From contig NZ_CP011509.1 of the NCBI RefSeq assembly GCF_001027285.1, positions 5,418,501 through 5,482,500 of the forward strand: a stretch of 64,000 nucleotides of DNA. The letters run 5' to 3'. The DNA is from Archangium gephyra (GTDB taxonomy: Bacteria > Myxococcota > Myxococcia > Myxococcales > Myxococcaceae). Below, piece by piece: positions 1 to 64,000 of this stretch. The translations under genes and the position numbers were made by a program. A model generated the notes under the pieces. It searched no databases. It was not told the DNA's origin and saw only the letters and a list, made by a program, of their open reading frames with translations. Numbering within the stretch: position 1 is the stretch's first letter; each line of letters begins with the position of its first letter.

Positions 1-1133
1 AGGAGGCGTCCTCGCCCTTCCGGCTGAAGCTGGGGCGGCGCTTCAGCGAGGAGATGGCGGCGAAGCTGTCCGGGGCGCTGGAGCTCTCGGCGGCGTACGG
101 GGACAGCGTGCAGCGCAGCTACCGCGAGCAGGTGCGCGACGCGATGGGCGCGGAGGAGCGCCCGCTGGACTTCCTGGAGTACGCGGTGCGGCTGCGTCCG
201 GACGAGGTCGCGGGGAGCCGCTTCGCGCCGGTGCCGCCCATCCTGCTCGACGAGGACCTGTCGCGCTCCCGGACGTTGCCGGAGGACTTCCTGGGCACGT
301 CGCAACCGGGAGGCCGCTACTCATTGCCGGACGTGTGCCTCGCGAAGACGGACCAGGGCTTCGAGGTGATGTGCGCCCGCGTGCACCACCACCTGATGCT
401 GTGGAGCTGGCTGAGCGCCTTCTACCCGGACCGGGCGCGCTACGAGTCGGTGGCGGGCCAGTGGCTGGAGCGCGAGCCCGCGGCGAAGGGGCTGGTGGGA
501 CTGGCCATCCGGCGGCGCAACAAGGGCTTCTACGTCTACCCGGGCCGGAAGCTGATGTACTCGGTCTCGGACGTGCTGGACGTGGAGCAGGGCGCGCTGA
601 AGCCGCATGACGTGAAGGTGCTGCCCACGCGCGAGGGGCCGGTGCTGGTGGACGGGGAGGGGAAGCGGCTGTCGCTGTACATGCCGCTGGACGACTTCAA
701 CACGTACGCGCCGTTCGCGGCGCTGGCGCATCCGCAGGTGCTGCACGCGAAGCTGCGCACCCAGGGCCGGCACCTGCCGAGGCTCCACGTGGGCGGCGCG
801 GTGTACCAGCGGGAGCGGTGGGAGCTGCCGACCACGCTGTTCTCGCAGGTGAGCGGGATGGATCTGTTGATCGCGGTGGAGCGCGAGCGCAAGGCGGGCG
901 GCTGGCCGCGCTTCGTGTTCATGCGCAGCACGGTGGAGCGCAAGCCGTACCTGATCGACACGGCGTCTCCGTTCGCGCTGGAGCTGCTGCTGTACCTGTC
1001 GCGAGGAGCGGAGCAGCTCTCGGTGGAGGAGATGTACCCGGCACCGGAGCAGCTGTGGCTGAAGGACGAGCGGGGCCGCTACACCTGCGAGATGCGGATG
1101 CAGGCGGTGCGCTGGAGCGAGGAGCGGGGCTGA
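1..1133 (+). CDS. Lantibiotic dehydratase (LanB-like), C-terminal part; 5' end outside window
   Basis: The reading frame is open to the first base (first full codon at 3), so the gene starts upstream; the ATG at 54 is probably internal. The visible 376 residues resemble the end of the LanB N-terminal (glutamylation/aminoacyl-transfer) domain: a segment reading GWPRFVFMRSTVERKPYLID, followed by VEEMYPAPEQLWLKDERGRY, both typical of that family. LanB-type enzymes use aminoacyl-tRNA to dehydrate Ser/Thr in RiPP precursors, or to append amino acids to a peptide (PEARL enzymes). It ends three bases before an FAD oxidoreductase and is presumably cotranscribed with it. No precursor peptide is visible here. 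Family assignment is from motif memory, so moderate confidence. Confidence 0.6.
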   Translation, partial: EASSPFRLKLGRRFSEEMAAKLSGALELSAAYGDSVQRSYREQVRDAMGAEERPLDFLEYAVRLRPDEVAGSRFAPVPPILLDEDLSRSRTLPEDFLGTSQPGGRYSLPDVCLAKTDQGFEVMCARVHHHLMLWSWLSAFYPDRARYESVAGQWLEREPAAKGLVGLAIRRRNKGFYVYPGRKLMYSVSDVLDVEQGALKPHDVKVLPTREGPVLVDGEGKRLSLYMPLDDFNTYAPFAALAHPQVLHAKLRTQGRHLPRLHVGGAVYQRERWELPTTLFSQVSGMDLLIAVERERKAGGWPRFVFMRSTVERKPYLIDTASPFALELLLYLSRGAEQLSVEEMYPAPEQLWLKDERGRYTCEMRMQAVRWSEERG

Positions 1134-1136
1134 GCG

Positions 1137-2240
1137 ATGAGTGCGACCCAGGACGTCGTGATTCTCGGGGCCGGAGTGATGGGCCTGTCCGTGGCACGCC
1201 GGCTGGCGGCGACGGGAGCGCGGGTGACGGTGTTGGATCCCGTGGAGCCCGGAGGACAGGGCTCGCGAGCGGCGGCGGGGGTGGCGATTCCCTCGGTGCG
1301 GCTGCTGGACGACCCGGACATGCTCGCCTTCACGCGAGCGGCGCACGGCGCACTGGCCGAGGAGCTGGCGTCACTGAATGACGGCCCGAGCCTGCGCCGG
1401 GGACAGGGCGTGCTGCGGGTGGCGATGGACGCGAAGGGCCGGGACGCGCTCGGGCAGAAGGCGGCGAACCATCCCGAGTGGCTGGGGACGTGGATGGACG
1501 CGGCGCGCGTGATGGAGCTGGAACCCGCGCTGGAGGGCACGCCGATCCTCGGGGCCTATGTGACCGAGCAGGGCTTCATGGTGGACACGGAGGCCTATCT
1601 CAACGCGCTGCTGCACGACCTGCACCGCAGGGGCGTGCGGATGCGCCTGGGCGAGGGTGCGCGCTCGGTGGTGGAGGTGGACGGTGGGGTGGAGGTGCGG
1701 ACGGAGCAGGAGACGCACCGGGCGGGGAGGCTGGTGGTGTGCGCAGGGGCGTGGTCGGGAGGAATCGCGGGACTGCCGCCGCTGCCGGTGAAGCCCTTGC
1801 GAGGGCAGATGCTGACGATCTTCCACCCGGAGGTGAGGCTGACGCGGGTGGTGTCGGGGCCCACGTACCTGGCGCCCTGGCGCACGGGGGAGATCGTCGT
1901 GGGTGCCACGGAGGAAGACGCGGGTTTCGCCTGCCACGTGACGCCGACGGGCCTCATGCACCTGGGGGCCACGGTGGCGAAGCTCGCGCCGAGACTGCGC
2001 GAGGCGCGCTTCGGGAGGGCGTGGGCGGGACTGCGCTCGGTGACACCGGGGGGCAAGCCGCTGATTGGCCGCTACCCGGGGACGAAGGCGGTGCTGATCG
2101 CCAGCGGGCACGCGGGACAGGGCATCCTCACGAGCGCCCTCACGGGCCGCGCCATGGCCGAACTCATCGAGCACGGGCACAGTGAGATTGCCGCTGCCTT
2201 CGAGCCGGAGCGCGTGCTGGTGTCGGTCTTGTCAGGCTAA
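1137..2240 (+). CDS. FAD-dependent amine/glycine oxidase-like oxidoreductase (ThiO/DAO family)
   Basis: The 367-residue protein starts with a Rossmann FAD-binding motif, VVILGAGVMGLSVARRLAA, with the acidic end of strand 2 at VLDP. It closes with the GHAGQGILTSALTGRAMAELI helix common in glycine oxidase, D-amino-acid oxidase and sarcosine oxidase-like flavoproteins; length fits that family. Such enzymes oxidise a C-N bond of an amino acid or secondary amine, releasing peroxide. The start ATG follows the stop of the LanB-like gene by three bases, so the two are very likely one operon. The pairing suggests it may oxidise an amino acid appended by the upstream enzyme rather than serve thiamine synthesis, since no thi genes are near. 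Substrate unknown. Confidence 0.75.
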   Translation: MSATQDVVILGAGVMGLSVARRLAATGARVTVLDPVEPGGQGSRAAAGVAIPSVRLLDDPDMLAFTRAAHGALAEELASLNDGPSLRRGQGVLRVAMDAKGRDALGQKAANHPEWLGTWMDAARVMELEPALEGTPILGAYVTEQGFMVDTEAYLNALLHDLHRRGVRMRLGEGARSVVEVDGGVEVRTEQETHRAGRLVVCAGAWSGGIAGLPPLPVKPLRGQMLTIFHPEVRLTRVVSGPTYLAPWRTGEIVVGATEEDAGFACHVTPTGLMHLGATVAKLAPRLREARFGRAWAGLRSVTPGGKPLIGRYPGTKAVLIASGHAGQGILTSALTGRAMAELIEHGHSEIAAAFEPERVLVSVLSG

Positions 2241-2331
2241 AGGTTCTGGCTTTCTGGTACTGGGCAGGATTTAGGACGATGGCTGGCGAACTTGATGCCT
2301 TCGCACTTAACTGATGATTTCTTAGGGGAAG

Positions 2332-3462
2332 TTGGGCATGGCGCACTTTGATCCGTTGATATGGCGAATTGAAATTCCTGAGCACTCGGCGTCAGAACTG
2401 GATTCGTCTGTTGAAGCTCAATCTCGATTTGTGCACGAGTACATTCATTATGTTCAGACGCTAGTTGGTACTGCCGGACGATTCTTATTGCTTGAGATGG
2501 TCCGCATCATGATCTTTGCTGGGTTTCACAAAAAGCACGGTGGAAACATGCCGAGAAACCTCGGTGAGCAAATTAATCTCAAGTTGTTGCTGAAGGGGTC
2601 GTCTCCTGGAGAGTTTAATGGGACTCCGCCTTTTGTTGAGTATCGAAAATTTGTTGATGATTTGAGATTTGTCTTGGCTGATGACGTGGTTCGGATTCAG
2701 AATCCAGCAATCAAAACGGATGGATTTGTACGTCTGCCTCTTCAGGTTGGTGAGAACTTGAAGGATAAGTTTGTTTATTTAGTGGCGAGTAGAGGTGGAG
2801 AGAAATGGGCTGTGCCTGTTACGGATCGAGTGATATTCGAAAATATGGCTCGCCAGATTCAAAGGAGGTATCTTTTCTTTAATACGCCAGGTGATACTCG
2901 TATTGTTGATAGAGAGAAGAGTAAGGTTGGTGATTTGGTTTATACATGTCTATACGACTTTCTTGAGGCGAATCTTCCGAAGGATGAGGATGTGTCCAAG
3001 TGGACCATCGTCACATGTCAGTTCGCTTTGCTGTGTCGGTATCCCGGGTTGGCGTTTGAATACATGGCGAAAAGACTCGCTGGTAGAAAATTTGTAGATT
3101 TGCAGTCGTTCTTGGAAGAGATGCGGAAGGATTCATTCTTTGATGGACAGTATGATGAGCCTCCGCTCCAGAAAACGGTGAATGATCTGGTCGGAAAATG
3201 GGGAACGGCTATATCGTTGAATGAGAATTGGGAGTTGAAGAAGCTCACTGAAAAAATTGCTAATGCTTACAATTCCATAATTGGCGATCCGATGTTTTTT
3301 GCATCGCCTCTTGTTCTTTGGAAGGATGTGCGTGGCTGGATGGGGAAGTTTGGTTGTCCGCCTGTGCAGTTTTCGGATGGCTTGGTTTGGAATATCCAAG
3401 GTGTTGATTTGTCTATGCCTTGGCATGAGTATTTCGAACTTGCTGGAAGCGTGCTTGTTTAA
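2332..3462 (+). CDS. AT-rich orphan protein with HExxH zinc-protease-like motif
   Basis: A 376-residue protein I do not recognise. Near residues 34-43 it reads VHEYIHYVQT, an HExxH motif of the gluzincin/metzincin kind in a helix; whether a third metal ligand exists cannot be decided by eye. No signal peptide or membrane segment is apparent, so it is probably cytoplasmic. Base composition is strikingly AT-rich against its neighbours on both sides, with many A/T third positions, which marks recent acquisition. The start ATG at 2338 (second in the frame) is also possible; AGGGGAAGTTGGGC lies just upstream. It converges on the spermidine-synthase-like gene with an 18-bp gap. A role as a metallopeptidase effector or defence protein is a guess. 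Confidence 0.6.
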   Translation: MGMAHFDPLIWRIEIPEHSASELDSSVEAQSRFVHEYIHYVQTLVGTAGRFLLLEMVRIMIFAGFHKKHGGNMPRNLGEQINLKLLLKGSSPGEFNGTPPFVEYRKFVDDLRFVLADDVVRIQNPAIKTDGFVRLPLQVGENLKDKFVYLVASRGGEKWAVPVTDRVIFENMARQIQRRYLFFNTPGDTRIVDREKSKVGDLVYTCLYDFLEANLPKDEDVSKWTIVTCQFALLCRYPGLAFEYMAKRLAGRKFVDLQSFLEEMRKDSFFDGQYDEPPLQKTVNDLVGKWGTAISLNENWELKKLTEKIANAYNSIIGDPMFFASPLVLWKDVRGWMGKFGCPPVQFSDGLVWNIQGVDLSMPWHEYFELAGSVLV

Positions 3463-3480
3463 ATAGGAGAGGGACTGCGT

Positions 3481-4254
3481 CTACGATGATACCTTGACCC
3501 GCTCGAAGGTCATCACGCTCTCCATCAGCACGGGGAAATCCAGCTCGCGTGCGAGCCGCCAGAGCTGTTGCCAGAACAGGGCATCGGAGGGCAACGGTGT
3601 CTGGGTGCCCACCAGGATGAGGTTGCTGTACCGGGAGGCGCCGCGCAGCATCGCGCAGTCCTCGAAGGCCCGGGCGAAGGTCTCGATTCGCGACGCCACG
3701 CTCCACTGTTCCTCGAGCGCGATGTTGAGCACCGCGACGCCTCCGGGCTCCAGCCTGCGCCGGACGTCCTGGAAGAAGAGTGACTCCTTCAGGTGGTCCG
3801 GCGTCCCGTGGTCCCAGAAGGCATCCAGGAGGATGAGATCGTAGCGGGGTCCCTGCCGCGCCATGAAGTCGGCCCCGTCCTCCACCGAGATGTGGAGCCG
3901 GGCATCCTCACGAACACTGAAGAAGCGCCGAGCCACGTCGACGACCACGGGGTTGATCTCCACCACGTCCACCCGCGACCGGCGGGGCAGGATCCGGTGC
4001 ATCAGCATGGGAAACGCCCCCCCGCCCAGGCCCACCACTAGGATGCGGGCGCGGCCCTCAGTGAGCGCGAGCCCGGCGGTGGCCACGCGCACATAGCTGG
4101 TGGGGACCGCCAGGGGATCGCTCTTGAGGATGGCGCTCTGGAGCGTGCCCTCGGGGCTGTCGAAGCGGAGCGTGCGCTGGTCGCCCACGTCCACCACGTA
4201 CACGGCCCCGAAGGGCGAGTCGGCCTCGTGGACCACTGTTTCCGAGACACTCAC
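3481..4254 (-). CDS. Spermidine synthase-like SAM-dependent enzyme
   Basis: The 257-residue product has the SAM/dcSAM-binding fold of polyamine synthases: glycine-rich loop VVGLGGGAFPM, then VDVVEINPVVVDVARRFF with the acidic ribose-binding residue, then DLILLDAFWDHGTPDHL and a late EPGGVAVLNI strand. The D-A-F segment corresponds to the aminopropyltransferase active-site region. It begins with GTG preceded by GAGAGGG. Stand-alone spermidine-synthase-like proteins are common in myxobacteria and many have no proven polyamine role; no adenosylmethionine decarboxylase gene is nearby. It lies downstream of an immunity-like gene on the same strand with a 57-bp gap. Confidence 0.7.
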   Translation of the reverse strand: MSVSETVVHEADSPFGAVYVVDVGDQRTLRFDSPEGTLQSAILKSDPLAVPTSYVRVATAGLALTEGRARILVVGLGGGAFPMLMHRILPRRSRVDVVEINPVVVDVARRFFSVREDARLHISVEDGADFMARQGPRYDLILLDAFWDHGTPDHLKESLFFQDVRRRLEPGGVAVLNIALEEQWSVASRIETFARAFEDCAMLRGASRYSNLILVGTQTPLPSDALFWQQLWRLARELDFPVLMESVMTFERVKVSS

Positions 4255-4311
4255 GCCCTCTCGGTATCACGGACCGGCGGTGGCTGTCGAAGCCTCGTGG
4301 GCAATCCCCAT

Positions 4312-5646
4312 TCATCCCCGGTACCGCTCGGCTACGCGATAGAGTTGGGTGAGGGAGAAATCCAGGAGCGACTCGCATGAGCGCATGTAGTGGCGAGCCC
4401 TCACGAACGGAAACCACACACGGTGGCCCACGAGCACCTGGGCCTCCTCGCGTTTCTGGCGAGGTATCCACCTGCCGCCGAGATTGCGCACCAGAACCTC
4501 CCCCAGGTATGCGCCAATGGCGGGCACCGCGTGCGCGTCGATGTGCTGCCGCTCGAAGACTCTCGGGAAGTCCTCGTGCCAGAACTGGTAGTCCACATCA
4601 CTGAGTGACTGGGGCGTTGCCTCGAAGACGGACGGCACCTTCGTGTGCATCAGTGCCACGAGGTGCTCGGCCAGAGTGCTGTAATGCTCGCGAGCGCGCT
4701 CCAAGTTCTCCACGTCCGCTGGGAGGGCGAGGTGCATGGGGCGCCACTCCTCGGGCTCGGGTGTTTGGTACACGTTGAGTTCGGCGATCCTGCGCTGGCG
4801 TTTGTGAATGGCGATGCCATCCACCACGCGAGAGAGGAGTGGCGCCACGTCCGGGTGGAAGCGGGGAACGACAGGGGCCAGTGTGGAACTGCGTTCGCGC
4901 AGTGCATGCAGCACGGCATTGAAGTCCAGGTCTGGCCGGAGGTGGACATGAGCGTGCGCCTGTGCGCGCCGCGCCTCGTCGCTAGCGAAGTCCGAGGCGG
5001 TGGGCCAGGTGACCAGGAGAACGGAGCCGTTGGGCAGTTCCTCCACCCGGTGAGCCGGCGTGGACAGCATGCGCTCGCGGCCTACGGTTTCCACCAGCTT
5101 GGGTCCGAAGACGTTGAGCCAGAATACCTCGTAGATTTTGTCGAACCCGTCTCTCCGTGCGGTCCTCTCATCGCGTCCAAAGTCGGGAGCACCTGCCAAC
5201 GCTCTATCCGCCTCGCTGTGGGCCGCAGCGTGAGTGACGGGATAGCAAGAGGCCCAGGCGCGCACCATCTCGATGAACCTGCGGCAGCGCTCCTCCTCCG
5301 CGAAGAGGGAGAGCGGTTGCACCGTGGCCATGACGTCCAGAGCGGGCGGAAGCGGTGGCAACCAGAGCTGCAGCGAAAGGTCCAGTGCGGGCCGCTTCGT
5401 GCGGTAGAGCCAGACGCCGGTGCTTCGTTCATCGCGCCGATCCTCCAGCGCCTTCCAGATGTTGGCGCGAGAGTATTTGAGTCGCCGCCTGCCACTGGCG
5501 ATATCCGGCATCCAATCGCCCGCATGTTCTTCCAATGCCCGGAAGAAGGGCTCGAGAACGATCTCGAGTGCGGCCTGCGTGTCGAACGCACCGCCAAAGG
5601 TGAGCCGGAGTCCGTCCTCCAGGTTCGACAACTCCAGCACCTTCAT
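4312..5646 (-). CDS. Immunity-like protein with FGPxLV motif and C-terminal AYLGEV domain
   Basis: A 444-residue cytoplasmic protein without signal peptide. The first 270 residues contain VFGPKLVETVG, then LPNGSVLLVTWP, a pattern also visible in the protein at 51546-52289 (YFGPRLIKLMGG ... LGNGVVALDLV), so the two probably share an immunity-type domain. The last 170 residues carry AIGAYLGEVLVRNLGGRW, a motif seen in several small immunity-associated domains. ATG overlaps the stop of a 40-codon orphan tail by four bases (ATGA). The overlap with a preceding reading frame is what one expects for an immunity gene behind a toxin, but no toxin gene remains. Family name uncertain (Imm52-like at best). 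Confidence 0.5.
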   Translation of the reverse strand: MKVLELSNLEDGLRLTFGGAFDTQAALEIVLEPFFRALEEHAGDWMPDIASGRRRLKYSRANIWKALEDRRDERSTGVWLYRTKRPALDLSLQLWLPPLPPALDVMATVQPLSLFAEEERCRRFIEMVRAWASCYPVTHAAAHSEADRALAGAPDFGRDERTARRDGFDKIYEVFWLNVFGPKLVETVGRERMLSTPAHRVEELPNGSVLLVTWPTASDFASDEARRAQAHAHVHLRPDLDFNAVLHALRERSSTLAPVVPRFHPDVAPLLSRVVDGIAIHKRQRRIAELNVYQTPEPEEWRPMHLALPADVENLERAREHYSTLAEHLVALMHTKVPSVFEATPQSLSDVDYQFWHEDFPRVFERQHIDAHAVPAIGAYLGEVLVRNLGGRWIPRQKREEAQVLVGHRVWFPFVRARHYMRSCESLLDFSLTQLYRVAERYRG

Positions 5647-5765
5647 TGGAACAGGACCTCCACTCCCGGAACTACCTTCTCGGTTGCACTCGTGGCTGCC
5701 CTTGATGCATCGACATCTCTGGGTGCGAGCTTGCCGCCCTCATGGATGATGCAAAGGAACTCGTT
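5643..5765 (-). pseudogene. Startless 40-codon reading-frame tail ending in ATGA overlap
   Basis: Between the kinase stop and the immunity-like gene, the minus strand has 40 codons with no usable start, bounded upstream by TGA and ending in ...GVEVLFQ-stop. Its stop overlaps the start of the next gene by four bases, the coupling commonly seen for toxin/immunity pairs. It may be the surviving 3' end of a deleted toxin gene, or chance. Nothing else was recognised in this gap. Confidence 0.25.
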
Positions 5766-5776
5766 TCATTTCTTTC

Positions 5777-7543
5777 TCAAGGCCACCGCCACACGCCGTT
5801 GATTGGGCCAGTTCGCACGAGCAGGACGGTGCCGGATTTGGGACCAGGCTGTCGGCGCATGCGCCCGTGCGGACCACCCAAGGCGATGCACACTGGGTAC
5901 TCCCTGCCATCTGGCAGCACAGCGCGCGTGTAGCGGCCGATGACGGCCTCCCGGCCAAGGTCATCTGTCAGACCGGGGCCCGTCCACAGCCGCCCATACA
6001 GCAGCGTGCCCTCCACCAGCAGCCCCTCCCCATCCGTGACGCGGCCGACGATGGGGCCGTCCGCGTAGATCCCGTAGTCGCCACCCTCCGCCGGCTGGTT
6101 GACGTCGATGAGAGCGTTGGTAAAGCTGCCCTCGCGCATCTTGAGCTCCTTGAACATGGCCTCGGTTGCGTCCGCCGGGCAGTTCGCCGGCTCGGGCCTC
6201 ACCTGGGCCCCGGGGCACCCCACGCCGGTGGCGGCGCACAACCATGCGGCGAGAATGTTGGAGAGCGAGGAGCGACGGGGGGCGGCGACAGGGCGAGTGG
6301 AGTCAGGCATGGGCGGGGTTCCTCTTTGGGCAGTGGCGGATGCACCAGGCGTCGCGGATGAGGGCTCGAGCAGCGCTCGTCCGATGAGCAGGCCGATGGC
6401 GCCCACCAGGAGAATGCAGGCCAAGGCGATGAGGAGCCACTTCCTCCGCGAGCTGCGCGAGGTGGGTCTCGCCTTCTCTCCTGGGGGCGTCTCCTGCGGC
6501 TGTGCTTGCTCGATCGCTGCCTCCGGGTGCTCGGTGATTGGCTGCTGCTCGAGCGGCGCCGCTGCCGGGCTCTCCTCCGGGACGGTGAGGGGAACCTTCC
6601 AGGCGGGAGACGCCCGCTCCTCCTCGGAGGCTTCATCCAGCGCTTGGAGCACTGCATCGGTGTTGGGGTACCGGTCCTCCGGCTTCTTCTCCAGCAGCCT
6701 CATGGCGATGTCGCTGAGGGAGCGGGGTGCCAGGGGGTTGAGGAGGTGGGGCGCCACCGGCGGAAGGGTGGAGATGGCGCCCACCAGTTCCTTGTCGGGC
6801 AGCTCCGGGTTGAACGGGTGCAGGTCCGTCAGGCCCTGGTAGAGCAGCACCCCCAGGGCGTACAGGTCCGCGGCTACGCCGCCATGGAAGGGCTCGCCCC
6901 GCTTCCATGCCTCGGTGCGCGTGTAGGCCAGGAGCTCGGGAGGCAGCAGGTGCAGGACGCCCTCGGGCAGGCCCAGTGTCTTCGTCAGGGCTCCCGGCAG
7001 GCGTACGGTGCCAAAATCAATGAGGAAGGGTCTGCCATCCTGCCGACGGATGAGGATGTTTTCCGCCTTCAAGTCCCGGTGGTACACGCCGCGCGCGTGC
7101 AGGACACCCACGGTGCGTACCACGCTGGAGAAGGCTTCCACCAACCTGGCGGCGTGAGGGTGTTTGCTCCAGCGCCACCGGTGCCAGTCCTCTCCGTCCA
7201 CGAAGTCGGTGACGATGAAAGCGTAGCCCCTGGTGGGGTTGGGCCAGAAGTCCACCGCATACACGGCCAGCAGGTTGGGGTGGGAGGCGTAGGTGAAGAG
7301 CGCCGCCGCCTCGCGTGCCAGCCGCCGGTAGGCGCTTTCCTCCTCCACGTACGCTTCCTCGGAAAGCTCTTCCTTGGATTGAGTGAGGGGTAGCAGCGCC
7401 ATCTTCATGGAGTAGGGGCGGCCGTCCCGCTCCACCTTGAAGACGCGGGACGAGCCTCCTCGGCCCAGCACCTGGACGATGTGCCAGGGGCCCACCGTGT
7501 CGCCAACCTCGAGGTGGTCTGGGTGCAGGGCCTCCGTGGTCAT
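5777..7543 (-). CDS. Membrane-anchored eukaryote-like Ser/Thr protein kinase
   Basis: The 588-residue product has a full Hanks kinase domain in residues 20-300: glycine loop LGRGGSSRVFKV (26-37), lysine 47 in YSMKM, catalytic loop HRDLKAEN (155-162) and DFG (176-178). A Pro/Glu-rich linker leads to one membrane span at about 369-391, after SSRRKW, and then a roughly 200-residue sensor region probably outside the inner membrane. ATG at 7543 is chosen because it lies 11 bases after the DUF2381 stop and gives a normal N-terminus; longer frames read back into the neighbouring gene. Signal and substrates are unknown. The DUF2381-kinase pair is a familiar arrangement in myxobacteria. Confidence 0.85.
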   Translation of the reverse strand: MTTEALHPDHLEVGDTVGPWHIVQVLGRGGSSRVFKVERDGRPYSMKMALLPLTQSKEELSEEAYVEEESAYRRLAREAAALFTYASHPNLLAVYAVDFWPNPTRGYAFIVTDFVDGEDWHRWRWSKHPHAARLVEAFSSVVRTVGVLHARGVYHRDLKAENILIRRQDGRPFLIDFGTVRLPGALTKTLGLPEGVLHLLPPELLAYTRTEAWKRGEPFHGGVAADLYALGVLLYQGLTDLHPFNPELPDKELVGAISTLPPVAPHLLNPLAPRSLSDIAMRLLEKKPEDRYPNTDAVLQALDEASEEERASPAWKVPLTVPEESPAAAPLEQQPITEHPEAAIEQAQPQETPPGEKARPTSRSSRRKWLLIALACILLVGAIGLLIGRALLEPSSATPGASATAQRGTPPMPDSTRPVAAPRRSSLSNILAAWLCAATGVGCPGAQVRPEPANCPADATEAMFKELKMREGSFTNALIDVNQPAEGGDYGIYADGPIVGRVTDGEGLLVEGTLLYGRLWTGPGLTDDLGREAVIGRYTRAVLPDGREYPVCIALGGPHGRMRRQPGPKSGTVLLVRTGPINGVWRWP

Positions 7544-7554
7544 GGTCGGCCTTC

Positions 7555-8418
7555 CTAGAGTTCCACTGCGCCAATGACAAGATGCCGTCCGCCGCCCTTC
7601 TCCCGCAGCTCGAAGCGGAACACCTCTCCGGCCGCCCAGTAGGGCACCTCCGTCTCTACCACCACCAGGCCGACGTCTCCTGGGGCGAGCTGCGGCCTGT
7701 CCATGCGGACGGAGACAACCCGGACGGGCGTGCCGTCCGCCCTGGTGAATCGTGCCTCCCCAACAGTCCACGGCTGTTGTCCGGGCAGGTTGTGCACCCG
7801 GATCACGGCCAGCGCCCAGGTGCCTGCCCGGTACCCAGTGCCCTCCTCCTGCTTCATGTCGGCTTGGGGTTGGGAATTCGGAGTGATGTTGATGGGCCGT
7901 GCTCGGACGCCCTTCCGGTCCAACCGACCCGACAGCACCAGGTTGGCGGGCTCACCCGCCTCGCACCGGGCCAATGCCGCCTCCAATGCCGCCGGAGAAC
8001 GTTGCATGCGTGCGATGTCCACCCGGGTGTCCACCTTCGTGGGGTGGGAGGCGAGCGCGAGGACGGCATACGCCGGGGAGGCCCCATCCTTGTAGCGCAC
8101 CCGTACGCCCAGCCGCTCTCCATCTCCAGGAACCACGAGAGGTTCAAGGAAGAGCGTGCGCTCGCCCACGTCCACCAACCGGAAGCGCGTCCGCTGCCCT
8201 TCTACCTCCACCGAGGCCCTGTCGATGGGCGCGTCGAACACCAGGGTGGTGGCGATGCCGGCCGCCACCCGCACCTCCGGCACCGGCTCGCTCGAACTGC
8301 TCGGGACGACGACCTGCCGTTCCTGTCGTTCGCGGCCAAGGGGTTGGGGCTGTTGCGCTGCTGCTGCCCTCCCCATCAAGACGAGAGCGAGCGGTAACCA
8401 CGGGAGAAGTCGTGCCAG
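7555..8418 (-). CDS. DUF2381 family exported protein (probable CTG start)
   Basis: This 287-residue protein belongs to the myxobacterial DUF2381 family: beta-rich, with segments VRVRYKDGASPAYAVLALAS, RAGTWALAVIRVHNLPGQQ and LAPGDVGLVVVETEV. With a CTG start at 8418 it opens with a textbook signal sequence, ARLLPWLPLALVLMGRAAAA, followed by QQ. A GGAGG nine bases before the CTG supports this. The nearest alternatives, TTG at 8379 and ATG at 8376, would cut the signal sequence. It is upstream of and almost abutting the membrane kinase, so its product may act outside the membrane together with the kinase sensor region. Molecular function unknown. Confidence 0.75.
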   Translation of the reverse strand: MARLLPWLPLALVLMGRAAAAQQPQPLGRERQERQVVVPSSSSEPVPEVRVAAGIATTLVFDAPIDRASVEVEGQRTRFRLVDVGERTLFLEPLVVPGDGERLGVRVRYKDGASPAYAVLALASHPTKVDTRVDIARMQRSPAALEAALARCEAGEPANLVLSGRLDRKGVRARPINITPNSQPQADMKQEEGTGYRAGTWALAVIRVHNLPGQQPWTVGEARFTRADGTPVRVVSVRMDRPQLAPGDVGLVVVETEVPYWAAGEVFRFELREKGGGRHLVIGAVEL

Positions 8419-8427
8419 GGTGGGATA

Positions 8428-8432
8428 CCTCC
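8428..8432 (-). promoter_or_regulatory. Ribosome binding site GGAGG that decides a CTG start
   Basis: GGAGG on the minus strand lies nine bases upstream of the CTG at 8418. An in-frame TAG a few codons further up leaves no ATG, GTG or TTG that would include the signal sequence, so this site is the argument for CTG initiation. Confidence 0.5.
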
Positions 8433-8659
8433 AGAGTCCACCCTAGCAGATGTCGAACCCGAGCGGCTCCGGTGCTGGCGGAACACCACGGTCCGGGCAC
8501 CCAAAGCAGTGCCCAGGCCGTGGCCGGCTTTCTCAGGCGGGAGCAGAGCGCAGGGCTCGAGTGCCCCTCTGGACCCACCACACCACCGCAGCCACCTGGA
8601 GGTGGAACCGTGGGAGGTGCTGACGAGAGAGGTAGAAAGCTCGGCACAGCGGCCTCGCC

Positions 8660-10066
8660 TCAATCGAGCGCCAGCATCTCGCGGACGTTGCCGCGCCAGG
8701 GGGCCCGCGTGAAGCGGCGATCCTGGGCATGCACCGTCATGGGCATGCCGTGCTTGGGATTGAGGGTGATCAGCACCTCGCGATCGATGCGGGAGCCGGG
8801 CACCAGGGCGAGCCGGTAGCGCTGCAGCATCATGGCCAGCGCCAGCTTGAGCTCCATCATCGCCAGGGTGGCGCCGAGGCAGCGGCGGGGCCCGTTGGCG
8901 AACGGGATGTAGGCGTACACGGGCGGATCCAACGTCTTCCAGCGCTCGGGGAGGAAGCGCGCCGGCTCGGGATAGAGCTCCGGCATCCGGTGGGTGACGT
9001 AGGGGCTGTAGAGGATCTCCGTGCCCGCGTCGAAGGAGTAGCCACCCATCTCGAACGGGGCCGCCGCCATCCGCTGGCTCAGTGGCACGGGCGTCAGGAT
9101 CCGCATGCTCTCCTTGATGACCCGGTCCAGCAGCGGCAACTGCTCGAGCTGCTCGAGCGCCGGGGCCTCGCCGCGCAGGGTGCCCTGGAGCTCGTCCACC
9201 AGGGCGGCGTGGACGTCGGGGTGCTGATCCAACAGGAACAGGGTCCAGGTGAGCGCGTTCGCGGTGGTCTCGTGGCCCGCGAGGAAGAGGATGGTGATGT
9301 GGCCCACCAGCTCCTCGTCGGAGAGCGAGCCGCCGTCCTCGTCCCGGGCCTCGAGCAGCAGCGAGAGCACGTCATGGCCACCGCCGCCGTCGCGCCGCTT
9401 TCGGGCGATGATGTCGCGGATGGCCGCCTCTCCCTTCTCGGAGATCCGCATCACCCGGCGGTAGGGCAGCAGTGGCCAGTCGTGCTGGAGCAGCTGCACC
9501 GAGGCGCTGCCGAACAAGCGGAACCACTCCGACAGCAGCTCGCCATGGGCGATGCATTCCTGTTCATCCTCCAGGCCGAAGAGGGCCTTCGTCACCACCA
9601 GCAGGGTGACGCGCCGCATGTCGGCGGAGAGGTCTCGCGTCTCTCCGGGCCGCCAGCCGTCGAGCATGCGCTGGAACAGGGAGACCATGTCGTCGCGATA
9701 GCCCTCCACGCGCTTCTTGTGGAAGGCGGGCAGCATCAGCCGGCGCCCCTTCTTGTGGACCTCGCCATTGGTGGTGCCGAGCCCCGTCCACAGGCGCCGC
9801 AGGGACGAGCCCGGGGGCGCGTTCTTCCCCGGCTCGAGCGAGAGGAAGAGGCTCGGGTTGCTGAGGACCTGCTGGACGTACTCGGGACCGAACACGAGGA
9901 TGCACCGGCCGGAGCCACGGGCCAGGCTGACGAGCGGACCATGGCGTTGCAGCTCGGAGAGCCCGCCGATGAAGTCGCTGAAGAGGCGGAACTGGCTGCC
10001 GAACTCGCCGAGCAGTGGCATGGGAGGCGGCCCCGGTGGGGTGCGCTGGATGGGTGTGGGGTGCAA
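8660..10066 (-). CDS. Cytochrome P450
   Basis: A 468-residue P450 with all hallmarks: proline-rich entry PIQRTPPGPPPMPLLG, I-helix oxygen-binding AGHETTANALTW, K-helix ESMRI (ExxR), and heme loop FANGPRRCLG with thiolate ligand Cys396. The TTG at 10066 is chosen because GGAGG lies nine bases upstream and it retains the PPGPP segment; the ATG 15 codons later would remove it. No membrane anchor is obvious, so it is probably soluble. Similarity in style is to fatty-acid/xenobiotic-type bacterial P450s rather than macrolide ones, but the substrate cannot be read from sequence. It stands alone, divergent from a lipoprotein gene and without a ferredoxin neighbour. Confidence 0.9.
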   Translation of the reverse strand: MHPTPIQRTPPGPPPMPLLGEFGSQFRLFSDFIGGLSELQRHGPLVSLARGSGRCILVFGPEYVQQVLSNPSLFLSLEPGKNAPPGSSLRRLWTGLGTTNGEVHKKGRRLMLPAFHKKRVEGYRDDMVSLFQRMLDGWRPGETRDLSADMRRVTLLVVTKALFGLEDEQECIAHGELLSEWFRLFGSASVQLLQHDWPLLPYRRVMRISEKGEAAIRDIIARKRRDGGGGHDVLSLLLEARDEDGGSLSDEELVGHITILFLAGHETTANALTWTLFLLDQHPDVHAALVDELQGTLRGEAPALEQLEQLPLLDRVIKESMRILTPVPLSQRMAAAPFEMGGYSFDAGTEILYSPYVTHRMPELYPEPARFLPERWKTLDPPVYAYIPFANGPRRCLGATLAMMELKLALAMMLQRYRLALVPGSRIDREVLITLNPKHGMPMTVHAQDRRFTRAPWRGNVREMLALD

Positions 10067-10207
10067 GGTGGGTGTCCTCCGGAAAGGGTCGCGCGCGAAG
10101 AGATGCCACACGGCGGTGATTCCCGGGTGACTGTTACGTGCGCGAGGGGCCGTCTCGCTCCGGTCACTCCCGGCGGAGGACGAGCAGGGTAGAGTCCACG
10201 CCGTCTC

Positions 10208-11758
10208 ATGAACGTCCGGGAGCCTGGTGTGCCGCGCCTGTTGGCAACAGTGATGGTGGGAGTCCTCGTGCTCGGGGCCGCGGGTTGTGCGCACGAGGCC
10301 GGTGCGCTCCCGTCCTCCGGGGAGTCCGTTTCCCAGGGACCGGCCGAGTCTCCCCGGGAGCCGCTCCCCAGCGGGCCGCTCGTCCTCCGGGGCGTGGTGA
10401 CCTCGGAGGGCAAGCCCGTGGGCGGCGTGACGGTGAGCGCCGTCCCCCATGCCGATGTGCCCCTGTCCGCGCGGGCCTGCTCCTCGGGGGTGCCCGGGAT
10501 GACGATCCTCGACCCCGGGTGCGGCGCGATGAAGGGGGAGCTGGTGCAGACCGCGGAGTGGCTCGGCCTCAAGGCGCCCATGGCCCGGACCGTGACGGGC
10601 GCCGATGGCTGGTTCGAGTTCACCCAGCTCCGGGCGTCCACCTACGATCTCTGGGCCAGTGGCCCACGGGGGACCGCCTTCCTGGCCGCCGTTCCCGCCG
10701 GGGCCAACGTGGTCGGGATGGCACTGGAGAAGGGCAGGAACATCCAGGTGGCCGTGGAGGATGGGAGCTCGGGGCGGCCCCTGGCCGGTGCCCGGGTCGC
10801 GCTGCTGCCCCAGCTTGGAGGCCAGGCCTTCCTGACGGTCTCGGATGCTGGAGGACTGGCCTCCTTCCCCCCGGTGCCCACGGGCCAGTACCACGTGGTC
10901 GCCTCGTTTCCCGGACGCCTCGCGGACGCGGGCCCGGTGGGGGCCGAGGGCACCACCCTTCACCTCTATGTGCCCCGGAGCCTCTCGGGCCGCGTGCTCC
11001 GCCCGGGAGGGAACGGCGGGGCCGGTCTCCGCGTCCGGCTCGAGGGGCAGGGGTTGCAAGGGCTCATCCAGACCCGGGACGGGGGAGACTTCCACCTGGC
11101 GGGCCTCCCGCCCGGCTCCTACGCCTTGACGGTGCGCGAGGGGCGGGAGCTCGCGATGGCCACGGTCCTCCTCCCCGAGGATCGGGACGTCACGGACGTC
11201 CGGCTCGCCCTGGAGCCCTGCGCCGAAGTGGCCGGGCGCGTCACGCGTCCCACCGGCGAGCCCATCCCCCGGGCGGAGGTGGAGCTGCTGCTCGGCCGCG
11301 AGGGCACCTGGCGCAAGATGCTCGCCACCAGCTCCTCGGAGGGACGCTTCCGCTTCGAGTGCGTGGAGCAGGGCCAGGTGCGGCTCTCCCTCAAGGCCCG
11401 TGGCCACGTCTCCCCAGCCGAGCCCCTCGCTGGAGAGCTGAAGGCGGGAGACACCTTCCCGGCCGACGTCGTCCTCCCTCTGGCGGCACCCGCGAAGGGG
11501 CGCATCGTGGATCCGGGAGGACGGGGAGTGGGAGGGGTCCGCATCGTCCTGTCCGCGCTCGACGGACGTGGAGGGGGCAGCGCCACGACGGCCGGGGATG
11601 GGAGCTTCGAGGTGGATGGGCTGGCGCCGGGGCGCTATGCGTACGAGCTCTCGCCGGGGGACCGGTTCCAGGCGGCCCGGGGCGAGGTGCGCCTGCCGGC
11701 GGCGAACCTGCGCCTCAAACTGCTTCGAGGGCCCCCGGTGGAGGAGCGCCGCCCGTGA
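10208..11758 (+). CDS. Lipoprotein with repeated carboxypeptidase-regulatory-like (Ig-fold) domains
   Basis: The 516-residue product begins with a lipoprotein signal, LLATVMVGVLVLGAAGCAHE, with the lipidated Cys at about residue 27. The rest is a string of beta-sandwich units of the CarboxypepD_reg kind, recognisable by repeated phrases such as VTSEGKPVGGVTVSAVP, LAGLPPGSYALTV, VTRPTGEPIPRAEVELLL and VDGLAPGRYAYEL. Such surface lipoproteins act as adhesion or scaffold modules; no catalytic domain is seen. It is divergent from the P450, with 141 bp between them that presumably hold both promoters. Function beyond cell-envelope location is not known. Confidence 0.75.
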   Translation: MNVREPGVPRLLATVMVGVLVLGAAGCAHEAGALPSSGESVSQGPAESPREPLPSGPLVLRGVVTSEGKPVGGVTVSAVPHADVPLSARACSSGVPGMTILDPGCGAMKGELVQTAEWLGLKAPMARTVTGADGWFEFTQLRASTYDLWASGPRGTAFLAAVPAGANVVGMALEKGRNIQVAVEDGSSGRPLAGARVALLPQLGGQAFLTVSDAGGLASFPPVPTGQYHVVASFPGRLADAGPVGAEGTTLHLYVPRSLSGRVLRPGGNGGAGLRVRLEGQGLQGLIQTRDGGDFHLAGLPPGSYALTVREGRELAMATVLLPEDRDVTDVRLALEPCAEVAGRVTRPTGEPIPRAEVELLLGREGTWRKMLATSSSEGRFRFECVEQGQVRLSLKARGHVSPAEPLAGELKAGDTFPADVVLPLAAPAKGRIVDPGGRGVGGVRIVLSALDGRGGGSATTAGDGSFEVDGLAPGRYAYELSPGDRFQAARGEVRLPAANLRLKLLRGPPVEERRP

Positions 11759-11860
11759 CACGAGTGGACGAACCGTGCCTGTTCAACCCGGGGCCGCCCT
11801 GGTAGATCCATCGGCGACCTTGGGGGGGAGACCCGCCCCGCGCACCCGAGAGGGAGCCTC

Positions 11861-12532
11861 GTGGCCGAACAAGTACCATTTGGAGCCTTGTCATTCGCAG
11901 AGAACCCGGAGCCGCGCTGCCCGTGCGTGCTGCTGCTGGACACCTCCGGGTCCATGAATGGGCGCCCCATCGAGGCGCTCAACGCGGGACTGCTCCAGTA
12001 CCGTGACGAGCTGGCCGCCGACAGCCTCGCCTCCAAGCGGGTGGAGGTGGCCGTGGTCACCTTTGGGGGCCAGGTGCAGACGCTGCACGACTTCTCCACC
12101 GCGGAGGCCTTCTTCCCCACCGCGCTGATGGCCGAGGGCAACACCCCCATGGGTGAGGCCATCCTCCGCGCCACGGACATGCTGTCGGCGCGCAAGAGCC
12201 TCTACCGGCAGAACGGCATCCTCTTCTACCGGCCGTGGATCTTCCTCATCACGGATGGAGGCCCCACGGACGCGTGGCAGGCGGCCGCCGAGCGCGTGCG
12301 CCAGGGCGAGGCCAGCAAGGCCTTCTCCTTCTTCGCCGTGGGCGTGGAGGGGGCCAACCTGGACGTGCTCAAGCAGATCTGCGTGCGCGAGCCGCTCAAG
12401 CTGGACGGGCTGCGCTTCCGCGATTTGTTCCAGTGGCTGTCCAACTCGCAGAAGGCCGTCTCGCGCTCGCAGACGACCGAAGAGGTGCGGCTGGCCAACC
12501 CGGCGGCCCCCGGCGGTTGGGCTTCCGTATAG
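11861..12532 (+). CDS. TerY-like von Willebrand factor A domain protein
   Basis: The 223-residue protein is a single vWA domain. The MIDAS metal site is complete: DTSGSM starting at Asp27, a threonine in the GNTPMGEA segment, and [13 protein letters not shown] start is used. In TerY-P systems a vWA protein of this size is encoded with a PP2C phosphatase and a kinase carrying a helix-hairpin-helix; exactly those two genes follow, at 16 and 3 bases spacing. TerY-like proteins are thought to be a metal-dependent scaffold in a phosphorylation-controlled stress or phage response. This is the first gene of a co-directional run ending with the retron reverse transcriptase. Confidence 0.8.
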
Positions 12533-12548
12533 GACGGGGATTGTCGCG

Positions 12549-13337
12549 ATGTGGAGGTTGCTCCAGCAGTCCCTGGAGGGGACCTCGCACCGGCGCTCGG
12601 CCACGCCCTGCCAGGACAGCTGCGAGGGGACGGCCACGTGCCCCGGGCAGGAGTCCTTCCTGGTGGTGGCCTGTTCGGACGGTGCGGGCAGTGCCGGGCT
12701 GAGCCAGGAGGGCTCGGCGCTGGCGTGCCGGCGTTTCGTGCAGGTGGCCTGTGAGGCGCTCGAGCGCGAGGGCCCGGAGGCCGTGAGGGATCCCGAGCGC
12801 ATCCGTGACTGGTACCGGCAGGTGCGGCGGGCGCTGGAGGAGGAGGCGGCCCGGCGGGAGGTGCCCTTGCGCGAGCTGTCCTGCACGCTGCTGACGGCGG
12901 TGGTGGGCGAGCACACCGCCGTCTTCGCGCAGGTGGGGGACGGCGCCATCGTCGTGCGCGAGGGCGAGGGCTACGTGCCCATCTTCTGGCCGCAGGCGGG
13001 CGAGTACGCCAACACCACGTGGTTCGTCACCTCGGCGGACCTGGAGCAGGTGCTGCAGGTGGCGAGCCGGGAGCCGGTGGACGAGGTGGCCCTGTTCACC
13101 GACGGCTTGCAGATGCTGGCGCTGCACTTCGCCTCGCGCTCGGTGCACCGTCCCTTCTTCGAGCCGCTGTTCACCGCGCTGCGCGGCGCCGCGAATCCGG
13201 AGGATCTGGTGGTGCCGCTGCGCTCGTTCCTGGACTCGCCCGCGGTGAACGAGCGCACGGATGATGACAAGACGCTCGTGCTCGCCGTGCGGGTGGGAGC
13301 CGGAGCGGGGCGCGCGTCCTCGCCAGAGCCCGGGTAG
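12549..13337 (+). CDS. PP2C-family Ser/Thr phosphatase (TerY-P triad)
   Basis: A 262-residue PP2C-type phosphatase. Metal-binding and core motifs in order are ACSDGAGSAG (Asp44), VGDGAIVV, ALFTDGLQ and TDDDKTLVLAV near the C-terminus. The ATG at 12549 is chosen because it precedes the conserved WRLLQQSLEGTSH...CQDS entry seen in triad phosphatases; longer frames run antiparallel to nothing real and overlap the vWA gene. It should remove phosphates placed by the adjacent kinase. The three-base gap to the kinase GTG points to translational coupling. No signal peptide, so cytoplasmic. Confidence 0.8.
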   Translation: MWRLLQQSLEGTSHRRSATPCQDSCEGTATCPGQESFLVVACSDGAGSAGLSQEGSALACRRFVQVACEALEREGPEAVRDPERIRDWYRQVRRALEEEAARREVPLRELSCTLLTAVVGEHTAVFAQVGDGAIVVREGEGYVPIFWPQAGEYANTTWFVTSADLEQVLQVASREPVDEVALFTDGLQMLALHFASRSVHRPFFEPLFTALRGAANPEDLVVPLRSFLDSPAVNERTDDDKTLVLAVRVGAGAGRASSPEPG

Positions 13338-13340
13338 CAC

Positions 13341-15707
13341 GTGTCCCAGCCCGTCCTCTTCAATTCGCGGGGTGAGCGGGTGGCCCTGGGCCCGGAGGTG
13401 GGGCGCGGGGGCGAGGGCGTGGTGTACGTGCTGCCCAGGGATGCCCAGCGCGTGGCGAAGGTGTACCTGACGGCGCCGCCGGCCGAGCAGGGCCAGAAGC
13501 TGGCGTGGATGGCGGCCCATGCGCCGCCGGGCGTGGAGAAGCTGGCGGCCTGGCCGCACGAGGTGCTGCACGAGGGCCGCGCGGGAGGTCCGGTGCGGGG
13601 CTTCACCATGCCCCGGGTGAGCGGCCTCAAGCCCATCCACCTGCTGTACTCCACGGCGAGCCGCCGCAAGGAGTTCCCCACCGCGGACTGGTCCTTCCTC
13701 GTCCAGACGGCGCTCAACTGCGCCAGCGTCTTCGAGGAGTTGCACGCGGTTGGCCACCTGGTGGGGGACGTCAACGAGAGCAACCTGCTGGTGTCGCCGC
13801 GGGACGCCACGGTGCGGCTGATCGACTGCGACTCGTTCCAGATTCGCGCGGACAAGCGGGTGTACCGCTGCGGGGTGGGCGTGCCGCTCTTCACGCCTCC
13901 CGAGCTGCAGGGCCAGGCCTTCGGGGGGCTGGAGCGGACGCCCTCGCACGAGGGCTTCAGCCTGGGGGTGCTGCTCTTCCACCTGCTGTTCCTGGGGCGC
14001 CACCCCTTCACGGGCGTCTTCACGGGGCAGGGGGAGATGACGCCGGAGCGGGCCATCCGCGAGTTCCGCTTCGCCTATGGCCGCAACGCGCGGGCGCTGC
14101 AGATGACGCCGCCGGCCATCCACCTGCCGCTGGAGACGCTGACGCCGGAGCTGGCCCGGCTCTTCGAGGATGCCTTCGCGCCGGACGCCCCGAGGGTGGG
14201 CCGGCCGAGCGCCACCGAGTGGTACCGGGCGCTGCAGGCGCTGGCGCGCTCGCTGCGCAGCTGTGCCCAGGAGCCCACGCACAAGTATCCGCAGCACCTG
14301 CCGTCCTGCCCGTGGTGCCAGATGATGGCCACGCGCGGGGTGGCCTTCTTCGGCTCGCCGCAGAACACGGCACCGGGGCCCCAGGGCTTCACCTGCACCT
14401 TCCAGGAGCTGGAGCCGCTGTGGACGGAGTCGCAACGGCTGCTGGCGCCGAACCTCCTCACGCCCGTGGCGCCTCCGCCGATGCCCGCGCTTCCGGACCG
14501 GCTGCCGGCGGAGCTCCAGGCCGAGGTGGATCGGGTGCGGCAGGCCAGCGTGGCCATGCTGGTGGGTGGGGTGCTCGCCACGGTGGGCTGGTGGGTGGTG
14601 ATGCTGGCCTCCGCCAGGGTGGGCGGCTTGCTGTTGGTGCCGGGCTGCACGCTGTTGGGCAGTGCCTCGGTCGTGTGGTGGCTGAGCCGCAAGCACCAGC
14701 GGCTCCCGGTGGAGGTGGCCGAACAGCAGGGGCTGCTGCGGCAGGCGGAGGGGGCCCTGGCGGCGGCACAGGCCGAGGCCGAGCGCTTCAAGGAAGAGCT
14801 CCAGCGGATGGGGGATCGGGCGCGTCAGCTGCTGCACGGGCTGCGCGCGGAGTACGGCAAGCTGCAACCGGAGTTCGAGGCCGAGCAGCGGCGGCAGCTC
14901 CAGCACCGCGAGGCGATGCAGCGCGAGCAGTTCCTGCGGGGTGCCCTCATCGAGGACCATGAGATCGAGAGCATCAAGCAGGGGTTGAAGTCGAACCTGG
15001 TGCGCTGGGGCATCGAGTCCGCGTACGACGTCCTGAAGGAGGACGTGAGGCAGGTGCCGGGCTTCGGCGAGGTGCGGTCGACACGGCTGATCGCCTGGGC
15101 GAAGGAGGTGGAGAAGGGCTTCCGGTTCGATCCAGGGCTGGCGGTGAGCGAGGCGGAGCGGCGGGCGCTGGTGTCGCACTTCCTGCAGCGCAAGGCGTCG
15201 TTGCGCGCGCGGCTGGAGTCGGAGGTGGCGCCGCTGCGGGCGTGGTCGCGGGAGATGACGAAGCGCTCGGGCGAGCTGGCGGCGAAGCTGGAGGAGGCAC
15301 AGCAGGGGGTGATGCGGGCCACGTTGGGAATGCCCGCGGCGCGGCCGGCGGTGGAGGCGGCGCTGAAGCCTCCGGCGTGGGAGGACCGGCGCGTCCTGCT
15401 GGCCATGGTCCTGGCGGTGATACTGGGAGGCGTGGTGGGACTGGTGAACCGGACCACGGGCACGGAGGAGCCAGTGAAGGGGGCACCGCCTCCCGCGGCG
15501 CAGGCGCCCGAGGAGCCCACCGAGGCGGCGGTGTTGCCGTTGGATTGCCTGGCCCGGGAGGCGGCCACCACCGGAGCGCCGGTGCTGGAGCGGCTGGCGG
15601 CGGGAAGCCGGCTGGAGGTGGTGGAGGAGGAGGGCGGGTGGCGCAAGGTGGTGCTCGCGGGAGGCCGCGAGGGGTGGACGGGCCCAGGTTGCTGGTCTCC
15701 GCCGTGA
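13341..15707 (+). CDS. Membrane-linked protein kinase with helix-hairpin-helix and SH3-like domains (TerY-P triad)
   Basis: The 788-residue product has a divergent kinase domain (about 1-300): glycine loop GRGGEGVVYV, Lys40 in VAKVYL, catalytic loop GDVNESN (Asp143, Asn148) in place of HRDxKxxN, and DCDS (162-165) in place of DFG. A CPWC zinc-knuckle-like motif sits at 323-326. Two hydrophobic spans (403-450) are followed by a charged coiled coil, a helix-hairpin-helix around 555-595 (VRQVPGFGEVRSTRL), a third span near 683-705, and a C-terminal bacterial-SH3-like segment (VLERLAAGSRLEVVEEEGG). This architecture matches YegI-like/TerY-P kinases. HhH segments usually bind DNA, tying phosphorylation to nucleic acid. 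GTG start. Confidence 0.8.
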   Translation: MSQPVLFNSRGERVALGPEVGRGGEGVVYVLPRDAQRVAKVYLTAPPAEQGQKLAWMAAHAPPGVEKLAAWPHEVLHEGRAGGPVRGFTMPRVSGLKPIHLLYSTASRRKEFPTADWSFLVQTALNCASVFEELHAVGHLVGDVNESNLLVSPRDATVRLIDCDSFQIRADKRVYRCGVGVPLFTPPELQGQAFGGLERTPSHEGFSLGVLLFHLLFLGRHPFTGVFTGQGEMTPERAIREFRFAYGRNARALQMTPPAIHLPLETLTPELARLFEDAFAPDAPRVGRPSATEWYRALQALARSLRSCAQEPTHKYPQHLPSCPWCQMMATRGVAFFGSPQNTAPGPQGFTCTFQELEPLWTESQRLLAPNLLTPVAPPPMPALPDRLPAELQAEVDRVRQASVAMLVGGVLATVGWWVVMLASARVGGLLLVPGCTLLGSASVVWWLSRKHQRLPVEVAEQQGLLRQAEGALAAAQAEAERFKEELQRMGDRARQLLHGLRAEYGKLQPEFEAEQRRQLQHREAMQREQFLRGALIEDHEIESIKQGLKSNLVRWGIESAYDVLKEDVRQVPGFGEVRSTRLIAWAKEVEKGFRFDPGLAVSEAERRALVSHFLQRKASLRARLESEVAPLRAWSREMTKRSGELAAKLEEAQQGVMRATLGMPAARPAVEAALKPPAWEDRRVLLAMVLAVILGGVVGLVNRTTGTEEPVKGAPPPAAQAPEEPTEAAVLPLDCLAREAATTGAPVLERLAAGSRLEVVEEEGGWRKVVLAGGREGWTGPGCWSPP

Positions 15708-15741
15708 GCCCTTCGGGTACGCTCGGGGTGGGAGGGAGCGC

Positions 15742-17634
15742 GTGGAGACTCCGCAGCAACGGTGGTTACGGGAGAGCCGCGAGGTGGAGCAGGCCCTGCG
15801 GGGCCTCTTCGCGATGGACCTGGATGATGGACAGCTGCGGCAGGGCATGGAGGAGATGGCCACGCGCTGGCCCTTCCCGGGGCTGATCGCCCTGTGGGGT
15901 CCCGGGCTCTACTACCGCAACCGCACCGTCTTCCGGCCCTTCATCCTCGCCCGCTTCCCGCAGTTCACCTTCGATACGCAAGGCCGCCCCCAGTCCGTGT
16001 TCAAGGGGCCCTCCGCGGAGCTCTTCGAGCGGTGGCTCCAGGACGTCGATCGCTCCGGAGACGTGGAGCTGTTCCGCCGGTTGTACCGGCTCCAGTTGCA
16101 GGACCTTGCCTGGGAGGCACGCGGCAAGCGCTGGCGCGAGGATCTGCTGGCCCGCTACGGCGCGGCCTCCACCCGGGCCCAGCGCCAGCGCGTGCTGAAC
16201 CAGTTCGATCTTTTGTTCGAGCTCGACGAGCCGGCGGCCATCACCCTCTACACCGCGGATTCCGTGGTCTCGCGCGGCTTCATCCTCGCGCACCTGCCCT
16301 GGGGACTGTGGTACGGCTCCAGTCGGCGCTCCCCCTGGCAGAAGCTGCCCGCCCTGGCGCGGGAGCGCGGTGATGAGGCACTCGCCCTCGACGTCTACCG
16401 CCGGCAGGTGTCCGAGGACACCTGGAAGCTGGACGTGCTGGCGCTGTGCGACAGCGTCCGCGAGCCTGGAGCGTTGGTGGAGGCGCTCGAGCAGCGGCAC
16501 CCGGCGCAATGGCTCAAGGACGCGGCCACGACGTTCCTCGCACTCGCCAGCAAGCGCGGCCGGGATGTCGTGCCCTACCTGCTGCGCCACGTGCGCGACG
16601 TGCGCCAGCCCTGGCTCCCCCTGAACCGGAGCTTCGCCCAGCTGGTGGAGCTGGCGCGCGAGCGGGAATGGTTGGACCTGTGGTCCGCGCTGATGTGCAC
16701 CTCAGCGACTCCCGACACCTATGACCACGAGGTGCTCGGCCTCCTCCAGCGCTCGCGGTTGCCCGAGGACGAGGTCCAGAGACGTCTCCTCCTGCTCGCG
16801 GGAGTAGGCAGGGAGCTCAACTTCCCCGGTCTTGGCCTCGTCCAGGTGCAGCCGCTCAAGGACGAGACGGCGGTGCTGCTGTACGAGCGCTTCCCGGACC
16901 TCGTACGTGGCCCCTTCCTGCGGCACGTCTCTCCCGGCCGGAGTGGCACCTATCCGAAGCTCACCACCCGGGCCATCAAGCTGGAGGACGCACCGCTGGT
17001 GGACTACCTCGCCAGCCGCGTGGCGCTCCAGAGCGTCTGGTACGGCGCTTCAAAGCAGCCCACTCCATGGGCCGAGGTCATCGATCGGCTCTCGGCCTCC
17101 TACGAGGCGTTGCTGGCACGCTCGCCCGAGGCATTCGTGTCCCGGGCGGCCACCGTGCTGGGGAAGATGCCGGCCTTCGCCATCGGCAACTACGGCCTGT
17201 TGGTCCGCCACAACCGGCTGGCGCGGCTCCTCTTCGAACGGGCCCATGCGCACTACGCGGCGGATGCACGCGCGATGAGGGATCTGCTCGAGTCACCGCA
17301 GATCCACGTGCAGGCGCTCGCTTTCCGGGTGCTCGGACGGGATGACGAGCGGGCCCGCACCCTGGCCGCGCGGAACGTGGATCTGCTCCAGGCCACCCTC
17401 CTGCGTCCCCTGCATCGCAAGACGCGGCTGATGGCCCTGGGCGCCCTGCGCAACGCCGCCCGGGACGAGGCCGCCGCGCGTCAGCTCGTGGGCCGCATCC
17501 GGGATGCCCTGGACCTGCCGGACCGGCGGTACCCGAAGGAGGCGCTGCTCGGGTTGCTCGCCGACATCCTCCACCGCTGGCCCGCCTTGCGAGGCCCCTC
17601 CGAGCAGCCGGTGGTGTACGGAGGTGCCGCGTGA
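15742..17634 (+). CDS. Helical-repeat (ARM/HEAT-like) protein of type XIII retron
   Basis: A 630-residue protein made almost entirely of amphipathic helices with recurring L-x-x-L and ALxxxARERG-type patterns, consistent with ARM/HEAT-like repeats; no catalytic motif or membrane span is visible. The GTG start is supported by GGAGGGAG just upstream. Its stop overlaps the next start as GTGA, indicating coupled translation. From memory of the published retron classification, type XIII systems combine an ARM-repeat protein with a winged-helix/SWIM protein and the RT, which is the order found here. It is probably an effector or scaffold partner, but its activity is unknown. Confidence 0.7.
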   Translation: METPQQRWLRESREVEQALRGLFAMDLDDGQLRQGMEEMATRWPFPGLIALWGPGLYYRNRTVFRPFILARFPQFTFDTQGRPQSVFKGPSAELFERWLQDVDRSGDVELFRRLYRLQLQDLAWEARGKRWREDLLARYGAASTRAQRQRVLNQFDLLFELDEPAAITLYTADSVVSRGFILAHLPWGLWYGSSRRSPWQKLPALARERGDEALALDVYRRQVSEDTWKLDVLALCDSVREPGALVEALEQRHPAQWLKDAATTFLALASKRGRDVVPYLLRHVRDVRQPWLPLNRSFAQLVELAREREWLDLWSALMCTSATPDTYDHEVLGLLQRSRLPEDEVQRRLLLLAGVGRELNFPGLGLVQVQPLKDETAVLLYERFPDLVRGPFLRHVSPGRSGTYPKLTTRAIKLEDAPLVDYLASRVALQSVWYGASKQPTPWAEVIDRLSASYEALLARSPEAFVSRAATVLGKMPAFAIGNYGLLVRHNRLARLLFERAHAHYAADARAMRDLLESPQIHVQALAFRVLGRDDERARTLAARNVDLLQATLLRPLHRKTRLMALGALRNAARDEAAARQLVGRIRDALDLPDRRYPKEALLGLLADILHRWPALRGPSEQPVVYGGAA

Positions 17635-19244
17635 TTCCGCTCATCTTCGACTACGCCATTCCCAGTGCCTTCACCTCGGACCGGGAGCGCGCGCAGCTCG
17701 GCCTGTCTCCCAACCTCCGCCGCCCGCTGCGCTTCCACGGCCGCATCCGCGAGCACGTCCTCTCCGTGAGGCTCGCGCTCCAGGCGCTTGGCGAGCTCAT
17801 CTGGTCCGATGACTCCTGGGCCTCGACGGACGAATACCTCTGGGGCGTGCTCGATCCGGTCGTCACCGTCCACCGCGACCGCGTCTTCTTCGAGGCCTTC
17901 AGCCAGGACCAGAGCGCCTACGGCCTGGTCATCGTCGATCGGGGGCTGTTCGAGACGGAAGGGGAGGTGGAGTGCGGCACCACGAACGTCGACTTCACGG
18001 CGTGGCTGTGGGCGGCGCTGGGGGAGATGCGCTCCTCGCGAGACACGTGGTTGCGCATCGAGAATCCCGGCCTCGAGGTGCGCACGGAGGGCGCCGGAGG
18101 CCGCTTCGAGCAGAAGGTGGAGCTGCCGGAAGCGTGGGTACGTGGCTTCCTCCAGCTCCAGGGGGCCATGGCGCTGCCGGGGACGCGGCTCACCGTGCGC
18201 CCGGTGGATCTGGTCGCCGCACTGCGCTTCCTGCGCTTCAGCCATGCGAAGGTATCGCCGCGCGCGCTGCGCTATGTCTTCGAGCCCGGCCAGCCCGCGG
18301 CGCTGGTGCTGGAGCCCTGGGAGGAGCGCATCGTCCTGCGAGGGGCGGAGCACGGCTACGAGGAGCCCCGCACCATCCGCACCTGGGGACGCCGCCGGCT
18401 GCGGCTGCTCGAGCCGTTGCTGCCCTATGCCCACAAGGTGGACGTCTTCCTCAAGGGCCGGGCCCTGCCGAGCTTCTACGCCGTGGAGCTGCCCGGGGTG
18501 ACGTGGGTGCTGGGGCTCACCGGGTGGAGCGGCCAGCGCTTCAGCGGCACGGGGAGCTTCGATCTGCTCACGCCGGACGCGCCGGTGACTCCGGGGCTGA
18601 AGGAGCGGGTGCTCGCCGTGCTGCGCGAGCGGCAGGCCGCCAGTGTGGAGGCCCTGTCGCAGGCGGTGGGGGCGGACAAGCCGGACACGAGCCGGGCGCT
18701 GTTCCACCTGTGCCGGGCGGGCATGACCGTCTTCGATGTGCAGCGCCGCGAGTACCGCCACCGCGAGCTCTTCGAGACACCCGTGGACGAGGCGCGCCTC
18801 TTCCCTCCGGACGCCCGGCGCGAGCGGGCCAACGCGCTGCTCCAGGGGGGCCGGGTGAAGGTGGAGTCCGTCACGCCGCGCGAGACGCGGAAGATCAAGT
18901 GGCTGCGCACACCTGAAGGGACGGAGCGCCGGGAGATCATCCATCGCGACCAGGTGGTGGTGGGCGCGGTCGCGGAGCAATCCCAGGTGGAGCTCGTCCT
19001 GAACGACGAGGAGCGGCTCATCTTCGCCACCTGTGGCTGTGACTTCTTCCTGGAGAACATCCTCAACCAGGGGCCGTGCGAGCACATGCTGGCGCTGCTG
19101 ACGGCGAGCGCGGGAGCACGCCGGGACCTGGCGACCTCGGCCGCCGTGTCGCCGGAGGCCGAGGCGCTGTCGAAGCCTCCCCGTCCCACGGAGGAGGGCG
19201 GGAGCGGAGGAGCCGGAGAGGAGCTTGACGGTGATGAGGGCTAG
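17631..19244 (+). CDS. Winged-helix / SWIM zinc-finger protein of type XIII retron
   Basis: The 537-residue protein has a winged-helix segment at about 322-386 (ERVLAVLRERQAASVEALSQ ... SRALFHLCRAGMTVFDV) and a SWIM zinc finger near the C-terminus: Cys468-x-Cys470, then Cys483-x-His485 (ATCGCDFF ... GPCEHM). The N-terminal 300 residues are not recognised. Both domains bind nucleic acid or protein partners. Its GTG start overlaps the ARM gene stop by four bases, and the retron RNA begins 19 bases after its stop. This fits the WHSWIM component of type XIII retrons, whose best-known members are the myxobacterial Mx162/Sa163-type elements. It may recognise the msDNA; that is inference. Confidence 0.75.
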   Translation: MIPLIFDYAIPSAFTSDRERAQLGLSPNLRRPLRFHGRIREHVLSVRLALQALGELIWSDDSWASTDEYLWGVLDPVVTVHRDRVFFEAFSQDQSAYGLVIVDRGLFETEGEVECGTTNVDFTAWLWAALGEMRSSRDTWLRIENPGLEVRTEGAGGRFEQKVELPEAWVRGFLQLQGAMALPGTRLTVRPVDLVAALRFLRFSHAKVSPRALRYVFEPGQPAALVLEPWEERIVLRGAEHGYEEPRTIRTWGRRRLRLLEPLLPYAHKVDVFLKGRALPSFYAVELPGVTWVLGLTGWSGQRFSGTGSFDLLTPDAPVTPGLKERVLAVLRERQAASVEALSQAVGADKPDTSRALFHLCRAGMTVFDVQRREYRHRELFETPVDEARLFPPDARRERANALLQGGRVKVESVTPRETRKIKWLRTPEGTERREIIHRDQVVVGAVAEQSQVELVLNDEERLIFATCGCDFFLENILNQGPCEHMLALLTASAGARRDLATSAAVSPEAEALSKPPRPTEEGGSGGAGEELDGDEG

Positions 19245-19263
19245 GACGATAAGGACCGTGCTT

Positions 19264-19426
19264 CATCCGAGGGAGCCGTTCGCCCGGGAGTCAGCCATTC
19301 GTGCCGTGGTGTTTCGCCGCGGCGGTGTCATGTTGCCTTCACCTCGCCACGGGACCCACCGTACGGAACGGTGGGACCCATGGGTCCAGAGCTTCGAGAG
19401 TGACGCGCGACCGGCTCCCTCGGATG
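19264..19426 (+). ncRNA. Retron msr-msd non-coding RNA
   Basis: The 212-bp gap between the SWIM gene and the RT holds the expected retron RNA. A 15-base perfect inverted repeat, CATCCGAGGGAGCCG at 19264-19278 and CGGCTCCCTCGGATG at 19412-19426, forms the a1/a2 stem and extends by TCGC after one mismatch. Just after a1 comes TCAGCC, where the branching guanosine (AGC) would lie. Inside are a GCCGTGG/CCGCGGC hairpin (msr-like), a perfect 8-bp stem CCCACCGT/ACGGTGGG at 19355-19375 and the palindrome GGACCCATGGGTCC at 19374-19387 (msd-like). The RT would reverse-transcribe the msd part into branched msDNA. Exact ends of msDNA cannot be fixed by eye. Confidence 0.8.
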
Positions 19427-19456
19427 CAGGCGTTCGCGCCAGAGGAGGGGAGTGCC

Positions 19457-20724
19457 ATGGGCTTCGTTGATTGGCTCAAGGGGCTCTTCCGTCCCAAGCC
19501 GCTGATGCGGGACGTCTCGAGGCTGGATCGGGAGGGCGGCTCGCTCGATGCGGTGCAGGAGGAGGTGAGGCCCGAGTCCGGCCCCCTCAAGCCGGGCCAC
19601 CTTCGTACGGTCCGGAGGGATCCCCGGCTGCTGCCCAAGCCGAAGCCGAAGACGCCGCTGCGCGGGAAGCGCAAGAAGTGGATGGCGGCGAGTGAGTCCC
19701 GCCGGCTGTTCGCCGGGACGCTGCGCACGCGCAACCGGCACATCAGCGATCTGCTCCCGGACGAGGCGCAGCTGCAGCGGCTCGGCCTTCCGGTGTGGCG
19801 GGACGAGGGAGAGGTGGCCGTGGCGCTGGGCGTCTCCGTGAAGGAGCTGCGCTTCTTCTCCATCCACCGCGAGGCCGAGCGCGCTCCGCACTACGTCAGC
19901 TTCTCCATTCCCAAGCGCAACGGGGGGCGGCGGCTCATCATGGCGCCCAAGCGCCGGTTGAAGGCGTTGCAGCGCAAGCTCCTGCCGCTGCTGGTGGACA
20001 AGCTGCCGGTGAGCGGACATGCGCACGGCTTCCGGGCGGGGCGCTCCATTCGCACCGGAGCCGAGCCCCACGTGGGCAAGGCCGTGGTGTTGAAGATGGA
20101 CCTCGCCGACTTCTTTCCCTCCGTCACGTACGTGCGGGTGCGCGGCCTGCTGATCGCGCTGGGCTATGGCTACACGGTGGCGGCCACGCTGGCCGCGCTG
20201 ATGACGGAGGCCGAGCGCCAGCCGGTGGAGGTGAACGGTGTGCGGCTGCACGTGCCGGTAGGTCCGCGCGCCTGTGTGCAGGGGGCTCCGACGAGCCCGG
20301 GCCTGTGCAACGCGGTGGTGAGGCGATTGGACCTGCGGCTCGCGGGGCTCGCGCGCAAGCACGGCTTCTCCTTCACGCGCTACGCGGATGACCTGTGTTT
20401 CTCGGGGGCTCATTGGAGGCGTTGAAGGATCTGCGCGCCGGGGCGAAGCGCCTCATCGAGACCGAGGGCTTCCGGGTGAACGAGGCCAAGACGCGAGTGG
20501 CCCGGCGGGGACGCCGACAGCAGGTGACGGGGGTGGTGGTGAACGAGACGCTCGGCCTGTCGCGCCAGGAGCGCCGGAAGTTGCGCGCCGCCATCCACCA
20601 GGCCCGGAAGGAGGGCGCCCCCCCCGAGGCCGCGGCTCGCATCGAGGGCAAGCTGGCCTACCTCTCCATGCTCAACCCCGAGCAGGCCGCCGTCCTGCGC
20701 AAGCGGTGGAAGCCGTCCAGGTAG
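19457..20724 (+). pseudogene. Retron reverse transcriptase, interrupted by a one-base frameshift after YADD
   Basis: ATG at 19457 follows GGAGGGG. Frame one gives a basic N-terminal extension and the RT palm: FSIPKRNGGRRLIMAPKRRL, VVLKMDLADFFPSVTYVRVR, QGAPTSPGLCN and the catalytic RYADDLCFSG (YADD at 309-312), then stops at 20425. The missing thumb continues in another frame to 20724, including the retron VTG motif (QQVTGVVVNETLGLSRQ) and ending RKRWKPSR. The switch falls at a run of five G (20404-20408); one extra G restores CFSGGSLEALKDL and a 422-residue protein. Either the gene is inactivated, slips at the G run, or the base was lost in sequencing. The RT should prime from the msr-msd RNA directly upstream. 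Confidence 0.8.
20676..20724 (+). repeat. Original copy of a 49-bp direct repeat (RT 3' end)
   Basis: The last 49 bases of the RT gene, encoding the PEQAAVLRKRWKPSR tail, recur at 23136-23184 with only two mismatches. The repeat brackets the first toxin-immunity unit and records a tandem duplication. Confidence 0.85.
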
Positions 20725-20741
20725 TATCGCTTGGGAATGGT

Positions 20742-21179
20742 TTATCCACTGTAGAGGCCATTCATGAACGACGCGAAATCGTCTGCGACGGGGTGGATGG
20801 ACATCTCCACTGTCACCAGGACAACCCTGGGCTGCTCTGGTGAGTTCCTGTAGTCGAAGCACAAATACTCACCGCCGGGAGTGAGGGCAAAGGGAGAAAT
20901 CCCCACTGGAACATGCGGCTCCAGTATGCGATGCGCCTCGTTGACGGAGTACGCTTTCTTTTCGCTCTCAGCGCTGACGATCAACAAGACACTGAACGCG
21001 TCATTGCCTGTACCGACATTGAAGGCACAAGGCTCTGGTCCCATGCCCTGGTATGTGGTGACGAGTTCCCTGTACAAATCAGGTAGCTTGACCTTCCACT
21101 GCTGCTCGAGCCGGTCGAGCATCTGTGAGTCCACCGGATGGGGTTCGGTCCACAAGTAGGGAACCCATTGGATCTTCAT
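20742..21179 (-). CDS. SMI1/KNR4-family immunity protein (first of three)
   Basis: A 145-residue SMI1/KNR4-type protein: PHPVDSQMLDRLEQQWKVKL with LPDLYRELVTTYQGMGP, followed by GGEYLCFDYR and VEMSIHPVADDFASFMNGL, the recurrent pattern of this superfamily. SMI1 proteins neutralise nuclease toxins by direct binding in the cytoplasm. It lies six bases downstream of a second SMI1 gene, and a third copy follows the duplicated toxin. Base composition is lower in GC than the surrounding operons. Being farther from the toxin than its sibling, it may be an orphan immunity gene kept against a toxin variant of rival strains. Confidence 0.8.
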   Translation of the reverse strand: MKIQWVPYLWTEPHPVDSQMLDRLEQQWKVKLPDLYRELVTTYQGMGPEPCAFNVGTGNDAFSVLLIVSAESEKKAYSVNEAHRILEPHVPVGISPFALTPGGEYLCFDYRNSPEQPRVVLVTVEMSIHPVADDFASFMNGLYSG

Positions 21180-21185
21180 GGCTAC

Positions 21186-21620
21186 CTAGTCATGCAACTT
21201 CTCCAGGAACTCGGAGAAGCTGTTCGCAACGGGGTAGATGTCCATCTCGACGGTGATGAGAACGATTCCTGGCTGGCTCGGAGTGTCTCTGTAATCGAAG
21301 CATATGTATTCGCCGCTGCCGGTCAGGGCGAAAGGATAGACGCCAAGCGGCGTGTGAGGCTTCAAGAGGTCGTGCGCATCCCGTATGGAATAGGCGCGAC
21401 TCGATTCATCCTCGCTGATGGTCAAGAAGGCACATATGGAAGAATCGCCTCTGCCAACATCGATGATGTGCGGATTGGGAGTCATTCCCTGATGAATGGA
21501 GACGACGCTCCTGTATTCGTCGGGAAGTGACACGCTCCACTGTCGTTCAAGTACTTCGAGCGCTCCTGGTGGTACTGGATGCGGTGCGTCCCAGACGTAG
21601 GGTTCCCAGGAAATCTTCAT
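21186..21620 (-). CDS. SMI1/KNR4-family immunity protein paired with toxin copy 1
   Basis: The 144-residue product is an SMI1/KNR4 protein (ALEVLERQWSVSLPDEYRSV, SGEYICFDYRDTPSQPG, MDIYPVANSFSEFLEKL). ATG at 21620 is preferred over a start seven codons earlier because its ATGA overlaps the toxin stop by four bases, showing translational coupling to that toxin. It is therefore the presumptive cognate immunity protein for the WHH nuclease encoded immediately upstream. It resembles the SMI1 proteins at 20742 and 23214 but is clearly diverged from both. Confidence 0.85.
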   Translation of the reverse strand: MKISWEPYVWDAPHPVPPGALEVLERQWSVSLPDEYRSVVSIHQGMTPNPHIIDVGRGDSSICAFLTISEDESSRAYSIRDAHDLLKPHTPLGVYPFALTGSGEYICFDYRDTPSQPGIVLITVEMDIYPVANSFSEFLEKLHD

Positions 21621-23092
21621 GGTGAATAGCCTCCACCCCATATGGCCATCCCACCTGTATTCGGGGTGGCAAGTCGATGCTCCTCGCGTAGGACCAACTG
21701 CATCCTTCCAACGTCTTGATGGTGATGCCAGGTATAGCGGCTCGGGGGGAGGTCCGATTTCAAGAGCTTGGATACATCCGACTGGCTCAAGCCGAGCTCC
21801 TTCGCGAGATTGGGGGCCCGCTCGATTGCCCGGTACATATTCGTATTGGCTGCGCGTTGATGTGCCGAGGACTTGCCGCTGCCTATGTGGACGTCGTCTA
21901 GGATGGTTTCGAACCTCGAATGGAACTCGGGAAACCCATCCTTGTCGAAGCGAATCGTGTGCTTGCCGTCCGTGATACTTTGCCCAGCCCGGTTACGGCC
22001 CAGGTTCGTGATGGGCGTGGGCGGATTCCTGGTGCCTTGGTAGGGCAGGATCTTCCCATCCTCGGTGAACCTCGGTTTGCGCCAGGACTCGATGGTCGGC
22101 GGGTGGTACTTGCTCGGAGCCTGTCCGCCCCCATCCGTCCCCTGAGAGGCCATGGCGAGGGCTCCCGGAGCCAGCGTGAGGGTAATGCTGCCCTGGCCCA
22201 CCAGCACCTGCCGCACCTGACCCACTGCCGCCAGCTCCAGGCTCAACTGAGTCCTGGCCATGAGGGAGGCCTGCGCATGGCCCGGCAGCCGCGGCCCTTT
22301 CATGAGCAGGTTCGTTGTCGAGCCGAGGGCGGCCGTGGCCAGCATCACCAGCAGGCGCCCCACCTGCGCGCCCATCACCCGGCCGAAGCGCTCACCGGCC
22401 TCGCGCACCTCGGCGAAGGTGCGCGCTTGCTGGGTCTCCAGCTCCAACTGCCTCCAGCCCTGGAGCAGGCTCCACACCGTGTCCACGCCCAGCCAGGCCA
22501 CCATGAGGCAGCCGAAGGAGACGGCGGCCGCCTGCGTCACCGGATTGGGAAACGCCAGCATGGCGAGATAGCCAGCCATGGCGGACATCACCATGGACTG
22601 CAAGGCCACCGGGTCCACCATGCTGGCCCAGACATCCACGGAGCCTTCCCAGACCGAGCCCAGGGCGATGGTGAGTGCCAGCGTTCGTCGTGCCTCGGCC
22701 CCCAGGGAAGGCATGTTGCCCAGCAGCGACAGACAGTCGCCCGGGGTGCCCCGGCGCTCGCACCAGAACTGATAGCCCCGTGTCAGAGCCGTGCCCGCCT
22801 CCTCCTGCCCGGACTGGCCGCAGGCGGTGAGCGCCAGCCGATGGCGGGAAGGGGAGGGGAGCTCCAATCCGGCCACCAGCCGAGCCATGGCCGAGTCGAA
22901 CTGCTCCGGCGTCACCTTCACGGGCATTGCACGCGGAGGGACGAAGGTCCGCAGGGGGCCTTCCTCCGTCTCCAGTCGGACCTGGACGCGGCTGTGAGGG
23001 CCGGGAACGGATCCGGCCACCGGTGTCCCATCCGTTGCGCAGGCGGCCAGCAGCAGGCTCGCCACCAACAGGCGTCCCGCCACCTGGCTCAT
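21617..23092 (-). CDS. SitA-like lipoprotein polymorphic toxin with WHH nuclease tip, copy 1
   Basis: The 491-residue protein starts with a lipoprotein signal, QVAGRLLVASLLLAAC (lipid Cys18). A middle region has hydrophobic helices (LAMLAFPNPVTQAAAVSFGC, LLVMLATAALGS) and then a C-terminal HNH/EndoVII-superfamily nuclease of WHH type: YTWHHHQD (WHH at 455-457) with GRMQLV and TPNTGGMAIWGGG. ATG at 23092 follows AGGAG by ten bases. In Myxococcus, SitA lipoprotein toxins pass between kin by outer-membrane exchange and kill cells lacking the SitI partner; this layout and the coupled SMI1 gene fit that model. The first three quarters are nearly identical to copy 2. Confidence 0.85.
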   Translation of the reverse strand: MSQVAGRLLVASLLLAACATDGTPVAGSVPGPHSRVQVRLETEEGPLRTFVPPRAMPVKVTPEQFDSAMARLVAGLELPSPSRHRLALTACGQSGQEEAGTALTRGYQFWCERRGTPGDCLSLLGNMPSLGAEARRTLALTIALGSVWEGSVDVWASMVDPVALQSMVMSAMAGYLAMLAFPNPVTQAAAVSFGCLMVAWLGVDTVWSLLQGWRQLELETQQARTFAEVREAGERFGRVMGAQVGRLLVMLATAALGSTTNLLMKGPRLPGHAQASLMARTQLSLELAAVGQVRQVLVGQGSITLTLAPGALAMASQGTDGGGQAPSKYHPPTIESWRKPRFTEDGKILPYQGTRNPPTPITNLGRNRAGQSITDGKHTIRFDKDGFPEFHSRFETILDDVHIGSGKSSAHQRAANTNMYRAIERAPNLAKELGLSQSDVSKLLKSDLPPSRYTWHHHQDVGRMQLVLREEHRLATPNTGGMAIWGGGYSP

Positions 23093-23134
23093 TCCGACGA
23101 TGCTCCTGCGAGGGGGGTCCAGCATGGCGGCACG
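22041..23134 (-). repeat. About 1.1-kb direct repeat, copy 1 (toxin N-terminal region)
   Basis: From 22041 to 23134 the DNA is almost identical to 24087-25192; the only clear length change is 12 bases present in copy 2, which add four residues (TARG) after the lipobox region. Similarity drops sharply downstream of 22041, where the two nuclease tips begin. Confidence 0.9.
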
Positions 23135-23135
23135 C

Positions 23136-23184
23136 CCCCGAGCAGGCCGCCGTCCTGCGCAATCGGTGGAAGCCCTCCAGGTAG
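23136..23184 (+). repeat. Duplicated 49-bp RT-gene tail
   Basis: This stretch matches the RT 3' end at 20676-20724 in 47 of 49 bases, with stop codon. It is fused to the sequence just upstream of toxin copy 1 (junction at about 23134) and has no gene body, so it is a scar of tandem duplication rather than a second retron. Confidence 0.85.
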
Positions 23185-23213
23185 GCGCGCCTGCTCCGCC
23201 GGGCATGACGAGA

Positions 23214-23669
23214 TTACGCAGGCGGAGCATCGCCGTCATACAGTCGGGCCATGAAGTCATTGAAGCTGTCCGCTACGGGGTAGATGAACATCTCTACAGT
23301 GACCAGGGTGACCTTGGGCTGCTCCGGTGTCCCTCTGTAGTCGAAGCACAGGTACTCACCACCAGGGGTGCTGGCGAACGGGTAGACGCCATTGGGCACA
23401 TGTGGCTTCACCGCATCATAGGCACGCATGACGGAATATGTGCGCCACTGGGGGTCTTCGATGATCGTCAGGAGCACATTGACGACATTGGTGCCCCTGC
23501 CCACGTTGAAGACAGCGGGATGGGGAGTCATTCCCTGGTACTGGGTGGCTACTTCCTTGTAGGCCTTGGGAAAAGCAATACCCAACAGATGCTCGAGTTG
23601 TTCTATCTCTCTAGACGTAGCTGGATGGGGTTCGTCCCAAACATAGGGTATCCATTTCAGTGTCGTCAT
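23214..23669 (-). CDS. SMI1/KNR4-family immunity protein paired with toxin copy 2
   Basis: A 151-residue SMI1/KNR4 protein (IEQLEHLLGIAFPKAYKEV, TPGGEYLCFDYRGTPEQPK, VEMFIYPVADSFNDFMARL). ATG at 23669 overlaps the toxin copy 2 stop by one base (TGATG), so translation is coupled and this is the presumptive cognate immunity protein. The gene is the third of three paralogues in 3 kb; divergence among them far exceeds that of the toxin N-terminal regions. Confidence 0.85.
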   Translation of the reverse strand: MTTLKWIPYVWDEPHPATSREIEQLEHLLGIAFPKAYKEVATQYQGMTPHPAVFNVGRGTNVVNVLLTIIEDPQWRTYSVMRAYDAVKPHVPNGVYPFASTPGGEYLCFDYRGTPEQPKVTLVTVEMFIYPVADSFNDFMARLYDGDAPPA

Positions 23670-25150
23670 CAATGCCCTCCACCCCAAATTGCCATGCCTC
23701 CCGTATGTGGGCGCGAGAGGATATGCGCTTCTTCTTGTACGAGTTGCATCCTGCAGACGTCTTGATGATGGTGCCAGATGTATCCTCTGGGCGCTCTTTC
23801 CAGAGTCAGGAGTTGCTCGATGCTTGTTTTGCTCAGCCCTAGCTCCTTGGCCAGACCAGGCTCCGACTTGATCGCATCGAAAAGTCTTCGGTTGGCTGCT
23901 CTCATGTGCTGTTCGGAGCGCCCACTGCCAATGTGGATATCATCCAGAATGGTCTCGAACTTCGTATCGAACTCTGCAAATCCATCCTTGTCGAATCGGA
24001 CGTTGTTCTTGCCATCCGTGATGGTTTGTCCGGCCCGGTTGCGGCCCAGGTTCGTGATGGGCTTGGGCGGGTCCCTCGTCCCCTTGTAGGGCAGGATCTT
24101 CCCATCCTCGGTGAACCTCGGTTTGCGCCAGGACTCGATGGTCGGCGGGTGGTACTTGCTCGGAGCCTGTCCGCCCCCATCCGTCCCCTGAGAGGCCATG
24201 GCGAGGGCTCCCGGAGCCAGCGTGAGGGTAATGCTGCCCTGGCCCACCAGCACCTGCCGCACCTGACCCACTGCCGCCAGCTCCAGGCTCAACTGAGTCC
24301 TGGCCATGAGGGAGGCCTGCGCATGGCCCGGCAGCCGCGGCCCTTTCATGAGCAGGTTCGTTGTCGAGCCGAGGGCGGCCGTGGCCAGCATCACCAGCAG
24401 GCGCCCCACCTGCGCGCCCATCACCCGGCCGAAGCGCTCACCGGCCTCGCGCACCTCGGCGAAGGTGCGCGCTTGCTGGGTCTCCAGCTCCAACTGCCTC
24501 CAGCCCTGGAGCAGGCTCCACACCGTGTCCACGCCCAGCCAGGCCACCATGAGGCAGCCGAAGGAGACGGCGGCCGCCTGCGTCACCGGATTGGGAAACG
24601 CCAGCATGGCGAGATAGCCAGCCATGGCGGACATCACCATGGACTGCAAGGCCACCGGGTCCACCATGCTGGCCCAGACATCCACGGAGCCTTCCCAGAC
24701 CGAGCCCAGGGCGATGGTGAGTGCCAGCGTTCGTCGTGCCTCGGCCCCCAGGGAAGGCATGTTGCCCAGCAGCGACAGACAGTCGCCCGGGGTGCCCCGG
24801 CGCTCGCACCAGAACTGATAGCCCCGTGTCAGAGCCGTGCCCGCCTCCTCCTGCCCGGACTGGCCGCAGGCGGTGAGCGCCAGCCGATGGCGGGAAGGGG
24901 AGGGGAGCTCCAATCCGGCCACCAGCCGAGCCATGGCCGAGTCGAACTGCTCCGGCGTCACCTTCACGGGCATTGCACGCGGAGGGACGAAGGTCCGCAG
25001 GGGGCCTTCCTCCGTCTCCAGTCGGACCTGGACGCGGCTGTGAGGACCTCGCGCTGTGCCGGGAACGGATCCGGCCACCGGTGTCCCATCCGTTGCGCAG
25101 GCGGCCAGCAGCAGGCTCGCCACCAACAGGCGTCCCGCCACCTGGCTCAT
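23669..25150 (-). CDS. SitA-like lipoprotein polymorphic toxin with WHH nuclease tip, copy 2
   Basis: A 493-residue paralogue of the 21617-23092 toxin. The lipoprotein signal and middle region are the same apart from a four-residue insertion. The last 125 residues share the fold but differ at many positions, for example LAKELGLSKTSIEQLLTLER. The nuclease motif is YIWHHHQDVCRMQLV (WHH at 459-461); the residue after HHHQDV is Cys466 where copy 1 has Gly. The tip ends PHTGGMAIWGGGH. Its partner SMI1 gene overlaps the stop. A 247-bp gap separates its start from mxcC, transcribed the other way. The two toxins would be delivered by the same route but neutralised by different immunity proteins. Confidence 0.85.
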   Translation of the reverse strand: MSQVAGRLLVASLLLAACATDGTPVAGSVPGTARGPHSRVQVRLETEEGPLRTFVPPRAMPVKVTPEQFDSAMARLVAGLELPSPSRHRLALTACGQSGQEEAGTALTRGYQFWCERRGTPGDCLSLLGNMPSLGAEARRTLALTIALGSVWEGSVDVWASMVDPVALQSMVMSAMAGYLAMLAFPNPVTQAAAVSFGCLMVAWLGVDTVWSLLQGWRQLELETQQARTFAEVREAGERFGRVMGAQVGRLLVMLATAALGSTTNLLMKGPRLPGHAQASLMARTQLSLELAAVGQVRQVLVGQGSITLTLAPGALAMASQGTDGGGQAPSKYHPPTIESWRKPRFTEDGKILPYKGTRDPPKPITNLGRNRAGQTITDGKNNVRFDKDGFAEFDTKFETILDDIHIGSGRSEQHMRAANRRLFDAIKSEPGLAKELGLSKTSIEQLLTLERAPRGYIWHHHQDVCRMQLVQEEAHILSRPHTGGMAIWGGGH

Positions 25151-25192
25151 TCCGAGGATGCTCCTGCGAGGGGTGTCCAGCATGGCGGCGCG
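24087..25192 (-). repeat. About 1.1-kb direct repeat, copy 2 (toxin N-terminal region)
   Basis: Partner of 22041-23134. Homology ends at 25192, where copy 1 changes into the duplicated RT tail, so this end shows the ancestral upstream junction. Confidence 0.9.
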
Positions 25193-25328
25193 GCAGCTTA
25201 CGAGGCTTCCCGCGTCGCCGTGAGCAGCCGCTGGAGGCCACCTCTCACGTCCTGCCATCCAATACAACCGGAGAGGAATGCCTCTTGACTCGGAGTGCCA
25301 GGACATGGCACCACAGCGCCAAGAGAAT

Positions 25329-25347
25329 GATAATGAGAACCATTCTC
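25329..25347 (+). promoter_or_regulatory. Fur box upstream of mxcC
   Basis: GATAATGAGAACCATTCTC matches the classical 19-bp Fur consensus at 16 positions and lies 51 bases before the mxcC ATG. The first six bases (GATAAT) could double as a -10 element, so iron-loaded Fur would block transcription directly. It is the best of the three Fur-like sites here and should govern the whole mxc operon. Confidence 0.85.
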
Positions 25348-25397
25348 AATTTCTGATTCTCGCGCGGACCGGGGTTCCGGACCGTGGGAGGGAACAC

Positions 25398-26171
25398 ATG
25401 GGAACAACCACCAGAGTGGCCCTGGTCACCGGGGCCGCGCAGGGCATTGGTGCGGCCGTGGCACGGGCGCTGGCCGGCGAGGCGTCGATCGCGGCGCTCG
25501 ACAAGCGGGAGGAGGGACTGTCCTCGTTGGTCGAGGAGCTGCGCGCGCGCGGGTGCCGTGCCGCCGCCTTCCCGGCCGATGTGAGCGACAGCGCCGCGGT
25601 GGAAGCGGCCGTCGAGCGGATCGAGCGCGAGCTGGGGCCGATCGGCATCCTGGTCAACGTGGCCGGTGTGCTGCGGGTGGGCCCCGCCGTGTCGCTCAGC
25701 GATGAGGACTGGGCGGCCACCTTCGCGGTCAACACCCACGGTGTCTTCCATGTCTCTCGTGCCGTCGCCCGCCGCATGATGCCGCGCCAGTCGGGCGCCA
25801 TCGTCACCGTCGGATCGAACGCCGCGGGCGTGCCTCGCATGCAGATGGCCGCCTACGCCGCGTCCAAGGCCGCCTCCACCATGTTCACCAAGTGCCTGGG
25901 GCTCGAGCTGGCCCAGCACGGCATCCGCTGCAACGTGGTGTCTCCCGGCTCCACCGACACGGCCATGCAGCGCGCTCTCTGGGCCGACGAGCACGGCGCC
26001 CAGGCGATGATCGCCGGCTCGCCCGAGACCTTCCGCGTGGGCATCCCGCTGCGCCGGATCGCCACCCCGGACGACATCGCCGAGGCGGTGGCGTTCCTCG
26101 TCTCGGACCGGGCCCGCCACATCACCCTGCACGATCTCTGTGTCGACGGGGGCGCGACGCTGGGCGCGTAG
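25398..26171 (+). CDS. mxcC: 2,3-dihydro-2,3-dihydroxybenzoate dehydrogenase
   Basis: A 257-residue short-chain dehydrogenase: NAD-binding [19 protein letters not shown], then NVAGVLR, and catalytic [20 protein letters not shown] with the Tyr-x-x-x-Lys pair. It oxidises 2,3-dihydro-2,3-dihydroxybenzoate to 2,3-dihydroxybenzoate (DHB), the last step of aryl-cap synthesis. ATG at 25398 follows GGGAGG; earlier in-frame codons would run through the Fur box. It is the first gene of the siderophore operon in the order mxcC-D-E-F-G known from myxochelin clusters, and is expected to be iron-repressed. Confidence 0.9.
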
Positions 26172-26193
26172 ATCCTTCGTGTCTTCAGATTCT

Positions 26194-26212
26194 GAGAACG
26201 GTTGTCATTTTC
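26194..26212 (+). promoter_or_regulatory. Weak Fur-box-like site upstream of mxcD
   Basis: GAGAACGGTTGTCATTTTC in the 61-bp mxcC-mxcD gap matches the Fur consensus at about 12 of 19 positions. It may provide secondary iron control or be a decayed site. Confidence 0.4.
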
Positions 26213-26232
26213 AATTTCAAGAGGTGAGTGAG

Positions 26233-27459
26233 ATGGCTGGAACTTCCTGTGCGCCGCGGATGCTGGCGGCGCAGTTGCTCGAGAGCTACGAGGCGGGCTC
26301 GTCGTTCTTCTTCGCCTCGCCCAAGCGGACGCTGTTGGCGAGGGGCACGTTCGCCACGGTGCCGCACCCTGGAGGCGCCAACGCGCTGGCGCGCCTGCCC
26401 GAGCGCGTGGCGGCGGTGCTCAACGAGGCCCGCGAGGCCGATCACGACATCCCCGTGGCCGTGGGCGCGGTGCCCTTCGACAGCGCGCTTCCCGCCCAGC
26501 TGGTGGTGCCCATGACGATCCAGCGCGCGGGGCCGCTCGAGCTCGGCTCGGATGTGGCCATCCAGCGTCCGCTGGCGGAGCGCTACACGGTCCAGCCGGT
26601 GCCCGAGCCCGCGGCCTATCTCGACGGGGTGGCCCAGGCGCTGAAGCTGATGGGGAGCGGGCCGCTGCGCAAGGTGGTGCTGTCGCGCGCGCTCCAGCTC
26701 AGCACCGCCACGCCGATCGATCTGCGCCAACTGCTGCGCAACCTCGCCCGGCGCAATCCCACGGGCTACACCTTCGCGGTGGACCTGCCCCCGGCGCTGG
26801 ACGCCGCGCCCGACGCAGGGCGGCGCACGCTGATCGGCGCCAGTCCCGAGCTGCTGGTCTCCCGCTCGGGGTTTCAGGTGGTGGCCAACCCGCTGGCGGG
26901 CACGACGCCGCGCAGCGCGGATCCCATCGAGGACCAGGCGCGGGCCGCCGCGCTGCGGGTCTCGCCCAAGGATCTCCACGAGCATGCCGTGGTGATCGAC
27001 TCGGTCGCGGAGGCGCTGCGTCCGTACTGCAAGAACCTGGTGGTGCCCCAGGAGCCGTCGCTCGTCAGCACGCCGACCCTGTGGCACCTGTCGACCCGGA
27101 TCAGCGGTGAGCTGTTGGATCCGTCCATTTCGTCGCTGATGCTGGCCGTGGCGATGCATCCCACGCCGGCGGTGTGTGGCTACCCGGCCGAGCTGGCCCA
27201 CGAGGCGATCGACACGATCGAGCCTTTCGATCGCGGCTTCTACACGGGCACGGTGGGGTGGTGCGACGCGAATGGCGATGGCCAGTGGGCCGTGACCATC
27301 CGTTGCGCCGAGGCCAGTGAGCACTCGCTGCGGCTGTTCGCGGGAGCGGGCATCGTGGCGGGCTCGAAGCCCGAGTCCGAGCTGGCCGAGACCGAGGCGA
27401 AGTTCCGCACCATGCTCCAGGCGATGGGGCTGGGGCAGGGCGTGGGGGTGCAGCCATGA
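26233..27459 (+). CDS. mxcD: Isochorismate synthase
   Basis: A 408-residue chorismate-utilising enzyme of the EntC/DhbC type: [62 protein letters not shown] and [18 protein letters not shown], with [23 protein letters not shown] at the end. It converts chorismate to isochorismate, the first step toward DHB. The ATG follows GAGGTGAGTGAG. Its last bases overlap the mxcE start as ATGA, so the two are translated together. The enzyme is full length with no missing motif seen. Confidence 0.9.
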
Positions 27460-29099
27460 CGGGGCCTCGGCGGGACTCCGTTCCCCTTCCGGGTTGCCCC
27501 ACGTGGCCCGAGGAGTTCGCCTCGCGCTACCGGCGAGCCGGCTACTGGTGCGGCGAGACCTTCGGACAGGTGCTGCGCGAGCGGGCCCGGCGCCACGGTG
27601 AGCGCACCGCGCTCGTCGCCGGAGCGCAGCGCTGGAGCTACCGCGAGCTCGACGAGCGGGCGGACCGGCTGGCCGCCGGACTCCATGCGCTGGGAATCAA
27701 GCCGAGGGACCGGGTGGTGGTGCAGCTGCCCAACATCGCCGAGTTCTTCGAGGTCTGCTTCGCGCTGTTCCGGCTGGGCGCGCTGCCGGTGTTCGCGCTG
27801 CCCGCGCACCGGAGCGCGGAGATCAGCTACTTCTGCGCGTTCACCGAGGCTGCCGCCTACATCATCCCGGACAAACACGGGGGATTCGATTACCGCACGC
27901 TGGCCGGTCAGGTCCGCGAGCGGGTGCCAGGCCTGCGGCAGGTGATCGTCGCTGGTGAGGCCGGCCCGTTCACCGCGTTGAACAGCCTGTACGCCGAGCC
28001 GGCCGGGCTGCCGGAGCCGAGCCCCAGCGACGTGGCGTTCTTCCAGCTGTCGGGCGGCAGCACGGGCATCCCCAAGCTCATCCCCAGGACGCACGACGAT
28101 TACATCTACAGCCTGCGCGCCAGCGCGGACATCTGCCAGCTGGATGGGTCGAGCGTGTACCTGTGCGTGCTGCCCGCCGCGCACAACTTCCCGCTCAGCT
28201 CGCCGGGAGTGCTCGGCACCCTGTACGCGGGAGGGACGGCCGTGCTGTCGCCGTACCCCAGCCCCGACGTGGCCTTCCCGTTGATCGAGCGGGAGCGCGT
28301 CACCCTTACCGCGCTGGTGCCTCCGCTGGCGATGGTCTGGATGGAGGCCGCCGCGGCCCGGCGGTACGACTTGTCGAGCTTGCGGGTGTTGCAGGTGGGC
28401 GGTGCGAAGTTCAGCGAGGAGGCCGCGCGGCGGGTGCGCCCCACGCTCGGGTGCACGCTGCAGCAGGTCTTCGGAATGGCCGAGGGTCTGGTCAACTACA
28501 CCCGGCTGGACGATCCCGAGGAGCTCATCGTCACCACCCAGGGCAGGCCGATCTCGCCCGACGATGAGCTCCGGGTGGTGGACGAGGACGGCCGCGAGGT
28601 CGCTCCCGGGGAGACGGGCCTGTTGCTGACGCGCGGCCCCTACACCATCCGCGGCTACTACAAGGCCGAGACGCACAACGCGCGGGCGTTCACCCCTGAC
28701 GGCTTCTACAGCACCGGAGACGTGGTGCGGGTGACGCCCGAGGGCTACCTGGTGGTGGAGGGCCGCGAGAAGGATCAGATCAACCGCGGTGGCGACAAGG
28801 TCGCCGCCGAGGAGATCGAGAACCATCTGCTGGCCCATCCCGCCGTCCACGACGCGGCGGTGGTCGCCATCCCGGATCCGTTCCTCGGCGAGCGCACCTG
28901 CGCGTTCGTCATTCCCCGCGAAGCACCGCCGCCCCCCACGGCGCTCACCGCGTTCCTGCGCGAGCGCGGACTGGCCGCCTTCAAGATTCCCGACCGGGTC
29001 GAGTTCATCGACGCGTTCCCGAAAACGGGAGTCGGGAAGGTCAGCAAGAAGGCCCTGCGCGAAACGCTCTCCCGGCGGAACACCGCCTCCAACCCCTGA
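27456..29099 (+). CDS. mxcE: 2,3-dihydroxybenzoate-AMP ligase
   Basis: A 547-residue stand-alone adenylation enzyme of the EntE/DhbE family. Core motifs are [19 protein letters not shown] (A3), [15 protein letters not shown] (A5), YSTGDVV (A7), [20 protein letters not shown] (A8) and [13 protein letters not shown] (A10 lysine). The N-terminal [20 protein letters not shown] is characteristic of DHB-AMP ligases. It activates DHB and loads it onto the aryl carrier domain at the end of MxcF. The start overlaps mxcD by four bases; mxcF follows after 13 bases. Confidence 0.92.
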
Positions 29100-29112
29100 A
29101 AGGAGTCACTCC

Positions 29113-30018
29113 ATGGCACTCCCCGCCATTGCCCCCTATTCCATGCCCGGCGCGGCCGACCTACCCAGGAACAAGGTCTCGTGGACGCCGGATCCCCAGC
29201 GCTCCGTGCTGCTGATCCACGACATGCAGCGCTACTTCGTCGACGCCTTCACGCCCGGGCAGTCCCCGGTGCCGGAGCTGCTCGCCAACATCCAGCGGCT
29301 GCGGCGGCATTGCGCCTCGCTGGGCATCCCCGTGGTGTACTCGGCCCAGCCCGGTGGTCAGACGCCCGAGCAGCGGGGCCTGCAACTGGACCTGTGGGGC
29401 CCGGGCATCAACGGCGGTCCGCACCAGAAGGAGATCGTCGACGCGCTCACTCCGGGCGAGGGCGACATCCTCCTCACCAAGTGGCGTTACAGCGCGTTCA
29501 TCAAGACCGGGCTGTTGGAGCTGTTGCGCGAGCGCGGGCGCGACCAGCTGATCATCTCCGGCATCTACGCCCACATCGGCTGTCTTCAGACGGCGAGCCA
29601 CGCCTTCATGCACGATGTGAAGGCCTTCCTGGTCGCCGACGCGCTGGGCGACTTCTCGCGGGAGCAGCACCTCCTGGCGCTGAACTACGCGGCGAAGTTG
29701 TGCGCCGTCACCACCACCACCCAGCAGGTCATCGAGCAGCTGGGGTCCCCGGTCTCACAGGGGGAGGGGCTCTTGAGCCGCCAGCAGGTGCGCTCGGATG
29801 TCGCCGAGCTGCTCCAGGAGGCGGCCTCGATCGGGGATGACGAGAACCTGCTGGAGCGGGGGCTCGACTCCATCCGGATCATGAGCCTGGTCGAGCGCTG
29901 GCGGCGCACCGGAGCGGAGATCTCCTTCGTGGAGCTCGCCGAGCGCCCGACGCTGACCGACTGGTACTCGCTGCTGTCCTCGGCGGCCCCCCAGCGTCCT
30001 TCCCATCACGCCTCGTAG
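29113..30018 (+). CDS. mxcF: Isochorismatase with C-terminal aryl carrier protein domain
   Basis: A 301-residue two-domain protein like EntB. Residues 1-210 are isochorismatase: LLIHDMQRYFVDAF (catalytic Asp), LTKWRYSAF (Lys) and IISGIYAHIGCLQTASHAF. Residues 220-290 are an aryl carrier domain whose phosphopantetheine site is Ser253 in ERGLDSIRIMSL. It hydrolyses isochorismate to dihydro-DHB and, after pantetheinylation, carries DHB to the NRPS. ATG is preceded by AAAGGAG. Both functions look intact. Confidence 0.92.
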   Translation: MALPAIAPYSMPGAADLPRNKVSWTPDPQRSVLLIHDMQRYFVDAFTPGQSPVPELLANIQRLRRHCASLGIPVVYSAQPGGQTPEQRGLQLDLWGPGINGGPHQKEIVDALTPGEGDILLTKWRYSAFIKTGLLELLRERGRDQLIISGIYAHIGCLQTASHAFMHDVKAFLVADALGDFSREQHLLALNYAAKLCAVTTTTQQVIEQLGSPVSQGEGLLSRQQVRSDVAELLQEAASIGDDENLLERGLDSIRIMSLVERWRRTGAEISFVELAERPTLTDWYSLLSSAAPQRPSHHAS

Positions 30019-30043
30019 TCAGCGTCACGCCGGGACATCCCCC

Positions 30044-32251
30044 ATGTCCCGGTTCCCCCCTTCGGAGTACCGAGCGATGCACGATCCACAGAATGTCCGC
30101 TGGCCTCTGTCAGCGGCCCAGCACGGAATCTGGCTGGGCCAACAGTTCGACCTCGCGAGCCCGGTGTACAACGCTGGTGAATGCATCGAGCTCCGTGGAC
30201 CCGTCGATCCGGCGCTCTTCGAGGCGGCGGTGCGGCAGGCCGTCTCGGAGGCCGAGGCGCTACACGCGCGCTTCGTGACGGAGGGGCAGGGGGCCGTGCA
30301 GTTCCTCGAGCCGCGGCGGGACTGGACACTTCACGTGGCCGACCTGAGCGGGACTCCAGAGCCGTGGGAGGCGGCGTGGGCGTGGATGCGTGCGGACCTG
30401 GCCCGGCCCGTGGAGCTCAGCCAGGGCCCCCTCTTCGCGCAGGCGCTGTTCAAGGCCGCGCCCGATCGGTTCTTCTGGTACCAGCGGGCCCACCACATCG
30501 CCCTGGATGGTTTCGGCTTCTCGTTGATGGCGAGGCGGGTGGCCGAGCTCTACACCGCGCGGGCGGCTGGACGGCCTGTCACGGGAGGGTTCGGCTCGCT
30601 GCGCGCCGTGCTGGACGAGGACGCGGCCTATCGGGCCGGACCCCAGTTCTCGCTCGACCGGACCTTCTGGATGGAGCGCTTCGCGGACCGGCCCACGCCG
30701 GTGAGCCTCGCGGAGCCCGCGCCCATGTCGGCCAGCTTCGTGCGACAGACGCGCTACCTGCCCCCCAGTGAGGTGGAGCGGCTGCAGGCGGCCGCACGCC
30801 AGGCGGGCCTGAGCTGGTCGGACCTCGTGCTCGCGGCCACGGCGGCCTGGCTGCACCGGCGGACCGATGCGCCCGAGGTGGTGCTCGGGTTGCCGGTGAT
30901 GTCGCGGCTGGGCTCGGCCGCGCTGCGGGTGCCGTGCATGGCGATGAACATCGTTCCCCTGCGGGTGCCCGTGCGTCCGGAGGCCGGGTTGTTCGCCCTG
31001 GCCCGCGAGGTGGCCTCGGAGCTCCGCGCCGTGCGGCCCCATCTGCGCTACCGCTACGAGCAGCTACGGCGGGATCTACGGCTCGTCGGAGGGCAGCGCC
31101 GGTTGTTCGGCCCGGTGGTCAACATCATGCCGTTCGACTACGCGCTGCGCTTCGCGGGCATACCGGCCATCGCGCACAACCTCTCCGCGGGGCCGGTCGA
31201 GGATCTGTCGATCGGTCTGTACGCCCGGTCCGACGGCGGCGGCCTGCGGGTCGACTTCGATGCCAACCCGGCCTGCTACCGCGCCGAGACGCTGGACTCT
31301 CATCAACCCGAGTTTCTCCAGCTCCTGGAGTCGTGGGTCGGTGCGCCCGAGCAGGCGGTGGGCCGCTCCAGGGGTCAGGCTCTGGCCTCGGTGGCACCAG
31401 GGGACAGCGAGCTCGCGTCCGTTCTCGATGGCGGGCCGCTCCCCGTGCCAGCGCGCCCGGTCCTGAATCTGATCACCGAGCGTGCTCACGAGCAGCCCGA
31501 CGCGGTCGCGGTGGAGCACGGCCCGCACCGGCTGAGCTACCGCGAGCTGCTCCAGGCCTCCCACGCGCTGGCGGGCCAGCTCATCGCGGCGGGTGTTCAG
31601 ACGGATACCGCCGTGGCGGTGATGGTTCCACGGAGCATCGATGCGATCGTCGCGACCCTGGGCGTGCTGTTCTCCGGGGCCGGCTACCTGCCGATCGATC
31701 CGTATGGGCCCTCGTCCAGGACCACCGCGATCCTCGAAGACGCCGCGCCCGCGTTGATCATCACCTCTTCCCAGGGCTCGACACCCGGTACCGGACCGGT
31801 GGCCCCGGGTCATCTGGTCGTGAGCAGGAATGAGAAGGCCGCCCCCCGGCAGGACCGTGAGACGACACGGGAGCCGGAGGCGCGACTGGCCTATGTCATC
31901 TACACGTCCGGCTCGACCGGTCAGCCCAATGGCGTGCAGATCTCCCGAGGGGCGTTGGCCCACTTCGTGGCGGGGGCGACGCAGCACTATGGCGTGAACC
32001 GCGAGGACCGGGTGCTTCAGTTCGCGCCGCTGCACTTCGACGCCAGCGTGGAGGAGATCTTCCTGACCCTGTGCGCGGGCGCGAGGCTGGTGCTGCGCAC
32101 CGATGAGATGCTCCAGTCGGTGCCGCGGTTGCTCGGCGCCTGCGCGGGGCATGGCATCACCGTGTTGGACCTGCCCACGGCGTTCTGGCACGAGCTGGCC
32201 TACAGCGTGTCGACGGACGCGGCCCGTCTCCCGTCTCCCTCCGCCTGGTGA
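30044..32251 (+). CDS. mxcG: Myxochelin NRPS MxcG, N-terminal part (C domain and first half of A domain)
   Basis: The first 735 codons of the siderophore NRPS: a condensation domain with [29 protein letters not shown] (HHxxxDG) and [11 protein letters not shown]; then adenylation motifs [24 protein letters not shown], and A3 [20 protein letters not shown], through [17 protein letters not shown] (A4). The frame then fails at PSPSAW-stop, within the adenylation core. Start at 30044 or the ATG at 30077 ([16 protein letters not shown]). The following frame resumes the same protein at VIIGGEA, so this is one gene split by a one-base deletion somewhere in 32227-32247, a true mutation or a sequencing error. 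Known MxcG condenses two DHB units with lysine. Confidence 0.8.
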
Positions 32252-34419
32252 TCATCGGAGGCGAGGCCGCGCTGCCCGAGCGTGTCGCACGCTGGCGCGC
32301 CGCCGTGGGGCCCGAGGTGCTGTTGCTCAACACCTATGGCCCCACCGAGGCCACCGTGGTGGCCACCGTCGCCACGCTCAGCGGCGGCACGGGGGACGCG
32401 CCCACCAGCGAGGACGTGCCCATCGGCTGTCCGCTCCCCGGCGTGTGCGCGGTGGTGCTCGACTCGCGGGGACAGCTCGCCGCTCCAGGCACGGAGGGAG
32501 AGCTCTACCTGCTGGGCGGGGGTCTGGCGCGAGGCTACCTGGGCCGCCCGGAGCGGGATGCGGCGCGCTTCATCCCGCTCGAGGCCCTGCCTGGCAGTCC
32601 ACGCGCCTACCGCACCGGTGACAGGGTCCGGCTGCGCGGGGATGGGCAGCTGGTGTTCGCCGGCCGCGTGGATGATGAGTTCAAGATCAGCGGCCATCGG
32701 ATTGATCCGGCCGAGGTCGAGACCACGCTGCTCGGCCACCCCGGTGTGCGCGAGGCCGCCGTGGTGGGGCAGGTGCTGGCCGGAGGTTCGCGGCGGCTGT
32801 GCGCGCACGTCGTCGCCGCCGAGCCCGTTCCCTTGGCGGCGGAGCTGCGCCGGTTCCTCCTGGAGGTGCTGCCCGCTCCCATGGTCCCCAGTGCCTTCGT
32901 GTTCACCGAGCGGTTGCCCCGGACCAGCACGGGCAAGCTCGACCGGGCCGCGCTGCGCCACGTGCAGCCCGCCGGGGAGTCCGCTCCGGTCACCACCGCG
33001 GCCACGGAGCTCGAGCGCGTGGTGCTGAACGTCTGGGAGCAGGTGCTGGGCGTGAGTGGCGTGTCGGCACAGGATGACTTCTTCGAGCTCGGAGGCCAGT
33101 CGCTCCAGAGCATCCAGGTGGCCAACCGGCTCGGCGTCGCGCTGGGTCGCGAGGTGCCCGTGGCCACGGTGTTCCGTTACCCGACCGCCGCCGCGCTGGC
33201 GCAGGCGCTCGAGCGGGGGGGGGAGACTGGCTCGGACAGCGGGGGGCTCACGCCCGCCATGCTCGCGGATGCCGTGCTCCCCGAGGAGCTCGTCCCCTGG
33301 CAGGTGGACAAGGGGCAGGGGAGGGATGCTCCACCGCGGCAGGTCCTGCTGACTGGCGCTACGGGCTTCGTCGGTGCGTATCTGCTCGAGCAGTTGCTGC
33401 GCCAGACGGATGTGCGGGTCGTCTGTCCGGTGCGCGCCCGTGACGAGGCGCATGCGATGGAGCGGATTCGCGCGGCCCTGAAGGCCTGGCGGCTCCCGGA
33501 CACGGGCCTCGCCGAGCGGGTGCTGGCACTGCCGGCGGACCTGTCACAACCCTGGCTGGGACTGGGGCCCGCGTGCTTCCACGGACTGGCCGCCGAGTGC
33601 GATGCCGTCTACCACAACGCCGCGGTGGTCAGTGTCGTACGCGAATACGGCAGCCTGCGGGCCGTCAATGTTCAGGGGACTCGCGAGCTTCTCCGGCTGG
33701 CCGCCGCCGTGCGGCCCAAGCCGCTGCACTACGTCTCCACCCTGGCGGTGGCTCCGCCGTCGAACCTCGCCCCCGAGGTTCCCGAGGACTTCGTGCCGTC
33801 CCACGCGGGGCTGCGCGATGGCTATCAGCAGAGCAAGTGGATCGCCGAGAGGCTGGTTCAACAGGCGGCCGAGCGCGGCCTGCCGGTGACGGTCTACCGG
33901 CTGGGGCGAGTCGTGGGCGCGCCCGGCAGCGGCACCATCAATCCGCAGGATCTCGTCTGGCGCATCCTGCTGGCCGGCATTCCCGCGGGGGCGTTGCCCC
34001 AGCTCGACGTGAGCGAGGCGTGGACGCCGGTGGACTATGTGGCGCGGGCGCTCGTGCGGTTGTCGCTGGTGCCTCGGCCCGGTGCGGTGTTCAACCTCAC
34101 GCCCGCGCCGGAGGTGCGGCTGGGCGAGCTGTTCCGCCAGGTCCGCGACTACGGCTACCCGACCGAGCTGCTCCCGGTCCCCGATTGGTGCGCACGCGTG
34201 GCCGCGAGCACGGACGGCGCGGCGCACAAGGCCACGCTGGCCTTCTTCGAGCTGCGCGCGGGCTCGTCGGAGCCCACCTTCGGCCTGGGGCCCACCCGCT
34301 GCGAGCGTTTGACCCAAGCGCTCGCGGGGACCGGCATCTCCTGCCCGCCAGCCGACCGCCAACTGCTGTTCCGCTACCTGGACTCCTGCGTGGAGCAGGG
34401 GCTGCTGCCCGCTCCCTGA
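32248..34419 (+). CDS. mxcG: Myxochelin NRPS MxcG, C-terminal part (rest of A domain, PCP, reductase)
   Basis: Continuation of MxcG in another frame, 723 codons from a GTG that overlaps the preceding stop (GTGA). Motifs in order: [18 protein letters not shown] (A5), YRTGDRVRL (A7), [20 protein letters not shown] (A8), [10 protein letters not shown] (A10), carrier site [16 protein letters not shown], then an NAD(P)H thioester reductase with [18 protein letters not shown] and catalytic [11 protein letters not shown]. Reductive release gives the aldehyde, then alcohol, of myxochelin. The combined length (about 1460 residues) and domain order C-A-PCP-R equal an intact MxcG, arguing for a single ancestral gene. 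The split A domain should be inactive unless reading slips. Confidence 0.8.
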
Positions 34420-34457
34420 CCTCTTTCCTTCCCCCCACCTTGAAGAGCCCTACCGTG

Positions 34458-35831
34458 ATGACCCGAAACTGGACCCCCCGCTCCTGGCGGGAGATGCCCG
34501 TCAGACACATGCCCGAGGACTACCCTGATCCTCGAGCGCTCGCCCGCGTCGAGAGCGAGCTGTCGCGCCTGCCTCCCCTGGTGTTCACGGCGGAGACTCG
34601 CCGCCTGACCCACGCGCTCGGCCTGGTCTCCCAAGGCAAGGCCTTCCTGCTGCAAGGCGGTGACTGCGCGGAGAGCTTCAAGGAGTTCACCGCCGACAAC
34701 ATCCGCGACACCTTCCGGCTCATCCTCCAGATGGCGGTGGTGCTCACCTTCGCGGGCGGACGTCCGGTGGTGAAGGTCGGCCGCATCGCCGGCCAGTTCG
34801 CCAAGCCCCGCTCCAGCGCCGTCGAGACCCTGGGCGGTGTCACCCTGCCGGCCTACCGCGGCGACATCATCAACGGCATGGACTTCGATCCGGCCGAGCG
34901 TACGCCGGATCCCAAGCGGCTGCTCAAGGCCTATCACCAGTCCTCGGCCACGCTGAACCTCCTGCGCTCCTACGCCCAGGGCGGCTACGCGGACCTCTGC
35001 AATCTCCACCGCTGGGCGCTCGACTTCGTCGCGGGCAGCCCCCAGGGAGAGCGCTACCGCCGGCTGGCGGATCAGATCTTCGAGTCGCTGTGCTTCATGA
35101 GTGCCCTCCATGTGCACTCCGAGCCGCAGTCTCCGCCGGTCCCGGTCGATCTCTTCACCAGCCACGAGGCCCTGCTCCTGAACTTCGAGGAGGCCATGAC
35201 CCGCGCCGATCCCATGTCGGGCGAGTGGTTCGACGCTTCGGCCCACATGCTGTGGATCGGCGAGCGGACCCGCCAGCTCGATGGGGGCCATGTGGAGTTC
35301 ATGCGCGGCATCCAGAACCCCATCGGCCTCAAGTGCGGCCCGACGATGGAACCGGACGAGCTGTTGCGCCTCATCGACGTCCTGAACCCCAAGGCCCTCC
35401 CCGGGCGGCTGACGCTCATCGGCCGGTTCGGCGCGGACAAGGCCGCCGAGTGCCTGCCCCGGCTGATAGCCGCGACCCGGCGCGATGGCCGCCCCGTGGT
35501 CTGGTCGAGCGACCCCATGCACGGCAACACGCTGAAGGCGAGCAACGGCTACAAGACCCGGCCCTTCGATCGCATCCTCTCGGAGGTGAAGACCTTCACC
35601 CAGGTGGCCGCCGCCGAGGGCGTTCATCCCGGGGGCCTGCACCTGGAGATGACCGGGCAGGACGTCACCGAGTGTCTGGGCGGCGCCCGGGCGGTGACCG
35701 AGGACGCCCTCTCCAGCCGGTACCACACCCACTGCGATCCCCGGCTCAACGCCGACCAGGCGCTTCAGCTCGCCTTCATGGTGGCCGACAAGCTCCACGC
35801 TCAGCGCACTCCCCAGGTCCGCGCGGCCTGA
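34458..35831 (+). CDS. aroA: Class II 3-deoxy-D-arabino-heptulosonate-7-phosphate synthase
   Basis: A 457-residue type II (plant-like) DAHP synthase: [70 protein letters not shown] and [20 protein letters not shown], which hold the metal and phosphoenolpyruvate residues. It makes DAHP from PEP and erythrose-4-phosphate, the first shikimate step, and so raises chorismate supply for DHB when iron is scarce. In Stigmatella a DAHP synthase gene (aroA_A5) sits in the myxochelin cluster, as here. ATG at 34458 is used; a GTG one codon before is possible. It is 38 bases after mxcG. Confidence 0.9.
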
Positions 35832-35880
35832 TTCCGGTGTTCCTCCTTGACGAAGCCCCGTCTCCGCGGCTACACGCGTC

Positions 35881-38385
35881 GTGAAAATGAGAATGCGAAC
35901 CATTTTCATAATCTCCTGTGTGTGGCTCCTCGGTGTCAGGGGGGCCCAGGCGCAAGCGCTTCCGTCTGGAGGAGCAGGGGAGGCCGCGGTGGCGCCAGCT
36001 CCGGTGGTGGTGCCGCCGAAGCTGATGGATTTCGTCGAGGCGGACTACCCGGCCCAGGCGAGGAGCGAGGGCCTGGAGGCGAGGGTGCGGCTTCGCCTGC
36101 GGATCGACGCCCAGGGCCACGTCACCGAGGCCGAGGTGATGGAGCCCGTGGGGCATGGCTTCGACGAGGCGGCGCGTGGGGCGGCACTCCGCTTCCGCTT
36201 CGAGCCGGCGAGGCGCGACGGGGAGGTGAAGCCCTCACGGCTCGTCTATGTCTATGAGTTCCGCCTGCCCCGGGAGAGCCCTCCGCCGCCCGAGGACAGC
36301 GCCGCCGGGAAGGAGCTCACGTCCGGTGCCGGGGAGCTGGGACCCATCGAGATCAGCGTCCAGGGCGAGAGCGAAGCGGAGCGCCGCCGCCAGTCCGCCG
36401 AGTCGGTGCGGGTGGTCGAGACGGAGCGCCTCCAGCGGGAGACGGCCGATCTGGGCGAGGCCCTGGCGCGCACCGAGGGCGTGGGGGTGCGGCGCGCGGG
36501 AGGGCTCGGCAGCCGTGCGCGCTTCTCGCTCGCGGGGCTCACGGATGAGCAGATCCGTTTCTTCATCGACGGCATTCCGCTCGAGCTGGCGGGCTTCGGG
36601 CCGGTGTTGGCCAACGTCCCCGTCAACCTCGTCGAGCGCGTGGAGCTCTACCAGGGCGTCGTTCCCATCCGCTTGGGGACGGATGCACTGGGAGGCGCGG
36701 TTCAGCTCGTCACCGACCGATCGGTGTATGGGACGGGCGCGGCCGCATCCTACGAGCTCGGGTCCTTCGACACGCATCGCCTCACGGCCGGTGTCCGGCA
36801 CCTCCAGGGGCCCACCGGGCTCCTCGTCCGGGCCAACGGCTTCCTGGACGACACCCACAATGACTATCGCATCAACGTCCGGGCCACCGACGCACAGGGG
36901 CGGCTCGTGCCCACGCTCGTCCCTCGCTTCCATGACGCCTACCGGACCCGGGGAGCGGGGGTGGAGGTGGGCTTCGTGGATCGGCCCTGGGCCCGCCGCC
37001 TGCTCCTGCGCGTGTTCGGCAGCGGGTACGAGAAGGAGCTCCAGCACAACCCCACCATGACGGTGCCCTATGGCGAGGTGGACCATGGGGAGCTCTCCGG
37101 AGGCGCCACCCTCCGGTTCGAGCAGACCTTCTTCGAGAGGCTCTCCGCCGACACGGTCGCTGGCTATTCCTGGCGCCAGACGCGCTTCACGGACGTGGGG
37201 GAGTGCGCCTACGACTGGTTCGGCCGGTGCGTCGAGAAGCTCCCTCAGCCGGGAGAGCTCGAGTCCCGAGCCGTCGAGCGGTACGTGGAGCAGCACACGG
37301 GCTTCGCACGGCTCAACCTGGGGTGGAACCTCTCCGCGCTCCACACGTTGCGACTCGCGGTGGCGCCCACCGTCGTGGTCCGGAGCGGCGAGGACCTCCG
37401 CATGCGAGCCCGTCAGGAGCTCGATCCGCTCTCGGGCGAGCGCAACCTGTTCTCCCTGGCCGGTGGCCTCGAATACGAGCTGGACGCTCTCGACGGGCGC
37501 CTGGAGAACATCGCCTTCCTCAAGGACTACCTTCAGTTCTCGCGCGCGGAGAAGCTCCTGCCGGGCGGCACCTTCACGCGGCTCGATCAGGACATCAATG
37601 GCGTGGGGTTGGGCAACAGCACCCGTTTCCGTTTCTCCCGGGAGCTCTACGCGAAGGCCTCCTACGAGTGGGCCACGCGCCTGCCTCGTCCGGACGAGCT
37701 CTTCGGTGATGGGGTGCTCGTCAACGAGAACCTCTCGCTGAAGCCCGAGCTCAGCCACAACTTCAATCTCGGGCTCGAGCTGGAGTCCTGGCGGACGCGG
37801 GCGGGAGACTTCCGGGGCAACGTGACGGGCTTCGGACGCCTCGCGGAGCAGCTCTTCCAACTCATCGGGCAGGAGAACTACTTCACCTGGCAGAACGTCT
37901 ACGCGGCCCGTTCCCTGGGGGTCGCCGCCGCGGCCGGGTGGACCTCTCCGGGGCAGTACCTCGTCCTCGACGGCAACGTCACCTGGCAGGACTTCCGCAA
38001 TACCTCCAACGAGGGGCTCTTTGGTGCCTACGAAGGGCAGCGCCTCCCGAACCGTCCCTACCTGCAGGCCCATGGCAGCGCCCGTTTCCAGCTCATGGAC
38101 CTGATGTGTCCCGGCGACGAGCTCTCGCTGACGTGGCACACCCGCTACGTCCACACCTTCTTCCGCTCCTGGGAAGGACTGGGACAGGTGGACTCCAAGC
38201 GGGTGATCCCCTCCCAACTCCTGCACTCGCTCGGCCTCACCTACGTCTTCCGCAACGCGCCCACCACGCTGAGCTGGACGATTGACGTGCAGAACCTCAC
38301 CGATGCGCTCGCGTTCGACTTCTACGGCGTCCAGCGCCCCGGGCGGAGCCTCTTCGCCAAACTCACGGTGGATCTCGGCGGCTGA
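35881..38385 (+). CDS. mxcH: TonB-dependent siderophore receptor with N-terminal TonB-like domain
   Basis: An 834-residue outer-membrane receptor. A short signal sequence (IFIISCVWLLGVRGAQA) precedes a TonB C-terminal-type domain at about 48-130 (LMDFVEADYPAQARSEG, RIDAQGHVTEAEVMEPVGHG, ALRFRFEPA). The plug follows (SVRVVETERLQRETADLGEA, RFFIDGIPLELAG, VELYQGVVPIRLGTDALGGA), and then a 22-strand-type barrel ending LFAKLTVDLGG, without the usual terminal Phe. It should import ferric myxochelin. GTG at 35881 and ATGs at 35887 and 35893 all compete as starts, and a Fur box overlaps them. Known in myxochelin loci as MxcH by position; the fused TonB domain is unusual generally but seen in deltaproteobacterial receptors. 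Confidence 0.85.
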   Translation: MKMRMRTIFIISCVWLLGVRGAQAQALPSGGAGEAAVAPAPVVVPPKLMDFVEADYPAQARSEGLEARVRLRLRIDAQGHVTEAEVMEPVGHGFDEAARGAALRFRFEPARRDGEVKPSRLVYVYEFRLPRESPPPPEDSAAGKELTSGAGELGPIEISVQGESEAERRRQSAESVRVVETERLQRETADLGEALARTEGVGVRRAGGLGSRARFSLAGLTDEQIRFFIDGIPLELAGFGPVLANVPVNLVERVELYQGVVPIRLGTDALGGAVQLVTDRSVYGTGAAASYELGSFDTHRLTAGVRHLQGPTGLLVRANGFLDDTHNDYRINVRATDAQGRLVPTLVPRFHDAYRTRGAGVEVGFVDRPWARRLLLRVFGSGYEKELQHNPTMTVPYGEVDHGELSGGATLRFEQTFFERLSADTVAGYSWRQTRFTDVGECAYDWFGRCVEKLPQPGELESRAVERYVEQHTGFARLNLGWNLSALHTLRLAVAPTVVVRSGEDLRMRARQELDPLSGERNLFSLAGGLEYELDALDGRLENIAFLKDYLQFSRAEKLLPGGTFTRLDQDINGVGLGNSTRFRFSRELYAKASYEWATRLPRPDELFGDGVLVNENLSLKPELSHNFNLGLELESWRTRAGDFRGNVTGFGRLAEQLFQLIGQENYFTWQNVYAARSLGVAAAAGWTSPGQYLVLDGNVTWQDFRNTSNEGLFGAYEGQRLPNRPYLQAHGSARFQLMDLMCPGDELSLTWHTRYVHTFFRSWEGLGQVDSKRVIPSQLLHSLGLTYVFRNAPTTLSWTIDVQNLTDALAFDFYGVQRPGRSLFAKLTVDLGG
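35889..35907 (+). promoter_or_regulatory. Fur box overlapping the start codons of the receptor gene
   Basis: GAGAATGCGAACCATTTTC matches the Fur consensus at 14 of 19 positions and lies over codons 3-9 of the receptor. Fur bound here would block early elongation or an overlapping promoter, or else the true promoter and start lie differently from what the reading frame suggests. Confidence 0.7.
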
Positions 38386-38432
38386 GCCCGTTGCCAGCCA
38401 TTGCAACTCCAGACAGCAGAAAGGCAATTCAC

Positions 38433-39659
38433 ATGAGACTCTCGCTTCCCCTTCGTTCGGTGCGCCTCGCCGTCACGGCGCTCGTCCTCCCCCTGTTCGC
38501 CGGCTGTGAGACCGGGAAGCCGGATCCCTCCGGTTCGGGCAATGGGCCCGTGTATGCCATCACGACGCAGGTCATCACGACCGATGATCCCCAGAGCTAC
38601 GTCCTCCTGACGGACAAGGTGGACCACACCGAGCCGCTGTCGCTGGCGCAGGGCATCGAGATTCCCGGGCGCGCGCTCGGGGTGGGCCTTCCGAAGTCGG
38701 GCGCGCTCTTCGTGGCCGGAAACGAGGCCCCCACGGTCACCCGCTACAACCTGACGAGTGACGGCCGCCTGGAGGAAGGCGCCACCGTGAGCTTCGCGGG
38801 CCAGGGCGTGGCGTCGATCGGCGAGTACCAGAACCAGTTCCAGTTCATCTCGGAGAGCAAGGCGTACTACTTCGACAGCCGCACCTCGAAGGCCATCGTC
38901 TGGAATCCCAGCGACATGTCGGTCACGGGGAGCATCCACCTCGAGGGGATCGCCATCGAGGGGGCGCTCCTCACCTTCTCGGCGCTGCCCGTCCGCCTCG
39001 AGAACCAGGTGATCATGCCGCTGGGTTGGCGCCCGGCCACGGGGATCGGCATCACGAAGCAGGCGGGGGTCGTCGTCATCGACACGAGGACCGACACGGC
39101 GACGGTCGTGAAGGACGATCGCTGCGGTTACGTGCGCGATGGGGTCATGGGCCCTGACGGGCTGCTGTACCTCGCGACGGAGGTGTACGGCGCGGCGGTG
39201 CGCCGGGTCGCGGGCAGCAATACGCCCGTGCCGTGCCTGCTCCGCTTCGACCCGAAGACGCTCGCGTTCGATCCTGAGTTCAACGTCGAGCTCGGCACGC
39301 TCGTCAACGGAGGCACCGCCGGCTCGCTGCTCCCCGGGCCCCAGGCGGGGACTGCCTACCTGCGCGTCTTCGATGAGAGCCTCTTCGAGGTGAAGGCGGG
39401 GGTCCACCCCCGGACGATGGCGAGCGCGCCCGCGTGGAAGTGGTGGCAGCTGCGGCTCGACACCCTGAAGGCCACGCCCGTCGAGGCGCTCCCGGCGACC
39501 ACGGGCAGCACCTTCCTCTTCGAGGCCGATGACCGGAAGCTCTTCACCGAGTTCGCGAGCGGCTCGGCGGCGACGAGCATTCGCGAGCTGACGGACCAGA
39601 GTGGAAAGGTGACGGCGACCCTGCCGGGCCTTGGCTTCTCCTTCGTGCAGCTGCGCTGA
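38433..39659 (+). CDS. Siderophore-operon lipoprotein, beta-propeller-like
   Basis: The 408-residue product has a lipoprotein signal, RLAVTALVLPLFAGCETG, with lipid Cys24. The remainder is beta-rich with repeated phrases such as VTRYNLTSDGRLEEGATVSF, FDSRTSKAIVWNPSDM, VVVIDTRTDTATVV and LLRFDPKTLAFDPEF, suggesting a seven-bladed propeller resembling the DUF4374-type proteins that accompany TonB receptors. ATG at 38433 follows AAAGG; an earlier frame start would remove the signal from the N-terminus. Its place between receptor and PepSY protein suggests a role in binding or handing over ferric siderophore at the membrane. It may correspond to MxcI of other clusters, but I cannot verify that. 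Confidence 0.65.
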   Translation: MRLSLPLRSVRLAVTALVLPLFAGCETGKPDPSGSGNGPVYAITTQVITTDDPQSYVLLTDKVDHTEPLSLAQGIEIPGRALGVGLPKSGALFVAGNEAPTVTRYNLTSDGRLEEGATVSFAGQGVASIGEYQNQFQFISESKAYYFDSRTSKAIVWNPSDMSVTGSIHLEGIAIEGALLTFSALPVRLENQVIMPLGWRPATGIGITKQAGVVVIDTRTDTATVVKDDRCGYVRDGVMGPDGLLYLATEVYGAAVRRVAGSNTPVPCLLRFDPKTLAFDPEFNVELGTLVNGGTAGSLLPGPQAGTAYLRVFDESLFEVKAGVHPRTMASAPAWKWWQLRLDTLKATPVEALPATTGSTFLFEADDRKLFTEFASGSAATSIRELTDQSGKVTATLPGLGFSFVQLR

Positions 39660-39667
39660 GTCCACCG

Positions 39668-40711
39668 ATGACCAACGACCTCCCCGTCACGTCCCCGCAG
39701 CCCGAGTCCCCGGTGCGTCCGCAGCAGCGCTATCAGCGCGTGATGAAGCTCGTGCGCCGGACGCACATGTACCTCGGGTTGCTGCTCTTCCCCTGGCTGC
39801 TGGTGTTCGGCGTCAGCGGGATGCTGTTCAACCACCCCAACTTCGGCGAGGACGTGAAGATGCGCGCGCTCTCCGGAGAGCAGCTCCGCTCGCTCACGGG
39901 GCTGGAGCCGGTGGATGCCGGGGGGATTGCGCGGGAGGTCGTCACGCGGCTGAACGCGGAGGGGAGCGGCCAGGGGGAGCGCTACCAGCTCGATCCTGGC
40001 TTCGCGAGCCGCTACTCGGGTTTCACGGTGATGATGGCGCCGGGCGAGGGGGTGAATCACATCCTGATCGTGGACCTGAACGATGGCACGGGGACCCTGG
40101 CGACGCGCGCCACCGGGTCCTCGCAACCCCGGGAGCCGGCGCCGTTCTCGGGGGAGACCGTGTCCCTGCCGGAGCACTCGCTGGCCGCGGTCGAATCCAA
40201 GATGGCCCAGCTCCTGCCGAAGCTGGACATCCAGGCGAAGACGCCCCTTCGCGCCAATCCTCGTAGCGCACCGGAGGTGCGGTTCCGGATGACGGACGCG
40301 AAGGATCGGGTGTGGAACGTGACCTACAATCTGGGCTCGGGCCGCCTGGACGGACGCCTCGCCGAGGCCACACCGGCGTTGAGCGTCAACGAGCTGCTCA
40401 CCAAGCTGCACACGACGCACCACTACCCGCTGGATGTGGGCTTCACCTGGGTATGGGCGCTGTTCGCGGACATCACCGGGTTGATGATCGTCTTCTGGGC
40501 GGTGTCTGGCCTGTTCATGTGGTGGCAGATGAAGCCCACCCGGGTGATTGGCGTCGCGGCCATCAGCCTGGCGCTCGGCCTGGGCCTGGTGATCATTGGA
40601 GGCACGCTGGCGGAGCTACAGTTTGGCAACGTGCAGAAGCGCACCGGTCCTGGCGACGGGCAACCCCCGCCGCAGGCGAAGCCCGCCCAGCAGGCCAAGG
40701 CGGCTCCGTAA
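39668..40711 (+). CDS. PepSY-associated transmembrane protein (iron-uptake type)
   Basis: A 347-residue inner-membrane protein. MKLVRRTHMYLGLLLFPWLLVFGVSGMLFNHP is the PepSY_TM entry span with a conserved His. Two spans at about 255-310 follow (LHTTHHYPLDVGFTWVWALF ... LMIVFWAVSGLFMWWQMK, then ISLALGLGLVIIGGTL). A large periplasmic portion lies between. Proteins of this kind sit next to TonB receptors and are thought to help reduce or release iron from siderophores. The C-terminal tail is rich in Pro/Gln/Ala/Lys. It begins eight bases after the lipoprotein gene and is the last gene of the iron locus. Confidence 0.75.
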   Translation: MTNDLPVTSPQPESPVRPQQRYQRVMKLVRRTHMYLGLLLFPWLLVFGVSGMLFNHPNFGEDVKMRALSGEQLRSLTGLEPVDAGGIAREVVTRLNAEGSGQGERYQLDPGFASRYSGFTVMMAPGEGVNHILIVDLNDGTGTLATRATGSSQPREPAPFSGETVSLPEHSLAAVESKMAQLLPKLDIQAKTPLRANPRSAPEVRFRMTDAKDRVWNVTYNLGSGRLDGRLAEATPALSVNELLTKLHTTHHYPLDVGFTWVWALFADITGLMIVFWAVSGLFMWWQMKPTRVIGVAAISLALGLGLVIIGGTLAELQFGNVQKRTGPGDGQPPPQAKPAQQAKAAP

Positions 40712-40752
40712 GGCGCTATCATGCGCCCATGGCGCCATCCACGAGGAGGAGC

Positions 40753-42192
40753 ATGAACCGGGAGAGACTCCTGCTCCCCCTCGTCGCGAGCCTCGTCTTC
40801 GCGGCCTCATGTGCTACCTCGCGGCCTCTCGCCTCGGAGGTGGAGCCGCGGGCACAGGCTCCGGACGCGTCTCAACGGACCGAGCCAGCAGGTGGACCCT
40901 CGTGGCCGGAGTCTCCACCCGTGCGCATCCGCACGCGGCCTGAGGGCCAGCTGCGGCTGACGTTCCCGCCTCCAGCCCTCCATCCAGACCTGGCGCGGCT
41001 GGGCGTGGAGGAGGTGCGCCCGCTCCTCGCGGCTTTCGACGCTCTCCGCCCACGGAGTCCTCTTCCGCTCCGGCTGCTTGAAATGCCGGGGGGAACCCAA
41101 TCGAATCGGAACCTCGCCGCTTCGTGGGAGTCGAGGCTGCGCGAGGACTTCTTCTCCCTCTACGGTCCGCCTCTCCTTCCTGTACCGGAGTCACTGGAGA
41201 CGAGCCGTCTGCTGCTCGCCCTCCAACTCTCCACGCGCTACATGGATGACGGCATCCGCGAGGCCGCCCGGGAACTCTTCAGCGCTCCGGCCTTCCTGGT
41301 GAGTGTCTCGCTCGCCATCACGGTGTACTTCGCCGCCTGGCTGGCGCCGGAACCCTTCTTCTCCAAGGGCTTCGCCGCCGCGCTCACCGTGCGTCTGGCG
41401 CTGCTGGTGGGATTGGTGGAGTTGGGACGCCTCGCCCATGCGTGCATCCGCCTGTACCAGGAGGCCGAGGCCGCCACGTCGCCCCAGGAACTGGAGGCCG
41501 CGTCCGAGCGCTTCGGTAGGGCACTGGGCGGTGCAGGCCTCCGGGTGCTGGTGGTGGTGGCCAGCTTGGGGGTGCCCCAGGTGCTGCCCAAAGTGCCCGA
41601 GGGTGGCCTCTGGACGCTGCTGAGCCCCCTTCGTCATGCACCCGCGGGCGGGCAGGCGTTGGAGTCGATCACCACTGCCCATGTGTTGGCGGATGGCTCC
41701 TTGCTTGTCACCGGGGTGGCCGCGGGGACTTCCGCCACATCGCTCTGTGGCGAGCTCGCCACCTGCATGATGACGGAGGGCGCGGGTGATTCCTCCGGTG
41801 GCGGCCAGAAGCTCTCCACCCGCTACGGCAAGCCCCATACCCGGCAGAATCCAACGCACAACGAGGCCATTGAAGAAGAACTGGCCAGGCGCGAGGCGGC
41901 TGGACATACGGATCTGCGCAAGAACCTGGCGCAAGAGAATGCCAGGAAGCAGCGTGTCTTTACCGAGAGAGCTTCCGATGGAGCTGGTTTCCGTAGGCCG
42001 GATGTGTCCTCGATACGCCCCGATGGCATACGGCATAACACCAACTATGTCTCCAACCCGAAGGACTTGCGGCGTGAGCTGGATGTTTTCGCTTCAATGG
42101 TCCGGGCAGACCAGAATGCCATCCACGAACTGTATCTGCTCGATGGCAGTCTGGTCCGGCGGTATGTGCCTCCAGGTGTCAGCTTCCCGTAA
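40753..42192 (+). CDS. SitA5-like lipoprotein polymorphic toxin
   Basis: A 479-residue lipoprotein toxin. The start at 40753 is set by AGGAGGAGC and gives a signal ending LVASLVFAASC (Cys20); the ATG at 40729 lengthens it needlessly. A middle region has hydrophobic helices (FLVSVSLAITVYFAAWLAPE, TVRLALLVGLVELG, LRVLVVVASLGVPQV) laid out like the WHH toxins at 21617 and 23669. The last 130 residues form a hydrophilic tip (RQNPTHNEAIEEELARREAA, RRPDVSSIRPDG, HNTNYV) with the spacing of a PD-(D/E)xK-like nuclease, which I cannot confirm. A HEAT-repeat gene follows after 14 bases and is the likely immunity gene. Confidence 0.7.
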   Translation: MNRERLLLPLVASLVFAASCATSRPLASEVEPRAQAPDASQRTEPAGGPSWPESPPVRIRTRPEGQLRLTFPPPALHPDLARLGVEEVRPLLAAFDALRPRSPLPLRLLEMPGGTQSNRNLAASWESRLREDFFSLYGPPLLPVPESLETSRLLLALQLSTRYMDDGIREAARELFSAPAFLVSVSLAITVYFAAWLAPEPFFSKGFAAALTVRLALLVGLVELGRLAHACIRLYQEAEAATSPQELEAASERFGRALGGAGLRVLVVVASLGVPQVLPKVPEGGLWTLLSPLRHAPAGGQALESITTAHVLADGSLLVTGVAAGTSATSLCGELATCMMTEGAGDSSGGGQKLSTRYGKPHTRQNPTHNEAIEEELARREAAGHTDLRKNLAQENARKQRVFTERASDGAGFRRPDVSSIRPDGIRHNTNYVSNPKDLRRELDVFASMVRADQNAIHELYLLDGSLVRRYVPPGVSFP

Positions 42193-42206
42193 CAGGTGCT
42201 CGAGAG

Positions 42207-43199
42207 ATGGCTCGTGGAACGGACATGGTGCAGGTGAGGGACGAACTGGTGGAGGCGCACTCCTGGGGGGATGAGGCCCGGGCGCGTGCTCTGGTGTCCA
42301 GGCTTGGCGAGCAGCCCCGGAAGGCGAGGGCCCTGCTGGAAGCCATGCTGCAAGATCCGGATGCCCAGGTCAGACAGGCTGCTGTCTTTGGCCTGGGCGA
42401 GCTCGGTGGCGCTGCCAGTGTCCGTCGCCTGGAACAGCAGCTTGCCCTGGAGGAGGCGAGGGGCGATTACGATGGAGCGTCCGTCGCGGAGGAGATCACC
42501 CTGGCGCTCGGGCGTATCGACGAACACGGCGCAAGGGCGAGTCTGGTTCGGAGATTGGAGCGGCTTGTCGCGGGAAAACCAGACGCCTCGGATGTGAACA
42601 TGGTGGCCTCCGCTCTCTGGCGAAGGCGTCATCCAGACCTGTTACCCGCTATTCGGCGGAGCCTGGAACGACTTGCATCACCCGCACCGGGTTGCCTGCG
42701 GGGCCTGCTCATCCTCCTGGAGAAGACTCCCGAAGAGCTCAGCGCCTGGGCCTGTGACTCCTCCGTGTCTCTGGAGGACAAGACAGGGGTTCTCGCGCTG
42801 CTCAAGGAGGCGTTGCCGGAAGCATGGGTTGCCAGCCTTCCCGCGTTCATCTCCGCGGCCAATGCTCTGAACGAGTCTGACCTGGGTCCGCGGAGTGACG
42901 CCGAGTATTACTGCGATCGCCTCTTCTCCCTGCTGCTGGGGCACCACGAGCGTGTCCTCTCCGTATTTTCCGAGGCGCTCCGCTCCGAGTTACGCGATGT
43001 GGCACGGAGGGTGATCGTGGCCACCGCACCCAACGGCTCCGTGCGAGCCGCGAGCCTGCTCCAATTCATCGGCCAGCCCGAGGACGTGGCGTTCCTCGAG
43101 GCCCACCGTCCGGCGGAGCCGATCCTGGCCGAGGTCTTCGAAAAAGCCGCGAGGGGGCTGCGTGGCCTTCAGAAGGAGCGCCCCTCGGAGCCTCAGTAG
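42207..43199 (+). CDS. HEAT-repeat protein, probable immunity partner
   Basis: A 330-residue cytoplasmic helical-repeat protein. The clearest HEAT unit is LLEAMLQDPDAQVRQAAVFGLGELGGAASV, followed by SVAEEITLALGRIDEHGARAS; later helices are more degenerate. ATG at 42207 or 42225 may be the start. It is 14 bases behind the toxin and on the same strand, the position of SitI genes, so neutralising that toxin is the simplest reading. Its 3' end overlaps the convergent gene by seven bases. Confidence 0.6.
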   Translation: MARGTDMVQVRDELVEAHSWGDEARARALVSRLGEQPRKARALLEAMLQDPDAQVRQAAVFGLGELGGAASVRRLEQQLALEEARGDYDGASVAEEITLALGRIDEHGARASLVRRLERLVAGKPDASDVNMVASALWRRRHPDLLPAIRRSLERLASPAPGCLRGLLILLEKTPEELSAWACDSSVSLEDKTGVLALLKEALPEAWVASLPAFISAANALNESDLGPRSDAEYYCDRLFSLLLGHHERVLSVFSEALRSELRDVARRVIVATAPNGSVRAASLLQFIGQPEDVAFLEAHRPAEPILAEVFEKAARGLRGLQKERPSEPQ

Positions 43200-45019
43200 A
43201 GATTCACCGCATCGAAGGGGCGGTTGAGCTTGCTGCGCGCGCGGGGCAGGGCCTTGCGCACGGCCTCGGCGTCACCGCGCGAGAGCGCCTGCACCAGCGG
43301 CTCCGTCTCCGCTGGCGTCGTGGTGCTCGCCTGGGCGCAGCGCAGTGCTTCCGTCCAGTCCCCGCTGCCCTCGGCCAGCGCCTGTCCCGCCAGGCTCTGC
43401 GCCGCCCGCAGCGGATCACCAATGACTCGCGCATGCTCCGCCGCCCGCGAGAACCACTGCGCCGCGGTGGCCCGCTCCGTGTCCAACAGGTGCAACCCCA
43501 GGTCCGCGGCGATCACCTGCTGGTGCAGGGGGTCTCCCAGCTCCCCGGCGCACGTGAAGGCCTCGGTGTAGCTGGCCACCGCCGCCTCGCGCTCCCCGTT
43601 GGCCATCTGCAGCGCCGCCAGCCGGTATCGGTGGTGCTTGGCGAAGTTCGCGCCCCAGTTCGCGCTGATCTTCTCGAAGCGCCTCCAGATGGCGATGGAC
43701 TCCGGGAAGTTCCTCGCCGTCTCCTGCAGGTAGCTGGCGTTGGAGATGAGGTTGATCTTCAGGTGCGTGGCGCTCGCGTCGTGCAGGTCTCCCACGCAGC
43801 GCATCGCCAGCTTCTCCTGCTCCTGCGCCAGGGGGAGCTTCTTCTCCAGGAAGTACGTGAGCGCGTACACGTTGCGCAGCCACGCCTCGTGCAGCTTGCG
43901 CAGTGGCGTGTCCAGCCCCGACATCAGCGCGATTCCCGCCTCCACCTCGGCCCGGGCATCCGGCAGCTGCGCCAGGCGCTTGGTGCGCGTGAGGGCCCGG
44001 AACATGTGCATGTGCGCCCGCCGCTCCGGCGGCGCCTGACGCTCCAGCCCCCGGCCGAACGCCTCCAGCGCCTCGTCGTGCTGGCCGGTGAAGACGTGCA
44101 CCACGCCGATGCCCCGCTCGAAGAGCACGCGCAGCTCCTCCGCGTCCCCCAGGCTGCCCTTGTCGATCTCGATGGCCGGTGTGGAGAAGCCCGTGTCGAG
44201 CGCGTCCCAGCCCTCGGCCACGCGCGCCGGGGAGAGCCCCGCCCCCGCCGCGTCGAGCAGCGCCAGCCCGCGCTCGGCGGCGAGCATGGCCCCCTCGTAA
44301 TTGGTGGTGAAGAAGCAGCTGCGGATGGCGAGCACGGCCGCGGCGATGCGGTGCTCCAACGGCGCTTCATCGTCCACCACGGCGCCCAGATAGCGGCCCT
44401 CCAGGTCCACCGCCGGCTCGAGCGCCCGGCCCGACACGGGGCCCACTCCGCCCCCCGGGGGCGTGGTGCGCATGCGCTCGCACAGCGAGCCGAGGAAGTC
44501 CCTGCGTCTGCCCTCGAAGGCGGCGGCGTAGTACGGCCGGCGCGCGTTCCAGCCCGTGAGCAGGATGCGGCCCTCCAGCTGCTCCAGCCGGCCCCACTCG
44601 GCCGCGCGCATCACCGCGCGCAGGCTCACCAGATCGCACTCGCCCGCGCCGTGGATGACGAGCGGCCGGCCGCTCACCCGCAGCGTCTCCACGATGGCGC
44701 GCGCCGCCAGGTTGAGCACCCAGAACATCTGCTCGGACTCGCGGTGGAGCCGCCGCTCGGACGGGGTGAGCGCCAGGTCCGTCAGGTCCGGCGCACCCTG
44801 GATGGAGCCCGGGAAGAGGCGGTTCCACTCGGCGGGGCGCTGTTGGGCCAGGGGACGCACGGCCTCGGGGGCCGCGTCCTCGCAGGCCCGGAGGATCTTC
44901 CTCAGTCCTCCGAACGCCACGGGCAGCGCCACGCCGGCATCCACCTCGATGGCCCTGCCCGGCACCACGGCGGGCGAGCCACCATCGACCAACACCGCGA
45001 TCGCGCTCCGATTACTCAC
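43193..45019 (-). CDS. Helical-repeat (TPR-like) protein of unknown function
   Basis: A 608-residue protein that is not recognised by name. The N-terminal 250 residues mix beta and alpha elements (IHGAGECDLVSLRAVMRAAE, RILLTGWNARRPYYAAAFEG); the last 330 show TPR-like helix pairs (FTGQHDEALEAFGRGLERQ, REAAVASYTEAFTCAGELGD, ERATAAQWFSRAAEHARVIGD, RAAQSLAGQALAEG). The GTG at 45019 is preferred because GAGG lies just before it; a GTG two codons earlier also exists. It is divergent from the DAC-like gene across 121 bp, so the two may be co-regulated. TPR proteins of this sort act as scaffolds or sensors. Confidence 0.6.
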   Translation of the reverse strand: MSNRSAIAVLVDGGSPAVVPGRAIEVDAGVALPVAFGGLRKILRACEDAAPEAVRPLAQQRPAEWNRLFPGSIQGAPDLTDLALTPSERRLHRESEQMFWVLNLAARAIVETLRVSGRPLVIHGAGECDLVSLRAVMRAAEWGRLEQLEGRILLTGWNARRPYYAAAFEGRRRDFLGSLCERMRTTPPGGGVGPVSGRALEPAVDLEGRYLGAVVDDEAPLEHRIAAAVLAIRSCFFTTNYEGAMLAAERGLALLDAAGAGLSPARVAEGWDALDTGFSTPAIEIDKGSLGDAEELRVLFERGIGVVHVFTGQHDEALEAFGRGLERQAPPERRAHMHMFRALTRTKRLAQLPDARAEVEAGIALMSGLDTPLRKLHEAWLRNVYALTYFLEKKLPLAQEQEKLAMRCVGDLHDASATHLKINLISNASYLQETARNFPESIAIWRRFEKISANWGANFAKHHRYRLAALQMANGEREAAVASYTEAFTCAGELGDPLHQQVIAADLGLHLLDTERATAAQWFSRAAEHARVIGDPLRAAQSLAGQALAEGSGDWTEALRCAQASTTTPAETEPLVQALSRGDAEAVRKALPRARSKLNRPFDAVNLY

Positions 45020-46118
45020 AGCCACCTCGGGGGGGTAGGGACCGTGCAGGGGCAACAGCCCTTTGCAGCTCCATTGTCCCAACTTTCTCGGATTGCGGCA
45101 ATCCGTCCCACCCCCTCGGGGTGATACAGTGTGCGCGTCCATGAGCACTTTGGCTCCGGGAGAGTCCCCGGTCCTGTCCTTCCGGCACATGCTGTCGGAC
45201 GCCGTCTGTTCGTTCCTCCATGAGACGGGGTTGAGCCCCGCGGACGTGGGAGATCCCCTCAGCGAGCTGGTCGTGACGCTCTCGCGCTACCGCGAGGAGG
45301 GCGAGCCGCTCTTCCCCGTGGCGTTCCTCGGGGACGACCTGGAGGGGATGCTGCGGGTGCTGGGCGGCAGGGAGCCGGTGGCCATCGGCAAGGGGCCTCG
45401 GACGCGCGAGACGATCCAACGGGCGCTCAAGCAGTGCGCGCCGCTGGGCCAGGGGCGGTGGTGGTCGCTCTACCTGCTGCTGGTGCCGGAGGGCTTCGCC
45501 TACGGGGTGTTCCGCACGGATCCCTTCCCGCTGGTGGAGACGCCGCTGGAGCGCATGCGCCGCGCCGGAGAGCGCTCCTTGCGAATGGTGGGCGTGCTGC
45601 AGCTGGCGGAGAACGTCATCGAGCTGAGGGCCATGGGCGGCCTCTACCGGCACGTCTTCCTGTCGGGTGCGCGCGTGGAGGCGACGCTGCCCACGGTGGC
45701 CATGGACGAGCTGGCGTTGGGGCTGACGGCGAATGTGCTGGAGCCAGCGCGCGGCCACACGCGGGACTTCTACCGGCGCGTCCTCTTCGAGGCCATGCAG
45801 GCCTCGCACGGCACCCTGGTGGCGGTGCTGCCCCGCGGGAGCGAGGGCTCGCCGCTGTTCGTGGACGGCGTGCTGTTGGACGAGCCCATCGACATGGTGG
45901 CGCGGGTGATGCGCTACCACGAGACGCGCGAGGTGGAGGCGGCGTCGGCGGTGAGCTCGGCGGCGCAGCTGCTGCGCGGGATGATGGCCACGGATGGCAT
46001 CACCGTGCTGCGCTCGGACGGCTTCATCCTCGGCTACAACGTCTTCATCCGGCACCCCGAGTCGCTCAGCCGCGAGCCCGCGCGCGTGGGCGGCGCGCGG
46101 CGGCGGACCTACGAGGTG

Positions 46119-47036
<918 letters not shown>

Positions 47037-47047
47037 GGTGCGGCTCC

Positions 47048-47695
47048 CTAGGGTGGGGGTGGGGAGGAGAACGCGCTGCGGGCGAGCTGGACGAGCAGGG
47101 CGAGCATCTGCCGGTGATCCGGATTGTCGGGCAGGGCCACACCGCCGACGGCGGCGCCCTGCACGGCGTTGAGGATGAGCTCGATGATGGCGTCGAAGCC
47201 GGGATGGGTGGCGGCGACGTCGGGGAAGAGCTCGCGCGCGACGCGGTGGAGGTGGCGCCGGTGGGGCGGGTCCACGGTGCTCAGCGCGGAGGCGAGCTCG
47301 GGATCCGTGCGGGCGGCGACGTACAGCTCGACGGCGGCGAGGAGCTCGGGGCGATGGTAGATGGACCAGAGGCGCTCGATGGCCTGGGCGACGCGATCTC
47401 CGGGGGAGGAGACGGTGGCGTCAATGGTGGAGCGGTACTCGGCGATGATGCGGGGGAAGAGGTGCTCGACCCCGGCGCCGAGCAGGGCGGCCTTGGTGGG
47501 GAAGTGCTTGAAGAGGGCCCCGTGGGAGATGCCAGCGCGCTGGGCCACGGCGAGCGTGGTGGTGCGGGCGTAGCCGAGCTCCACGAGGCACTCGACGGTG
47601 GCCTCGAGCAGCTTGAGGCGGGTGGAGTCCCGCCGCTCCTGCTGGGTCCGCCGGACGCGGGGGGCCGCCTCCAGACCCGGGGACGAATCAGACAT
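47048..47695 (-). CDS. TetR/AcrR-family transcriptional regulator
   Basis: A 215-residue TetR-type repressor. The DNA-binding helix-turn-helix covers about residues 20-66: LKLLEATVECLVELGYARTT, TLAVAQRAGISHGALFKHFP, TKAALL. The C-terminal 140 residues form the all-helical ligand pocket. It lies immediately before the hydroxylase gene in one transcription unit. A 14-bp inverted repeat 35 bases upstream of the start is a candidate operator, which would give autoregulation. The ligand is probably a lipid or fatty acyl compound given the target, but that is inference. Confidence 0.88.
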   Translation of the reverse strand: MSDSSPGLEAAPRVRRTQQERRDSTRLKLLEATVECLVELGYARTTTLAVAQRAGISHGALFKHFPTKAALLGAGVEHLFPRIIAEYRSTIDATVSSPGDRVAQAIERLWSIYHRPELLAAVELYVAARTDPELASALSTVDPPHRRHLHRVARELFPDVAATHPGFDAIIELILNAVQGAAVGGVALPDNPDHRQMLALLVQLARSAFSSPPPP

Positions 47696-47729
47696 ACCGG
47701 CAGTGTAGCGCCCTGGGATTCAAAAAGAA

Positions 47730-47743
47730 AGTGAGCACTCACT
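47730..47743. promoter_or_regulatory. Putative TetR operator (inverted repeat AGTGAG-CA-CTCACT)
   Basis: AGTGAGCACTCACT is a perfect 6-2-6 inverted repeat 35 bases upstream of the TetR start codon, embedded in an otherwise A-rich stretch (CAAAAAGAAA) likely to be part of the promoter. Its size and symmetry suit a TetR-family dimer. Confidence 0.55.
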
Positions 47744-47782
47744 CACCAAGTTGGGGACAGAGGGAAGAGACCGTGCAACCAA

Positions 47783-47816
47783 CCCCTCGCCCTCCGGGAG
47801 AGGGACAGGGTGAGGG
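47783..47816 (-). repeat. REP-like GC-rich palindromic repeat, intergenic copy
   Basis: A 34-bp element containing the hairpin CCCTCTCCCGGAGGGCGAGGG (read on the minus strand). It matches 62665-62698 at 33 of 34 positions in the opposite orientation. It lies just beyond the GTPase stop, where it may also serve as a terminator hairpin. Confidence 0.7.
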
Positions 47817-47832
47817 TGCCGAGAGCCCGTGC

Positions 47833-49122
47833 TCAGCCCTCGGAGAGGGCGCGCTCGGGGTGGGCCTCGGCGGAGGCGCGGGTGGACTGGTACAGCCGGT
47901 GGGCCTCCTCGGCGGAAACGCCGCGAAGCAAGTACGCGCGGGCGGCGGTGCCGATGGCGAGCGTGCCCGCGAAGGCGACGGCGCCGGAGACGACGTTGCC
48001 AGCGCCGGGGAAGACGAACTTGATGAGGGCGCGAGCGGCCTCGCGCAGGGCGAAGGCGGCGCCCACGTTGACGCCGAGGGCGGTGAGGAACTCGCCGGAG
48101 GCCTTGAGATCGAGCTGGCGGCCGGAGATCCACCCGATGCCGGCGATGAGGCTGAGCTGGGCGGAGGTGATGGGGATGATGTCGGCGACGGGGACGGGGA
48201 CGAAGGCGACGCCCATGCAGAGCGAGGCCATAGCGCGGGTGAGGGTGGTGGCGAGCTCCTCCTGGAGGGTGCGCACGCGCGTCACGCGGGCGAGGACGAG
48301 CCGGCCCTGCTCGGGCAGCTCGCGAAAGAGCACCTGGGCGAGCTCACCCAGCCTCCATCGCTCATCCGAGCGGATCGTCCCATCCGGGCGCCAGGACAGG
48401 TAGGTGGAGACGCCGAGGACGTTGACGAGCTCGCCGCGCAGCTCGGGGCGGGAGCGGAGCTTGTCGCGCAGCTGGCGCTCGACGGCCTCGACGTGGCGGA
48501 GCTTCTCCTGGAGCTCGGTGGGATCCTGCGACTCGGGGAGGTGGAGATCGGTGCGCTTGGGCTCGAGCAGATCGCAGTGGGTGACGACGCCGATGAGGGG
48601 AGGGCGGAGGCCGTGGGCCTGCTCGACGGCGGAGGCGAGGTGCGTGAGGACGTCGAGGTCGGCGTCGATGGCGGAGTCGACCTCGGAGGCCTTGATGAGG
48701 AAGAGGAGGGCGTCGGGGGCCTTGCGGCGGACCTCGGCGAGGATGGAGTCGAGGGGGGTGTCGGCGGCGTCATGCTCCTCGGGGCGGGAGCCCTCCTGGA
48801 GGCCGCGGGTGTCGAGGATGGAGAGGGTGCCGAGCTCGCCCTGGACATCGAACCAGCGGCCCTGGCCGGTCTGGGCCTTGACGTGACCGACCTCGGCGAC
48901 GCGGGCGCCGAAGAAGGCGTTGATGAGGGAGGACTTGCCGGCGCCGCGGCGGCCCACGAGCACGAGGTTGGGCGAGCGCTGTTCGAGCAGCAGGGCACGC
49001 AGGTGGGCGATCTTCTGACGGATGTCGCGGGCGAGCGGATCCGGGACGCGGTCGAGCATCTCCTCGAGGCGGCGGACCGTCTCGGAGATTTCGAGGAACG
49101 TGGGTTCGGTGGAGGCGGCCAT
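47833..49122 (-). CDS. Dynamin/Era-like GTPase with C-terminal membrane domain (DUF697-like)
   Basis: A 429-residue GTPase. Walker A is VGRRGAGKSS (about 56-65), G3 is DTRG within LSILDTRGLQEGS, and G4 appears as VVTHCDLL, a T-H-C-D variant of TKxD. The C-terminal third has hydrophobic helices (ASLCMGVAFVPVPVADIIPI, AQLSLIAGIGWISG, VSGAVAFAGTLAIGTAARAY) like DUF697/YcjF-type membrane regions. ATG at 49122 follows GAGGAGC. Such proteins associate with the inner membrane; some relate to stress or envelope remodelling. No operon partner is evident, and the specific role is unknown. Confidence 0.8.
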   Translation of the reverse strand: MAASTEPTFLEISETVRRLEEMLDRVPDPLARDIRQKIAHLRALLLEQRSPNLVLVGRRGAGKSSLINAFFGARVAEVGHVKAQTGQGRWFDVQGELGTLSILDTRGLQEGSRPEEHDAADTPLDSILAEVRRKAPDALLFLIKASEVDSAIDADLDVLTHLASAVEQAHGLRPPLIGVVTHCDLLEPKRTDLHLPESQDPTELQEKLRHVEAVERQLRDKLRSRPELRGELVNVLGVSTYLSWRPDGTIRSDERWRLGELAQVLFRELPEQGRLVLARVTRVRTLQEELATTLTRAMASLCMGVAFVPVPVADIIPITSAQLSLIAGIGWISGRQLDLKASGEFLTALGVNVGAAFALREAARALIKFVFPGAGNVVSGAVAFAGTLAIGTAARAYLLRGVSAEEAHRLYQSTRASAEAHPERALSEG

Positions 49123-49368
49123 GGGTGCTCCTCGGAGATGGCCATGACATACGGAGGAGGGGAGTCCCCTGCAATGGACCCCTCCTCTCTTCCGGCGAAG
49201 TCCTGATAAAGGAGTCGGCGGCTCCCAAGCCCCCCAATCATGCGTACCCAGAAACGAACGAAGTCCAGACCGGAGCAGCTCGTTCATCCGGCGGTGGCTC
49301 AGCCGAAGAAGCAGGACCCCGAGTCAAAGCCGGGTGATGAGCGAGGGGGGATGGCTCGACTGAGGCGG

Positions 49369-49410
49369 GACCCTGGCAACGTCGGGCCGATCCCCCTGCC
49401 CACGGCGTGA
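49369..49410 (+). pseudogene. Remnant 3' end of a SitI6-like immunity gene, in an otherwise empty 329-bp gap
   Basis: Between the GTPase and the toxin (49123-49451) the only recognisable item is this 14-codon tail, DPGNVGPIPLPTA-stop. It mirrors the end of the immunity protein at 50023-50709 (DPGKRGPAPLPTA). The DNA is identical over 22 bases, 49392-49413 and 50691-50712, running past the stop. Upstream, similarity disappears. It is best read as what is left of an earlier immunity gene after module exchange. Confidence 0.6.
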
Positions 49411-49451
49411 GCCTCCACGAAGTGCCTGATTCCGGCTGAAGGAGAAGCCCG

Positions 49452-50042
49452 ATGCTCTCGAGTCTGCTGTGGATGGTGCTGACGCAGGCCATGTTCTGCA
49501 CGCCCGGAGAGATGTCGGTGGTGTGCCACTGCAAGCAAGGCATGGTGAGTGCGTGCGTGACGCTCGTCACGGACGACGCGGTGAGGGCCGCGCGGGTACT
49601 GGTGGAGGTGCAGGAGGAACTGGAGGCGCTGGCGCAGGCCTCGCCGATGGCGGGGAAGGAGGGCGAGAAGAAGAAGCAGAAGCAGCGGGAGCTCCAGGCG
49701 GCGGCGGAGTCCTTGTCCGAGTCGCTGGGGTCCTCCGAGCCGCCCCAGTGCAAAGGCCAGAATCACCACCCCATCTCCCGGCCCATTGCCAAGGCGTTGG
49801 AGGACCACCCCACGCTCAAGGGGCTTTACAAGCCTCGGGACCCGCGCTTCGTGACGCGGGCGAAAGACGAGGAATCGCACTGCGGCTACCAGCAATGGCA
49901 CCGAGACGTGGACAAGGAGGTCGTCGACTGGCTCGCCAAGACCCCCGATGCAACGCCCAGGAGTTTCATGGACATGTTGCGCGAAATCTATGGTCGCCCG
50001 GCGATGAAAGCGAGGTTCCCCGATGGCATCAGAAACCTCTAG
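49452..50042 (+). CDS. SitA6-like HNH/EndoVII-superfamily toxin
   Basis: A 196-residue toxin. The N-terminus is hydrophobic (SSLLWMVLTQAMFC) but lacks a canonical lipobox, unlike full SitA lipoproteins; a Cys-rich MSVVCHCKQGMVSAC segment and a Lys/Glu coil follow. The C-terminal 100 residues are the nuclease-like domain: GQNHHPISRPIAKALEDHP, LYKPRDPRFVTRAKDEESHC, GYQQWHRDVDKEVVDWL, with the paired His of HNH/EndoVII folds. The stop lies inside the next gene (20-bp overlap), which encodes a double-CXXCG protein of the SitI6 type. Delivery may therefore be by lipoprotein exchange or another route; not settled. Confidence 0.7.
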   Translation: MLSSLLWMVLTQAMFCTPGEMSVVCHCKQGMVSACVTLVTDDAVRAARVLVEVQEELEALAQASPMAGKEGEKKKQKQRELQAAAESLSESLGSSEPPQCKGQNHHPISRPIAKALEDHPTLKGLYKPRDPRFVTRAKDEESHCGYQQWHRDVDKEVVDWLAKTPDATPRSFMDMLREIYGRPAMKARFPDGIRNL

Positions 50043-50709
50043 GTCGCCGCCTTTCTTCGTGCTGACAGAGGGCGCCCTCAGGTCCCGTTACGATGCCGAT
50101 GTCGACAAGGCCGAGCCCGTCAACCGCGGAGATGCACCTCGCTGCCCACTGTGTGGCACCTTCATCGGGCTGTTGAAGTGGCTTCCTCCCTACCGGGTCG
50201 AACTGGAACTACACGGGGAAGAACTCGGGGACTTCATCAAGAGCTCGGCGTATGACCTGCTCATTTCCGAGCGGTTCGGGGAGTCCTTCCGGGCGGAGGG
50301 GCTCACCGGGCTGGAGGGCTTCCACCCCGTGGAGGTCGTCCGGGTGCGCCGCAAGGGGAAGAGGGCCCTCAAGCCCCTGTCGGTGCCCCGCTACTTCGTC
50401 GTCTCGCCTTGCTTCGGCAGGGCGGCGGTGGACCTGGTGCTCAACCGCGTGCGCACGCACAGGACTCCCACCTGCCCGGAGTGCCGCACCGGGGGGATCA
50501 ATGCCATCAACGGCTTCGTCCTGGAGCCGGGGACGTGGAGCGGAGAGGACGTCTTCCGCCCTCGCGGCATGCCGGGTGAGATTGTCGTCACCGAGCGCTT
50601 CAAATCCTTCGTCGAGCGGCACGGGCTGACGAACATGGTGCTCATCCCCACCGAGCAGTTCGTGTGGGACCCCGGCAAGCGCGGGCCCGCCCCCCTGCCC
50701 ACGGCGTGA
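50023..50709 (+). CDS. Double-CXXCG-motif immunity protein (SitI6-like)
   Basis: A 228-residue member of the myxobacterial double-CXXCG paralogous family: CPLCG at 41-45 and CPEC at 151-154 (here CPECR, so the second G is lost), each likely half of a zinc ribbon. Family members such as SitI6 neutralise the neighbouring nuclease toxin. The start ATG lies inside the toxin gene, so expression is coupled. The ending DPGKRGPAPLPTA is duplicated as a remnant before the toxin. Cytoplasmic, no signal sequence. Confidence 0.8.
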   Translation: MASETSRSPPFFVLTEGALRSRYDADVDKAEPVNRGDAPRCPLCGTFIGLLKWLPPYRVELELHGEELGDFIKSSAYDLLISERFGESFRAEGLTGLEGFHPVEVVRVRRKGKRALKPLSVPRYFVVSPCFGRAAVDLVLNRVRTHRTPTCPECRTGGINAINGFVLEPGTWSGEDVFRPRGMPGEIVVTERFKSFVERHGLTNMVLIPTEQFVWDPGKRGPAPLPTA

Positions 50710-50896
50710 GCCGGGCTTCCCGGGCGAAGTCCTGATGAAGAGGCAGGCTCATTTGTCCTCCCGGGGCAGCAGGAATGCGTCGGCAGGCGGACCAGGCAGC
50801 CTGGCGGGGGCTCGCTTCCCCTGACCCAGGGGGAGTCACAGCGGGCCGTCGAGGATTCCGTACAGGGGAACTGTCTTTTCCCGGAGGCGTGGCGCC

Positions 50897-51478
50897 ATGT
50901 TGGACTCGCGGATTGATCAACGCTCGAAGCGGACGTGGGACTTCTTCCTGGCCAATGTGGAGGGATTGTTGATCGGGACCCTGGTGGTGCTCGTAGGCTC
51001 GCTCTTCATCATTCCCGCCCCCTGGCTCGCGCTCAACCTGTTGCAGGAGACGCTCGAGTGTTCCCGCACGGGCCGTCGTGTCCGCTGGCAGGCCGCCTAT
51101 GATCGGCAGGGCAACTTCCTGAGAAGCTGGGGGCTCGCCCTGGCCATGGGAATCCCCATCGCCATCGGCTACGCGCTGCTCATCGTGCCGGGGGTGCTCC
51201 TGTCGCTCTACTGGTTCCACGCGCCGATGCTCGTCGCCGATGGCCGGCGGGTGGGCGATGCGCTCTCCGAGAGCGGCCGCATCTTCCGCGCCCGCAGCGA
51301 CTGGGCGAGCTACCTCCTCAACTGGCTCGTCCTGGCGGTGCTTGGTGGGGTGGCGGGGCTGACCGCCTTCGCCGTCGTCCTCACCCTGCCGCTCACGCTC
51401 ATCTACCTCGCCCTCTGCTACACGGATGAGACCGGGCACGTGCCGCTCACCCTGCCGAGGCGAGAAGTCGTGGTGTGA
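50897..51478 (+). CDS. Small integral membrane protein
   Basis: A 193-residue membrane protein with hydrophobic stretches at about 22-46, 77-110 and 140-175, enough for five or six spans (LLIGTLVVLVGSLFIIPAPW, LAMGIPIAIGYALLIVPGVL, LVLAVLGGVAGLTAFAVVLT). The short loop YWFHAPMLVADGRRVGDALS recalls YciC/DUF975-type proteins, in which a paired-helix membrane unit has a conserved amphipathic segment. No partner gene is obvious; it converges on the immunity-like gene at 51546. Function unknown. Confidence 0.6.
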   Translation: MLDSRIDQRSKRTWDFFLANVEGLLIGTLVVLVGSLFIIPAPWLALNLLQETLECSRTGRRVRWQAAYDRQGNFLRSWGLALAMGIPIAIGYALLIVPGVLLSLYWFHAPMLVADGRRVGDALSESGRIFRARSDWASYLLNWLVLAVLGGVAGLTAFAVVLTLPLTLIYLALCYTDETGHVPLTLPRREVVV

Positions 51479-51545
51479 GCCGCGCCGCGGTGCTCGGATT
51501 GCCTCACGAAGCGCGTGGGGATGCAGGGCCCCGCGTCGAGCGGGC

Positions 51546-52289
51546 TCAAGGCGCTGGGGGAGGGACCCAGCGCGGGCCCGGCTCGGAGAACAGCTGATCC
51601 CGGCGCATGAAGATGTCCGTCGGCCACAGCTTCCCGAGCACCTGCTGCTGGTGTTGCTTGAGCGCCTTCGCGTCCGACTGCCAGGGGCTGGCCACGAGAT
51701 CCAACGCCACCACGCCGTTGCCGAGCCGCTGGACCACGCCCCCGCTGCCCTCCAGGACCGGCAGGCCCCCCATCAGCTTGATCAGCCGCGGGCCAAAGTA
51801 CGTCCGGGTGAAGAGCGTGGTGGGCCCGCACTCCACGTAGGCGTCCACGTGCTGCCGGCCGCTGGGGTTCATCGCCAGTGCTCGCGGGGCCCCCTCGAAG
51901 GCGATGTCGACGAGGCCGAACTCCAGCGGCAGCACGCTGGCGAGCTGGTTGGCGAAGTCGAAGTAGGGCGCGGCCTCCTCCGGCTCGAGCATCATGCCGG
52001 CCTGGACCTCCAGCCACCCCGGGCCGTCCCCCAGGCTCCAGCTCGCCGTGTACAGCGGGCGCTGCGTCCGCCGCAGGGTGGGCAGGGACGGATCCTCCTG
52101 TTCCCCCTCCTCGTCGCAGAAGCGCTCCAGCTCCTCGCGCTGGTAGGGCTCCCGGACCCGGGCGCTCTGCCCCCAGTGGGTCGGCGCGAAAGCGGGGTGC
52201 CGCTCGAAGACATCGAGCAGCGCACCCTTCCAGTCCCAGGGCGTGCGGGGAAGGATCAGCTCGATCCAGAGGCTCTCCATCCGGGCCAT
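51546..52289 (-). CDS. Immunity-like protein with FGPxLI motif
   Basis: A 247-residue soluble protein. It contains RTYFGPRLIKLMGG and LGNGVVALDLVASPWQSD, a pattern shared with the protein at 4312-5646, which suggests a common immunity-type domain (DUF3396/Imm52-like at a guess). The ATG at 52289 comes two bases after the stop of the preceding gene; a TTG at 52295 overlapping that stop is also possible. It is the last gene of the four-gene RHS unit and could protect against the RHS tip or against an RHS variant. Confidence 0.5.
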   Translation of the reverse strand: MARMESLWIELILPRTPWDWKGALLDVFERHPAFAPTHWGQSARVREPYQREELERFCDEEGEQEDPSLPTLRRTQRPLYTASWSLGDGPGWLEVQAGMMLEPEEAAPYFDFANQLASVLPLEFGLVDIAFEGAPRALAMNPSGRQHVDAYVECGPTTLFTRTYFGPRLIKLMGGLPVLEGSGGVVQRLGNGVVALDLVASPWQSDAKALKQHQQQVLGKLWPTDIFMRRDQLFSEPGPRWVPPPAP

Positions 52290-52291
52290 GC

Positions 52292-52696
52292 TCAATCCAC
52301 CTTGAACGTGAACGACTTGATGACGCCGGCCTTGTAGGCCACATGGAAGACGTACTCCCCCATCTCCCAGGCATCGAAGAACGGCTTGGTCCGATCCGGC
52401 TCGCGCTGGAGCGCCTTGCGGATCTGCTCCTTGCTCGAGTCGAAGCTCAACCCGAAGGGAAGCTTGCCTTGGTAGCCCCGCTTGCCCTGGGGGGCTTCCA
52501 GGATGATGTGCGTCACCCGCTTCGAGCGGACATCCGTGAGCACCGTCACCCCGGCCTTCTCGAAGGTGTAATACACCGACTCCGGGGCCCCGATCTCCTC
52601 GTCCACGTCGACCTTGCCGAGCTGAGACACGAACGCCTGCACCTCGGGCGCGTCATACGTCTTGCCGACGAGTACTCCCAGCGTCTGCTCTCCCAC
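52292..52696 (-). CDS. Small protein downstream of RHS toxin, candidate immunity protein
   Basis: A 134-residue acidic-to-neutral protein, not recognised. Notable stretches are YYTFEKAGVTVLTDVRSKRV and LPFGLSFDSSKEQIRKALQR, giving an alpha/beta fold by eye. It lies 49 bases after the RHS stop, the usual place for the cognate immunity gene, and overlaps closely with the next immunity-like gene. RBS-like GGAGAG precedes the ATG. The assignment rests on position only. Confidence 0.45.
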   Translation of the reverse strand: MGEQTLGVLVGKTYDAPEVQAFVSQLGKVDVDEEIGAPESVYYTFEKAGVTVLTDVRSKRVTHIILEAPQGKRGYQGKLPFGLSFDSSKEQIRKALQREPDRTKPFFDAWEMGEYVFHVAYKAGVIKSFTFKVD

Positions 52697-52745
52697 TTGA
52701 CTCTCCTCCGGTGAAACGGTTCACGGCCCCATTCCGGGCCTCAAG

Positions 52746-55700
52746 CTAGATGAACTCCAGATCCGTGCACAGCTTGTCGAGATCATCGTACAGGCCGATG
52801 TCCTTGTTCCGCTCATGGATCTTGTCGAAGGAATCCTGGATCTGTTTGTCGGTCCATCCATCCTTCTTGAGCGAATCCTTGATGGCCTTCATGTCTTTCT
52901 TCGCCGCCTCTTCCAGATCCTGGGCATCCTTGGCGATCTGCTTCTGGGTATTCCTTCCGCCATACGTGCGGCTGGAGCTGCGGTGGATGTTCCGCGACTC
53001 GTGCATGGCCGTGATGTAGTTGTGGAGCTTGCGGTACTCCGCCTTGGTGAGCGGGTTGCCCAGGTGGTTTTCGACTGCCTTCTTGCAAGCCTTGGAGGAG
53101 GGGATGTGGTCGCAGTCGATCCCCGTGTACTTCTTCTTGCGCACCTTGCTCCGGGCCTTGGAGTAGGAAAAGACACCCAGCTTGGTGATGGCCGAGGTCT
53201 TGACCTTGTTGGCCTTGCCCTTCTTGGAGTGGGCGAGGCCCAGCACGTCGAACTGCACCAACGGGTTGGGCGCATAGGCATACAGGTTGATGCCACCCTC
53301 CAGATCCAGCGGATCGCTCTGGAGGTAGCGCCCGAGGCGCGGGTCGTAATAGCGGTAGCGGTTGTAGAACAGCCCCGTCTCCGCGTCGTGATACTGGCCG
53401 GGCAGGCGGAGGTTGAGCTCGAGCTGGCTGTCCGGCGCGACGGTGATGTGGCCGTAGGGTTCGATCCGGGAGGCCCACCACACGGTGCGGCCGGAGGCAT
53501 CCTCGACGCGGAGCGGGGCTCCGGCCTGGTTGACGACGAGGACGAAGACCTGGCCACTCGCGGGGGCCGCATCCACCGAGGGATAGTCGATGAACAACAC
53601 GGGCACGAGCGCGTCGTGGCCCGCATACACGTAGAGCCGGAGCTGGCCCTGGGGTGACAGCTCGGCCGCGAGGCGGTCTCCGTCCCAGAAGAACTCCCGC
53701 TGCCGGGTGCCCCGCCCGCAGCGGATGCGGCGTCCCAGGGCGTCATACGCCGCGGTCCAGGGCTCGCCCTTCCCATCCTCCACCCGCACCAGCATGTCCG
53801 CGCTGTCGTACGTGTAGCGCGTGCGGGCGCCATCGGGCCGCTGTCGCTCGCTCAGGTGGCCGCGGACGTCATGGACGAAGGTCTCGTCATTGGCCTGGGC
53901 CAGGCGGTTGGCCTCGGCGAGCACGGTGTTCTCGAGTCCGGGTTTGCCCAGCAGGTTGCCGGCTGGATCCAACACGTAGTCGAAGCGGCCGTGAGGCCCC
54001 TCCTCGCGTGTGAGCCGGTGCGCCGCATCCGTGGTGTAGCGCGTCTGCCGGCCATCCTCCTCCCAGACGGTGGTCAGATCTCCATCGGCCGTGTACGCGT
54101 AGCGGGTCCACCGGGGAGAGAGAGTCCCCTGGAAATCCTGCCTCCAGGTGAGGCTGCTCAGCAGCCGCCCCTCGCCATCGTACTGGGCGAGCTCACGCAG
54201 CCCCTGCGCGTGCTCCCGCAGCAGCAGGCCGCGCTCGTCCCACCAGAGCAGGTGCTCGCCCCCGGTAGGATCTCCCAGCCGCCGCAGGGGGTCTCCCGCC
54301 GTGCCCTCCAGCCACCATGAGAAGCGCTCGAGCACGGTGGTGACGCAGCGCTCGCCCACCCACCGGCGCTGGACGCCCCGGCCATCCCGCAGGTCACTGC
54401 GGAGCTGCCCGAAGAGATCATGCCGCCGCTCCACCTCGTGCTCCCCGGTGGAGGCGCGGATGACGCGGCCCTGCTCATCATGCTCGAGCAGGTGCACCCC
54501 GCCAGAGCCGAGGTGGCGGGTCTCCACCCGCTCTCCGTCCTCGTACTCCATGCGCAGCAGCACCTTCCCCTGCGCGTCCTGCTTCTGGAGCAGCCGATCG
54601 CCCTTGTCCCAGGTGTACTGCTCGTGCAGCCGCCCGTTCCGGGCGATCTTCACCAGGCGATCCTTCTCGTCATACTCGTACTCGCTCAGCGTGCCCGCCG
54701 GGTCCACGACGCGCACCACCTGTTCGGTGGAGGAGTAGGCATACCGGGTGAGGGCGCCCAACGGGTCCTCCACCGCGGTGACGAGATTCCAGCGGCCCAT
54801 GTGTTGCCGCCAGATCCGGCCGTCCGGGTCCCGGTAGCCCACTTCGTTCCCGGCCCGGTCATGGACCCAGCGGTGGCTCCGCCCTTCGGAGTCCACCTCG
54901 GACACCACCCGGCCCAGGCCATCATACGTGCGCACCGGCTCCGCGCTCCTGCCCGCAGGGTGCGGCTGGAGCAGCGTGGGCAGCAGGGACTTCACCTCCC
55001 GTGGCACCCTCGCGAGGAGCGGCGGCTGCCCGCCCCGTGCTATCCCCGGAGGCATCTCCCGGTCGCTGCCCAGCAGCAGGCCGAGCGGCGTCTCGGGCAG
55101 GGGGAGGGGCCCGGGAGGCTCGGGCTGGGGCAGGACCTCCGCCGGGGGGAGCACCCGCTGGTAGGGATCGAGCTGCCCCAGGAGCGCCCCCTGTGCGTCG
55201 TAGATCATCCGCGTGACGCGCCCGCCGGAGTCGACCTCCTGCAACACCCGCCCATCCCCGGAGACCTCCCGCTTGAGCACGCCCCCATAGGGATCGACGA
55301 GCTCGACCAGGGTGTGGTCCTCGTTGTAGCGGAAGAGGTGGACGCCTCCGGAGCGCTCGGTGACGCGCGTCTCCCAGCGCTCCGGGTCGTACTCCAGACG
55401 TGTCCACCACAGCCCATCCTGCCCGGCTGTCTCGATGCAGCGGCCCGCCAGGTCATACTTCCACCAGAAGCTGTAGCCATTTGGGTCGCGCATGCGCGTC
55501 CACCGGTGCGCACCGTCATACTCGTACTGGTAGCTTCCCCCCTCCGCGTCACAGGAGGTGACGAGGTGGCCCTGACGGTCATAGGTGTAGCGCGCGAGGC
55601 ATTGGGGCTCGCGGCCCCCCATCCGCAGCACTTCCACGAGCAGGCCGGCGGCGTCATATTTGAGCCGGTAGCGGACTCGGCCCTCGGGCGATACCTCCTC

Positions 55701-56708
55701 GAGCTGGCTCAGCCGGTCCTCCTCCCAGCTCAACTCGAGCCGTTGCGTGCCGGACCGCACGGCGCGCAGCCGGGCAACGTGGCTGGCGGGAGGGGCTTCG
55801 AGGTGGAGCTCCGGACCACTGCCCTCGCGGAGGGTGAAACGCCCGGGTCCCGTCCGCCGGAGCACCACGCCATGGAGCGAGGCCTCCTGGGCGTCGGCCT
55901 CCAGCGGCTCGAAGTCCACGGTGCGCCCGGTGGGGTCCTCATAGCGCCACACCTGGGGCGAGAGGTGCAGGGTGTGCTGGTACTCATGGCGGAAGCCCCA
56001 GCCGAGCGGGCCGTAGAGGTCCGCCCGCGCCGTGGAGTAGTAGCGCCGCCAGCAGAAGAGCCCCGGGGGCGGCGAGCGCGCGTCCAGGAAGTCCTCGAAG
56101 TTGGCCCCGGTGATGACATCCACCGGGTGGCCCCCATTGCAGTGCACGCCGTTCTGCGCCTTGCGCGTGCCGCGGGCCTTGCGCACCTTGGAGATGAGCG
56201 CCCCCAGGACGGCCATGCCCGCCCTCATTCCCAGCGCCATCAGCGACACCGTGGGCGGGCCGCCAATGACCACGGGAACGGGAATGGAGAGCACCAGGGT
56301 CGTGGGGAGGACCAGACTGGCGACGGACTTCTTCTTCCTGCGCCTCGGGAAGGGAGGCACGCCAATGTCCTGGCAGCTGAGCACGGGCAGGGCCAGGTGG
56401 CTGAAGGGCTCGTCCTCCACCAGCACCGTGGAGCTGCCCATGAAGATCTCCGCCTCATTGGCGGGAGGCTTGGCGAACACCCCTCCAATGGGGAAATGCG
56501 GGGGCAGCGCGATGCCGCTCGTTCCGGCCTGGGCTCGCGGCAGTCCACCGACGAAGACGGTCGTGCCCAGGATGGGCACGTAGTCCATGGGATCGAAGAC
56601 AATGCCCACGAAGGGGTGCGGGATGGGTACCACCGCGCCGGGCGGGGTGATGATGAGGTGGATGTCGATCCCCAGCAATGGATCGAGGTGCTTCGCCGCG
56701 GGCATCAT
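52746..56708 (-). CDS. RHS-repeat polymorphic toxin with PAAR-like N-terminus and HNH-like tip
   Basis: A 1320-residue RHS protein. The N-terminus (1-180) is PAAR-like and hydrophobic (TPPGAVVPIPHPFVGIVFDP, ALPPHFPIGGVF, SLVLPTTLVLSIPVPVVIGG), suited to riding a type VI secretion spike. About 30 YD repeats (YDAAGLL, YEYDGAHRWTRMRDPNGYSF and similar) build the shell. The core ends with YYDPRLGRYLQSDPLDLEGG and FDVLGLA near residue 1156, the self-cleavage junction. The last 164 residues are Lys-rich with DCDHIPSS (about 1197) and MHESRNIHRSSSRTYGGRN, typical of an HNH-like nuclease. The start overlaps the upstream gene as ATGA. Confidence 0.85.
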   Translation of the reverse strand: MMPAAKHLDPLLGIDIHLIITPPGAVVPIPHPFVGIVFDPMDYVPILGTTVFVGGLPRAQAGTSGIALPPHFPIGGVFAKPPANEAEIFMGSSTVLVEDEPFSHLALPVLSCQDIGVPPFPRRRKKKSVASLVLPTTLVLSIPVPVVIGGPPTVSLMALGMRAGMAVLGALISKVRKARGTRKAQNGVHCNGGHPVDVITGANFEDFLDARSPPPGLFCWRRYYSTARADLYGPLGWGFRHEYQHTLHLSPQVWRYEDPTGRTVDFEPLEADAQEASLHGVVLRRTGPGRFTLREGSGPELHLEAPPASHVARLRAVRSGTQRLELSWEEDRLSQLEEVSPEGRVRYRLKYDAAGLLVEVLRMGGREPQCLARYTYDRQGHLVTSCDAEGGSYQYEYDGAHRWTRMRDPNGYSFWWKYDLAGRCIETAGQDGLWWTRLEYDPERWETRVTERSGGVHLFRYNEDHTLVELVDPYGGVLKREVSGDGRVLQEVDSGGRVTRMIYDAQGALLGQLDPYQRVLPPAEVLPQPEPPGPLPLPETPLGLLLGSDREMPPGIARGGQPPLLARVPREVKSLLPTLLQPHPAGRSAEPVRTYDGLGRVVSEVDSEGRSHRWVHDRAGNEVGYRDPDGRIWRQHMGRWNLVTAVEDPLGALTRYAYSSTEQVVRVVDPAGTLSEYEYDEKDRLVKIARNGRLHEQYTWDKGDRLLQKQDAQGKVLLRMEYEDGERVETRHLGSGGVHLLEHDEQGRVIRASTGEHEVERRHDLFGQLRSDLRDGRGVQRRWVGERCVTTVLERFSWWLEGTAGDPLRRLGDPTGGEHLLWWDERGLLLREHAQGLRELAQYDGEGRLLSSLTWRQDFQGTLSPRWTRYAYTADGDLTTVWEEDGRQTRYTTDAAHRLTREEGPHGRFDYVLDPAGNLLGKPGLENTVLAEANRLAQANDETFVHDVRGHLSERQRPDGARTRYTYDSADMLVRVEDGKGEPWTAAYDALGRRIRCGRGTRQREFFWDGDRLAAELSPQGQLRLYVYAGHDALVPVLFIDYPSVDAAPASGQVFVLVVNQAGAPLRVEDASGRTVWWASRIEPYGHITVAPDSQLELNLRLPGQYHDAETGLFYNRYRYYDPRLGRYLQSDPLDLEGGINLYAYAPNPLVQFDVLGLAHSKKGKANKVKTSAITKLGVFSYSKARSKVRKKKYTGIDCDHIPSSKACKKAVENHLGNPLTKAEYRKLHNYITAMHESRNIHRSSSRTYGGRNTQKQIAKDAQDLEEAAKKDMKAIKDSLKKDGWTDKQIQDSFDKIHERNKDIGLYDDLDKLCTDLEFI

Positions 56709-58012
56709 GTCTGGGTCCCCCCGGGTGAAGTGGGTTGCCACTCTGGACCAAGCAGGTGCTCCATCCGCTGCTCGAGCTCCGTGCGCTTGTCGCTGAAGGG
56801 GGGCCGCGCGGTGAGCCGCAACAGACAGGCTCCCGCGTAACCGAGGGTGGAGTTCTGGCGTGCGGGCGTGTCCATGAGCTGGGCGGTCTCGAGCGCCCGC
56901 GTGCCGCAGTGCCAGGACTCCTCCCAGGACTGCGCCTGCTCGTGGCACCAGGCCGCCATCCGCCAGCCCTCCAACTCCATGAGGGGATCGGCGATCTGGG
57001 CGGCCAACGCGGCCACCTGTTCATAGACAGCGGCGGCTTGCTTCCAGTCCGCGGAGGCGACCAGGGCGGAGCCCACCGCCAGGCGTGCCTGCAAGAGCAG
57101 CCGGTCCCCGCTCGGATCTCCCTCCGCCCGCGCCTGGAGGGCAACGGCCTCGGCCTGGCGGTACTCGGCGAGGGCCGCCAGGGGTCCCTCCGCGGAGAGC
57201 AGCCCCGAGCCGAGCGCGATGTGCGCGGCCACCTGGAGGTGCCTCCATCCCTGCGCTCCCGCCAGCGCCACCGCCTCGCTCCTGCACTGCTCGGCCAGCC
57301 GCAAATCTCCAGCTCCCAGCGCGCGGCTCATCTGCACGAAGAGGTGGCGGAAGCGGCCCGGGGGGGTGTCCAGCTCCCCGGCGGCTTCGGAGATCTCCTC
57401 GAGCGCGGCGGCCATGTCCAACCCCGCCACGCAGGTGTGGATGAGCCGGGGCGTGCCGCGAGCGACCTGCTCGAGCGCGTTCCGCTCGCTCGGGTCCGGG
57501 CAGATCCAGCGAACCTGGGGGGAGAAGGGTCCGCGGACGGCGCGCTCCACCCACTGGGACAAGGCATTCGTGGAGGCCACCGACTCGGGCATGAGCACGA
57601 GCGCCACGTGACGGAAGCGCGGCGAGTAGTGCTGCTGGAGCGAGGCGGCGAGTGCCATGACGGACAGGGGCGCGGAGTCCGAAGCCGCGCGAGGCGGTTG
57701 CCAGGAGGGCTCCACACCAGCCGCCACCAGGCGCTCCCTCAGGGCCGCATGACGGGTGAGCAGCTCCTGGGCGAGTGCGTGCTCGTAGTGCTCCGGGGTC
57801 CGCAGCGGCGAGGTGAGGCGCAGGAACAGGTCCGGTCCCGTGCCGCTCCCGTGCTCCTCCACGGTCAGCAGCGTCTCCAGCATGGACCACTCATCGCTGG
57901 CGAAGAGCCAGTGGAGGAGTCGCGACTCGGGCAGCGCGGCGAAGGAGCGCCACTGGGTGCGCAGGCGCTCGAGACGCTCGAGAACAGGCTTGCGTAGCTT
58001 CGGCAGATCCAT
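56705..58012 (-). CDS. RHS-associated helical protein, probable loading adaptor
   Basis: A 435-residue cytoplasmic protein (443 if a start eight codons earlier is used). The first half contains HVALVLMPESVASTNALSQW and VRWICPDPSERNALEQVARG, a Rossmann-like region; the second half has TPR-like helices (AALAEYRQAEAVALQARAEG, DWKQAAAVYEQVAALAAQIA, SWEESWHCGTRALETAQLMD). Its stop overlaps the RHS start by four bases, so the two are made together. Genes in this position before PAAR/RHS effectors usually encode adaptors or chaperones that load the effector onto the spike. The family name is not known to me. Confidence 0.55.
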   Translation of the reverse strand: MDLPKLRKPVLERLERLRTQWRSFAALPESRLLHWLFASDEWSMLETLLTVEEHGSGTGPDLFLRLTSPLRTPEHYEHALAQELLTRHAALRERLVAAGVEPSWQPPRAASDSAPLSVMALAASLQQHYSPRFRHVALVLMPESVASTNALSQWVERAVRGPFSPQVRWICPDPSERNALEQVARGTPRLIHTCVAGLDMAAALEEISEAAGELDTPPGRFRHLFVQMSRALGAGDLRLAEQCRSEAVALAGAQGWRHLQVAAHIALGSGLLSAEGPLAALAEYRQAEAVALQARAEGDPSGDRLLLQARLAVGSALVASADWKQAAAVYEQVAALAAQIADPLMELEGWRMAAWCHEQAQSWEESWHCGTRALETAQLMDTPARQNSTLGYAGACLLRLTARPPFSDKRTELEQRMEHLLGPEWQPTSPGGTQT

Positions 58013-58259
58013 AGGCAGCCGAAAGCCGTAGCACACTCCAACTCGTGTGGCGGTGATACCGCGTCCGCTGGAACAAGCGCTTCAGTGGCAGCAGCCGTGT
58101 CCTCCTGGACTGAACGCGAGGGGCGGAGGAGCGGCGCGGCAAGCCCTGTTCATGAGTCTCGGGCGGCGAGAAACCCCGGCGCATGGGAGGCAGTTCCCGC
58201 GAGCGTTGGCTCGCGTGGAAGCTGCCCCCCTCCGGTTGAAGACCGGGCCCGCTACCCGG

Positions 58260-64000
<5,741 letters not shown>

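Follow-up and report, generated by a model that had tools for sequence, protein, structure and literature searches.

A probable Mx65-type retron msr-msd RNA with solenoid and SWIM partner genes in Archangium gephyra

Analysing a 64-kb window (the whole 64,000-nt stretch of Archangium gephyra DNA to which all positions refer), we find that the 163-nt segment at 19264-19426 is very probably the msr-msd RNA of an Mx65-type retron, whose parts stand in the order solenoid gene, SWIM gene, msr-msd and reverse transcriptase (RT). Priming is predicted at G19294 and would yield an msDNA of ~66 nt, and the components together most likely make up a tripartite phage-defence unit. A retron msr-msd RNA had already been proposed here in an initial annotation of the sequence, and this reading is supported by a covariance search, a conserved fold and linkage to the RT.

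Outer repeat, covariation and distribution of the RNA

The RNA is bounded by a perfect inverted repeat of 15 bases, CATCCGAGGGAGCCG at 19264-19278 and its exact reverse complement at 19412-19426, separated by a 133-nt spacer, just as the initial annotation described it. These arms supply the complementary 5' and 3' transcript ends by which retrons are recognized. Within the window, this is the only perfect inverted repeat of at least 15 bases with a spacer of 60-400 nt. In 100 dinucleotide shuffles of the window, however, such repeats occurred 0.12 times on average, and at least one was present in 8 shuffles, so that in 64 kb the repeat by itself is only moderately unlikely and constitutes weak proof. 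The case therefore rests on the position before the RT, on conservation and on the fold. As to position, the RNA starts 19 nt past the stop of the SWIM gene and ends 30 nt upstream of the RT start codon (ATG at 19457), i.e., directly before the RT, as had been noted. As to the fold, the 163-nt RNA reaches -93 kcal/mol (z -5.7), and none of 200 shuffles folded equally low. The features of the locus are collected in Table 1.

Table 1. Features of the predicted retron, with positions in the 64-kb window.
Feature	Position	Strand	Basis
Partner protein of 630 aa, all-helical solenoid	15742-17634	+	no PADLOC or Pfam family at E 10; AF2 pLDDT 85; ARM/HEAT-like neighbours
SWIM_XIII partner: predicted PCNA-like clamp fold (34-308), winged helix (~318-372), SWIM zinc finger (468-485)	17631-19244	+	PADLOC SWIM_XIII E 5.5e-150; fold searches; Pfam
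a1 arm of outer stem (5' end of msr)	19264-19278	+	perfect complement of a2; arms co-vary across lineages
5' side of 4-bp branch-adjacent helix	19290-19293	+	pairs with 19401-19404; double changes in 2 of 4 pairs; 92.9% of cells paired, 21 sequences
Predicted priming (branch) guanosine, in CAGC	19294	+	AGCC invariant in 21/21 aligned sequences; GAGC/CAGC priming motifs in the accessible text of PMC6868368
msr hairpin, 9-bp stem and 3-nt loop	19303-19323 (19303-19311/19315-19323)	+	97.4% of cells paired; double changes in 2 pairs; 5 of 9 pairs invariant
Predicted msDNA, ~66 nt	19335-19400	-	homology to 65-nt M. xanthus stretch (msDNA-Mx65 length taken as background); single-hairpin fold, z -2.9
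msd stem-loop, with 8-bp hairpin and most of the 19374-19387 palindrome	19347-19383	+	alignment fold, pair counts, DNA-strand fold
3' side of branch-adjacent helix	19401-19404	+	pair counts; G19400 presumed first templated base, from retron anatomy in the accessible text of PMC6868368
a2 arm of outer stem (3' end of msd)	19412-19426	+	perfect complement of a1; arms co-vary across lineages
Retron RT, N-terminal 322 aa including YADD; frame breaks afterwards	19457-20425	+	RT_XIII E 1.9e-100; RVT_1
Remainder of RT, other frame	20395-20724	+	RT_XIII E 9e-31, profile 320-421; one base short of both congeners near 20406

Rfam yielded no match in the whole window at gathering thresholds, and at E 5 over 19150-19560 its sole match was an irrelevant snoRNA (E 2.4). 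We searched instead with a covariance model, R1, whose 18 source sequences (14 of them distinct) came from relatives outside the genus; the window was left out, as were its congeners A. violaceum and A. lansinium. On the 64-kb window, R1 matched 19264-19429 at 87.6 bits (E 1.5e-13) and the next-best place scored 18.9 bits, which sets the region far above background in the very search that the initial annotation had called for. On the 12.5-Mb genome, where 150 of the 15105 first-look candidates were scored, no match other than the msr-msd was reported at E 10 or better. R1 also matched M. xanthus AM003 at 189.5 bits, a score to be read with the knowledge that this copy lies outside R1 and near-identical Myxococcus sequences lie inside it; on 27 loci of other retrons, its best score was 23.1 bits (E 0.064, at L013).

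R1 matches occurred in 23 of 195 Myxococcota genomes, and the same 23 hold the 630-aa solenoid protein. A SWIM_XIII search of 145 genomes of the order found the protein in 70; 22 matches, including the window's, reached E 1e-130 or better and began near profile position 93-102, and the other 21 were retrieved, while seven weaker matches (E 4e-56 to 7e-52) that also start at profile position 101-103 lie outside the compared set. The gene order solenoid, SWIM, RT was common to the window and the 20 relatives with which it was compared (21 loci), and the ncRNA could be aligned across all of them. Scanning named genomes for the msr hairpin pattern gave 15 loci, every one of which matches R1 and has SWIM and RT genes beside the RNA (some of them partial at the locus end); the solenoid gene is there in 14, L082 ending at the locus edge. 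Among these loci are M. xanthus AM003, A. violaceum, A. lansinium and the bins L086, L090 and L096. The Mx65 RNA family is hereby defined by covariation, and the same two partner genes accompany the RNA wherever both were sought.

Units of solenoid, SWIM, RNA and RT were thus found in bins named Planctomycetota (L086) and Verrucomicrobia (L090), to which the family is extended, misbinning being possible; L096 comes from a bin named Deltaproteobacteria and is Myxococcota by its tree label. The solenoid gene is apparently frame-split in L086 and is cut by the locus end in L090.

We evaluated the fold of the aligned RNAs through a named structure of 25 pairs. Across the 21 sequences, 93.7% of its cells are paired and seven pairs show double changes; its covariation score of 0.177 was equalled by none of 500 shuffles. 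Slid versions of the structure scored 0.008-0.098 and were 31-50% paired, a comparison that favours the named structure, as it was written after viewing the alignment. Four measures in all were matched in 0 of 500 shuffles each, and a fifth (further pair types) was matched in 124 of 500 and is not above shuffles. Within the msd stem, pairs 95-111 and 96-110 are unpaired in 8 and 5 of the 21 sequences, respectively, and both the RNAalifold structure of R1 and the RNAalifold fold of alignment A4 pair the branch region differently from the 25-pair structure.

Because the distant rows L086, L090, L096 and L125 align poorly in the arms, these were judged by duplex energies. When the a1 and a2 arms of 10 lineages were cross-paired (a 10 x 10 matrix that excludes L125, in which the exact msr pattern is unmatched), cognate pairs averaged -40.8 kcal/mol vs -26.1 kcal/mol for non-cognate pairs, and the cognate partner came first in 9 of the 10 rows and in 8 of the 10 columns. 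Likewise, for 15 distinct arm pairs none of 20000 permutations reached the observed sum, a significance that is inflated by relatedness; in L075 and some Myxococcus rows, the a2 arms of sisters pair equally well as or better than their own. From one lineage to the next, a1 and a2 give way to new sequences that are again complementary.

Predicted branch site and msDNA

The initial annotation held that the branch-point area is pinned down here, but the 15-bp arm does not itself contain the predicted branch point: an internal loop and then a 4-bp helix that covaries separate the arm from a conserved AGC at 19293-19295, with G19294 lying 16 nt past the 5' arm. This guanosine, standing at the end of a stem as expected of a retron, is the likely branch G, given the constancy of AGCC throughout the alignment and the covariation of the adjacent helix, in which G-C is exchanged for C-G between Myxococcus and Archangium.

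A retron RNA, as defined in the accessible text of PMC6868368, further has an msr hairpin of ~7-10 bp with a short loop and a single msd hairpin, and the window has both. They correspond to the two interior hairpins reported earlier, the msr one and an 8-bp stem that we confirmed at 19355-19362/19368-19375. The 14-base palindrome mentioned with them, GGACCCATGGGTCC, is likewise present (19374-19387), but instead of following immediately on the 8-bp hairpin, it overlaps that hairpin's 3' arm by 2 nt. In the alignment of 21 sequences, only the window and A. violaceum have it in perfect form; A. lansinium has an altered version, and the other 18 lack it. The adjoining stems that had been envisaged for the msd give way to a single one: on the DNA strand, the window's msd folds as one hairpin of 8 bp and 7 bp around a T-T mismatch, in which the palindrome-derived CCATGGG pairs with CCCGTGG and lengthens the same stem. 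Folded in the same manner, the homologous 65-nt stretch of M. xanthus gave z -1.6.

We infer an msDNA of ~66 nt by placing the template start at G19400 and the end, by homology to the 65-nt M. xanthus copy, at 19335; so placed, it would overlap a 49-nt RNA (19291-19339) by 5 nt. In the mechanism that we propose, a1 and a2 would pair in the folded transcript and bring the AGC beside the stem end, the RT would recognize the msr hairpin with its 3-nt loop, prime on the 2'-OH of G19294 and copy from ~G19400 back to ~19335. The product would be a branched msDNA, with ~66 nt of DNA on ~49 nt of RNA, its DNA forming one imperfect hairpin.

Of note, just 3' of the msd stem in the RNA (19385-19392), TCCA and the GC that follows it are invariant in all 21 sequences. 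TCCA is unpaired in both the 25-pair structure and the RNAalifold fold, and the following GC is paired in the latter. TCCA may be read by a protein.

Relation to Mx65, Mx162 and type XIII retrons

Mx65 was among the first group of retrons found; its RT has 427 residues and its msDNA consists of 65 nt of DNA and 49 nt of RNA. Homologues of Mx65 in other myxobacteria were reportedly detected in a 1995 survey. M. xanthus AM003 has two retron RT matches at E 1e-15 or better, one of which, orthologous to the window's RT, has 427 codons, GAAPH and a GAGC in its RNA, and the other NALAH and an RNA with CAGC. In the accessible text of PMC6868368, GAGC is the priming motif of Mx65 and CAGC that of Mx162 and Sa163; the Mx65 RT is described there as devoid of the N of NAxxH in region X, and is placed in the same RT group as Mx162/Sa163. 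In a tree that included the first RT part only for the window, the latter fell in a clade of 26 rows (support 100/99), separate from 27 further retron RTs of myxobacteria; inner placements are unsure owing to long branches, including L086, L090, L096 and L125.

By sequence comparison, then, the element is of the Mx65 type (Retron-Mxa2) and not of the Mx162/Sa163 type to which the initial annotation had turned for comparison. It shares with Mx65 an orthologous RT (71% identity over query residues 6-317), an identical gene order, an ncRNA matched by the same model, the replacement of the N of NAxxH (GAEPH in the window, GAAPH in M. xanthus) and a predicted msDNA of nearly equal size. It differs in its primer context, which is CAGC in the window, as well as in A. 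violaceum and A. lansinium, instead of GAGC, a base that varies inside the RT clade (CAGC in L086, TAGC in L090). The letters of a1/a2 also differ, the window's msd stem is one base longer, its RT frame is broken in the assembly, and a kinase-like gene stands upstream, as it does in 3 of 21 loci.

Membership of the Mx162/Sa163 family, which we regard as highly improbable for this RNA, would account for the AGC primer, the GC-rich msr hairpin and the long outer stem, all common to both, and for a primer context identical to that of Mx162. SWIM_XIII genes, too, accompany Mx162-type retrons: in this genome they lie ~5 kb from the RT, and in M. xanthus they are located on its contig. However, a covariance model of the Mx162 type (R3) gave no match at E 10 in the 64-kb window with default filters, and only with filters off, on 301 nt, did it align 19265-19425, at 16.9 bits. 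Mx162-type RNAs of four genomes measure 264-265 nt from arm to arm vs 163 nt in the window, and R1 finds no significant cross-match among them (best 18.4 bits, E 0.42). Moreover, the genome has a separate Mx162-type retron (L023, at C1:856725), the RT of which is 80.5% identical to the M. xanthus one; the window's RT, which has no N of NAxxH, falls with the other of the two M. xanthus RTs. GC-rich hairpins near a gene start that belong to no Rfam family could represent a structured regulatory element, such as a terminator, an attenuator or a mobile repeat, that lies before the RT by chance. Yet chance placement sits poorly with an RNA that is conserved in a sequence-specific way across bins of three phyla, is linked to genes for the RT, the SWIM protein and the solenoid, keeps its AGC invariant where the stem ends and has a single match in the genome; we give this reading hardly any credence.

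With regard to the known types, RT_XIII and SWIM_XIII have strong matches in the window, as in PADLOC retron type XIII, but at E 10 neither WGR_XIII nor HEAT-ARM_XIII recognizes the third protein of the window; the genome's WGR-type copy, by contrast, gives such a match. We place the RNA, on sequence grounds, in the Mx65 family as a further member, with a partner set that the PADLOC type XIII models do not cover. Among the open-licence papers listed, none reported this Archangium RNA. Beyond the window, the genome encodes three further retron RTs, at C1:856725, C1:4534018 and C1:11255135, which are of the Mx162 type, the L026-L030 clade and WGR-type XIII, respectively. The M. xanthus Mx162-type RT groups with L005, L007, L010, L016-L018 and L023-L025. 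RNAs of 230-232 nt (L004, L006, L008, L009, L012, L014, L015, L019 and L020) were considered as Mx162-type and rejected, being WGR-type instead; a WGR-type model, R2, found nothing at 19264-19426, its best score in the window being 7.8 bits, elsewhere.

RT frame, partner proteins and a possible role in defence

Beside the RNA lies a retron-type RT with YADD, both halves of which match RT_XIII, its frame being broken in the assembly. The two close orthologues in the genus, from A. violaceum and A. lansinium, are 92-94% identical and have open frames, and relative to both, the window lacks one base in the G run after YADD. A second gene, at 30077-34407 (its counterparts in the congeners have 1436 and 1466 codons), is also split by a one-base deficit, at ~32234, which is likely another indel error in the window and points to an assembly error as the cause of the RT break. 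Judging by these alignments, an assembly error is the likeliest cause and a recent mutation the next. Taken at face value, the missing base would leave the msr-msd a decayed relic in a strain whose RT is truly broken and which has lost msDNA production, a scenario that we consider possible but unlikely: besides the deficit shared by the second gene, the RNA arms are perfect, and coding constraint looks intact past the break, where codons show 13 synonymous and 2 non-synonymous changes relative to A. violaceum and 18 and 7, respectively, relative to A. lansinium. The constrained downstream frame and the run of five Gs following YADD would also suit programmed frameshifting that completes the RT, but both congeners read through in one frame, so that such a shift would be peculiar to this strain, and we think it very improbable.

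The solenoid protein eludes family models: in PADLOC, three solenoid proteins matched no family at E 10 (HMMER filters drop most matches above ~E 0.1), and in Pfam, the window's protein had no family at E 10 and a Myxococcus homologue had one weak match, to DUF4054 (E 0.067). The structural neighbours of its AF2 model are ARM/HEAT proteins with Z up to 11.8, a value that helical repeats can attain through their shared arrangement.

For the SWIM protein, sequence methods detected nothing beyond a weakly matching winged helix and the SWIM finger, residues C468, C470, C483 and H485 of which are invariant in 15 of 15 members. Its AF2 model (pLDDT 72, pTM 0.76) additionally predicts a PCNA/9-1-1-like clamp fold at residues 34-308. 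In Foldseek, the 50 rows listed all came from sliding clamp entries or complexes (best E 5.4e-8), and in VIA-align, the 50 rows listed had Z 15.9-17.4 and rmsd 2.8-3.2 over 227-257 residues, mostly aligning residues 34-308 of the model with nearly the whole of PCNA. In a viral structure library, too, the neighbours were mostly PCNAs and beta clamps. The predicted likeness to PCNA and 9-1-1 sliding clamps, which form rings and keep replication enzymes on DNA, concerns the fold of this part of this partner protein; identity is 6-13%, and the SWIM protein continues with a winged helix and a SWIM finger. Since sequence methods reveal no clamp relation (Pfam gave no clamp family at E 10, the 5 PDB profile matches included no clamp, and hhalign against 8 DnaN had a probability of 0.3%), the proposed clamp fold rests on a single AF2 model. 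Of the clamp-part helices that we examined, 254-260 alone is strongly basic. Among the open-licence papers listed, the titles and abstract starts mention no clamp fold in a retron protein. The predicted clamp-like partner offers a structural lead that opens the mechanism of type XIII retrons to testing.

In known retrons, according to the accessible text of PMC12548924 and PMC13158370, an RT-msDNA complex is joined by an effector that is released or activated upon phage infection. By analogy, the window's operon is most likely a defence unit, in which a complex of RT and msDNA would act with the solenoid and SWIM proteins as a tripartite system, and the clamp-like model suggests replicating DNA as the target. 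We tentatively extend this to a joint reading, which we hold to be conceivable though doubtful, in which type XIII retrons, including both of those in M. xanthus, would carry a PCNA/9-1-1-like clamp joined to a winged helix and a SWIM zinc finger. The msDNA, with its DNA hairpin, single-strand/double-strand junction and RNA branch, might serve as a decoy primer-template that keeps the clamp silent together with the solenoid adaptor; phage interference with the msDNA would then free the clamp, which would load on replicating DNA and stop replication.

Several genes flank the retron. Upstream lie a vWA-like ORF (11861-12532) and a PP2C-like ORF ending at 13337, both recognized by eye, followed by the kinase-like gene just before the retron (13341-15707), whose product has an SH3 domain. 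The vWA-like, PP2C-like and kinase-like genes (11861-15707) resemble a TerY-P triad. Downstream, on the minus strand (20742-25306), polymorphic toxin cassettes encode two near-identical proteins of the Colicin-DNase/WHH type and SUKH immunity proteins, the second toxin and the third SUKH being assigned by likeness only.
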